Made by a program: the position numbers and the translations under genes. From IMG/VR virus record IMGVR_UViG_3300006749_000037, positions 1 through 39,061 of that record: 39,061 nucleotides of DNA; one strand, given 5' to 3'. Under the pieces are notes generated by a model. That model did not search any database. It had not been told where the DNA came from and worked only from the letters and a program-made list of their open reading frames with translations. Positions within the stretch are counted from its first letter, which is position 1. Each line of letters opens with the position of its first letter. This DNA is from a virus. Of the stretch, positions 1-39,061 are shown one piece after another.

Positions 1-627
1 AGTTCCGTTAAGATGTACGCGGAGTTTGCCTCCATCATTTTCTATACCATCACCAGCAATACCAGCAGCCGTGCCAAGATTGATACTAGAACCAGTGATT
101 TCACCACCGATTTCTAAATTACCAGATCCAGAAACCACACCAGTAACTTGAAGACCGTTGGCATCTACGATCGCCTTTGTTGATGAATTTTGCATTAGTC
201 TGATTCTTGTAGATGCATCGATTTGAAGTGATTCTCCAGAGTCAACTGCACCGATGGAGCTACCAAAACCACCCAATCCTAGGAGGCTCTCTCCGTCCAT
301 TTTAAGTGATTTACCAGCAATCATCATCTCATTCTCAGCACCGTTTGTCGTTTGAAACTTAAGGTAAGAAGCAGAGCCAGATTTGATGTCAAGACCAGAA
401 GCAAGGTTGTGACCCATTTTAATTGTAAATAATCCAGTATTTGCGCCAGAGCCGTCAATGTCTAAACCAACAGCCGCATCTGCAACTGAAATAGAGTCTG
501 CATCAATATCACCAAAGTTTGTAGCATTGGCGTTAGAGTTGTCTAAACCTAGGGCAGTAATTGTCCCATTGGTTTGCGTAATGGATCCGCTAAGTCTAGC
601 TTCACCAAATTGAAATTTATAAGCCAT
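1..627 (-). CDS. Virion structural / fibre-like protein, 3' end cut by window edge
   Basis: The reading frame is open from the ATG at 627 to position 1 with no stop, giving 209 codons, so the C-terminus lies outside the window. The start is well supported: GGAGG at 636-640 lies 8 nt before the ATG. The protein begins MAYKFQFGEARLSG and is rich in Gly, Ser, Ala, Asn and Asp, with repeated short beta-type stretches (GLDIDGSGAN, GLDIKSGSAS, ISGSSINLGT). This composition is typical of phage tail-fibre or fibre-shaft proteins, and it follows two other fibre-like genes. There is no signal peptide or membrane segment in the visible part. A role in the tail fibre or in host recognition is inferred from composition and position only. 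Confidence 0.8.
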   Translation of the reverse strand, partial: MAYKFQFGEARLSGSITQTNGTITALGLDNSNANATNFGDIDADSISVADAAVGLDIDGSGANTGLFTIKMGHNLASGLDIKSGSASYLKFQTTNGAENEMMIAGKSLKMDGESLLGLGGFGSSIGAVDSGESLQIDASTRIRLMQNSSTKAIVDANGLQVTGVVSGSGNLEIGGEITGSSINLGTAAGIAGDGIENDGGKLRVHLNGT

Positions 628-729
628 ATTATTATCCTCCAAAATAATTAAATTAATTATAGCAAAAAAAGACCGAGAGTATCCGACCTCCCAATCAACA
701 CTAAATAGTTTATAACTTAGCCAGAAAGA
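628..729 (-). other. Intergenic gap with a T-run and a weak hairpin; possible weak terminator and promoter
   Basis: This is one of the longest gene-free stretches in the window. Reading the minus strand, the stop of the upstream gene is followed by an AT-rich segment, then a weak hairpin in which GGGAG can pair with CTCTC including one wobble. Seven consecutive T residues follow at 664-670, with the TGCTATAAT box directly after. The stem is short and separated from the T-run by a few bases, so termination here would be inefficient if it occurs. No open frame of interest was seen on either strand. Confidence 0.35.
656..664 (-). promoter_or_regulatory. Extended -10 type promoter (TGCTATAAT) before the fibre-like gene
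   Basis: The minus strand reads TGCTATAAT, a perfect TATAAT -10 hexamer at 656-661 with an upstream TG extension at 663-664. No good TTGACA-like -35 is seen 17 nt upstream. The same TGCTATA(A/C)T box occurs in the gaps before the resolvase gene (25125-25133) and before the holin-like gene (16850-16858), which supports it being a real element. It lies about 30 nt upstream of the start codon at 627. Confidence 0.5.
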
Positions 730-1839
730 TTAGTATACGAAGAATTTATTGCTACCATTTGAATAAATGTTCACAGCAGCGAAAGGAGACTCGAGAACTA
801 TTGAGTTGGCGCCATCTATCGTTTGCCCACTTATGGGACGAATTGTTATATTTTTTAAATCGGCGGCTCCACTCTCATCTTTCACTATGAAGTTTTGACC
901 GGAAGTATAATTGGCAGCGGATGGTAATCTAATGTCAATTGCAGCGGTACCGGAAACAGCCAAAATAACATCGCTGACCGATGCTGTAACTGTTGAGTCT
1001 ACTGGTGTCCTAGAAAAAACAGCAGACGATAGAGTAACCGTTACATCGTTTCCACTATTGGATGCAACAACGGATGCTCCAACAAAATTAAAAGATGAAG
1101 CAGCGGTTGTTATGTTTGAACCTTCATCTTTTACTACAATGTTGTTACCAGAGGAGGCCTCAATACTTGTTAGTTTTTCATCTAGATACTTTCCTGTGTA
1201 CAAGTAAGCAGAAGCTGTAACTGGTGCAACAGAAGCGCTGTCTTGAATAAAAAGAATCCCAGAATAAAAGTCAAATTGCCAATCCATTGGGTCTGTTGAG
1301 GAAATAAGATTTGATGGATTTGTAGGATCTCCAGTATACAGTTCAATGAAGTATCTATTGCTGCCTCCAACTCCCGGTAGCCCTGCGTCAGTAACAAATG
1401 GTGGGACTACTTGGAGTCTACCTCTAGAGGCATAAAGTTTTGCTCCGTTTGTAAAATTACCAGATCCTTTGTTCGGATTAGAAGATGTCGTTTCGTAATT
1501 TGCTGGGAGTTTTAAATAGTATGCGTGATCAGTCTGTCCCTGAGTTGAATCTCCACCATCTTCAGATGCCGCATCAGCATCATAGTTACCATCTCCAATC
1601 GCTACTAAGTCAAAATAAACTCTCTCAACTGTTGCAGGTGATCCATCAGATGCAGAGTACTGAGTGAAATAAGCGGTGCCTGGTTCTCTAGGAAGTGACT
1701 CAGCAAAAACTCCACCACCCGGTACCGAAACATTTGATGGGAATGCCTCTTGAGCCTCCGTAAGAGAGGGTCTAGTTTGAGCCTTACCTAGAAGTTTCTT
1801 TGCAGAAAAATTGGTTGATGTAACATTAGTCTTAGCCAT
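730..1839 (-). CDS. Virion structural / fibre-associated protein (369 aa)
   Basis: The product has a short polar N-terminus (MAKTNVTSTNFSAKKLLGKA), then long beta-rich stretches with many Ser, Thr, Gly, Asn and Val residues. There are no membrane segments and no catalytic motif I recognise. The middle part (about residues 140-220) has an aromatic-rich segment around RYFIELYTGDP and DWQFDFYSGILFI, followed by repeats of the form GNNIVVKDEGSN and GQNFIVKDESGA that look like related beta-strand units. Its ATG overlaps the stop of the 1589-aa fibre gene by one base (TAATG), so translation is probably coupled. Fibre or fibre-tip function is inferred from composition and from sitting between two other fibre-like genes. 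Confidence 0.8.
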   Translation of the reverse strand: MAKTNVTSTNFSAKKLLGKAQTRPSLTEAQEAFPSNVSVPGGGVFAESLPREPGTAYFTQYSASDGSPATVERVYFDLVAIGDGNYDADAASEDGGDSTQGQTDHAYYLKLPANYETTSSNPNKGSGNFTNGAKLYASRGRLQVVPPFVTDAGLPGVGGSNRYFIELYTGDPTNPSNLISSTDPMDWQFDFYSGILFIQDSASVAPVTASAYLYTGKYLDEKLTSIEASSGNNIVVKDEGSNITTAASSFNFVGASVVASNSGNDVTVTLSSAVFSRTPVDSTVTASVSDVILAVSGTAAIDIRLPSAANYTSGQNFIVKDESGAADLKNITIRPISGQTIDGANSIVLESPFAAVNIYSNGSNKFFVY

Positions 1840-4800
1840 TATCCGTATGCAACCTCAATTCTAGAAATGTAACCAGTCCAGTTCTTGTGGGCTGAGATTT
1901 TTATTACATAGTATTGGTTTGGAATTAATCTAGATGTTCCAAGGTCCAAAGTTAGTGCGAGTCCATTACTATCTATTGTAACGTCTTCGCCTGTTGCAGC
2001 CCCTGATCTCACACCAGCACCTACCAATGACTGCTTGTTTTCTGATGGTATGATTATCTTCCCACAGTCTAGCCAAGTTGTTGATTGGTCTGGATCTGCT
2101 GAGGAATCTGTAGATACTCTCAGTTCAACATTAACATTTTTGTTGGCTCCACCAGAAGCAGTTAGTGCCTCGTAGTAAGCAGGATAAGTAGCATCCATGC
2201 CTCTTAGAGTGGCATCCCCGCGAATAGTTAAGGTTATGTTTGGCGTTGAAGACCCGCCGGTGTACCTGAAAAGTCTGTAAAATGTTCGGATGTTGTTGGT
2301 TAGCGTTGAGTAGTCTGGATTTCCTGCCGGTGCTTGTAGAGAGCCGCCCTCAGCCACCCTTCTTGTATCTCCAGCATTTCCAATTTTAAACGGAGAGATT
2401 AAGTATCCATTGGCTGTAACCATGCCATCGTCATGAGAACCTCCGTTGTCTATTTCTGTTTGAGAATTCCATTTGTTCCCGGTATCAAGCAAATCAGTTT
2501 GGTTAGGATAGTTACCAGACACAATCCTGTGTGTCTCGAGACCAAAATACTCAGCGCTTGACAATGTTGTACTGCCAATTGATCCAGAATATCTCATGAA
2601 TGCATTTTTGCTAGCAGAGTTCGTGGTCTTGTCAGACTTGTGAGGATGCAAAATCCTGCCGGCTACAGTTACATTGTTGGGTGTTGAGAAAAATGCTCCG
2701 CTTATTGAAGTTCCACCGTTATATAACATTGAACCTGTTACTTCAATGATGGTAGTTTCACAATCGGCCGCGTTGTTTAGTGCCGGCATGTCGCAAGACG
2801 AAACTGCAGAGTCAAATGTTGTAATACCAGAACCTATAACTCTGATGTTTGACACTGAGCAATTTGTTGTTGTTGGAAAAGAAATTGCTGATCCGTTTTG
2901 ATAAACGTTGTTATAAAAGTTTGACCCTATAAAGTCAAAAGTTCCGGATGGATTTGAAGCAAAGTATCCAATTCCCGATTGATGGTAAGTCGTTGGGTGA
3001 TTAAAGTTTGATATCGTTGGAGCAGACACTGCTGTGTTGTCAACATTCCCAGAGGGATCGACAACCCATTGAACGTAATTTGTTTGTGTATCGGATGCTC
3101 CAATCCTGTGTATAACCCTTGCATAGTTCCATCCAGATCTCTGTAGAGATGTGCCTATACTATAGGTTCCGGTTCTATATGGCTTTGTATGATCTGGAAT
3201 GTTGTCCGTTGTTGTGGAAAACCCAACAGCTCCAACACTAAATCCAGTATTTGAAGACAAATTGTTGTTCTCGTTTAAATTAGCCAAACTAAGTGTACTA
3301 GCAGTAGAATCGTTCACAATCAAAAGCAGTGACCCAGTAAATGCATTTTTAAATGAGTTAGCAGTAAAGTTGTTTCCACTTGCTGCAACATCTTCATTTA
3401 AAGTACCGCCCATGACTTCAGCAACTTTGAATACACCCCTATTCGTATCTCCGTTGTCAGTGTATACACCATTTGAATTTACGGCACCCATTGACCCAAC
3501 ACCGCCGGCTACATTAGTATAACCTCCTACGGCGTTACCTGTGCCAAATGAAAGCTTAGCAGTTTCACCAGCGCCATCATCTAAATCGATGTCATCAAGT
3601 GCAGGAGATTCAACAGGAGCTGACACATCAGATGCACCTAGTTGAAATTGCAAAGTATTTACGAAACCTGTCCAAGCTGCGTCAGCCTCTATTTTTATAA
3701 CAACATAATCGTTGGCTGCTACAGATTCGGTCCCAAAAGTGATACAGTGTACTCCATTTCCTGTTGAGGTTGCTGATGTATTTGAATTGTCTGAAGCACC
3801 ATTTATTAAAGCTCCATGGTCATCACTGGTTTGTCCGTAATTAAATGTGCTTGAAATGTCCATCCACCCAGTGGAACCCGGGATTTTAATTGTAACTTTG
3901 GCGTTATTAGATGAAAGCGTACTAGAATTGAATCTAGTTTGTTTAGAGGTTGTAATTTTTAGGTCTCGAACTGGAGCTCCAGATGTATTTTGAACTTTTC
4001 TAAAGTATCTTCGCGTCCCAGATATAGTTGAGTAGTTTGGATTCTCTAAAGGACCGTTTGTTAAAGCTGCAAAGTTCCCAGCGTTAGTACCTTGTTTCGG
4101 AGAGTAGAGCCGGCCGTTGTAATACAGTAGTCCATCTTCATGACCGCTGGCGCCTGATGCAGTCATGTGGTGTTGTGAATTCCATGTTGCCGCTGCTGCT
4201 GTTACATTAGTTTGGTTCTCGTACGCTGCTGAGGTAATTCTAAAGTTTTCTACGTCAAAGTGTTCATTCAGATTATCGTTGGCTGTGTCGATGTTATAAA
4301 TCAAGATTTGATTTGTGGTAACAGATCCAGTTGATGTTAAATTTGTTTTTAAAGGATGAGTTAAGTTAAGGGAAATTGTAGTGGAGTCATTCAACATTGT
4401 ATCATCAGTTGTTGAGGTTGACTTAGTTAATTGTAAAACTTTGTTAAACAAGTCTGTGCCATTAGTGGCATCGAGTGCACCTGCGCCGATTGCCGTTAAG
4501 TTACTGCCTACGTTAAAAGTAAGGACGTTTCCTGTCGGATAAGTAAATTTGTATGCATTTAAAACATCGGACCTATAAGTCAAAGAGGCCGATCTAAAGT
4601 ATTGCACACCAGAAAGATATTTTGATCCTTGTCCTGTGAATGATACGCGAGGATTACTGACTGACATTGCATTTGAAGATGCATCTGTGTCGTTGAACCA
4701 TTGAACAAAATTTGTTTGATAGGTTGTAGCACCATAGACATGTTTAATCTCGGCATGATTCCAACCCTTTCTTTGATCTTGGGGGTCTATGACGTACTTT

Positions 4801-6608
4801 GATGTTCTATGTTGGAAGATGTTGTATAAAGACCCGTTCTGATCTTTCGCAGAAGCAGTTACAGACACATCAAAGAAACCGGACCCATTTGATCCAGTGA
4901 ATACAGCAGAGCCCGTGTTTGGATTACCGGCCCCAGAAGCAGTCAAGTTCAGAGTGTGCAGTACAGCGCCGTTTAAAATCAATTTGAGAGACCCACTTTC
5001 TGCATTTCCAAAAGCATCATGAGAATAATTTATTTGTGATGATTTCAATTCTTGCGAAACGTGGAAATTCACGACTCCTGTTATTTCTTGTGTTCCATTG
5101 TAGACACCTAGTCTAAAATCCTCTCCGGAAGTTGCCACAGTGTATTGATCGTTAATGCCGGGAGGTGATGTAAAAGAACCAGTCGACCCAACATCAGTAT
5201 AGCCACTAGGGGCTTGTGGTTGAGTTTCGAAAGAAAGCTTAGTATCGATTCCGTTTGTATTTGTATAGTTGATTCTGTCAACTGCCGGCGCTGGACCTGG
5301 GACAATAATCTTCAGGATCTCATTAAATTTGTCTATGGCTGTACCAATTGGAGTTGAAGACAAGAAGTCTGAAAATAAACCATCAGTATAAGAGCCGTCC
5401 TCAGCGTTTCCAATCGTTGCTCCAGAGCCTCCTCCGGAAGAGGATGTTAAAACAACATTGTTGCTAGCGTCCAAAGCTAAAAACTTTGTATTCGCAGCAG
5501 TACCGGCAGCGAGACCCGTTAGGTTCAAAGCTGATGCTGTCACCGCATTGGTCGTTGTGTTTCCGTTGTTTGTAACTTGGTCGAGGGTCGTTGCAATTCC
5601 ACTAAGGTTTGATCCATCTCCGTGAAATGCTGAGGCGCTAACAGCCAATGATGCTGATATTTCTCCTGTCACGTCTAGTTTAGCCCCATTGTAAGTAAGA
5701 CCAGAAGACCCACCAAGTTCTCCGGAGTTATTGAATTGAATTTGATTGTTTGATCCACCAGCAAGATTAGTCAAGTTTGATCCATCCCCGTAAAAAGCGG
5801 ATGCTGATACATTAATTGATGCTGAAATGTCACCGGCAACTGTTAACTTATGTGTAGGTGCAGCAGTGCCGATGCCAACTTTTTCATTTGTTGGTTCGAT
5901 CCTCATAATCTCCCCAGACCCATCGTGTTTTCTGAAGATAGTTGATGTCGCATCTATGTGAAAGTCTTTTGCCGCTGTGGATCGTAGTCTCAATCCGGTT
6001 CCGGGCCCGCTTCCTTCTTGTGCAAAACTCCAATCTCTATCGCCGTCTAGGCTAATTCTGATTATTTCATTACCAGCGGTACCATCCCCTTTCACATCAA
6101 GAACAGCATCTGGGGAAGCGGTACCAACTCCAAGCTTATTGTTATCAAAAACTAAATTACTAGAGGCTCCAAAGTTATTTGAATTATTGAATTGTATTTG
6201 TTTGTCAGAACCTGCTGGACTGGTTGTTATTCCGGATAAATTTGATCCATCTCCAAAAAAAGCAGAAGCAGATACATTAGCAGATGAAGAAATCCCACCT
6301 AAGACATTTATTGATCCGGTGTATTGATGTATGTCGTCTGCTGAGTTTCCAAATTTTGTTGACCCAGTGGCTGTAAGGTTTGTTACATTTTGATTGGTGA
6401 CATTGACATTATATTGATTGGCGTTTATTGTACCGGAAACATTTAACGTCCCAGTTAGATTTAATTGAGACGTCGAACCTGCTACAAAAACTAAATCTTC
6501 CGATGCTGCCAACTTACTGTTGCCATCGTTAAACTGAACAGCGCCAGAAGGAGGCGCTGAACCTGAAAGGAGATTTCCTTTTACAAATGCCCAGCCAAAT
6601 TCAGCCAT
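1839..6608 (-). CDS. Large tail-fibre-like structural protein with internal duplication (1589 aa)
   Basis: The N-terminal third carries repeats of the type SASAFFGDGSNL (near residues 115, 275 and 325) and short NNQIQFNNSG-like units, a pattern common in long phage fibres. The rest consists of two large homologous modules, about residues 440-990 and 1000-1589. They share landmarks such as GWNHAEIKHVYG versus GWNYARVIHRIG, QTNFVQWFND versus QTNYVQWVVD, and ENPNYSTISGTRRYFR versus GNPDYSTLTNNIRTFYR. Composition is Gly/Ser/Thr/Asn-rich with no membrane segment. The start ATG at 6608 has a GGGGGA ribosome site a few bases upstream. It is probably a trimeric host-recognition fibre or baseplate-attached spike; the specific role is inferred. 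Confidence 0.85.
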   Translation of the reverse strand: MAEFGWAFVKGNLLSGSAPPSGAVQFNDGNSKLAASEDLVFVAGSTSQLNLTGTLNVSGTINANQYNVNVTNQNVTNLTATGSTKFGNSADDIHQYTGSINVLGGISSSANVSASAFFGDGSNLSGITTSPAGSDKQIQFNNSNNFGASSNLVFDNNKLGVGTASPDAVLDVKGDGTAGNEIIRISLDGDRDWSFAQEGSGPGTGLRLRSTAAKDFHIDATSTIFRKHDGSGEIMRIEPTNEKVGIGTAAPTHKLTVAGDISASINVSASAFYGDGSNLTNLAGGSNNQIQFNNSGELGGSSGLTYNGAKLDVTGEISASLAVSASAFHGDGSNLSGIATTLDQVTNNGNTTTNAVTASALNLTGLAAGTAANTKFLALDASNNVVLTSSSGGGSGATIGNAEDGSYTDGLFSDFLSSTPIGTAIDKFNEILKIIVPGPAPAVDRINYTNTNGIDTKLSFETQPQAPSGYTDVGSTGSFTSPPGINDQYTVATSGEDFRLGVYNGTQEITGVVNFHVSQELKSSQINYSHDAFGNAESGSLKLILNGAVLHTLNLTASGAGNPNTGSAVFTGSNGSGFFDVSVTASAKDQNGSLYNIFQHRTSKYVIDPQDQRKGWNHAEIKHVYGATTYQTNFVQWFNDTDASSNAMSVSNPRVSFTGQGSKYLSGVQYFRSASLTYRSDVLNAYKFTYPTGNVLTFNVGSNLTAIGAGALDATNGTDLFNKVLQLTKSTSTTDDTMLNDSTTISLNLTHPLKTNLTSTGSVTTNQILIYNIDTANDNLNEHFDVENFRITSAAYENQTNVTAAAATWNSQHHMTASGASGHEDGLLYYNGRLYSPKQGTNAGNFAALTNGPLENPNYSTISGTRRYFRKVQNTSGAPVRDLKITTSKQTRFNSSTLSSNNAKVTIKIPGSTGWMDISSTFNYGQTSDDHGALINGASDNSNTSATSTGNGVHCITFGTESVAANDYVVIKIEADAAWTGFVNTLQFQLGASDVSAPVESPALDDIDLDDGAGETAKLSFGTGNAVGGYTNVAGGVGSMGAVNSNGVYTDNGDTNRGVFKVAEVMGGTLNEDVAASGNNFTANSFKNAFTGSLLLIVNDSTASTLSLANLNENNNLSSNTGFSVGAVGFSTTTDNIPDHTKPYRTGTYSIGTSLQRSGWNYARVIHRIGASDTQTNYVQWVVDPSGNVDNTAVSAPTISNFNHPTTYHQSGIGYFASNPSGTFDFIGSNFYNNVYQNGSAISFPTTTNCSVSNIRVIGSGITTFDSAVSSCDMPALNNAADCETTIIEVTGSMLYNGGTSISGAFFSTPNNVTVAGRILHPHKSDKTTNSASKNAFMRYSGSIGSTTLSSAEYFGLETHRIVSGNYPNQTDLLDTGNKWNSQTEIDNGGSHDDGMVTANGYLISPFKIGNAGDTRRVAEGGSLQAPAGNPDYSTLTNNIRTFYRLFRYTGGSSTPNITLTIRGDATLRGMDATYPAYYEALTASGGANKNVNVELRVSTDSSADPDQSTTWLDCGKIIIPSENKQSLVGAGVRSGAATGEDVTIDSNGLALTLDLGTSRLIPNQYYVIKISAHKNWTGYISRIEVAYG

Positions 6609-6619
6609 TTATCCCCCGA

Positions 6620-7087
6620 TTAGATAGTGTTTACGCCGAGAAAGATACTGTAATCACCAGCGGCTCTTGTTGCACTAAGTGCGGCGGCAACGGCTATTCT
6701 TTCGACGCCTTCAATCGGAATGACTGCTCTAAATGTACCATTTTTATCTACTGCTGGAAGCTCAACGTTTTTGTATACTAGGGCATCTCCATTTCCTTGT
6801 GAAATAGGAATTGTTAACGGAGCCCAGTGCCCCCCAAGAGAAGAATTGTAACCATAAACAGTCACGGTCACCGTAATGTTTGAGGCCCCTGCATCTACTA
6901 GGCCATTATTGTCTACAACAATGTGTAAATTCTTTTGTGAATGAAAATTTTTAAAACCATCTGATGTGGATGTTGGTGCGGTGATTGCTGCGGTCTTTTC
7001 AGAATAGGCTGCAGTGGTCCCACCGGGATCGGCAATGTTTATAACATTTCTTGTTCTGCCGCCTGATGTATATTTGTGTACTGACAT
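6620..7087 (-). CDS. Small beta-rich virion-associated protein (155 aa), function unknown
   Basis: I do not recognise a named family. The protein is predicted to be mostly beta strand with hydrophobic/polar alternation (LHIVVDNNGLV, ITVTVTVYGYNS) and few charged residues, and it has no signal peptide, membrane segment or cysteines. AGGAG lies upstream of the ATG at 7087. It sits between the ribosomal protein bS21 gene and the large fibre gene, at the junction between head and fibre genes. A head decoration, neck or adaptor protein would fit its size and composition, but it could equally be a fibre accessory. At 155 residues it is much too short to be a T4-type major capsid protein. Confidence 0.7.
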   Translation of the reverse strand: MSVHKYTSGGRTRNVINIADPGGTTAAYSEKTAAITAPTSTSDGFKNFHSQKNLHIVVDNNGLVDAGASNITVTVTVYGYNSSLGGHWAPLTIPISQGNGDALVYKNVELPAVDKNGTFRAVIPIEGVERIAVAAALSATRAAGDYSIFLGVNTI

Positions 7088-7111
7088 AATAAAACTCCTA
7101 ACTCCCTATAA

Positions 7112-7315
7112 CTAGTTCTGTTTACGCAATTTTTTCTTATGGCGAGCAATTGCTTTTTTCTTAGACAATCTTCTCTTTACAGATTTTTTGGTAAACTTTT
7201 TTCGGTCTTTGACTTCGTCAATGATTCCATCTTTCTTGCATTTTTTGATAAATCTTTTAATAAATCTTTCTGGGCTCTCATTTTTACGAGGCCTTGCCAC
7301 ATGATTAGTTGCCAT
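7112..7315 (-). CDS. rpsU: Phage-encoded ribosomal protein bS21
   Basis: The 67-residue product is extremely basic and follows the bS21 pattern. It has a short N-terminus, then RPRKNESPERFIKRFIKK, a KCKKDGIIDEVKDRKKF segment matching the bacterial form in which a helix is followed by G(I/V)-x-x-E-x-(R/K)-x-R-x-(F/Y), and a lysine/arginine-rich C-terminal helix. In bacteria bS21 binds the 30S subunit near the anti-Shine-Dalgarno end of 16S rRNA and helps initiation. Phage copies are known from some marine phages. The ATG overlaps the stop of the preceding gene by one base (TAATG), so it is translated with head-associated genes. The likely role is to enter host 30S subunits and alter initiation on phage messages; that part is inference. 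Confidence 0.88.
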   Translation of the reverse strand: MATNHVARPRKNESPERFIKRFIKKCKKDGIIDEVKDRKKFTKKSVKRRLSKKKAIARHKKKLRKQN

Positions 7316-7731
7316 TACTTACCCGCTAGCTTTTTCCAAACACCAGTATTAATTCCTAATGCCGCCAAGTTTACACCCGGGTCATTTGGAGCTATACCAT
7401 CCAATGGTCTTGCCCCATGCGGGGTTGCTCCTGAACTTCTGCTGGCTTCTCTATTCGAGAGAGGTTGCGTTCCTTCAAAAAGATTAACGCCATTATAAGC
7501 GTCTTTGCCAATTGCATCTAGCATTCTTTTTCTATTTTCTTGCATCTCTCTTTGTTTTCTTTCGTTATCAAATGAAGGAGCAACATATTTATTGGTTTGT
7601 TCAACAATTGTATTAGATGGTTGCAAAGCTTCTTTAATTATGTTTTCGAGAAAGTTGCTTTCAATTAAAGCTTCCTCAATACATTCTTTAATAATTGGCT
7701 TGAGTGCCTTCTTTAAACCTTCTTTATTCAT
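7315..7731 (-). CDS. Small head-associated protein with tag-like N-terminal helix (138 aa)
   Basis: The gene starts directly after the prohead protease stop. The N-terminus (LKKALKPIIKECIEEAL, residues 6-22) is an amphipathic helix resembling the MKLTKETLKRIIKEEL segment of four other small proteins in the window. A second helical charged stretch follows around residues 56-72 (NERKQREMQENRKRMLDA). The C-terminal half is Gly/Pro/Asn-rich and probably flexible. In T4-type phages the gene after the protease usually encodes scaffold or another prohead-core component; this one is short for a scaffold. A core/scaffold component or an internal head protein is plausible. No enzyme motif is visible. 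Confidence 0.75.
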   Translation of the reverse strand: MNKEGLKKALKPIIKECIEEALIESNFLENIIKEALQPSNTIVEQTNKYVAPSFDNERKQREMQENRKRMLDAIGKDAYNGVNLFEGTQPLSNREASRSSGATPHGARPLDGIAPNDPGVNLAALGINTGVWKKLAGK

Positions 7732-8355
7732 TTAATCTCCAAGAATCTTTTTAAATAGTCCATCTATGTTGCTTTCTCTTTGTTCTCTTAACTTTGTAGA
7801 AAACTTGATTGCCGTCTTCTTGTCATCTTTTGGAAAGACATAAGCATTGGGGGTCGATGGTTCCGATACTATGTCAAAACAAATAAGTTGGAAATCATCT
7901 TCGACAATCGTTTCGCCCAATTGTTCCCTGACCGATCCAAGTCCTCGAGAAGAAATACCAAGCTTGACACCTGCATTAATCAGGTCTTTTAAAATTCTTC
8001 CGCTTGGAGTATCAAGTACCTTGATCTTACCCATGACATCTTTACCTTCCCACCAACAGTTTGTAACCATGTGAGAAACATTTTTAAGATTTACAACAGA
8101 GTCATCTGGGTGGTCTAATTCACCGCAGGCACGATTATCCTTTACAATAATCATGTAATTGTCTATCTCTCTTTTTAAAACTTTCATTGGGTATTTTCTA
8201 CCATTTCCGTTTTTTGTGTCTGCCGTTTGAATACGACCAGTTAGATAGATGACACCTTCTTGGACAACTTCGTTTTTTTCTGCTTCCGTTAAGAGATCAA
8301 GACAACGTCCGTCCGGACATAAAGCATGAAATTCTCTTAATAATTGTTTAGACAT
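7732..8355 (-). CDS. Prohead maturation protease, T4 gp21-like
   Basis: The 207-residue protein matches the T4 gp21-type prohead serine protease. Visible features are the GRIQTADTKNGNGRKYP region near residues 40-56, the CGELDHPDD motif with the probable catalytic His82, the LGISSRGLGS motif with the catalytic Ser at 135 or 136, and FDIVSEPS near residue 160 with a conserved Asp161. This protease assembles inside the prohead and cleaves scaffold, capsid and internal proteins, in T4 after (I/L)-x-Glu. Its position between portal-linked genes and a small helical head protein fits. A structured GC-rich leader precedes the gene at 8356-8444, and a GGAGAG ribosome site is just before the ATG. Confidence 0.92.
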   Translation of the reverse strand: MSKQLLREFHALCPDGRCLDLLTEAEKNEVVQEGVIYLTGRIQTADTKNGNGRKYPMKVLKREIDNYMIIVKDNRACGELDHPDDSVVNLKNVSHMVTNCWWEGKDVMGKIKVLDTPSGRILKDLINAGVKLGISSRGLGSVREQLGETIVEDDFQLICFDIVSEPSTPNAYVFPKDDKKTAIKFSTKLREQRESNIDGLFKKILGD

Positions 8356-8444
8356 TCTTCTCTCCAGTAAAATAATGGGCGGGCGCTACCCGCCCGTTTC
8401 AGGATCCGCTGCAACAGCGTCTCACGGGCTGTAATACCCAGCGC
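8356..8444 (-). promoter_or_regulatory. GC-rich structured leader upstream of the protease gene
   Basis: This 89-nt gap is visibly more GC-rich than the AT-rich surroundings and can form several stems. The strongest is a perfect 7-bp GGGCGGG/CCCGCCC hairpin at 8377-8395, followed on the minus strand by ATTATTTT. The second is a perfect 5-bp hairpin at 8407-8419 (CGCTG-TTG-CAGCG). In a third pairing, CCCGT at 8424-8428 can pair with ACGGG at 8393-8397. Because ACGGG overlaps the first arm of the strong hairpin, the two pairings exclude each other, as in attenuators. No open reading frame fills the gap. Confidence 0.6.
8377..8395 (-). terminator. Strong GC hairpin, candidate attenuator or terminator
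   Basis: On the minus strand GGGCGGG, a 5-nt TAGCG loop and CCCGCCC form a perfect 7-bp stem, extendable by a G-U and two A-U pairs. A broken T-tract (ATTATTTT) follows. The T-tract is imperfect, so read-through into the protease gene is expected. It could alternatively act as an RNA processing or stability element. Confidence 0.5.
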
Positions 8445-8774
8445 TTAATCATCGACATGCTCACCTCCTGATCTCGACGATAGCCTTAGTCCAAAATCAT
8501 CGACCAAGACCGAAATTAAATATGATGTCCCAGCCGATAAACAGCCAAGCAAAAAAACATTCACGAATGAACGTTCATAGTTAATTAGTTCAGTATACGG
8601 AGAAAGACACGAAACAAATACTCCAACCCAAAAGCCCATACACAAAGGGCAGTTGAACAAGGTATTCCATTTTTTGCTGTAATCTTTTTTTGGTCTTATG
8701 TCTTCAAAGATTTTTCCATAAACGATTATGAACGTCATACCATAGCAGACTAAAATAAAATTTAATAAATTCAA
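8445..8774 (-). CDS. DUF1360-like small membrane protein (109 aa)
   Basis: I place the start at the TTG at 8774, because GAGGA lies 6 nt upstream and 7 nt separate it from the previous stop; the longer frame from 8819 would overlap the upstream gene without a ribosome site. The protein opens with a membrane segment (LLNFILVCYGMTFIIVYGKI), has a central LFNCPLCMGFWVGVFVS motif, and ends with another hydrophobic stretch (NVFLLGCLSAGTSYLISVLV). The CPxCxGFWxG motif followed by a membrane helix is what I associate with DUF1360 membrane proteins. The two cysteines could bind metal. Function is unknown; its place between head genes suggests a membrane-linked step or simply a passenger gene. Confidence 0.75.
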   Translation of the reverse strand: MNLLNFILVCYGMTFIIVYGKIFEDIRPKKDYSKKWNTLFNCPLCMGFWVGVFVSCLSPYTELINYERSFVNVFLLGCLSAGTSYLISVLVDDFGLRLSSRSGGEHVDD

Positions 8775-8781
8775 GAAATCC

Positions 8782-9366
8782 TCACTCGTATGTATAGCGA
8801 CCGTATAAGTAAGGTGCAAACAAGTTGTTTTGTACGATAGATCCTTTTTTCTCTTCAGCGGGAACCTCTCCGAGTTCTGTGGAGTATTCTCCGTCTGGAG
8901 ATAGCAGGTGGTCGTCGCTCATGTCATCGTAGGCGGTTGATCCTTTGATGTATGCTTCTTCTGTACTCATCCACTCAGAAATAACTTTGAGGGCAATCTT
9001 ATTGGGTTCAGATTGTGAAGACTTCATTATCTTGCCTTCAAGCGAACCATAAACATTGCCGCCTTGAATAGAGTCGTACTCAAGAATACCTTTTGCTCTC
9101 ATAAACTCTAATAGCCTAGCTTCAGCGCCATAGGTAAAATCAGAGATTGTTTCTTTGGCAAACGCCATGATCATGCCACCGTTTTGCTTAAGAACAATGT
9201 CAATGTCTTTATGATCCAAGATCATTATGTCACCATTGATCGCTGACCTGGTATTTAGCCCAAAGTCAATTCTATCTTTTGCAACAACTTCGATCTTGAT
9301 ACCGGACTCTTCTGTAGGTTGATCAACTTTTTCTTCGTCTCCAACAATTGAAATGTTAATCGCCAT
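8782..9366 (-). CDS. Conserved-looking phage protein between portal and protease (194 aa), unknown
   Basis: No family is recognised. The N-terminus (MAINISIVGDEEKVDQ) is acidic. The centre (residues 25-90) alternates beta and helix with a GDIMILDHKDIDIVLKQNGG segment and the helical ISDFTYGAEARLLEFMRAKG. The C-terminus is acidic and then aromatic (LFAPYLYGRYTYE), which might be a docking peptide. There are no cysteines, membrane segments or catalytic motifs. The ATG at 9366 overlaps the previous stop and has GGAGG 9 nt upstream. In T4 the genes between portal and protease encode prohead-core proteins, so a head assembly role is a reasonable inference. Confidence 0.75.
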   Translation of the reverse strand: MAINISIVGDEEKVDQPTEESGIKIEVVAKDRIDFGLNTRSAINGDIMILDHKDIDIVLKQNGGMIMAFAKETISDFTYGAEARLLEFMRAKGILEYDSIQGGNVYGSLEGKIMKSSQSEPNKIALKVISEWMSTEEAYIKGSTAYDDMSDDHLLSPDGEYSTELGEVPAEEKKGSIVQNNLFAPYLYGRYTYE

Positions 9367-10165
9367 TTCTCTTCACCTCCGCTAAAAGATCTTGAATGTA
9401 AAAAACTTCTTCGACCATACTTGAATCAATTGGCCTCTTAACATAACTATCTAGTTTCTCTTTGACTTTTAAAAAGTTATCTTTCATAGTAGAGTCTTTT
9501 TCTATTTCTACACTTACAGCTTCTTTTAATCTTCCGATTTCCTCATTTAAAAAACACTTGAGACCCAATCCATTATCAGAAAAGGATACTATAAAGTTAC
9601 TAAGTAAATCTTTTTGCTCCGTCAACAAAGAATGTTTGTATGTATCATTAAATCTTTCGACAAACATTTTAAATTCTAATTGACCAACTGCTTTCATTTC
9701 TGTCTGGTTTTCGTCCAATCTGGTAAGATAATTTACCACTTTGTCCTCGAGCATAATTCTTTTCTTTGCTCCAAGGTTCGAGTTTTGAAAATACAATCCA
9801 ATAGTCGCAAGATCTTTATAGTTTGGCACAAAGTTGGAAAAAGTTTTACTTCCCAACGCCTTGTTGATTTTGTTGATCAATGCTGTTTGCTCATTAAAAA
9901 TTTCTGTACGATTTAAATTATCAAAATCTTTTTTTGTTTCAACCATGAGTCTTTGTGAAAATTGTTTATTTAATTGTTTGCTCTCAATAAGAGATTTGTA
10001 CAAACCAAGCTCATTAGCAAGAACCTTTCCTTTTGTAAAAAATTCACGTAAAAGACCCTTTACTTTTGTTTGTCTTTGTTTGTCTTCTTTTAAAATTGCT
10101 TTTGTTAATTCACGAATCAGACATTCGTAAAGAAAAGCGGTATTTCTTTTCTTATTGTGTTTCAT
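9356..10165 (-). CDS. Helical head-assembly candidate downstream of portal (269 aa)
   Basis: I choose the ATG at 10165, which has AAGGA 8 nt upstream, rather than 10174, where the ribosome site would touch the start codon. The protein is lysine- and glutamate-rich and predicted almost entirely helical. It begins MKHNKKRNTAFLYECLIREL, continues with long charged helices, and ends in a possible coiled coil (ENFLKVKEKLDSYVKR-like region, about residues 230-265). It has no catalytic motif or membrane segment. It overlaps the 3' end of the portal gene by 14 nt. A prohead-core or scaffold-like role is suggested by helix content and position, but the family is not recognised. Confidence 0.75.
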   Translation of the reverse strand: MKHNKKRNTAFLYECLIRELTKAILKEDKQRQTKVKGLLREFFTKGKVLANELGLYKSLIESKQLNKQFSQRLMVETKKDFDNLNRTEIFNEQTALINKINKALGSKTFSNFVPNYKDLATIGLYFQNSNLGAKKRIMLEDKVVNYLTRLDENQTEMKAVGQLEFKMFVERFNDTYKHSLLTEQKDLLSNFIVSFSDNGLGLKCFLNEEIGRLKEAVSVEIEKDSTMKDNFLKVKEKLDSYVKRPIDSSMVEEVFYIQDLLAEVKRNGD

Positions 10166-12104
10166 CTGTGTCATCCTTTTTATTTAGTGATTCTAGTAGA
10201 GTTTTGATCTCAGCATCAATGTTAAATAGTTTCTCTTCTTCTTTGGTATCATTTTCTTGGATACCTCTGACTAGGGAATCCATTCCCCCGAAACCAACCT
10301 TACCAGGCCACGTTGTTCTAGAGGTGGAGCCTCTAACCTCACCGCTAAATGCTTGGTTCTTCATCTGTTTAGCAAAGCCACCTTTGCGGTATGTAATCTT
10401 TCGTTTTTTGTATGGCCCACGAGGTTTTGCGTCATCATCTCGCTTTGCAGGTGGTTCTGCAAGTAGATCTGCGTCCTTCTTGTCACCTCCACCAGCATCT
10501 TTGTTGGCGTCAGGTGTGTCGCCTCCAGTATCACCACCAAGATTTAAATCTCCGCCGGAGTCACCTCCAAGGTCTAAATCTCCGCCACCGGAACTTCCAC
10601 CGCCTAGATCACCTCCGCCTCCTAAGTCACCACCCGAACCACCAGCAGGGGCTTGACCTGCTGCTTCAAGTGCAGCCATAAACTTTTTATCAGTGTGCAT
10701 TTCTCTTTGCATTCTAAGGTATTCATCTTGCGACAAGCCAAGCAGATTTTCAGCAATCCAACGACGAGAGAAGAATCCTTCAGTCGCAGCACCAGCAATG
10801 TCAAATTTTGTTTTCCAGTGTTCAAGCTCTTGCATCTCTGCTATCTTAGACGGGTTGTTTAATGATAGCTTAAAGTTTAAAAGATCGTCCCCACGATAAC
10901 CTAAAGTGTAAAGGTGAATAATTCCAATCTTTTCAAGCTCCGCCAATACAACGCGTTGTAGTCTCTGGATGGTTCTTGCAAATCGAATGTCTTTTTGTGC
11001 AAGTGTTGTTTTGTCTTCTGTATTTCCACCTTCGCCCATTGAAAGGTAAGATTGCGGAACTTTCAATGCCGAGAATAGTTTGTCTCGCAGATATTTAACA
11101 TCTTCAATCTGTGCTGTGAATTGACCACCGGGAAGATTGGTAATGTCTGTGGATGATTGCCCGCCACGAATAGGGATGAAGTAATCCTCTTCAATCGACA
11201 GGGGATTGTAACGCAAGTCTACGCGTCCCGTGGTTGGATCAACAACTTGGTGACGCTTCATTTGAGTCATGACCTTTTGCATGTATTGCTCAACGTCTTG
11301 AGGTGCAATTCCACCTACGTCTATCTTAAACACACGTCGCTCTGGTGATCTTGTAATACGATAGGCCATCATTGCATCTTCGAGAAGCGTAAGTTGTCTC
11401 CAGATGCGTCTAGCAGGCTCTAAAACGGATGTTCCGTAAGGGGCATGCTTGTCATTTCCGAGAACACGAAAGTGCGCCATTTGCCAATTCTCAAGTGTCA
11501 ATCCAGCATTGTTCCACTGGAACTGAACGTAATTTGGATTTGATGGGTCTTCACCTTCAAGTCTCTCAACTTCTTGAGCTGGTAGTCCGATGCAGTTTTG
11601 CAAACCTTTTGTTTCATCTAAATCTAGATACAAAAACATGTCTCCGTATTTGCACATCGTTCTAGCCCAACCAAACAAGTTGTGTTCAATGTTCATGATG
11701 TTATAATAGAGAGAGTGTAGCACATATTTAATTTCATCATTTGGACACTTGATGTGCAAGATTGGCGTTAGTGCGGAGTGGGTTGTCATCTCGTCTGCAT
11801 AAATGTCAAGAGAAGATGCGATCTCTGGTGTAAATTCCATTTGGTCAAAGTCAACATAACGCTCCGCTCTATTTCTATTCGAGATCATGTTGAGCGTCAT
11901 GATGTTCATTGGGTTGTATTCGGTCTTCTTAAATTGTTGACCTGATGCAGACTTGAACCTTTTTGCATACATGTCCAAGTGGCGTCGTCTTAGTTGCCGT
12001 CCTGATTGAGTTCTTCTTTGTGTAATCGGACCAGAGAACAATCTAGTTAGAGTTTTAAATAAATCATTTTCATTGTTTCTTGGGTTTCTATCATTGCGAG
12101 CCAT
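10152..12104 (-). CDS. Portal protein, T4 gp20-like
   Basis: The 650-residue protein matches the T4 gp20 portal family. Recognisable stretches include the VDFDQMEFTPEIASSLDIYADE region near residues 83-104, the MAYRITRSPERRVFKIDVGG core near 245-265, the DYFIPIRGG segment, and the LPGGQFTAQIEDVKYLRDKL segment near 325-350. The portal forms the dodecameric ring at one capsid vertex through which DNA is packaged and to which the neck attaches. An unusual Gly/Asp-rich low-complexity stretch (about residues 485-545, repeats of the type GGDLGGG) is followed by a basic patch (GPYKKRK) before the C-terminal tail. The gene starts 4 nt after the terminase stop with an AAAGGA ribosome site. Confidence 0.93.
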   Translation of the reverse strand: MARNDRNPRNNENDLFKTLTRLFSGPITQRRTQSGRQLRRRHLDMYAKRFKSASGQQFKKTEYNPMNIMTLNMISNRNRAERYVDFDQMEFTPEIASSLDIYADEMTTHSALTPILHIKCPNDEIKYVLHSLYYNIMNIEHNLFGWARTMCKYGDMFLYLDLDETKGLQNCIGLPAQEVERLEGEDPSNPNYVQFQWNNAGLTLENWQMAHFRVLGNDKHAPYGTSVLEPARRIWRQLTLLEDAMMAYRITRSPERRVFKIDVGGIAPQDVEQYMQKVMTQMKRHQVVDPTTGRVDLRYNPLSIEEDYFIPIRGGQSSTDITNLPGGQFTAQIEDVKYLRDKLFSALKVPQSYLSMGEGGNTEDKTTLAQKDIRFARTIQRLQRVVLAELEKIGIIHLYTLGYRGDDLLNFKLSLNNPSKIAEMQELEHWKTKFDIAGAATEGFFSRRWIAENLLGLSQDEYLRMQREMHTDKKFMAALEAAGQAPAGGSGGDLGGGGDLGGGSSGGGDLDLGGDSGGDLNLGGDTGGDTPDANKDAGGGDKKDADLLAEPPAKRDDDAKPRGPYKKRKITYRKGGFAKQMKNQAFSGEVRGSTSRTTWPGKVGFGGMDSLVRGIQENDTKEEEKLFNIDAEIKTLLESLNKKDDTDETQ

Positions 12105-12107
12105 ATT

Positions 12108-13685
12108 TTATCCTTTGTAAATCCAGAAAAATTCTTTTGTTTTCTTTATCTCCTCTTCGTGTTTTTCTAGAAATGTTTCGTTGTAGAATTTTTGGCCTTT
12201 AATTTGTGTATTCATTGTTGTTGTGCTTTTGAATACACCACCTAACATTGCCTTCTTATATGCCATGTCTCTTTCGTTTTCTGAGAGGGCTGTGTCTCTC
12301 ACCCAACAGGCAATTGCCAAAGACATTACCAGATCATCATTATAAGAACGCATCGCTTGTGGCTTACCATTAATCCAAACAAAAGTTTTCAATTCATGAA
12401 AGACCCTAGAGGAATGCATAGTAATTAGTTTGTTTCTGACGTACTCCTCTAGTTTGGCAACAATTAAAGGTCTCGTCTTAACAGACGTTGTAAAACCAGG
12501 CACTGCTCTTTCGTCATGTTCGGCCAAGTACGACTCAACATACTCGTGAGTTGATTTAATGGAATAGTAAAGCTTTTTGTATTGCATGTCTTTTAGCTTC
12601 TCTAGAACAGCGATACCAACGCCTACATTTTCAACAACAAGAAGACATGTGCCGTACTCAGTCGCGGCGTCATAAAGTATTTTTGAATACATGTCTAGGT
12701 CGGGTTTGCCTTGATACTCGGCAACAACTGTCATGTTATCAACTCTGATTATGTGGAAACAAGAAAAGTCTGCTCCATCACCTCGAGCAACGTCAGCAGA
12801 TAAGATGTAAGGAACTCCTTCTTCAAACTTTTCCCAGATCCAAAAGTTTCTATCATAGCCCGATCTATACTCAGGATCTTTAACATCTTGTATGATTCTC
12901 TGTAAATCTTCTGGATTGATTACAGTTTCACCGGAAGCGTTGAACGAACACTCAAGCTCCTGTGCAATTTGTCTCTTGGACATGTTTCTTGTTTCTTTTT
13001 CATACCAAGTTTGATCACGTTCGGGATGAACATCCCACATTAGTTTTGTTGGGTGAAAATCATTAACTTCAGTCTCAGATTCGGTATAGGTTTTGTGGAA
13101 CCAATTTCCAACGCCGTTAGGGGTGCTTAGAGCGATACAGCGGCCCCCTGTTGACAAAGTAGGGTAAAGACCCGTCCAAAGCTCTTCGAGGCCGTCAACG
13201 AACGCTGCCTCGTCTATAATGAGCAATGATAATGCTTCCGAACGACCAGCATCTCCTGATGTCGTTCCAGCTTTTACTTGAGAACCATTTGTGAGTTCAA
13301 ATGACTGTTTGTTGTCGACTGAGATCTTTGCAATCAACATCCATGACGGAAGGTTTTTGAAGATCATCTTGACTTTCTTTACGAGGTTAGTTGCCGTACT
13401 AAGTTTGGTTGCGATTACGAGAACGTTCTTTTCTCGGTGAAACAACATGAACCAAGCAACATAAGCAGCAGAGATCGTAGAGATCCCAAGCTGCCTACCT
13501 TTTAAAATTACATTGAAACGATAATCGTTAAAATCTTTCAGTAAATCTCTCTGATAGTCATACGTCTTAAATGGAATTTGACCATGCATCGGATGAGAGA
13601 TCTTGCAATAATTGTCGATGAAGTATTCTGGACTTTTTCCACACTTTACAAGTTCTTTAACAATCTCATTCTTGGTAAGCTTCAT
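12108..13685 (-). CDS. Terminase large subunit, T4 gp17-like
   Basis: The 525-residue protein is the ATP-driven DNA packaging motor and headful nuclease. The ATPase domain carries a variant Walker A, GRQLGIST (residues 63-70), a Walker B LLIIDEA with Asp158 and Glu159, and an STPNG coupling motif at 187-191. The C-terminal RNase H-like nuclease domain shows Asp298 in ILSADVARGDG, Glu352 in LLVVENVG and Asp450/Asp451 in YNDDLVMSLA. The usual Walker A lysine is replaced by Ile69, although Lys62 directly precedes the motif. The N-terminal MKLTKNEIVKELVK faintly resembles the shared tag of neighbouring small proteins. The portal gene follows directly. A small terminase subunit is not recognised. 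Confidence 0.94.
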   Translation of the reverse strand: MKLTKNEIVKELVKCGKSPEYFIDNYCKISHPMHGQIPFKTYDYQRDLLKDFNDYRFNVILKGRQLGISTISAAYVAWFMLFHREKNVLVIATKLSTATNLVKKVKMIFKNLPSWMLIAKISVDNKQSFELTNGSQVKAGTTSGDAGRSEALSLLIIDEAAFVDGLEELWTGLYPTLSTGGRCIALSTPNGVGNWFHKTYTESETEVNDFHPTKLMWDVHPERDQTWYEKETRNMSKRQIAQELECSFNASGETVINPEDLQRIIQDVKDPEYRSGYDRNFWIWEKFEEGVPYILSADVARGDGADFSCFHIIRVDNMTVVAEYQGKPDLDMYSKILYDAATEYGTCLLVVENVGVGIAVLEKLKDMQYKKLYYSIKSTHEYVESYLAEHDERAVPGFTTSVKTRPLIVAKLEEYVRNKLITMHSSRVFHELKTFVWINGKPQAMRSYNDDLVMSLAIACWVRDTALSENERDMAYKKAMLGGVFKSTTTMNTQIKGQKFYNETFLEKHEEEIKKTKEFFWIYKG

Positions 13686-13688
13686 TCA

Positions 13689-14051
13689 TTATCCAAAATA
13701 GACCTTCATATTTTTAACCTGCTCTAAAGTTGGTTTATCGGAACCCATTTTTCGATTTAGAACATCAAAGATAGCCTCAGCTAAACCGTTGATAGAGCCA
13801 AGTTTACCTCCGTCAGCTAAAGATTGTACAGCCTTCTGTATTTTGAAGGGATCATAATCGGGCCTCGCAAAACGATATCTAAAATCAATTTTCTTTCCAT
13901 CGTATTGTAATTCAACAGCTGTGTCTCCTTTCATCATGCTAGGATTAAAGTAGGCCATGAGTCTGCCCCCTGCTTCAGTGACAGTGTCTTCCATGACGGC
14001 ATCAAGCTCTTCTTTGATGATTTGTCTTAAAGTTTCTTTTGTAATTTTCAT
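13689..14051 (-). CDS. Small tagged protein (120 aa), MKITKETLRQIIKEEL N-terminus
   Basis: I place the start at the ATG at 14051; a longer frame to 14102 only exists because it shadows the cysteine-rich peptide gene in another frame. Residues 1-16 form the amphipathic tag shared with three other small proteins here. A short acidic linker (AVMEDTVTEAGG) follows, then a compact domain (residues 30-120) with beta segments such as MAYFNPSMMKGDT, VELQYDGKKIDFRYRF and a helical end. No enzyme motif is visible. It begins 4 nt after the peptide gene and ends just before the terminase. I infer a virion-internal protein addressed by the tag; the globular part is of unknown function. Confidence 0.75.
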   Translation of the reverse strand: MKITKETLRQIIKEELDAVMEDTVTEAGGRLMAYFNPSMMKGDTAVELQYDGKKIDFRYRFARPDYDPFKIQKAVQSLADGGKLGSINGLAEAIFDVLNRKMGSDKPTLEQVKNMKVYFG

Positions 14052-14055
14052 TGTT

Positions 14056-14127
14056 TTATTCTTCGCAGCATTCACATGTACAGCATGGGCAGCAATTGCC
14101 ACAACATTTTTCGTCTAAATTATTCAT
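14056..14127 (-). CDS. Cysteine-rich metallothionein-like micropeptide (23 aa)
   Basis: This 24-codon frame (ATG at 14127, TAA at 14056-14058) encodes 23 residues of which nine are cysteines: positions 8, 9, 12, 13, 15, 16, 18, 20 and 21. The pattern is CCxxCCxCCxCxCC, framed by an acidic start (MNNLDEK) and an acidic end (EE). The ATG overlaps the stop of the upstream gene as ATGA, GGGAG lies 10 nt upstream, and the stop lies 4 nt before the next ATG. That tight fit is the same packing as for all neighbours and argues for real translation. The cysteine density resembles metallothioneins, so binding of zinc, copper or iron is likely chemically. The biological role is unknown. Confidence 0.72.
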   Translation of the reverse strand: MNNLDEKCCGNCCPCCTCECCEE

Positions 14128-14678
14128 TTTTGGTTGTCTCCCGGTTTGATAAATTCATTTTGAGGACGCTTTGCTTTTGCTGTCTCCAAAAAATTTCTTG
14201 TAATGTCTCGGATTGTTGGCTCCGAAGGTGCACCCGTTTGCTCCATTTGCAAACCACCAATCTTGTAGTGTTGGTATGCTTGGACAAATGTACGAACTCT
14301 AGAGGTTGTTTGAACAATGATTTGAGGATCTCCTTTCGCGGTTAGAGAAACAGAGTTTCCGGTAACCACCTTATATTCTTTTTGCAAGAACTTTTTGACT
14401 TCATTCATTGTACGAAGAATTTCGTTTTCAAATCCGCTTTCTTTGAGATCTTTCATTCTGACATCAGATTGATAATTGATAATCATTGAGTCGCCATAAA
14501 ATTTTACTTTGAATCCATCGATACATCGCGTATCCAATAGGGGGATGCCCTCTTCTCTTTTCAATCCAACTTTACGTGCTTGACCGTCAAGAGAATAGTT
14601 ATCCATGTGAGCGCCATCGTAAGCGTTCGCTGCTGCTTGAGATAAACCTCTAATAATTTCTAATGTTTCTTTGCTCAT
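14124..14678 (-). CDS. Uncharacterised phage protein upstream of terminase (184 aa)
   Basis: No family is recognised. The N-terminus (MSKETLEIIRGLSQAAANAY) is helical and its SKETL-x-x-I spacing is weakly like the tag of nearby proteins. The central part (residues 45-130) looks like an alpha/beta fold with beta segments FKVKFYGDSMIINYQ, YKVVTGNSVSLTA and QIIVQTTSRVRTFVQ. The tail is polar. There is one cysteine and no membrane segment. GGAGAT lies just before the ATG and overlaps the end of the upstream gene. Position two genes before the terminase might suggest a neck or packaging accessory role, but nothing in the sequence proves this. Confidence 0.72.
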   Translation of the reverse strand: MSKETLEIIRGLSQAAANAYDGAHMDNYSLDGQARKVGLKREEGIPLLDTRCIDGFKVKFYGDSMIINYQSDVRMKDLKESGFENEILRTMNEVKKFLQKEYKVVTGNSVSLTAKGDPQIIVQTTSRVRTFVQAYQHYKIGGLQMEQTGAPSEPTIRDITRNFLETAKAKRPQNEFIKPGDNQK

Positions 14679-14688
14679 TGCCTATCTC

Positions 14689-15009
14689 CTATTGAATGGT
14701 GCTTGCATTAAGAGTATCGCCTGAGATCGTGTATTTGCCGTCTGGGGTTAGCGCAATAGTGAACGTAGCCTTTCCTGGTTCGACACCATCATACACCGTC
14801 TCTACAGAATCAAATTCGAACTCTACCGGTGAGCTCGAGCCCATCAGGCTCATAGCTTTTTCTTCGAAGCCGGCTGTTGAATAGGAATTGCGTTCAAGTT
14901 CCTTCATGGCGTCTTCGATGCCATCTTGATAATCTGCTTGTTCTTCGTGTAGCACTTTGCCCAATTCTTCTTTAATAATTCTTTTTAAAGTTTCTTTTGT
15001 AAGTTTCAT
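14689..15009 (-). CDS. Small tagged protein (106 aa), MKLTKETLKRIIKEEL N-terminus
   Basis: The likely start is the ATG at 15009, 9 nt after a GAGG site; the alternative at 15018 would touch that site and add three residues. The first 16 residues are identical to those of the next upstream gene (15015-15398), then the sequences diverge (GKVLHEEQADYQD here). The rest has an acidic helical stretch and a small beta-rich domain (EFEFDSVETVYDGVEPGKATFTIAL-like, residues 57-80) ending TISGDTLNASTIQ. No catalytic motif or membrane segment is seen. A virion-internal or prohead-core role is inferred from the shared tag and from the gp21-like protease in the same phage. Confidence 0.75.
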   Translation of the reverse strand: MKLTKETLKRIIKEELGKVLHEEQADYQDGIEDAMKELERNSYSTAGFEEKAMSLMGSSSPVEFEFDSVETVYDGVEPGKATFTIALTPDGKYTISGDTLNASTIQ

Positions 15010-15014
15010 TTGGT

Positions 15015-15398
15015 TCATCCTCTGGGTTTTACATATACTATTTTATAATCGGAAGCGTACAAGTCATATTTAACAATCGATTGAACAACATTTTCTACTA
15101 CTTTTTTTCTCATCTCAACATTCTGGACGGAACCCATCTCGCCTTTAGAATCTCTAACCATCTCGATGATTTTTGTGCGTAATGATTTAATTCTTCCGGC
15201 ACTTTCGGGATATGCCTCTACAAACTGTTCGGCGCTTCCGAATGTCTTGTCGTCATGGGAGATCTCAATCTTCGGTGGAGCACCGAATCCGAGAGGTTCG
15301 GCCTCAATTTTGAAGACAGCAGTGTTCCTGTTTTCACTTAGAGTTTCCTCTAATTCTTCTTTGATAATTCTCTTTAAAGTTTCTTTTGTAAGTTTCAT
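15015..15398 (-). CDS. Small tagged protein (127 aa), MKLTKETLKRIIKEEL N-terminus
   Basis: The start at 15398 overlaps the upstream stop as ATGA and has GGAGA 8 nt before it; an upstream extension to 15461 would run through the neighbouring gene. Residues 1-16 are the shared amphipathic tag, followed by ETLSENRNTAVF. The body mixes beta segments (FKIEAEPLGFGAPPKIEIS) and helices (EQFVEAYPESAGRIKSLRTK) and ends in a beta strand YKIVYVKPRG. No known domain is recognised. The DNA encoding its tag is nearly identical to that of the following gene, which suggests recent duplication or gene conversion of the tag. Confidence 0.75.
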   Translation of the reverse strand: MKLTKETLKRIIKEELEETLSENRNTAVFKIEAEPLGFGAPPKIEISHDDKTFGSAEQFVEAYPESAGRIKSLRTKIIEMVRDSKGEMGSVQNVEMRKKVVENVVQSIVKYDLYASDYKIVYVKPRG

Positions 15399-15766
15399 TC
15401 GTTTGGTCTCCAACCTTTTTTCCATCTTTCTTCTCGCCCTTCCACCCATTGTATGTAACACTTATAGCAGCAATCAAATTTTGTCATGTAAAGATCATCG
15501 ACGGATTTGAATGAATAAGTATTGCATGTTGGACATGAACGCTCGGATTCTCTATTAAGTAGTTCTTTTGAAATTAAAACCCCATCAAGATCTACCTTCT
15601 CGCTTTCTGTTTTGTCATGACGATAGTTTGACTTGAGTTCATCTAGGTACTCCCTCTCTTTATCATCATCCCATTTTGATTTAGGGTTGACTATAGCGTC
15701 ATGCCCGTATTTTTCAGCAATTGCTTTTTCAACCTTGACGGCATAATTTGGATCTTTATTTTTCAC
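15395..15766 (-). CDS. Zinc-ribbon-like small protein (123 aa)
   Basis: Translation probably begins at the GTG at 15766, which has GGAG 5 nt upstream. The first half is charged and helical (MKNKDPNYAVKVEKAIAEKY, KEREYLDELK). The second half carries two cysteine pairs, SCPTC near residue 80 and DCCYKC near residue 100, spaced like a zinc ribbon, followed by a tryptophan-rich basic end (WVEGREERWKKGW). Such a module could bind DNA, RNA or protein. I have a memory of similar proteins in uncultured marine phages but no known function. It lies between the membrane-protein cluster and the tagged proteins and overlaps the next gene by 4 nt. Confidence 0.75.
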   Translation of the reverse strand: MKNKDPNYAVKVEKAIAEKYGHDAIVNPKSKWDDDKEREYLDELKSNYRHDKTESEKVDLDGVLISKELLNRESERSCPTCNTYSFKSVDDLYMTKFDCCYKCYIQWVEGREERWKKGWRPNE

Positions 15767-15768
15767 TA

Positions 15769-16170
15769 TTACTCCACTATTTCATTTACGGCATAATAAG
15801 TTGCCAAAGATGTCCCCGTTCCCAGTGCAAAACCTCCAAGAAACATCCACATGGATCTTTTTGTTGAGCCTTGCTTTCTTAGTACCTCTATCTCCTCATC
15901 TCTAATTTCCATCATTTTCTCATGTTTGTATTTGAGAGAGTCGTGCTCCGAGGCTAAAACATCGTGTTTGTATTGCAGTTCAGCTACTTGAACTTTCCAT
16001 TCAAGATCTTTGCGAATCTCACACTGTTGGATTACAGCCTCAGAATCTGCGAGAATTGTTGCAACAGCCTCGTCATTAAACAAGCGACCGTCGAAAGGAG
16101 CGGTTTGTCCTTTTTCCATCCGCATCATTAATGGCTCTGCGTTAGCCAAAGACAATAGAAATAAAATCAT
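15769..16170 (-). CDS. Membrane protein with short signal-like start, coiled coil and C-terminal TM (133 aa)
   Basis: The N-terminus MILFLLSLANAEP looks like a very short cleavable signal (cut after ANA). The motif KGQTAPFDGRLFNDEA follows, a pattern I associate with small phage membrane proteins. A long charged coiled coil occupies about residues 45-100, and a hydrophobic segment (MWMFLGGFALGTGTSLATYYAV) lies near the C-terminus. The basic residues before that segment sit on the side that should be periplasmic if the signal is cleaved, so topology is uncertain. It overlaps the upstream gene as ATGA. A spanin-like or other envelope role in lysis is possible, by its place after a holin-like gene. 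Confidence 0.72.
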   Translation of the reverse strand: MILFLLSLANAEPLMMRMEKGQTAPFDGRLFNDEAVATILADSEAVIQQCEIRKDLEWKVQVAELQYKHDVLASEHDSLKYKHEKMMEIRDEEIEVLRKQGSTKRSMWMFLGGFALGTGTSLATYYAVNEIVE

Positions 16171-16520
16171 TTAAACCTCGCAATGTTATATTCTTCCATG
16201 AGTATTTTGTCCATCGCATCCGGATCTTCTTTTGCTAATTCTAATAATTCCAGTTTACGTTGAGCAGTATCTTTTTCGAGAGATGTCTCTGCACTCTTGT
16301 ATTGTTCGCGAAGCTTTGCTGTCTCTTTCAAGTATTTTTCCAAAGCTTCAGATTTTCTTTTCGCTTCACTTTCTGATGCGTGTTCGATTACTTCTATTTC
16401 TTTTTCTTTTAATTCAACTTCGTCCTTAGCGGCTTGTTTTCCTCGACGACCTAGGAAAAAAGCAAGGATGGCTACCAGTCCGGCAACCACCCATTCCCAT
16501 TTATCTTTAAGCCAATTCAT
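16167..16520 (-). CDS. N-terminally anchored coiled-coil protein, spanin-like candidate (117 aa)
   Basis: The start at 16520 is chosen because it overlaps the upstream stop as ATGA and has GGAAAGG just before it. A single membrane segment (WVVAGLVAILAFFLG, about residues 10-24) is followed by the basic RRGKQAAK and then a long Glu/Lys-rich coiled coil to residue 105. This is the general architecture of inner-membrane spanins (Rz-like), but the basic residues after the segment would favour a cytoplasmic coiled coil, which argues against a spanin. No outer-membrane lipoprotein partner is nested in it. Its cotranscription with a holin-like gene and another coiled-coil membrane protein suggests a shared membrane function. 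Confidence 0.72.
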   Translation of the reverse strand: MNWLKDKWEWVVAGLVAILAFFLGRRGKQAAKDEVELKEKEIEVIEHASESEAKRKSEALEKYLKETAKLREQYKSAETSLEKDTAQRKLELLELAKEDPDAMDKILMEEYNIARFK

Positions 16521-16822
16521 TGGCCTTTCCATACTTTAGCAAAGTCAATTGCAGTTTGGCCACCAATGTATGTCATGGCAATCATACCCCAAGTATCTGC
16601 ATCAAGACCTGTGCCCCAATACAAAAGACTAGTAGCAACGGCAAATACAAGTAGCTTGCGAGAAATAACCTTTTCCTGAACTGCATCGAACACTCCTTTG
16701 TCTTTTCTGTTTAAGTAGAGCGCAGCTTGGATATCATCTTTTCTTTCGTCAAGAGTTTCTTTAATTTTTTCTTTGCAATCGATAGCTGCGAGTTTCTCAG
16801 CCAATTCTTCTTTTAGTCCCAT
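16517..16822 (-). CDS. Holin-like small membrane protein (101 aa)
   Basis: The first half is a charged amphipathic helical region (MGLKEELAEKLAAIDCKEK, then DERKDDIQAALYLNRKDK). Two hydrophobic segments follow, LLVFAVATSLLYWGTGL (about residues 56-72) and WGMIAMTYIGGQTAIDFAKV (about 78-97), joined by a short loop. A hairpin of two membrane helices with a short turn fits small phage holins and holin-like proteins. GGAGG lies 6 nt before the ATG and a TGCTATACT promoter box lies about 30 nt upstream. No endolysin is visible in the window, so lysis function is inferred. It could instead be a phage membrane protein of other use. Confidence 0.7.
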   Translation of the reverse strand: MGLKEELAEKLAAIDCKEKIKETLDERKDDIQAALYLNRKDKGVFDAVQEKVISRKLLVFAVATSLLYWGTGLDADTWGMIAMTYIGGQTAIDFAKVWKGQ

Positions 16823-16849
16823 AATAGACCTCCTTTTACGGAACTAAAT

Positions 16850-16858
16850 AGTATAGCA
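16850..16858 (-). promoter_or_regulatory. Extended -10 box TGCTATACT before the holin-like gene
   Basis: On the minus strand TGCTATACT gives a -10 hexamer TATACT at 16850-16855 preceded by TGC. No convincing -35 is present. The TGC is also the last part of the perfect inverted repeat at 16856-16876, so promoter opening and the hairpin/palindrome may interfere. It would drive the three small membrane protein genes. Confidence 0.45.
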
Positions 16859-16876
16859 GGTCACAATTTGACCTGC
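16856..16876 (-). repeat. Perfect 8-bp inverted repeat at the end of the Mre11-Rad50 gene
   Basis: GCAGGTCA at 16856-16863 is exactly complementary to TGACCTGC at 16869-16876 with a 5-nt loop. The repeat includes the last codons and the stop of the fusion gene and touches the TATACT box. There is no T-run after it, so a simple intrinsic terminator is unlikely. It could stabilise the 3' end of the mRNA or serve as an operator. Confidence 0.55.
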
Positions 16877-19800
16877 GCATAACCATCAACTTTGTCAATT
16901 TCAATAGTTGTATCAACAACATCTTTGAGATTCTCGAGATGAGTAATGAGAAGAACTGTGCCGAAATGTGCTTTAATCATTTGTAAAAGTCTAACGAAGC
17001 CTTCCATGTGTTCAGCGTCTAGTGCGGTTGCTGGTTCATCTAGGATAAAAAAGTCCGACTGCGGTAGTGAAGATACAGAGATTAGAGCGAGTCTAATAGC
17101 CATTGAAGCAATTGTCTTCTCAGCACCCGAACCCATAGACAAAGGTCGCGGGTCATACTTTGGATGCTTTAAATAGATCTCGAGACTATTGCCATCATTA
17201 TCTATCAATACTTCAAAGTCAACAATGGTTGAAAGTATAGAAGAAATCTCAGCATTGATGCGAGACAACATAGACTTGATAACCTCGTATGAGATTCCAT
17301 TAGCGTGTGTTGCTTGTACAAACAAGTCGTATGCAATGTAATCTCTTTCGGCATCTTTAATTTTTTGTATACCTTCTCTCGCCTCTTCGATTAATCTTTT
17401 TGTTGATCCTTTCTCTGACATAAGTTCAAGCAAGTCGGATTTGCATTTTTTAAAAGACATGTCTCTAGCGGCGATGGTTTGATCAATTGCGGACATGTCT
17501 CTACGTAGAGAAGAGAGATTTTCATAAGCTTCAATGTTATCGTTGTAGTAAGCAATGTCAGATTCGTAATCTTGTATACGTCGCTGCACCAAAGATACTT
17601 TGCCCTCGCAGTTCTCCCATTGTAGAGACAGATTGAGAACCTCAGATTTGTTTCTCTCTAGAGCATCTCGTTGGACTTCATAGTCTCTGACAACTGCCTG
17701 CGAATAAACTTCGTTGGTCAATGATGCTTTCATTTTCAAATCAAGCATGACTGAGTTAAGGCGTTCTATGTCTTGTTCTACGTCGACAATCGTGACCTTT
17801 GCTTCTTCCGCTTTCTTTACGAACTCATTGTTGCTACAGAATTTACAATCAGGGTCATACTCATGATCATGAAGCATGTCGATCTTTGATTGAAGTCTAG
17901 ACTTCTCTCGCTTTGCTTTGTCGACAGACTTTTGAGTTTCTTTCATTTTTGACTTGATGATTTCCAAAGTATCAAGTTCTTCTTGAGCAGTGGTTGAGTC
18001 TTCAATCAAAGATGGCAATCTAGACGTCAAATCTTCGATTCTAGATCGTTTTGATTTGATCTCGGTAGATAGCCTATCCATTTCTTTGGAATTGCTTGAA
18101 AGCGATTTTTGAGCCTTTGAGAGCCTAGAGTTGACATCATCAATGTTTATTTCTCTCTGGGAGGCTGCTTCAACCTGCGATTGAATCAGATCTCTTTCGC
18201 CTCTTAAGATGCGTAAGCGTTGTTCAGATTTGTCACACTCTTCTTGTTTGGTTTGTATTTCTTCTAGGATCTCAGAATATTCATCGATTGCTCTCTTGAG
18301 TTTCTTCTCCCAATCCACACCATTCAAGTGTTTAATGTAGCCCCGCATCTCTGAAGAATCTTTCTTGACCTCTTTATGCATTTCATCAAAGATTTCCAGA
18401 TCAAGAAACTTTGCAAGAATCTCTTTACGCTTAGTCGATCCTTCGTTGATAAACCCAAAAGAATCATTCTGTGTAGACAATGATGTCATTATAAAATCAC
18501 GATAGGTTCCGAAAGTTGATTGAATGTTTTGATCAGTCTCGTTTCTGGTCGTACCGTTCTTTGATTCTGCATTTGTTCCCAAGTTCATCTTGGTAAAATC
18601 CAAGTCGGTCTTAGCAGATGTTTTTGTTCTCTCGAGGTTTCTCGAGATCTTATAAAGATCATCGCCAATTGAAAGTTCGATTCTACACTTTGCCTTTTCG
18701 TGATTCTGGTTTATAATGTGGACATTCTTTCTTTCTCCTTTGGATGTGGTATTAAACATTCCAAATAAAGCAGCATCAATGATGGACGACTTACCAGAGT
18801 AATTTTTGCCGAAGATACCAACAAGACCATTTAATTTACTAAAATCAATAGAGTTGCCTTTGCCATAGTTAAACAAGTGATCCCATTGCATTTTGATCAG
18901 TTTCCATGTTACGTTTCTGGACATGTCTGACTGAGTATGCTTCTTAAAATACTCTCTAGCAATTTCCATTGCTCTTTCTCTCGTTTCTGGTTTTAATTCT
19001 TTCGTGTCTAAAAACTGCTCCATGTATTTGTCAAATACATTTTGATCTCGAACATTTTCTGATTTTGATACATTGTTATCCATGGATGCTTGGGTTGCAC
19101 GATTGACAGTTTGGATGGACATGGGCGACCATTTAGTTTGTGCATAATCTTCTATGCGAATTAGTCGCGCACGAGGTATGTTGTGATCACAAACCAATCT
19201 TAGTCTAGAGTTCTTAGGAACACTTACATTGGGTAGTTGCCCATCTTTAGTTATCGATACAGTCACAAATGGCCTTGGTGATCTAAACAATCTTTTTTCA
19301 ACATTGTGTTTTTGTTTAGAATGAATGTTCCACATCAAGTACCCCTTGAGTTGTGACTCTCCAAAATTTTGCTGAACAGTTGAACCGGCATACCAGAACT
19401 TTTTCTCCAAGTCTAAGTATTGAGTTCTGTGGATGTCTCCAAGCATGGCATAATCAAAATCTTTGAAGATTGAAAGATTATCTTCACCATGATCCAAAGA
19501 AAATCCAGATCCCACTTGTGATCCTTGGACGGCACCGTGATACAAAGCAATGTTGATACTCCTGTTGTTCGAAGGAGATCTCCAATTATCACGATCAAAA
19601 ACAGACAAGACATTAAAAGTAAGTCCATCTTCCGGAGTATACTCTCCGGAGTTTTTCAATAATTTAAGATTGGGATGACCAAGCGCTTCAATAATTGGTG
19701 TGATAGCATCTTGGCGGTCTCCGTTCTTAAGATTGCCATCATGGTTGCCAAGTATTATGATGGTGGGCGCTATGTCTGCCAAAGATTTAAGAAAGTCAGA

Positions 19801-19983
19801 TGCCATCTCAAAATATTCTGGTGATAATTGTGTCTTAGTGTGCGCTAGGTCACCGGTGTGTACGATGTAATCTGGGCTCTCCTGCTTTAGGGAGTCGTAG
19901 ATTTCTTTAAATACATGTTTGTATTCCTGATGATATTTCAAATTTCTAATATGAGTATCACTAATGTGTGCAATACGTTTCAT
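16861..19983 (-). CDS. Single-chain Mre11-Rad50 (SbcD-SbcC) fusion nuclease/ATPase
   Basis: This 1040-residue protein joins two normally separate subunits. Residues 1-240 are an Mre11/SbcD metallophosphoesterase with Asp9 and His11 (SDTH), Asp45 (GDLAH), Asn80-His81-Asp82 (GNHD), His149 (YHG) and His185 (GDIH). A linker (about 240-375) with a helical part near 315-350 leads to a Rad50/SbcC ATPase: Walker A FGKNYSGKSS at 391-400, coiled coil, zinc hook Cys713-x-x-Cys716, return coiled coil, signature LSMGSGAEK at 948-956, Walker B FFILDEP with Asp982 and Glu983, and an H-loop His1015. All key residues are present, so it should process DNA ends. In T4 the equivalents gp47 and gp46 are separate. 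GGAGG precedes the ATG and a consensus promoter drives it. Confidence 0.94.
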   Translation of the reverse strand: MKRIAHISDTHIRNLKYHQEYKHVFKEIYDSLKQESPDYIVHTGDLAHTKTQLSPEYFEMASDFLKSLADIAPTIIILGNHDGNLKNGDRQDAITPIIEALGHPNLKLLKNSGEYTPEDGLTFNVLSVFDRDNWRSPSNNRSINIALYHGAVQGSQVGSGFSLDHGEDNLSIFKDFDYAMLGDIHRTQYLDLEKKFWYAGSTVQQNFGESQLKGYLMWNIHSKQKHNVEKRLFRSPRPFVTVSITKDGQLPNVSVPKNSRLRLVCDHNIPRARLIRIEDYAQTKWSPMSIQTVNRATQASMDNNVSKSENVRDQNVFDKYMEQFLDTKELKPETRERAMEIAREYFKKHTQSDMSRNVTWKLIKMQWDHLFNYGKGNSIDFSKLNGLVGIFGKNYSGKSSIIDAALFGMFNTTSKGERKNVHIINQNHEKAKCRIELSIGDDLYKISRNLERTKTSAKTDLDFTKMNLGTNAESKNGTTRNETDQNIQSTFGTYRDFIMTSLSTQNDSFGFINEGSTKRKEILAKFLDLEIFDEMHKEVKKDSSEMRGYIKHLNGVDWEKKLKRAIDEYSEILEEIQTKQEECDKSEQRLRILRGERDLIQSQVEAASQREINIDDVNSRLSKAQKSLSSNSKEMDRLSTEIKSKRSRIEDLTSRLPSLIEDSTTAQEELDTLEIIKSKMKETQKSVDKAKREKSRLQSKIDMLHDHEYDPDCKFCSNNEFVKKAEEAKVTIVDVEQDIERLNSVMLDLKMKASLTNEVYSQAVVRDYEVQRDALERNKSEVLNLSLQWENCEGKVSLVQRRIQDYESDIAYYNDNIEAYENLSSLRRDMSAIDQTIAARDMSFKKCKSDLLELMSEKGSTKRLIEEAREGIQKIKDAERDYIAYDLFVQATHANGISYEVIKSMLSRINAEISSILSTIVDFEVLIDNDGNSLEIYLKHPKYDPRPLSMGSGAEKTIASMAIRLALISVSSLPQSDFFILDEPATALDAEHMEGFVRLLQMIKAHFGTVLLITHLENLKDVVDTTIEIDKVDGYAQVKL

Positions 19984-20011
19984 TTGTCCTCCAATTTTAG
20001 AATGTAATCTT

Positions 20012-20040
20012 ATTATAACATATTATTTGTCTATTGTCAA
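20012..20040 (-). promoter_or_regulatory. Consensus sigma70-type promoter for the Mre11-Rad50 gene
   Basis: The minus strand has TTGACA at 20035-20040, exactly 17 nt of spacer, and TATAAT at 20012-20017 with a TG extension (TGTTATAAT). This is a perfect match to the bacterial housekeeping consensus at both boxes. It overlaps the 3' end of the preceding 96-aa gene and lies about 30 nt before the ATG at 19983. Confidence 0.85.
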
Positions 20041-20313
20041 GTATTTTTCTTCAAATTCATCATAGAAGATTGGTCCGCCGTCCATAAAAGTTAAGTCAAA
20101 AACGTTGTAATCAAACCACTCGAGTGATTGTACCGGTCCCCAACCATAAGCCTCCGACAAGCATGACAATAGAATGTCAACTTTGTAAACTAATCTAGAT
20201 TCTTTTCTGTGAAATTCCATTATGGCAGGAGCAAAAATTTCTCGCGGCTCTAATACCAAAAACGAATGGCCATCATCCACAGCATCTTTTATTATTGTCT
20301 CAGCAAAACTCAT
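20023..20313 (-). CDS. Small acidic protein of unknown function (96 aa)
   Basis: Two ATG codons are adjacent; GGAGG at 20318-20322 is only 1 nt from the first and 4 nt from the second, so I favour 20313. The product is acidic and aromatic, with a helical N-terminal part (MSFAETIIKDAVDDGHS), a central KVDILLSCLSEAYGWG stretch, and a Phe/Tyr/Asp-rich C-terminus (FDYNVFDLTFMDGGPIFYDE). No known domain or membrane segment is seen. It has its own strong promoter of the same family as the DNA-metabolism genes. A small acidic protein made early could inhibit a host factor, but this is a guess from class, not from sequence. Confidence 0.7.
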   Translation of the reverse strand: MSFAETIIKDAVDDGHSFLVLEPREIFAPAIMEFHRKESRLVYKVDILLSCLSEAYGWGPVQSLEWFDYNVFDLTFMDGGPIFYDEFEEKYLTIDK

Positions 20314-20334
20314 CATACCTCCATTGCTACTTAT

Positions 20335-20363
20335 AATGTAACATGTTCAGAGATGTTTGTCAA
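20335..20363 (-). promoter_or_regulatory. Sigma70-type promoter before the 96-aa gene
   Basis: TTGACA at 20358-20363, a 17-nt spacer, and TACATT at 20335-20340 with a TG extension (TGTTACATT). The 35 nt at 20331-20365 are identical, but for one base, to 23140-23174 before the nucleotidyltransferase gene. An 8-bp palindrome AACATGTT lies between the boxes, next to the -10. Confidence 0.8.
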
Positions 20364-20367
20364 GTTT

Positions 20368-21276
20368 TTATTCGATGTGACCCGTGCCTACTACTGACCA
20401 CTCTAGTTGAACATCCACATAGCCATTCATTCCCTCGAACGGAACACGTTGCTTGGAGATTCTTGTTAAATAAATTGCAGTCAAAGACCATGCTGGATAG
20501 GATTGAAAATAGCTTCCATCAAAAAACATAAACCCACTATCTGGGCCTGTACAGGAAATTGCACCCAACAGTTGCGAACCATCTGGTGAATAAGTCACAA
20601 TCATGATATTGAATTCATCTGATACACCTGGTGGTGTCCACGAAAAATTAGTACCAGATTTAGATACAACTGCTGCAAAGGCATACGAAGGATCAACGTA
20701 CCTCAGTTCCCAAGGTTGAATTTCATCAAAACCTTGAATAGAGCGAAACGAGTAGTAAGTGTTATCTTGCAAACGAACGGTCATCAGTGTGTTCCGATCG
20801 TACTGCGATTCTTGTAAGTAGCTCGAGTACAGCCCCACGCCATTATCATAGGCGGAGAATGAATTAGTCGATCCTTGTATGCTTAATGTTTGACCTACAT
20901 TAATTGGTGAAACATTAATCCCTAGTGGATTCGTGTTTGTTGAGCATTGTCCCATTGGAGGAAACCAAAGAGGGTGCTCATCATTAATCTTGTCGTGGAA
21001 TTTTGACTCAAACAAAACAGTGATTTCTTGAGACGTGCCCATACATGCAGGACAAGCAAGTTGCTCAAGAGTGTATCTTGTAAGCCCAACAGTGCCCTCT
21101 AGAGGCTCTGTAGATGGTTCGGTAGCAGGTTCTCCTGCTGGTTCGTTTGCAGGTTCATAAGAGGGCTCAGTGGTGGCTGTATCAATGACCTGCTCTGCTG
21201 TTTCTGTTGTTTGAATTTTATCAACAGTTCTGATTCCAATGTCTCCCCCACATGTGAGAAGAAGCGCTAAAAGCAT
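20368..21276 (-). CDS. Predicted lipoprotein with Glu-Pro repeats (302 aa)
   Basis: The N-terminus MLLALLLTCGGD is a very short hydrophobic segment ending in a lipobox-like LLTC, so Cys9 may be lipidated. Residues about 30-60 are a repeat of the type EPANEPAGEPATEPSTEP, probably an extended spacer. The body carries CPACMGTSQE and further cysteines, plus beta-rich segments. Near the C-terminus there are aromatic beta strands (GFMFFDGSYFQSYPAW). Such a surface-anchored lipoprotein may act in superinfection exclusion or receptor masking; this is inference. GGAG lies 5 nt before the ATG. The threonine before the cysteine is not the favoured lipobox residue, so lipidation is likely rather than certain. 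Confidence 0.75.
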   Translation of the reverse strand: MLLALLLTCGGDIGIRTVDKIQTTETAEQVIDTATTEPSYEPANEPAGEPATEPSTEPLEGTVGLTRYTLEQLACPACMGTSQEITVLFESKFHDKINDEHPLWFPPMGQCSTNTNPLGINVSPINVGQTLSIQGSTNSFSAYDNGVGLYSSYLQESQYDRNTLMTVRLQDNTYYSFRSIQGFDEIQPWELRYVDPSYAFAAVVSKSGTNFSWTPPGVSDEFNIMIVTYSPDGSQLLGAISCTGPDSGFMFFDGSYFQSYPAWSLTAIYLTRISKQRVPFEGMNGYVDVQLEWSVVGTGHIE

Positions 21277-21315
21277 AAAAACTCCACTATTATTAAAGTA
21301 ATTAGTAGGTTTTAG

Positions 21316-22251
21316 TTAAATGTTCTCTAGCATTTGTTCGAAAAAATACATTTCGCTCTTTATCTGTTTGGAACCTAGTAGTCTGTCTTTAAATTCTTCT
21401 ACTCCCATTTCTGATACGTCTTCTTCGTCAATAGGGACCTTGAACACTTCAAGATCATACTTCAACATAGACTTAATGATCCACTCGGCTTTCTTCTCGG
21501 CATCATAGTCCAAAGCCATGTAGACCGGGGTGTCGTGAATAGCGATGGCTTGAAACAAGCGAGACTGCTCTCTCAGGGTCGAACCAAGAATTGGGATTGC
21601 ATTGCCTCCTGCTGCGATAGCATCAAAGACACCTTCGACAAGAACAACGGGCTCGTCCCAGTCGATCATCAGTTCGTTAAAAACGATGTCACGGTCTGCT
21701 GGAGGGTTGAGGTACCTATAAGAATGCCCAACGTAACTGCGAGCAATGAAGTAATTGCAATCTCCATCCACGTCAAACGACGGTATAATAATTCTTCCTG
21801 CATAGCGGCCCTCCTTACAATAGCCAATCTTCCATTTTAATATTTCTCTCCGACCAATACCTCGAGATGATAGATAACGGAACACGTCCGTCGTCTCCAT
21901 CGGCAAGTCTTTATTGCACAACGAGATAAATTCTTCGGGCAAATCTATTTGCTGCTTTTCTTCTTCGTTGTTAAGTTCCCTAAATAGATCCTCGAATTCG
22001 TTGAGATCAAGTCTGCCTTGAAGCTCAAGATACTTTTGCCGTTGCTGGTATGTGCCAAACTTTCTTACAATTCGGTAAATGTTCTTGCCTCTTGCATCAC
22101 AAATCCAGCATTTCCAGAAGCCGTTTGCGAAGTTCACCGACATTTTCTTTTTGTGGTGATTGCAATAAGGGCAATGATACAAATGTTCATCACCCTTTTG
22201 ATAATAAGACCCAAGAACTTGGGTTACAATTTTTCTTTTGTCCTCGATCAT
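21316..22251 (-). CDS. DnaG-type DNA primase (zinc finger plus Toprim, 311 aa)
   Basis: The start is the ATG at 22251, with AGGAGG 5 nt upstream; an upstream GTG at 22278 falls inside the promoter. The N-terminus has a CHC2-like zinc-binding module with Cys27, Cys30, Cys48 and Cys51 (CPYC, FWKCWIC). The Toprim core shows LVEGVFDAI with Glu206 and YMALDYDAEKK with Asp248 and Asp250. Length and layout fit the small T4 gp61-type primases, which make RNA primers for lagging-strand synthesis together with a helicase. No helicase domain is attached and none is found in the window. It has its own sigma70-type promoter with a very short leader. Confidence 0.9.
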   Translation of the reverse strand: MIEDKRKIVTQVLGSYYQKGDEHLYHCPYCNHHKKKMSVNFANGFWKCWICDARGKNIYRIVRKFGTYQQRQKYLELQGRLDLNEFEDLFRELNNEEEKQQIDLPEEFISLCNKDLPMETTDVFRYLSSRGIGRREILKWKIGYCKEGRYAGRIIIPSFDVDGDCNYFIARSYVGHSYRYLNPPADRDIVFNELMIDWDEPVVLVEGVFDAIAAGGNAIPILGSTLREQSRLFQAIAIHDTPVYMALDYDAEKKAEWIIKSMLKYDLEVFKVPIDEEDVSEMGVEEFKDRLLGSKQIKSEMYFFEQMLENI

Positions 22252-22268
22252 AATGTCCTCCTGTTTAT

Positions 22269-22297
22269 AATGTAACACATCACAGAAGGCTTGTCAA
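22269..22297 (-). promoter_or_regulatory. Sigma70-type promoter before the primase gene
   Basis: TTGACA at 22292-22297, a 17-nt spacer and TACATT at 22269-22274 with a TG extension. The expected transcript start falls at about 22262, directly at the ribosome site, so the leader would be only about 12 nt. The -35 and -10 boxes match the other promoters of this family but the spacer differs. Confidence 0.8.
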
Positions 22298-22306
22298 GTA
22301 AAAAGT

Positions 22307-22591
22307 TTACTTTGTGCCTGCCTCATCTTCAATGTCAACGCCGTCAAGCGTTATTCTGACGTCTTTGTTAGGATACTCGCTTCGGATCATTGAGAGAATA
22401 GATTGAAGTTTTTCATCTTGACTAATTTCTTTTGGAGGATAGTCGGGGTTTGGACCACCAGTGCCTGTGTTAACTGGTCTCTTTGATGGGTCGGATCTAT
22501 AGCCTTTTCGAAAAGGGGCGTCACCTTCTTCAAGGGCAGCTTCCAGTTCTTCTTTGATAATTGTTTTCAATGCTTCTTTTGATAGTTTCAT
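22307..22591 (-). CDS. Small tagged protein (94 aa), MKLSKEALKTIIKEEL N-terminus
   Basis: The start at 22591 has GGAGA 7 nt upstream; longer frames run through the preceding gene. The first 16 residues are the shared amphipathic tag, followed by EAALEEGDAP. A basic, Pro/Gly-rich linker (FRKGYRSDPSKRPVNTG) leads to a small C-terminal unit (QSILSMIRSEYPNKDVRITL) of helix then strand. There are no known motifs. Unlike the other tagged proteins it lies among DNA-metabolism genes, directly after the nucleotidyltransferase, and shares that gene's promoter. I infer that it too is targeted by its tag, probably to the prohead. Confidence 0.75.
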   Translation of the reverse strand: MKLSKEALKTIIKEELEAALEEGDAPFRKGYRSDPSKRPVNTGTGGPNPDYPPKEISQDEKLQSILSMIRSEYPNKDVRITLDGVDIEDEAGTK

Positions 22592-22604
22592 GGTGAGGTC
22601 TCCG

Positions 22605-23123
22605 TTATGATTTAAATAGTGCGATAACAGATTGTTCATCCACACCATTAGGCAAAAACTTTGCGATTGATTCGTTGTTTTGTAGTGCCGCTCGGAACTG
22701 TGTTGATGATATGCAGTCTTCCATCTTAAATACGGGTGCCTGTATAACACCTGTTCTTATGCCGTCAAAGTATTTGTTAAAGCCCGTACAGTATCCAATA
22801 GTTTTCGATGAGCACCCAAGTGCAATACTGTCCATGACTCTAACCTCAGCATAATCATAACAATCAGACAAAGGATTGGTATACGCACCATTCTTTCCCT
22901 GTCTAGTCATGGCTCTTTGGAATTTTAATTTTGGGTGATCTAATAGACCATAGATTTTTAAAACTGCCTTGGTTTGGTCGATGGTGATTGTGTCTCTAGT
23001 TTTTTCTCCGACATACAATCTAACTTCCTTTACGTCAGGATTATCCAAATAGAACTTGATGTAGTCGTAGTGACCTTTGTGGGGCGGCTTGAATCCACCC
23101 GGAATTAAAACTGTATATTGCAT
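22605..23123 (-). CDS. HxGH-family nucleotidyltransferase, NMNAT-like (172 aa)
   Basis: The ATG at 23123 is chosen because GGAGG lies 4 nt upstream; a frame to 23153 would start inside the promoter. The N-terminal IPGGFKPPHKGHY contains the His15-x-Gly17-His18 motif of the nucleotidyltransferase fold, and ISSTQFR at 138-144 matches the ISSTxxR motif of adenylyl- and cytidylyltransferases. These enzymes transfer AMP or CMP, for example onto nicotinamide mononucleotide to form NAD. The substrate cannot be read from sequence. Similar genes occur in many phages and may support NAD supply or counter NAD-depleting defences; this is inference. It has a strong promoter of its own. Confidence 0.85.
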   Translation of the reverse strand: MQYTVLIPGGFKPPHKGHYDYIKFYLDNPDVKEVRLYVGEKTRDTITIDQTKAVLKIYGLLDHPKLKFQRAMTRQGKNGAYTNPLSDCYDYAEVRVMDSIALGCSSKTIGYCTGFNKYFDGIRTGVIQAPVFKMEDCISSTQFRAALQNNESIAKFLPNGVDEQSVIALFKS

Positions 23124-23143
23124 GTGTCCTCCGTGATGTTTAT

Positions 23144-23172
23144 AATGTAACATGTTTAGAGATGTTTGTCAA
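23144..23172 (-). promoter_or_regulatory. Sigma70-type promoter before the nucleotidyltransferase gene
   Basis: TTGACA at 23167-23172, a 17-nt spacer and TACATT at 23144-23149 with a TG extension. The sequence is nearly identical over 35 nt to the promoter at 20335-20363, including the palindrome AACATGTT at 23149-23156. Confidence 0.82.
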
Positions 23173-23181
23173 GTAAAAAAG

Positions 23182-23601
23182 TTATTCTTCTTCCATATCT
23201 TTCAACTTTCTTTCAAGTTTCTTCATTCTTCTCTCGAGCAAATCAGCATCAAAGTCTGCTGCGAAGGCTAGCTTTCTATCCAAACCTTCGACTTTGGCTT
23301 TCACTTGATTTAATTCAGTTTCGAGTTTAACTTTGGCTGCTTGACATGGAGGTGGTTGAGCACCTGCTAGTCCAGCGGCTTGAGCATCTAATTCAAGTTG
23401 TTTCATCTTCTGTTCGTGTTTTTGTTCACTGTACTGGGTATAAAACTTCCATGCTGCGCCACCGCCTACAACAGCTAACATGGCTAACATAAGTGTGAGA
23501 GAGTTGTCCCCACCTGTTGTTTGGGCAATTTGATTGATTGAGTTTGCTGTAGGGTCTGGCTGAACTTCGTAGCTAGAAGTGTTGTTTGGGTTGTCTGGCA
23601 T
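23182..23601 (-). CDS. Alternative internal start: short TM plus coiled-coil form (139 aa)
   Basis: Inside the 465-aa gene, the ATG at 23601 (Met327) is preceded by GGAGG at 23610-23614 with an 8-nt spacing, nearly the same ribosome site as for the fibre gene at 627 and stronger than that of the full-length start, which has only AGGG. The short product would contain a polar N-terminus, the membrane helix at its residues 34-51 and the coiled coil, without signal and barrel. It may be a genuine second product in the same frame, as known for some phage membrane proteins. It has not been shown to be made. Confidence 0.5.
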   Translation of the reverse strand: MPDNPNNTSSYEVQPDPTANSINQIAQTTGGDNSLTLMLAMLAVVGGGAAWKFYTQYSEQKHEQKMKQLELDAQAAGLAGAQPPPCQAAKVKLETELNQVKAKVEGLDRKLAFAADFDADLLERRMKKLERKLKDMEEE

Positions 23602-24579
23602 TGTATTATCCTCCGTCCTCGTGGACTTTTGTCTCGATGATCTACGTGGAGGTGGTGGTCCATCCTCTGGTTTCTCGAGCTCTTCGCCTTTTGGTTCTGT
23701 GACAATAAATAGTTCTTCGTCTTTAGATTCGACTTCTGTTGTGCCCCCTATTTGCTGTGTTACTTCTTCGGTTTCCTCTTCTTCAACAATTAATTTTTCT
23801 TCCGGCTCTTCTTTTTGTTTATTTTTATTTAAATTGAAAGACACGGCAATGTCAAACCTAGGTGCGCTACCTGGCATGTTTGTTAAGCCATACGAAATAG
23901 AAGAAATAAGATGCACATCTCTTTCATTTTTTACAAATGTTTTTCGAAAACCAATAGAAATTTCATCCGGATTGAATACTTTATCTATCTGCTTATCGTA
24001 TTCAATCATAAATCTAGATTGATTTCTTGACATGTACATTCCACCGGTTAATTTGATCGCAGAGTCGGTAGAACCAATGTCCTCCATAACAGCTGAACCT
24101 GCCATGCCCCAATTCTCTTTGTTTAATCCAAGTGTAATTAATAAGCCGGTTGATGGATCTCCGGAGTGAAAACCTGTTCCTTTAATTACACCTAGTGACG
24201 ACTTGCCCTTTCCCTCTTCATGAAATGATAAGCCTCCGATTACGGCTTTGTGCTGTACAAGGTTTTGTTGTTCGATGTTTCCAAAGTTTGTTTCCATCGC
24301 GGCTTGACCAACAATGAACGGCTTAATCGAACCTTTTCCAAATGTTTTTGTTGCTGACAATCCATAATTTGTAAGGTTTTGAATACCGTATTCAATGTCT
24401 CCATTTGATTGTTTGTAAATTAACGGCCCGTATGAGTTGTTAATCCCTGCTTTGATAGCAGCGTTGTTGCCGGCAAATGGAGAGTGAACTCTAGAATATT
24501 CATCTCCGATCGGTATTGTGTATAATTGATAATCAGGCAAGGCAATTGCAACTGCCACAAACAAGTAAAGAAGAATCAT
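23182..24579 (-). CDS. Candidate envelope-spanning protein: signal, barrel-like domain, linker, TM, coiled coil (465 aa)
   Basis: A short signal peptide (MILLYLFVAVAIA, residues 1-13) is followed by about 235 residues of amphipathic beta-strand pattern (IEYGIQNLTNYGLSATKTF, KLTGGMYMSRNQSRFMIEY), ending with RFDIAVSFNL at 241-250. This resembles an outer-membrane barrel closed by an aromatic terminal strand. An acidic/Pro-rich linker (255-325), one membrane helix (360-377, LTLMLAMLAVVGGGAAW) and a charged coiled coil to residue 465 follow. Basic residues after the helix place the C-terminus in the cytoplasm. If both predictions hold, the protein would connect the two membranes. A strong internal ribosome site precedes Met327. 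The family is not recognised. Confidence 0.75.
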   Translation of the reverse strand: MILLYLFVAVAIALPDYQLYTIPIGDEYSRVHSPFAGNNAAIKAGINNSYGPLIYKQSNGDIEYGIQNLTNYGLSATKTFGKGSIKPFIVGQAAMETNFGNIEQQNLVQHKAVIGGLSFHEEGKGKSSLGVIKGTGFHSGDPSTGLLITLGLNKENWGMAGSAVMEDIGSTDSAIKLTGGMYMSRNQSRFMIEYDKQIDKVFNPDEISIGFRKTFVKNERDVHLISSISYGLTNMPGSAPRFDIAVSFNLNKNKQKEEPEEKLIVEEEETEEVTQQIGGTTEVESKDEELFIVTEPKGEELEKPEDGPPPPRRSSRQKSTRTEDNTMPDNPNNTSSYEVQPDPTANSINQIAQTTGGDNSLTLMLAMLAVVGGGAAWKFYTQYSEQKHEQKMKQLELDAQAAGLAGAQPPPCQAAKVKLETELNQVKAKVEGLDRKLAFAADFDADLLERRMKKLERKLKDMEEE

Positions 24580-24589
24580 AACCCTGTAA

Positions 24590-25105
24590 TTAGGTTCTTA
24601 AATCAAAATGAGAAAGGGCAACAACAATGGCATCCGCTTCATCATCAAGGCCTGGTTTCGGGTTTCCATGTCGAGTGTGCTCCATGATAAAGTTGTCAAA
24701 TTTGTGTTCAGCCCACGCAAGGACAACTGTCTTTGCTTTTGTTCCACGGGGCACCTTGATACCCACTCTAGAGCGGGCTGTGGTGGCCCCTACGAGCGTA
24801 GGAGGTTTTCCGAGTAGTTGATGTGCTAGAAGTGAAACCATGCCGTTAAATCGCTGTAGAGAGCTCATGGTCTTAGCTGTTGTCTTTCCACCTGAAAACA
24901 TCGAAAATGGTTCTTCGATTCTAATTTCCGTGATGTTGTGGATTGCCATGATCGGCACAAGAACACTGTCTTTAAGCGCGATAGCTCTTTCTTCCAGTGG
25001 CGTCTTGGGTTTGGTCTTGAAGAAGTCTGAATCGATAAGTTCTTGCTTATCATTAATAATTGCCCAACCAATTCTGGTTGTTGAAACGTCGAGACCTAAT
25101 ATCAT
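24590..25105 (-). CDS. RuvC-like Holliday junction resolvase (171 aa)
   Basis: The protein has the RNase H-like resolvase pattern. An N-terminal strand LGLDVSTTRIGWAI carries Asp6, IRIEEPF carries Glu64/Glu65, and the C-terminal GLDDEADAIVVAL carries Asp154/Asp155 and Asp158. Its length matches bacterial RuvC and phage resolvases. The enzyme resolves branched DNA during recombination and before packaging, in T4 a job of the unrelated gp49. An AGGAG site lies 6-8 nt before the ATG at 25105, and a TGCTATAAT promoter box lies just upstream. It is followed 10 nt later by the envelope-spanning candidate, so both may be on one transcript. Confidence 0.88.
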   Translation of the reverse strand: MILGLDVSTTRIGWAIINDKQELIDSDFFKTKPKTPLEERAIALKDSVLVPIMAIHNITEIRIEEPFSMFSGGKTTAKTMSSLQRFNGMVSLLAHQLLGKPPTLVGATTARSRVGIKVPRGTKAKTVVLAWAEHKFDNFIMEHTRHGNPKPGLDDEADAIVVALSHFDLRT

Positions 25106-25124
25106 AAAAAACTCCTTTTTATTT

Positions 25125-25133
25125 ATTATAGCA
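25125..25133 (-). promoter_or_regulatory. Extended -10 type promoter (TGCTATAAT) before the resolvase gene
   Basis: The minus strand reads TGCTATAAT with TATAAT at 25125-25130. The 17-nt upstream position holds no TTGACA-like -35. The box sits in the short gap between the virion module and the DNA-metabolism module and is followed by AT-rich sequence leading to AGGAG. Confidence 0.55.
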
Positions 25134-25138
25134 TATTA

Positions 25139-26452
25139 TTATAGGTCTAGCTTCATTTTAAATGTAAATTCGTCTTCCAGTGTCTTTTTAACAGGATTAG
25201 CTAATGTTGTAACGGCTATTAAATTATTATCTTCATCGTAAATGTTTATTTTAGAAATGTATGTTGTTTTGTCAAATGATGCTGATGTGTAGGAAGCCGA
25301 GACAATGTTGGCTATTTGAGATGTGCCTTCTGCAAAAGTTATACCAGAGCCCGTAATCTGATTTCTTTCGAACTCAAGATCTCGGTATGTTGGATTATTA
25401 GAGTGATTTAGATCGCCTTTTTTGGCATGTGCAAACATTGTCATTGTATTTACAAAGTTTGTACCTTTGAAGTTAAGATCAAAAGAGGATTTAGCTAAGT
25501 TTGTGCTAGCCGGATCTATACTATCGTTTAAGGTTGTTCCGTAATACTTCCATGATGATCTTGCAGCAGCAGCACTATTTCCATTATACTTAATGTTTAG
25601 TGCGGGACCTATTTCCAAATTAACAGAAGATGTCAACATGATAACTCCTTCATCATAAAGAACAAGGCCGACAACCGAACCAGACGTTGACCCTGTAGTA
25701 CCTATTAAAGTTCCATTGTGGGTTTTGTCTGCACATGATGCTATTTTTGATCCCGTAATGTAATAATTCAATTCCACAGAGCCTTTTTTTATAGATGATC
25801 CATAGTACATGTTGGGTATAAAAATAAAATTAACAGTTGAACGATTCAAGTTTCTAGATCTAACAGAAGAGGATTCAAAGATAAAATGATCTGACAGTGT
25901 TGTATATTTTCTTGCTACATTTTGAAGAGCAGATGCAGTAAAATTTAAAAATTGAGATGTATTACCTAATCCTACTACCGACGTTGTGTTTTGCCCCAGC
26001 CCTAAGTGATAGTGCGACACATTCATTGTTGTTTGTGCTTCTGTTAACTTTCTAGTAATTGGCGACTCTATACCATAAGTTGATGAATTTACACTACCTG
26101 GTATTCCAAGCGCATTATAGCTAGCTATAATGTTTGGGTCATTTGCTTGTGCATGATATTTTCCTGTCCATTGAAAATCACCAGAGTGATGTTTCACGAG
26201 AGGTTGGTAAATTTGTTTTTTAAACAAGGGTTTGAATCCACTATTCTGATCTGCCACGATTACGTTGGGCGTGACCATGTTCGACCCAGTTAAATTTCTG
26301 TTGATGTCATAAATAACTAAGCCACCAGATCCTGTCAGTCTAGATTCTTTATTGACGAACATTTGACCTTGATGAATAAAAACGTTGTATTGAGGATTTG
26401 TCTTTAGTCGGTTTATAAACAGGTCGTCTGGGGAGAACTCGAATTTATACAT
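25139..26452 (-). CDS. Virion structural protein, paralogue A of a tandem pair (437 aa)
   Basis: The protein is Asn/Ser/Thr/Gly-rich and predicted beta-rich. It begins MYKFEFSPDDLFINRLKTNP and has no signal or membrane segment. Its second half is homologous to the neighbouring 363-aa protein: both contain IKKGS(V/F)EL, GL(V/I)(L/F)Y-x-x-GV, N-x-S-(N/S)-NPTY, and a C-terminal (I/S)-x-(I/L)YDxDN-like strand region ending in a basic/hydrophobic strand. Proteins with the NPTY pattern recall virion proteins of cyanophage-like myoviruses. A baseplate or tail-fibre attachment role is likely by context. It ends just before the TGCTATAAT box. Confidence 0.8.
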   Translation of the reverse strand: MYKFEFSPDDLFINRLKTNPQYNVFIHQGQMFVNKESRLTGSGGLVIYDINRNLTGSNMVTPNVIVADQNSGFKPLFKKQIYQPLVKHHSGDFQWTGKYHAQANDPNIIASYNALGIPGSVNSSTYGIESPITRKLTEAQTTMNVSHYHLGLGQNTTSVVGLGNTSQFLNFTASALQNVARKYTTLSDHFIFESSSVRSRNLNRSTVNFIFIPNMYYGSSIKKGSVELNYYITGSKIASCADKTHNGTLIGTTGSTSGSVVGLVLYDEGVIMLTSSVNLEIGPALNIKYNGNSAAAARSSWKYYGTTLNDSIDPASTNLAKSSFDLNFKGTNFVNTMTMFAHAKKGDLNHSNNPTYRDLEFERNQITGSGITFAEGTSQIANIVSASYTSASFDKTTYISKINIYDEDNNLIAVTTLANPVKKTLEDEFTFKMKLDL

Positions 26453-26458
26453 AACATC

Positions 26459-27550
26459 CTAGTAATCCAATCTTGCTCGAGTTGTTAATTCGATTGTTCT
26501 GTCTTTTCTAATTGGTTCCGAGAACTTGCCAATTGCCAGTAATTGATTGTCGGCTGAATAAAGTCCAATTGATGTGATGTATGAAATCGGAGTGTCAGTT
26601 GCGTTTGTTTTTACTCTAATCTGAGAGCCGGTCAAATACGTTGGGTTTGAACTGTAATTAAATTCATTATGCTTCGCTCTGCAGAAATACACTGTAGAGT
26701 TCAGTTCAATTGTGTTGTTGAATTGAAGATTGTAAATTCTTCTTCTAAATGAATCCGCGGATGATGAGATTTCAGATCCGGTAAGTGCACTGTTGACAAA
26801 TAGCGCATCGTCAAAAGATACAGAGGCCGATAAGAATCCAACAGCAGCCGGTCCGGCACCTGATCCAGTACCTGCCATGAAAACAGCAGAATTAATAACC
26901 GCAACACCTGCTTGATAAAAGATTAACCCACAAGCTTGTTGTTTTGATGTCGTTATTCCATTCAATGGTACACCGGCAGAATTAGAGACATATAGGATCC
27001 CATACTCTCCTGCGGGCGAATTTACTCTGAATGATGTAGCCGCGTCAGTGTCCTTGATTGAAACTCTTTTAGAGAAAATGGCTGTGGTGTGTGAAGCATT
27101 AACGCCCAATTCAAGTTCAAAAGAGCCTTTCTTAATTTCATCTTTGACCAATAATCTCGAGAAAGTTAGGAAAAAAGCATTGTCGATCTTGTCTCCACCA
27201 GTAAGGTTTCCATCTTCATCAAATCTTTGTATGTTTCCATTTTTGTCATACCCAGACAGAACTTGTGCCATTTGATTATAAATGTTGTTCTTTTTTGATT
27301 TTTGAGAAGCAACAGAGGAATAAAGAGTGCTGCTTGTCGATAACCCAGCAGAGATGTCAAAAATGTGATTAGCTGAGGAGCTGAGAAATGGGTAATCGTA
27401 TACCGATTGGAACATACCGTGTGAAAAGTTTTGTATGTTGTTATCTCCGTAAGTTCCACTTACGATTGTACCGGTGATGGGAATTGCTTCGTGCAATAGT
27501 GTCTTTGTTGAAACTCGGTCATCTGTTGAAAGAGGCTTAAAAATTGTCAT
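26459..27550 (-). CDS. Virion structural protein, paralogue B of a tandem pair (363 aa)
   Basis: This protein lies 6 nt before its paralogue and shares the same order of motifs: IKKGSFELELG, CGLIFYQAGVAV, NYSSNPTYLTGSQ, and a YITSIGLYSADNQLLAIG strand region at the C-terminus. It lacks part of the N-terminal region of the 437-aa protein. Composition is beta-rich and polar with no membrane or catalytic motif. Tandem paralogues in a baseplate region often occupy equivalent positions in a ring or form a heteromeric assembly; that is inference. The start ATG at 27550 follows the upstream gene after 10 nt. Confidence 0.8.
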   Translation of the reverse strand: MTIFKPLSTDDRVSTKTLLHEAIPITGTIVSGTYGDNNIQNFSHGMFQSVYDYPFLSSSANHIFDISAGLSTSSTLYSSVASQKSKKNNIYNQMAQVLSGYDKNGNIQRFDEDGNLTGGDKIDNAFFLTFSRLLVKDEIKKGSFELELGVNASHTTAIFSKRVSIKDTDAATSFRVNSPAGEYGILYVSNSAGVPLNGITTSKQQACGLIFYQAGVAVINSAVFMAGTGSGAGPAAVGFLSASVSFDDALFVNSALTGSEISSSADSFRRRIYNLQFNNTIELNSTVYFCRAKHNEFNYSSNPTYLTGSQIRVKTNATDTPISYITSIGLYSADNQLLAIGKFSEPIRKDRTIELTTRARLDY

Positions 27551-27560
27551 GTTCTATCCT

Positions 27561-28499
27561 TTAAATTTTGGCAAATCGGACTGGTATGTCTAGAGAGTAG
27601 CCTGTTGTCAAACCACTAACTCTAACAATTGAGTCAATAATTTTTGTATTAGTAGTACCGGAAGGCGTTCTATTTGCATAAGTTGTAGTAGATCCGATTC
27701 TATTAAATAGAAAATTAGAGGTTCTCAATTCTTGCGATGATCTAATTTTAAATTCTAAAGTAGATGCAATAGGTCCGTCGATTGGCGATGAAGATGCCAA
27801 CAAGGCTTCTTGCGGTGGAGTAAATACGAATGGTGAGTTTGGTCTTTTTCTAACAATGTATGTCGCGACAAAGTCATCATCAATGGCAGTTGGAGATAAA
27901 AATACTTTTCCATTTCTATCAACAATAGATCCTAGTCGAGAGTCTATCTCAATAGAGAATTCTGTTTCAATCAAAGACTCATCAATTTCTGTTATGTCTG
28001 TTGTGTCCAATCCAGCGTCAATTTTAATAAATGTTCCTTTGTCATCAGTTGCAATACCATGAATGAACCCCTCGCGAGGGTCACCACTATTATCAAAAGC
28101 AATTGAATTTGTTCTGTTCATTGGGCGGTCATCTGTAGTATTCTGATCCACACAAACGACGAAGTTACCTTGAGTGTGAGTTTTTACACTTCTACTTGCG
28201 ACTTCATTCAATTGAATAATTGGAAGATAAAGAAGATTTTGATTTGGCAATGAAATCAACTTAGATTTCATTGAGGACATATTATTTGTAAATGCCTCTA
28301 GAATAGGTGTTTGCAGTATTGCCAAGTCTTGCAAAGCTGTCGACGACCCAGTCTCGAATAAAGAGTAGTTAATTTCGTCGTCTGCGAATGCAAATTTTAC
28401 AATTGAAAATTTGTTGTTGCCCATGGCAAGTCTTCTTCTACCTTCGTCTGTTAAAACAACGTCTAGAATGACATCACCGCTATTGTCTTGTAAGCCCAT
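27561..28499 (-). CDS. Virion structural protein (312 aa)
   Basis: The start is placed at the ATG at 28499 because GGAGA lies 7 nt upstream; the in-frame TTG at 28520 has no site. The N-terminus MGLQDNSGDVILDVVLTDEG resembles the opening of tail/baseplate proteins in which DxxLTDxGR precedes a hydrophobic segment (RRRLAMGNNKFSIVKFAFADDEI). The rest mixes beta strands with acidic loops (TTDITEIDESLIETEFSIEI). There are no membrane segments. Many virion proteins of cyanophage-like phages begin in a similar way (compare the 320-aa protein at 33963-34925 with LTPYGRYL). Baseplate or tail-sheath-associated function is inferred from neighbours. Confidence 0.8.
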   Translation of the reverse strand: MGLQDNSGDVILDVVLTDEGRRRLAMGNNKFSIVKFAFADDEINYSLFETGSSTALQDLAILQTPILEAFTNNMSSMKSKLISLPNQNLLYLPIIQLNEVASRSVKTHTQGNFVVCVDQNTTDDRPMNRTNSIAFDNSGDPREGFIHGIATDDKGTFIKIDAGLDTTDITEIDESLIETEFSIEIDSRLGSIVDRNGKVFLSPTAIDDDFVATYIVRKRPNSPFVFTPPQEALLASSSPIDGPIASTLEFKIRSSQELRTSNFLFNRIGSTTTYANRTPSGTTNTKIIDSIVRVSGLTTGYSLDIPVRFAKI

Positions 28500-28547
28500 T
28501 TGTATTTCTCCTATTCTCAAATAAATAGATTCTTCTTAAGTTTATTA

Positions 28548-30878
28548 CTAATTTCGAGAAATTATCCCAGACGGTCTAGTCGGATTTGAAAACGAATCAT
28601 CTTTAGTTAATTTAAAATTTAAATTTAAATCGATTTTTTTACCAGTATGTTTCGATGTAACTCTAACTTTAATAGTTCTTGTTACACCTTCAGCTACCAA
28701 CGAGTTATTGTCAAGTGACCAGTTATCTGGTGCAGGATCCTCACTCTCTGGATATCTAAACAAAAGCCTCTCGAAGTTTGGCTCTATTTTTATAATTCTT
28801 TTTACATTTGTGTTGTATGTATAAGTTTTGGGTTCAGGATATTCGTATTCGGATACAAGAAGTTTGTATTCATCAGAGTCCCTTAGCAATTCAACCTCAT
28901 AGGTTATTGTAACATTTGATGGAGTACCATGGTAGGTCTTGGCACGAAATAAATAATAATACTTTTTATTTGGTGTGATTTGATCCTCATAGTGTGCAAT
29001 CTGATTGCTTTGCTCTCTAACTCCCACTATTGGCTTTATCGGCGGAGAGAGTTGCTCGAACGGCTCCCTACCTTGAACCAAAACTTGAGTCGACATGTCA
29101 ACAGTGGCTAGGAAATTGTCAATAAAATCTAAATTTGATTTTGGTGGCGTCTCCATCCTGTATATTTCGTAGATACCAGAAAAATACGTTGGTCGAAGAG
29201 TCGTGTCTTGTGAGATTTCTAGCAAGTTAATGTACGATGCATCACTTTCTCTGAACATTTGTAATTCCCGGCCGAGTTCTCTATCGCTTTGACTAACTAC
29301 AGATTCAATCTTGAAAAAGCTTGGTCTTAAAATCATTTCAACTGACGATTTATTTTTTTCATTATAAAACATTGCTTCGGGTGGTAGCGTTGGAGAATCA
29401 ACAAAGCATGTTGAAAAATTTGCAACTTCTATTTCCAATACTTGAAATGACGGCTCCACATTGACTTCAACAAACGCTTTGAATTTAGCATCTGAAACAT
29501 CTGCAAAAACTGATGGCGTTTCAGATGCAACAGTTCCGGATTCGGAAGTCATTTCATCACCATCAGATGACATAAACATGTTTCTATAGCTGTATGACGA
29601 ACCAAGTATACCGACCAGAGCTTTGACCACGTAATAGTATGGTCTTCCGTATTTCAGCTGTGTATCGACTAATTCTGAATCCATGGTATAAAATGTTTGA
29701 GTTGGAGACCCACCTGTGTTTTCATTTATGTATTTTTCAATTTTGTATCCCATAAAGAATGTGGGACAATTTTTAGGATTGATTGCAATGTCTGCATAAT
29801 CTCTCATGTTAGATTTGATAAAAGATCTCAACTTGCTGACAAAAACAACATTGTTTAACTGATCAACAAACCGGTTTGCAGTATCATTTCTCGAGACCTC
29901 TTGTTCGGGAAGCATGAAGATTTCATCAGCGCCTTCAGAAAAACCTGACATAAGATCTGAAAATAAAATGTTGGTTGCATTATGCAAAGATGCTTCTATG
30001 TTATCACCGTCTAAATTAAAAGATCGAGTAAAAAAATCACTATTTCTTTTTATGGATTGATACAGGTTTTTAGTTTTCCCATGTTCTCTAAGAGTTGCCC
30101 TAAATGATGTGGCGGTGGCCGTTGGAAGATAATCGGGCAAATCTATCTTAAAAGAATAGGGAAATGAAGATGTTTGAAAAATGGGAACAGAAAATTGACT
30201 AGGAACACTTTGAATGTTTGGGTCGCTTATTAAATCAAAAATGTTTTTTTGTTTGAGAACAGAATCCTGTATTGAACCCGAATAATTATCTATTCTAGTT
30301 TCAAATTGATTAAACAATGTTTCTAAGTTGTTTTCGGTTACAACTCTATACGTTTCAGGGTCAAATAGAGTTTTGATGTCTGATACCTTCGCAATGTCTG
30401 GTGCCAAATCTTTGTATGGATAAGAAAGTAAGGTATAGTTTAATAGCTGCAATGTAGGGTATGTTTTGGTTAAGTCTTCGTATTGTGGATTATGAAAATT
30501 TCTATCTAAGCGACTTTCAATTGTAGGCTCGTGCCACATAAAAGTGTGATCTAAAAATTTTGCGCCTACACTAATTTCTGATGTGCAATACTCTCTCCAT
30601 TGAGATTGATCTCGAAACTGAGATTCGTTTCCTTTGATTGCTATGTTAAATCTTTTTCTGGGAATCAAAAAGTAATCATTGATTTGAACACTATCAATAA
30701 AAAACTGAGTTATCTTATCTTCACTGAAGTCAAAAAACCTTGGACGCTCTAATGATATTTGCCCAATAGGTGGGGGTGCTACTTTTTTCCAATACATGCC
30801 TATTTCTTTTCTAAGCTTGTCTGGTGCAGTCTCCGGAGAACTAATCGCATTTTCTGAATCTACAACTATAGTCGACAT
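28548..30878 (-). CDS. Large virion structural protein (776 aa)
   Basis: I do not recognise a named family. The N-terminal 100 residues contain aromatic and charged segments (RFFDFSEDKITQFFIDSVQIN). The middle is mixed helix and strand (residues 150-500). Residues near 600-700 include ITPNKKYYYLFRAKTYHGTPSNVT, which resembles the end of a fibronectin type III-like domain, and a further beta-rich C-terminal domain follows. No signal or membrane segment. Its ATG overlaps the stop of the 71-aa gene by one base (TGATG), so the two are translationally coupled. A baseplate or tail-spike-hub component is plausible because it lies in a block of similar large structural genes. Confidence 0.8.
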   Translation of the reverse strand: MSTIVVDSENAISSPETAPDKLRKEIGMYWKKVAPPPIGQISLERPRFFDFSEDKITQFFIDSVQINDYFLIPRKRFNIAIKGNESQFRDQSQWREYCTSEISVGAKFLDHTFMWHEPTIESRLDRNFHNPQYEDLTKTYPTLQLLNYTLLSYPYKDLAPDIAKVSDIKTLFDPETYRVVTENNLETLFNQFETRIDNYSGSIQDSVLKQKNIFDLISDPNIQSVPSQFSVPIFQTSSFPYSFKIDLPDYLPTATATSFRATLREHGKTKNLYQSIKRNSDFFTRSFNLDGDNIEASLHNATNILFSDLMSGFSEGADEIFMLPEQEVSRNDTANRFVDQLNNVVFVSKLRSFIKSNMRDYADIAINPKNCPTFFMGYKIEKYINENTGGSPTQTFYTMDSELVDTQLKYGRPYYYVVKALVGILGSSYSYRNMFMSSDGDEMTSESGTVASETPSVFADVSDAKFKAFVEVNVEPSFQVLEIEVANFSTCFVDSPTLPPEAMFYNEKNKSSVEMILRPSFFKIESVVSQSDRELGRELQMFRESDASYINLLEISQDTTLRPTYFSGIYEIYRMETPPKSNLDFIDNFLATVDMSTQVLVQGREPFEQLSPPIKPIVGVREQSNQIAHYEDQITPNKKYYYLFRAKTYHGTPSNVTITYEVELLRDSDEYKLLVSEYEYPEPKTYTYNTNVKRIIKIEPNFERLLFRYPESEDPAPDNWSLDNNSLVAEGVTRTIKVRVTSKHTGKKIDLNLNFKLTKDDSFSNPTRPSGIISRN

Positions 30879-31093
30879 CAGTATCCTCCTGTAGGTGTAC
30901 TAGGTCTATTTGTTTGTGTCGGGGATGAGGTTGGCTGTTGACTTTCATCTGCTCTCATACTTTTCAAGTAATTTAAAATACCAGATCTTGATTCGTTTTG
31001 TTTTATAATAAGTGATGTTTGAAATTTTCTATTTGCTGATGAAACGTCAATTTCAGAATTAGGGAAAGACTGGTCTAAATCAATTGTGCTCAT
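30878..31093 (-). CDS. Small polar protein between structural genes (71 aa)
   Basis: The product is rich in Ser, Gln, Asn, Thr and Pro, with a short helical centre (FQTSLIIKQNESRSGILNYL) and a disordered-looking C-terminus (SSPTQTNRPSTPTGGY). It has no cysteine, membrane segment or known motif. It starts 1 nt after the end of the 708-aa gene and its stop overlaps the start of the 776-aa gene, so it is tightly built into the structural operon. It might be a small baseplate or fibre adaptor or a chaperone; the sequence does not decide. Confidence 0.65.
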   Translation of the reverse strand: MSTIDLDQSFPNSEIDVSSANRKFQTSLIIKQNESRSGILNYLKSMRADESQQPTSSPTQTNRPSTPTGGY

Positions 31094-31094
31094 T

Positions 31095-33221
31095 TCACCT
31101 TCCTTTCAAGAACATTAGATTATTATAAATAGTCGGCATGAATTTATCTTTTACAATTCCTAATGTTGGAACTTCAAAGTGATGAGCTTTCGCTATCATT
31201 GGACTCTTTGATCTTAAAGTTGTAGAATTCATTTCGCGAATGATTGGCTTATACACGTCTAAAAAACCCATTTCATTTTTTTCAAACCCAGCTATACCCT
31301 TGACAATAAATAAGTTCATTTGAGTCTCTTGAATAATAGGTGCGGTATCGGCATTTTGCAAAGGATCAACTTTTACATTTACACCATCAATCATTTTTCT
31401 AGACGATACAGAGAATGTCGGTGTCATCATAAACTTTACTTGAGGAGGGATCGTTTTCAAATTGATTTTTTTATCGTTAATCAACCTTCTGGTTCTCGAT
31501 TCGGGATTCGCGAATTGAATCTCTGCGGAAGTTCTGATAACTTGAGGAGATGCAAGAAGCCTTTTTGGTACTATGTCAGCTATTACTCTAGTTATTTCTT
31601 TAGATTCTTTGAATTTTTTCCTCTTTAGAGATTTGAGAAATTGCTTAGGGTTGTCTGTGACAAAGAAGCTATCCTCTCCTAAATACTCTTTAGCATCAAC
31701 AAGAGGGTCTACGGTTTGCTCAGTTGCTCTCATCAGTATTGTTTTTCTGGGAGCAGCAATAGTGAGATTAAAGTTAGTTAATGACTTGTTTGACAAACTT
31801 GTCGCCCCAACAAGTGCAGGGAAGGCTGACGCTTCCATTTCCTTGGCTCTGACGGATTTTGCCATTCTGAATTCTCTGACGTCATCTGGTGGAATGTTTA
31901 TTATTCCTCTAGAGGTGGTTATAGTTTTATTTCCAAGAACCAAATTAGATGGAGTCAGAAATGCCGAGTGTGCTTGTGTGTTAACAAAATCAGACCTCTC
32001 TGGATTTTTAAGAAAGTTCGTACCCTTTAAAGAAATGTTTGGATAATATTTTTTCTTTTCGTTACCTACTCTACTTGAGTAATCTTCAACGGTATAAAAT
32101 CCGAATCCTTTTTTTGTTTCAGAAAATACGTTGTAGCCTAGTGGTTCTTTTTCAATTTTAAGTTTCTCATCAGTCACTGTTTGTATTGACAATACAATCT
32201 TTTTTGAGCTTGAAATTTTAGGATTGTTTCCGGAAAAATAAGTCTTCTCTGGTTTTAAATCGTAAGTTTTGATAATTGATTCATACAAATTAGAAAATCT
32301 TTTGGATAGATTCAAAATACTTTCAGGATTAGTTTTTTTTGTAGGTAGCAGAATGTCAAAGATTTGCTTGTATACATTCTTGTCCACCGAATTACCCATT
32401 AGCTGAGAGGCGTTATAAAAAGCGATTGCTGCTTGACCAAATTCTGATTGTCTTGGTTTCTTGCTGTTGATTTTTATTTTTGTTCTACCAGGATCGAGTA
32501 ATTGATCCATGACAGAAGAAGAGAATCCGGGCTTGAATAAAAGTTTATCATAGTCATAGTTTTGTAAAACATCGGAATAATAAGTAGAGACAAAGTTTGA
32601 TGATTTGTTAAGCATAGAAACTAAATTTGTGACATAGTCTTTGAAGGCTGTATCTATTTTTAAATTAATTCTGTACCCTACCTCCAACAAAGACTCTTGA
32701 TCTTTCAGCCGATCTGTAATTACAAATGTCTTAACTCCCAGTTTTGAAAAAGTTGACACTTCCCTTACGGCTGATACAAACTTGGCATCCTTTAAAGTAT
32801 CTTTAGTTACGTTATTTGAGTCAAAGATTTGCTTGCTGCCAAAATTATCTTTTAATTTTTCTCTATTAAAGTCAAACTTTTTCCCACTTTTTGAAGTTGC
32901 CCTTTCTTGGCTCAAGAGCCTGTTGTTTTCAAAGACAAGTCCGGCGATTTCTTTTTCGCGAAACTCATAAGAATTGTCTACCAACACCATTAAACGATTA
33001 AGGTGTGGCTTTTCTTTAATAACTTCTTGGCGGTAAACAGCGCCGCCCGTAATTTTAGTTGAAGAATTTATCTTGTCAAACAAGGCCCTATTTCTTTTCA
33101 ACATTTCTCGCGCGACAGGGGAGACATCAAGGGCCAACATTCTTTCATTTAAATAGCAGATAGAAATCACATCGTTGTCTTCTGTTTGTGTCTCTACGGT
33201 CATTCTCAAAGATTTATTCAT
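31095..33221 (-). CDS. Large structural or tail-associated protein (708 aa), unknown family
   Basis: I place the start at the ATG at 33221 (GGGGA 6 nt upstream); a longer frame to 33305 would overlap the previous gene for 90 nt. The protein is Lys/Ser/Asn-rich and mostly mixed alpha/beta. The first third has helical charged stretches (VAREMLKRNRALFDKINSS, EIAGLVFENNRLLSQERATS), and the rest has alternating helix and strand, including LSIQTVTDEKLKIEKEP and VKFMMTPTFSVSSRKMID. No catalytic or membrane motif is seen. It lies inside the structural block and is coupled to its neighbours by an 8-nt overlap upstream. A tail or baseplate role is by context only. Confidence 0.75.
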   Translation of the reverse strand: MNKSLRMTVETQTEDNDVISICYLNERMLALDVSPVAREMLKRNRALFDKINSSTKITGGAVYRQEVIKEKPHLNRLMVLVDNSYEFREKEIAGLVFENNRLLSQERATSKSGKKFDFNREKLKDNFGSKQIFDSNNVTKDTLKDAKFVSAVREVSTFSKLGVKTFVITDRLKDQESLLEVGYRINLKIDTAFKDYVTNLVSMLNKSSNFVSTYYSDVLQNYDYDKLLFKPGFSSSVMDQLLDPGRTKIKINSKKPRQSEFGQAAIAFYNASQLMGNSVDKNVYKQIFDILLPTKKTNPESILNLSKRFSNLYESIIKTYDLKPEKTYFSGNNPKISSSKKIVLSIQTVTDEKLKIEKEPLGYNVFSETKKGFGFYTVEDYSSRVGNEKKKYYPNISLKGTNFLKNPERSDFVNTQAHSAFLTPSNLVLGNKTITTSRGIINIPPDDVREFRMAKSVRAKEMEASAFPALVGATSLSNKSLTNFNLTIAAPRKTILMRATEQTVDPLVDAKEYLGEDSFFVTDNPKQFLKSLKRKKFKESKEITRVIADIVPKRLLASPQVIRTSAEIQFANPESRTRRLINDKKINLKTIPPQVKFMMTPTFSVSSRKMIDGVNVKVDPLQNADTAPIIQETQMNLFIVKGIAGFEKNEMGFLDVYKPIIREMNSTTLRSKSPMIAKAHHFEVPTLGIVKDKFMPTIYNNLMFLKGR

Positions 33222-33963
33222 AAGTGATCCCCACTGCAAGTTGTTTTGTAGGCACTGGATTTGGCGATGCCATTTCCATATCTTCAAGTTCTTGCACAGT
33301 TTCATTGCGTTGATCGTGTGTTCGTACTTCTGATATTTTGTAATTAGGTTCTTTGACGTAGATTAGACTATCATGAGCTTGACTTGAGTGTTGAGAACCA
33401 ACCATAAATTTGCCTGCGTGATCATGCACAGGACCGCCGTACTCTTCGTTTGTCAATGGGTTGTAGAAATAGCCAGATTCCATAGCAATCTCACCAGAAG
33501 TTAATATTTTCTCTCCCGTAAGTGGGCCATAGTATTGATTGAATAGATCATTTTCAAACCCTAAATTATCTATAAAGCAACTGCAAAATACGGCGGTTGT
33601 TTCTGCATCTTCATTTGGTATTTTGTCAAAAGCAATCGTAGTAGAAAACTTATCGACCGTGTTGGAGTGAGAGGTAAACTCAAAGTCTGCCTTAGAAAGA
33701 ATTGTTATTTGCCTTAATCCATCTTGTAAAAACAAAGTGTCGACTCCGCTTATAAGTTTTGAAATTTTTGAATTGCGGTGCACTAAGCAAAGTTTAATCT
33801 TTAAATCGAGATCGTCTCTATACCAAGACCGACCTAAATCGTGAATGTGATCAAACAGTGAAATAGTGACAGAGATTGTTTTAAACAAGTCGTCTGAGTT
33901 TACCCTTATTGTATCTATGTATACGTTTGGTAGGTTTTCTTTTCCAATCAATTGTAAATCCAT
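33214..33963 (-). CDS. Virion protein with a GPVHxH motif (249 aa)
   Basis: The N-terminal half (residues 1-120) is beta-rich (LPNVYIDTIRVNSDDLFKTI). Around residues 164-193 lies FYNPLTNEEYGGPVHDHAGK, continuing to MVGSQHS, with His180, His182 and His192. This short segment (Gly-Pro-x-His-x-His, then a Gly-Ser-x-His) recurs in several phage structural proteins that I remember from marine phages, and its histidines could bind a metal. The C-terminus is acidic and polar. The ATG overlaps the upstream stop as TAATG. Function is unknown; a baseplate or fibre component is inferred from its place. Confidence 0.75.
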   Translation of the reverse strand: MDLQLIGKENLPNVYIDTIRVNSDDLFKTISVTISLFDHIHDLGRSWYRDDLDLKIKLCLVHRNSKISKLISGVDTLFLQDGLRQITILSKADFEFTSHSNTVDKFSTTIAFDKIPNEDAETTAVFCSCFIDNLGFENDLFNQYYGPLTGEKILTSGEIAMESGYFYNPLTNEEYGGPVHDHAGKFMVGSQHSSQAHDSLIYVKEPNYKISEVRTHDQRNETVQELEDMEMASPNPVPTKQLAVGITYE

Positions 33964-34925
33964 TAGCAGTTCTCCAAGTCATCTGGTCCAATTTTAGTAG
34001 AGTAGATGTCAAACCTTTCTGTTCTGAGGTCGGGGCAGATTAGTTCTTCATCTAAAAAATTACTATTAATCTCAAGCCTATCCACAGCTTCACACAATTC
34101 TTCTTTTGGTATAAGTTCATCGCCTACTACGCTAAAAAAGTATTCAACATAATCTAGACCATTTGCTGCGGTAAATAAGCCAAAATTTTCTGCATTGTCA
34201 ACTAAAATTCCGTTTACAATGTTTGAAAATTGTTTCGGAAACTTAAGTCTGTGTAAAGATCCGGTTTGCATAACTTCGAAAACTTCAATTTCGAAGTTAT
34301 CTTTCTCGTAAAACGAGTTGAATTCTTTTATGTGAATTATTGGCTCTGTAAACGAAAGCTCAACATATCTTCCATCTGAAAAAGTTTGAGAGAAAAATTC
34401 AGTTTCCGGTATAGGATTATCCAGAATGTTCTTGAGAGTTGCATTGATTGACATGTCAACTTCAACTTGAGGTATAAACACGCTTCCACTTAGTGATTTC
34501 TGACCATGACGATTTGTTAAATCAACTTGGTGCACCATCTGTGAGTTTGAAATGTGACCTTTAAGCATTGTTATTTGGTAATTAGGGTGTTTGTCGGAAG
34601 AATAAGAAGATTTCCCCAGAGCGTGAAGGCAGTTTTGCTTCTGGTCCATTTTTTCTACAACTTGTCTCTGGAAGTCTATGTTGATTGGTTGTTGATACTC
34701 CACCTCTTGCCTTGGAGACCTTCCGAGTTTTAACTTTGGGGTCTCCGAGATGATTCTTTGGTGAGATGCTTCCTGCGCCTCTGCAGATCCAGACAGTCTA
34801 TAGATAACATCGCTATCTACAAATTCGTAATATTTTGGGTTTAATTTTCCAATTGAATAAAGATATCTACCGTATGGAGTCAGCTCTATGTTCATTACTT
34901 CTGTTTTTTTATTAAAAAATGTCAC
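33963..34925 (-). CDS. Virion structural protein with LTPYGRYL-type N-terminus (320 aa)
   Basis: The N-terminus FNKKTEVMNIELTPYGRYL, followed by YSIGKLNPKYYEFVDSDVIY, has the pattern of a family of cyanophage-like virion proteins that begin with K-K-x-E-V-x-x-x-x-LTPYG and a hydrophobic P-x-Y-Y-x-F-x-D segment. The rest is beta-rich with acidic loops (DDLENC at the end). There are no membrane segments. The gene starts 10 nt after the end of the preceding large structural gene. Its likely site is the baseplate or the tail, inferred from the family pattern and the block it belongs to. Confidence 0.82.
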   Translation of the reverse strand: MTFFNKKTEVMNIELTPYGRYLYSIGKLNPKYYEFVDSDVIYRLSGSAEAQEASHQRIISETPKLKLGRSPRQEVEYQQPINIDFQRQVVEKMDQKQNCLHALGKSSYSSDKHPNYQITMLKGHISNSQMVHQVDLTNRHGQKSLSGSVFIPQVEVDMSINATLKNILDNPIPETEFFSQTFSDGRYVELSFTEPIIHIKEFNSFYEKDNFEIEVFEVMQTGSLHRLKFPKQFSNIVNGILVDNAENFGLFTAANGLDYVEYFFSVVGDELIPKEELCEAVDRLEINSNFLDEELICPDLRTERFDIYSTKIGPDDLENC

Positions 34926-34934
34926 AATTCATCC

Positions 34935-37900
34935 TCAATATTGAATTCCATCGGTGTCTACATCGGTGGCAACCTGTGCTTCGTCGGCAGTCTCGAGATC
35001 AGTATCAATACCCTCTGTTCCAGTGGTGACTATACCAACAACACCACCACCACCACCGCCTACGGCGCCGCCAGTACCGGCAATGATGCCTTCATTACCA
35101 GATTGATTGGAGCCAAGTATGACATCTGGTACTCCATCCGCCAAATCTTGCGCCACAAGGTCTAGTGTTTCAAGATCTTCCACTGCATTGTCAAGATCAA
35201 GGTCTTGATCTTGCTCAGAAGCATCTGATTCGACCTGCTGTTCTTCTGTGGTTTCCTCTTCTTGCTCGAAGTTATTGTTGCCCTCTGCTGGTATTGACGG
35301 CAATTCAGGAGGTATGCTTACTGGTATCTCAATGTCGTCTGTTACATCTTTCATGTCAAAGTCAGGTATTATTGTTTCCACAGGTGCATTTTTGGCAATC
35401 CAAGCGGCAGGAGTTGTTTCAACGGGATCCCACTCCGGAATGTTGGTCGTATAATTTGAAAAGTCCACATTACCTATTTCAACTTCCGCATCAATCTTTG
35501 CCATCTCAATAAGAGAGAAAAAATCATAAGGCCAATTAAATTGGAGGTTTGAGGTTATACCAAATTCATCAACATCGGCTAAAGATGATACCGGTTGCGT
35601 ATAAAGATTAAAATTAGATCCAACAGCTTTTTTAAAGTAATTTGAGTTAGCTCTCTGTTTTACTTTGAATACCATCCATTGCAATCTATTGGGTAGGTTA
35701 ATAGTATCGTTCCCGGCTTCCCCACCCGGTCCCAAGAGTTCTTTCCTAAGAAGGGGGTGAGTAATAATTACCTCAGATTCTTCCATTGTCTCTCCAATCG
35801 TTGGAGGTAAATTCTGCCAGATGTCGGCAAGATCTTGTTGATTTAGCGTATGTTTAAATTCAAAAATGTACATAGCAATTGGATCTACGCCATCAAATCT
35901 TAAAAAATCAAACGATGGAGGTAATACAAATTTTTCCATTTTCTTTAGTTGCAACAATACAGATCTACCTATCTGAGTCGCAGCCGGTCCTTGGGTTAAA
36001 ATCTGTAAATTTCCTTGCTTGAATTGATCAACTTTGTTTTGATCAAGTTTGAAAAACTTTCTTCTTCCACCATCCTTAATAAATGGGATGGCAACAACTG
36101 CCTCAGAAATCTCTTTCTTCTTCGCAATTTTTCCAAGCTTCGTAGATACTCCTTTGAATCCCAAGAACTTTGACAGGTCCTTCATGGTTGAATTGGCAGG
36201 TTTGTTCATAACTTGTCTTTGATAACTTCTAGGGATTGGTCCGACCTCAAGAAATACTCCATCTTTTCTCTCCGGAATTCTGCCATACTGATGCCAAATT
36301 CCTCGGGGGACAGACTCTGACGCATACGCTGGTACAGACAGGAGCCCGTTCTCATGACTTATGTGATTAAAGTTTAACATTGGAGTTTCTAGTTTTGGTT
36401 GGATAATCCAACGAGAGTCTTCGTTAACTCCGGAGTCTACAACAATCTGACTTGTTACATCTCCACCGCTGTTTGCTCTTCTTGTTGCTGTTCGTCCGAG
36501 ACCATCAACCGTCACGGAAGCAGAAAGTTGCATTGCATTGGCATCAATGTTCAAGATTGCCTGTGGTCCCTCACTAATCCTCACAGTTGTACCACTTGAT
36601 GTAATGTGAGTCGCATCAAATCTGGTGTATTCGTAGATCGCTTTAGCTTGTAATTCTCTCAAAGATACCTGTTGTCCACTACCCGTTATGATAATGTGAC
36701 ACCACGCTTCTCCGTGATAATACGGTGGTGTATATGGAAAATTGTAGCCATGATAAGAATCTCTTTGAAGCTCGACTGTATTGGCTCCAGTGCTTTCCAA
36801 ATCAAATCTTTCTAGATCAAACAAAAATGGGCTATGCGAAGATGTGTTGAATTCAGTCATTCCAAATGTTGGCACTCCAAAACCAGAAGGTCTAGAGTAC
36901 ATCGTAAATGTCTCGCGAGATGCAAGAGCACCAGTTAACAGAATGTCTTGTGGAGGCGAGTATGGAATTTCAGAACTTCCACTATGGTGAACAAAAGGTC
37001 TTGACCTATTCATAGACCGTTTCATCTTGACTCTCATTCCATAAACAACTCCATTTTCAAGTGTTCCAAGTTCAGACTGTTTTTTAGAAACAATAGACGA
37101 CATGTTACCGCCTTGTAAAAAGAACGACGGTACTTCAGCAAAAAAATTATTTGCCATTGCACTATAAATTTCAGCGCCTCTTCCTCCAAACTCGGCGGAA
37201 GAACTGAGGTTTCCAAAACTGTCAGGCTCCATGGAGGCTACTCTAATATTTGAAATTAGATTAGGACTTATTATTGCCTCAAATGGAATTCTTTCACTAA
37301 ATGATTGACTTACAAAAGCTTCGGGTGTTGAAGAGATGCCTCGAGCGTCAGTCCTTGGCTTCATAGTCTCCGTTAAGATTGGAAAATCAACTGCGACTCC
37401 AGACTTTATAGTATTAAACAAAATACCAGGGGCAAAGAGTGCATTGTAAAGAGGTTGAGTACCTAAATAATAGTTCAAAACCTCATGCCCTGCTCCAGCG
37501 TAAACCTTGATGTCGCTATCACAATCGTCGTAAAACTGTTGAACCATTTGTCCTGTTCTTTGACATGGATAAAATCCTTCGTATGGTAAAAACTTTTTTA
37601 AAACTTTGCATCGCAAACTTAAGACCGTACCATTAGTGAAGCCTTCATGGTCCTCTTTGATTATCTCAAAGTTTTTCATAAATTCTGAATTCGAGTAAAC
37701 CTCGTAAAACTTAGCCTTAGATGAGTCTTCCGATCCGGAGATACCTCCAGAGACTTCGAATAGGTCTTGTTCAAATAGGTCTGAGGCCTCAAACAAGTCT
37801 TCGAATTGAGTTGAGATTCTAAACTCTGGTATTACAGAGTAGTTTTTTGCTTTATTTTGAACTTCGTTCGCAAAATCTGAGTAAGAATTATAAAAAGGAT

Positions 37901-39061
37901 TCTTAGGTTCAGTAGTGTAAATTCCTTTAGCTCCTCTGGTTTGCCTTGTTCTTCCAGCCTCCCATACGGTACCACCTTGATATCGTTTGACATTTGTTGA
38001 CATTAAACCTCCGGTTTGAGGGACAAGCATACCAGACGGATTTGATACAGCTTCAACTGACCGTAAAGATATTCTTCTAGAATACAATGGTCCTGGACTG
38101 AACAAACGGTTTGCTACAGAAACAAATCCGCTCCCGTCATTGTTAATCGCTGGATTGTTGATAGCGTTAGAAACATTAGTCATGTTGCGATTAAATTGGT
38201 GCCATGTATTCATTAACAATCCTTCTCCGTATCTTCCGCCCCAAGCAAAATCTCTATTTGTAGGGCCAATGTTAAGGGAAGTATCTTCAGACAGAAAATA
38301 AACTGCATCAATATCTTGACCATACTGCCTTGTCAAAAATGCATAGTCTTCATCCATTGGCCATGTTGATTGTGTTAGAGTTTCAACTACTGGTTCATTA
38401 ACAGTCCCACCAGGATCGTAAATGTTTTCTAAACCAAATGAACTTGTTAAGAAGAACTGATTTCTGTCAAGTCTTTTATGTTTATAAAATGACTCAAACT
38501 GCGGTCTTGTTCGAACCTTTGATAGAAATTGATTTTCCATCTTTGGCCAAACTGTCTCTCGGTATTGCAGAAACTCCCAGTAGGTCAAAGGAGAGTCTTG
38601 CCGGTTCAGTCCATCGTCTAAGTATAGCTTTGTAATTTCAGGATATTCTGTCTTGTCTTCGTTTAAATCAAGTTTAAGTAAATTATTCACAGTAGTGTTT
38701 GAAAATGGCATTAGTTCATTAGAAAAACTTGAAATAATTGAGAATTTTTGAGGTACTGGATTTCGCCTTCCATCTCTAGTTCTCAAATGTTTTCCAACAT
38801 TCCATGTCACCGGATAATGTCTTTCTGATACAGGTGGCTCAACAAAATTGTAGATTACAGAATTTCTTTCTCGTATAATAAAATCGCCACCGTCATTTCT
38901 AATGTTTTTTAATTGCCCTTGAGTTACGAATGAAAGTTGATTGTTTTTTTTGTGGTATCTTGTAATTGGGTTTTGACTAATTCTAGTTTGTTGCCAAGTT
39001 GAAAATCCATACGGACCATTTCTGTGTGTATTAAGGGCGGGTAGATCTTGTTGTGGAGCAG
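34935..39061 (-). CDS. Very large virion structural protein, 5' end cut by window edge (at least 1374 aa)
   Basis: The frame is open to the right edge, so the N-terminus is missing; a GTG at 38810 is not the true start, because coding continues upstream with NTHRNGPYGFSTWQQ and RYHKKNNQLSFV, a sequence pattern I know from large structural proteins of uncultured marine phages. The body is rich in aromatic and Gly/Asn residues with beta segments. The C-terminal part (near 35000-35300) is an acidic, Gln-rich low-complexity tail (EEETTEEQQ) followed by a Gly-rich stretch (GGAVGGGGGGVV). No catalytic motif or membrane segment is seen. It opens the structural block in this window. Confidence 0.82.
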   Translation of the reverse strand, partial: APQQDLPALNTHRNGPYGFSTWQQTRISQNPITRYHKKNNQLSFVTQGQLKNIRNDGGDFIIRERNSVIYNFVEPPVSERHYPVTWNVGKHLRTRDGRRNPVPQKFSIISSFSNELMPFSNTTVNNLLKLDLNEDKTEYPEITKLYLDDGLNRQDSPLTYWEFLQYRETVWPKMENQFLSKVRTRPQFESFYKHKRLDRNQFFLTSSFGLENIYDPGGTVNEPVVETLTQSTWPMDEDYAFLTRQYGQDIDAVYFLSEDTSLNIGPTNRDFAWGGRYGEGLLMNTWHQFNRNMTNVSNAINNPAINNDGSGFVSVANRLFSPGPLYSRRISLRSVEAVSNPSGMLVPQTGGLMSTNVKRYQGGTVWEAGRTRQTRGAKGIYTTEPKNPFYNSYSDFANEVQNKAKNYSVIPEFRISTQFEDLFEASDLFEQDLFEVSGGISGSEDSSKAKFYEVYSNSEFMKNFEIIKEDHEGFTNGTVLSLRCKVLKKFLPYEGFYPCQRTGQMVQQFYDDCDSDIKVYAGAGHEVLNYYLGTQPLYNALFAPGILFNTIKSGVAVDFPILTETMKPRTDARGISSTPEAFVSQSFSERIPFEAIISPNLISNIRVASMEPDSFGNLSSSAEFGGRGAEIYSAMANNFFAEVPSFFLQGGNMSSIVSKKQSELGTLENGVVYGMRVKMKRSMNRSRPFVHHSGSSEIPYSPPQDILLTGALASRETFTMYSRPSGFGVPTFGMTEFNTSSHSPFLFDLERFDLESTGANTVELQRDSYHGYNFPYTPPYYHGEAWCHIIITGSGQQVSLRELQAKAIYEYTRFDATHITSSGTTVRISEGPQAILNIDANAMQLSASVTVDGLGRTATRRANSGGDVTSQIVVDSGVNEDSRWIIQPKLETPMLNFNHISHENGLLSVPAYASESVPRGIWHQYGRIPERKDGVFLEVGPIPRSYQRQVMNKPANSTMKDLSKFLGFKGVSTKLGKIAKKKEISEAVVAIPFIKDGGRRKFFKLDQNKVDQFKQGNLQILTQGPAATQIGRSVLLQLKKMEKFVLPPSFDFLRFDGVDPIAMYIFEFKHTLNQQDLADIWQNLPPTIGETMEESEVIITHPLLRKELLGPGGEAGNDTINLPNRLQWMVFKVKQRANSNYFKKAVGSNFNLYTQPVSSLADVDEFGITSNLQFNWPYDFFSLIEMAKIDAEVEIGNVDFSNYTTNIPEWDPVETTPAAWIAKNAPVETIIPDFDMKDVTDDIEIPVSIPPELPSIPAEGNNNFEQEEETTEEQQVESDASEQDQDLDLDNAVEDLETLDLVAQDLADGVPDVILGSNQSGNEGIIAGTGGAVGGGGGGVVGIVTTGTEGIDTDLETADEAQVATDVDTDGIQY

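Follow-up and report, generated by a model that had tools for sequence, protein, structure and literature searches.

A shared N-terminal segment on small phage proteins as a candidate capsid-targeting propeptide

Four open reading frames (T1-T4) on the minus strand of a virus record, IMGVR_UViG_3300006749_000037, carry the same N-terminal segment, referred to below as the tag. The record is a fragment, and its 39,061 bases are the stretch analysed here (the window). Why should small proteins that otherwise differ begin in the same way? An initial annotation of this DNA, which had noticed the nearly identical N-termini, proposed that they target the proteins to the capsid and are then removed by a gp21-like protease. 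All four tags were found where it had placed them (Table 1). For some of the four genes the mechanical reading frame begins farther upstream at a GTG or ATG, and the methionine of the tag was taken as the sensible start.

The four tagged proteins and the neighbouring head genes

Table 1. Tagged genes and neighbouring genes of the window
Feature	Coordinates	Strand	Length	Description
Tagged protein T1	14051..13689	-	120 aa	N-terminus MKITKETLRQIIKEELDAVMED; tag, residues 1-22, 13986-14051; sole protease-motif match inside tag, I-K-E14
Untagged gene	14678..14124			between T1 and T2
Tagged protein T2	15009..14689	-	106 aa	N-terminus MKLTKETLKRIIKEELGKVLHE; tag 14944-15009; predicted cut after L-H-E22
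Tagged protein T3	15398..15015	-	127 aa	N-terminus MKLTKETLKRIIKEELEETLSE; tag 15333-15398; predicted cut after L-S-E22 (L-E-E18 also present)
Tagged protein T4	22591..22307	-	94 aa	N-terminus MKLSKEALKTIIKEELEAALEE; tag 22526-22591; predicted cut after L-E-E22
Terminase large subunit	13685..12108	-		phrog_2, E=6e-55; directly downstream of T1
T4-type portal (gp20 family)	12104..10152	-		PF07230, E=9e-80; marks the head module
Conserved set of small head genes		-		between portal and S77 protease
Prohead protease	8355..7732	-		Peptidase_S77 / phage T4 gp21 family; candidate processing enzyme
Conserved small protein	7731..7315	-	138 aa	directly after protease; N-terminus ALKPIIKECIEEALIE
Ribosomal-protein-S21 homologue	7315..7112	-

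A degenerate DNA pattern of the tag gave three matches in the window and none in 100 dinucleotide shuffles; only three of the four tags match because Ser4 of tagged protein T4 falls outside the pattern. DNA identity among the four genes is 75-94% in the tag and about 30% beyond it. Past residue 24 no convincing similarity between the encoded proteins was detected, the best pair being T3 and tagged protein T4 (E=0.008 over 30 aa). Family searches against Pfam and PHROG returned no significant domain match for any of the four. The tag had been described as an amphipathic helix of 16 residues. A helix is plausible, as AlphaFold models of T1 and T3, run as single chains without alignment (mean pLDDT 53 and 49), place it with low confidence at residues 5-21/23. 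However, the hydrophobic moment of the tag did not significantly exceed that of shuffled versions (p 0.13-0.28). The length needs correction as well, since the shared segment comprises about 22 residues, and residue 22 is where the conserved block of relatives stops.

The genes of T1, T2 and T3 sit directly upstream of the terminase gene, and that of tagged protein T4 lies farther off. The gp21-like protease that had been reported at 7732-8355 was confirmed, with a match to PF03420 of E=2e-32 (112.7 bits, cut-off 27) and to phrog_207, head maturation protease, of E=1.8e-58. Among annotated phages the best protease match was that of Microcystis phage Mel-JY01 (49% identity), in which the gene order is that of the window: terminase, portal, small genes, protease, small protein, S21.

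Occurrence of the tag and its association with T4-type heads

When IMG/VR was scanned with a degenerate pattern of the tag (consensus MKITKsQLKqIIKEELeevL.E, also written MKITKxQLKQIIKEELexvLxE), it was detected on viral contigs in at least 120 stretches, while the same pattern with its residue order reversed gave no match. Among the matches listed, 234 tagged proteins were usable, and clustering left 204 distinct bodies; the median length was 108 aa, and the genes often stood several in a row. The tag is a real observation, and a far larger one than had been stated at first. In 257 Gb of prokaryote genomes the pattern occurred in three stretches only. One of these belongs to a Methylococcaceae MAG, in which a slightly wider pattern detected 21 tags, all on one strand of a single contig, where a stretch of 9 kb contains 18 of them. 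The only S77 protease of this MAG is encoded on the same contig, which we infer to be a phage that was binned with it.

Apart from a near-identical contig, the relatives of T1 obtained by tblastn matched it mainly through residues 1-25, i.e. the tag. Searched by tblastn against annotated phage records, the tag itself matched one uncultured 484-kb record only. A relaxed pattern was present once in that record, and the isolates Mel-JY01, immuto and Syn1 gave no match to it, so that no cultured carrier was found among the annotated records and these isolates. A search of the open-access literature for the motif returned unrelated human and plant peptides only, and open-access work on capsid targeting in marine phages contained no description of it.

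Head genes were surveyed in 33 tagged contigs with a length of 45 kb or more and in 32 random contigs. The S77 protease was encoded in 21 of the 33 versus 4 of the 32 (Fisher p=3e-5), and 24 of the tagged contigs had a T4-type portal over the cut-off. Three contigs have the portal without the protease; here the portal lies 0.2-2.3 kb from a contig end, which would explain the absence of the protease. The remaining nine, in which no T4 portal over the cut-off, S77 protease, HK97-type portal or window-like terminase was detected, look like fragments. All head modules visible in tagged contigs were of the T4 type. In the converse test the tag was present in 6 of 18 long contigs selected for their protease versus none of the 32 random contigs. 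Tagged genes near the protease share its strand (20/20), and some adjoin it or sit in the head cassette. Some of the T4-type phages thus have the tag and others do not, and its association with the protease could partly reflect shared ancestry.

Sequence signs of probable proteolytic processing and of a proposed link with the prohead core

Phage T4 gp21 cuts after L/I-X-E, and the propeptides of the phage T4 internal proteins (IPs) are 10-19 residues long (PMC9026906). Residues 17-24 of the tag had been left out of the search pattern. Among the matches listed, conservation across the 204 distinct bodies falls to background past residue 22, and 120 of them have [LIM]xE starting at residues 17-22, compared with 63.5+-4.7 when the columns were shuffled independently (z=12). 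No excess was observed in these bodies, relative to column shuffles, at spacings 1, 3 and 4 or for Asp replacing Glu. The result was replicated in loci chosen for their protease, where 9 of 11 further bodies have the motif (4.8 expected). From protein to protein the position of (L/I/M)xE shifts register, which is the behaviour of a protease site and not of mere helix periodicity. In about a third of the tags, residues 16-24 contain no [LIM]xE. In the window LxE at residues 20-22 is present in T2, T3 and tagged protein T4 and absent in T1.

The cut had originally been placed after I-K-E. As I-K-E at residues 12-14 was demanded by the search pattern, its frequency in the set reflects selection; it is also kept in the conserved small protein beside the protease and is the only candidate site in T1. 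It may be a second site, but LxE at residues 20-22 is the better-supported predicted cut. In phage T4 the gp23 protein loses 65 residues at processing (PMC9026906). Homologues of gp23 from 17 tagged contigs were compared, and every one retains LL.E, or an equivalent I-x-E, near residue 60, which is consistent with the same protease specificity in the tagged phages.

The bodies behind the tag are poor in the same motif. With the expectation computed from the composition of each protein itself, the observed/expected ratio of [LI]xE was 0.87 in tagged bodies, compared with 1.25 in untagged proteins encoded in these loci and 1.19 in proteins of random contigs; tagged bodies relative to their untagged neighbours gave a ratio of 0.70 (95% bootstrap 0.61-0.79). 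LxD, LxK and LxQ were not depleted in tagged bodies (1.12-1.20), and other spacings gave no such difference between tagged bodies and comparison proteins. As a positive control, phage T4 IPI, IPII and IPIII each contain exactly one [LI]xE, which lies inside the propeptide. In our judgement no other line of evidence is as strong as this avoidance in indicating that tagged proteins would meet, and have to survive, a protease specific for (L/I)xE.

The small protein encoded at 7315-7731 resembles the tag at its own N-terminus. Its homologues (n=82) were selected by the C-terminal half alone; all 82 share the N-terminal helix, and 80 of them have [LIM]xE there. Their N-termini read M.K.ELKK.LKPLIKECIKEVIFEEG, and an alignment by eye sets the tag LKQIIKEELEEVLNE against the core LKPLIKECIKEVIFE. 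The tag HMM scored these N-termini above those of other ORFs in their loci (Mann-Whitney p of about 3e-35, for homologues that are not independent). Over the N-termini of the window this protein ranks fifth, after the four tagged genes, with E=0.011; the next is the terminase (0.064). The product of 7315-7731 is a candidate component of the prohead core, of which phage T4 gp67 and gp68 would be the obvious functional analogues. A role as scaffold or gp22 counterpart was rejected, as relatives have a separate gene of 370-410 aa just before gp23.

A second tag, M(K)LLxENWRx(F/Y)LxE (in short MKLLxENWRxYLxE), stands on other bodies in the same phages. It was found in 34 of 120 tagged loci, among the matches listed, versus none of 120 random loci; the window has none. 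Although the proteins were selected without requiring the final Glu, a Glu at L+2 was present in 91% of 119 distinct second-tag bodies, and conservation fades within two residues past it. These bodies also avoid [LI]xE (ratio 0.79, 0.71-0.88). They match guanylate kinase, zeta-toxin, GNAT, protein-kinase, 2H-phosphoesterase and ART-PolyVal families, some below the curated cut-off, while bodies of the first class mostly belong to no recognisable family, with one GNAT protein over the cut-off. In total 239 distinct bodies of the first class and 198 of the second were collected. We give an even chance to the broader idea that in uncultured T4-like phages two or more interchangeable tags constitute a general export code, in which any gene that acquires a tag would have its product become head cargo. 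A single phage might then deliver some 20 different small effectors, perhaps for anti-defence or takeover, along with its DNA, and these could be listed by reading the tags.

A proposed role of the tag and its relation to known systems

Computation directly shows the tag, the unrelated bodies that carry it, the motif at the tag end, the scarcity of that motif in the bodies and the association with T4-type heads. Taken with the likeness to the core protein, the end motif, the avoidance and the T4-type head and S77 link support the initial proposal of capsid targeting followed by gp21-like removal. We consider it highly probable that the shared N-terminus is an undescribed class of capsid-targeting propeptide, which docks, is cut at about residue 22 and leaves the body to be delivered with the DNA. 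Each small protein would be docked into the prohead core by its tag, and the simplest mechanism is probably mimicry, the tag copying the N-terminal docking helix of the conserved protein 7315-7731. During head maturation the S77 protease would cut after (L/I)-x-E at the tag end, around residue 22, and might also cut after I-K-E14. The tag peptide would then leave, and the mature body, poor in (L/I)xE, would remain with the DNA and be delivered at infection. Packaging, cleavage and injection as physical events are inferred here from sequence. The suggestion that the tagged proteins have an anti-defence role is a guess by analogy with phage T4 IPI, which is injected and inhibits a restriction enzyme (PMC3012670).

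The likeness of the tag to the N-terminus of the small protein beside the protease, and the position of some tagged genes inside the head cassette, would also suit assembly proteins of the prohead core that are consumed at maturation and are not delivered. Consumed proteins should be rich in cleavage sites, whereas the tagged bodies are poor in them. Moreover, there are more than 200 unrelated bodies, one phage-like contig has as many as 21 tags, and the enzyme domains in some relatives (GNAT, guanylate kinase, zeta toxin, ART) fit cargo better, so that we regard consumption in the core as unlikely. A helix that is short and rich in Lys and Glu could instead direct the proteins to a target unrelated to the head, such as the host membrane, a host protease or polymerase, or tail assembly, and host targets are bound by many early phage proteins. 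Yet all visible head modules in tagged contigs are T4-type, and the tag ends in the motif of the S77 protease, a motif that the bodies avoid and a protease that in phage T4 acts in the prohead (PMC9026906). A target of this kind therefore seems to us very improbable.

The tag could also be an element at the DNA or RNA level, a translation-start enhancer or a recombination cassette, with the protein sequence being incidental. The tag DNA of T2 and T3 is 94% identical, and codon usage at the beginning leans somewhat towards A and shows less variety than in the bodies. The synonymous codons vary widely, however (six for Leu8, four for Thr4), while the amino acids are near invariant, and a register-shifting LxE together with LxE avoidance in the bodies is sensible at the protein level only. 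The DNA-level explanation was rejected on this codon variety, and its probability appears to us close to negligible.

To our knowledge, it is hard to learn which proteins are injected with phage DNA, and measurements exist for very few phages. Should the tag prove to be a packaging address, the injected proteins of many uncultured, largely environmental phages could be listed from sequence alone, and which proteins phages inject would become a directly testable question. Several hundred candidates are in hand, nearly all without known function and some with kinase, acetyltransferase, ADP-ribosyltransferase-like or zeta-toxin-like domains. The tags might also be used to fill phage heads with proteins of choice, a use to which the phage T4 sequence has already been put.

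The closest parallel is the capsid-targeting sequence (CTS) of phage T4 IPI, IPII, IPIII and Alt. Like the tag it is a short N-terminal propeptide common to otherwise different small proteins, and it ends in (L/I)-x-E, the site of the S77 protease gp21. The mature bodies are likewise poor in (L/I)xE, which is lacking altogether in the IPs, and both arrangements suit a packaged set that changes fast between phages (PMC9026906, PMC3012670). The two differ in sequence: the tag HMM gives the N-termini of IPI, IPII and IPIII -1.3 to -2.8 bits, and homology to the IP propeptide was rejected on these scores below zero. By analogy, the tag would function like the IP propeptide though it is not its homologue. 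Unlike the IP propeptides of 10-19 residues it is 22 residues long; it resembles the N-terminus of a core protein, and its cargo set is far larger and more varied. The second tag has only the F-(I/L)-x-E end in common with phage T4. A similar case is that of the giant phage SPN3US, in which gp53 and gp54 share an identical N-terminal stretch of 15 residues with motifs for cutting after Glu, and propeptides are removed by a distant gp21 homologue (PMC5694885). The giant-phage propeptides (SPN3US gp53/gp54, phiKZ gp93) differ from the tag in their motifs, A-x-E or S-x-E, and in that several exceed 100 residues (PMC5694885). Finally, the SPN3US stretch stands on two diverged paralogues (PMC5694885), whereas the tag stands on hundreds of unrelated bodies.

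Tagged genes and a second tag outside the window

The tag, an N-terminal sequence proposed to be a capsid-targeting propeptide, was found as the variant MKITKRQLRRIIREA in a contig of a Methylococcaceae MAG (G068:C5, about 305 kb), where 18 tagged genes were packed in 9 kb (G068:C5:184219-193192, locus L298) and 21 were present in total. An S77 (T4 gp21-family) prohead protease is also encoded on this contig, which is probably a large phage that was binned with the bacterium. Other bodies start with a second N-terminal tag, MKLLxENWRxYLxE (loci L400-L510, L009, L015, L044, L296 and others); some of these were recognisable, including guanylate kinase, zeta toxin, GNAT and ART-like bodies.

Neighbours of the tagged genes and of the protease

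Features of the window, all on the (-) strand
Position	Feature	Remarks
7112-7315	homologue of ribosomal protein S21	PF01165, E=2e-10; inside head cassette
8445-8819	membrane-like protein	adjoins protease; CPLCMGFWVG motif
14056-14127	tiny ORF, 23-aa peptide	between T1 and 14124-14678
14124-14678	untagged protein	between the tagged small proteins T1 and T2
16861-19983	single 1040-aa ORF	metallophosphoesterase and SMC/AAA ATPase joined

No family match was obtained for the untagged protein, whose N-terminus, MSKETLEIIRGL, looks in its sequence like a worn tag (cf. TKETLKRIIKEEL). The 23-aa peptide, MNNLDEKCCGNCCPCCTCECCEE, contains nine cysteines.

The membrane-like protein, which matched DUF1360 weakly and under the cut-off (E=0.0047), is kept at the same position in most related head cassettes. 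The position of the S21 gene is the same in Microcystis phage Mel-JY01 and several related loci.

Fused gp47-gp46 type protein

In the 1040-aa ORF the metallophosphoesterase comprises residues 3-186 and the SMC/AAA ATPase about 372-1032. The product is a fusion of the T4 gp47-gp46 (Mre11-Rad50) type.
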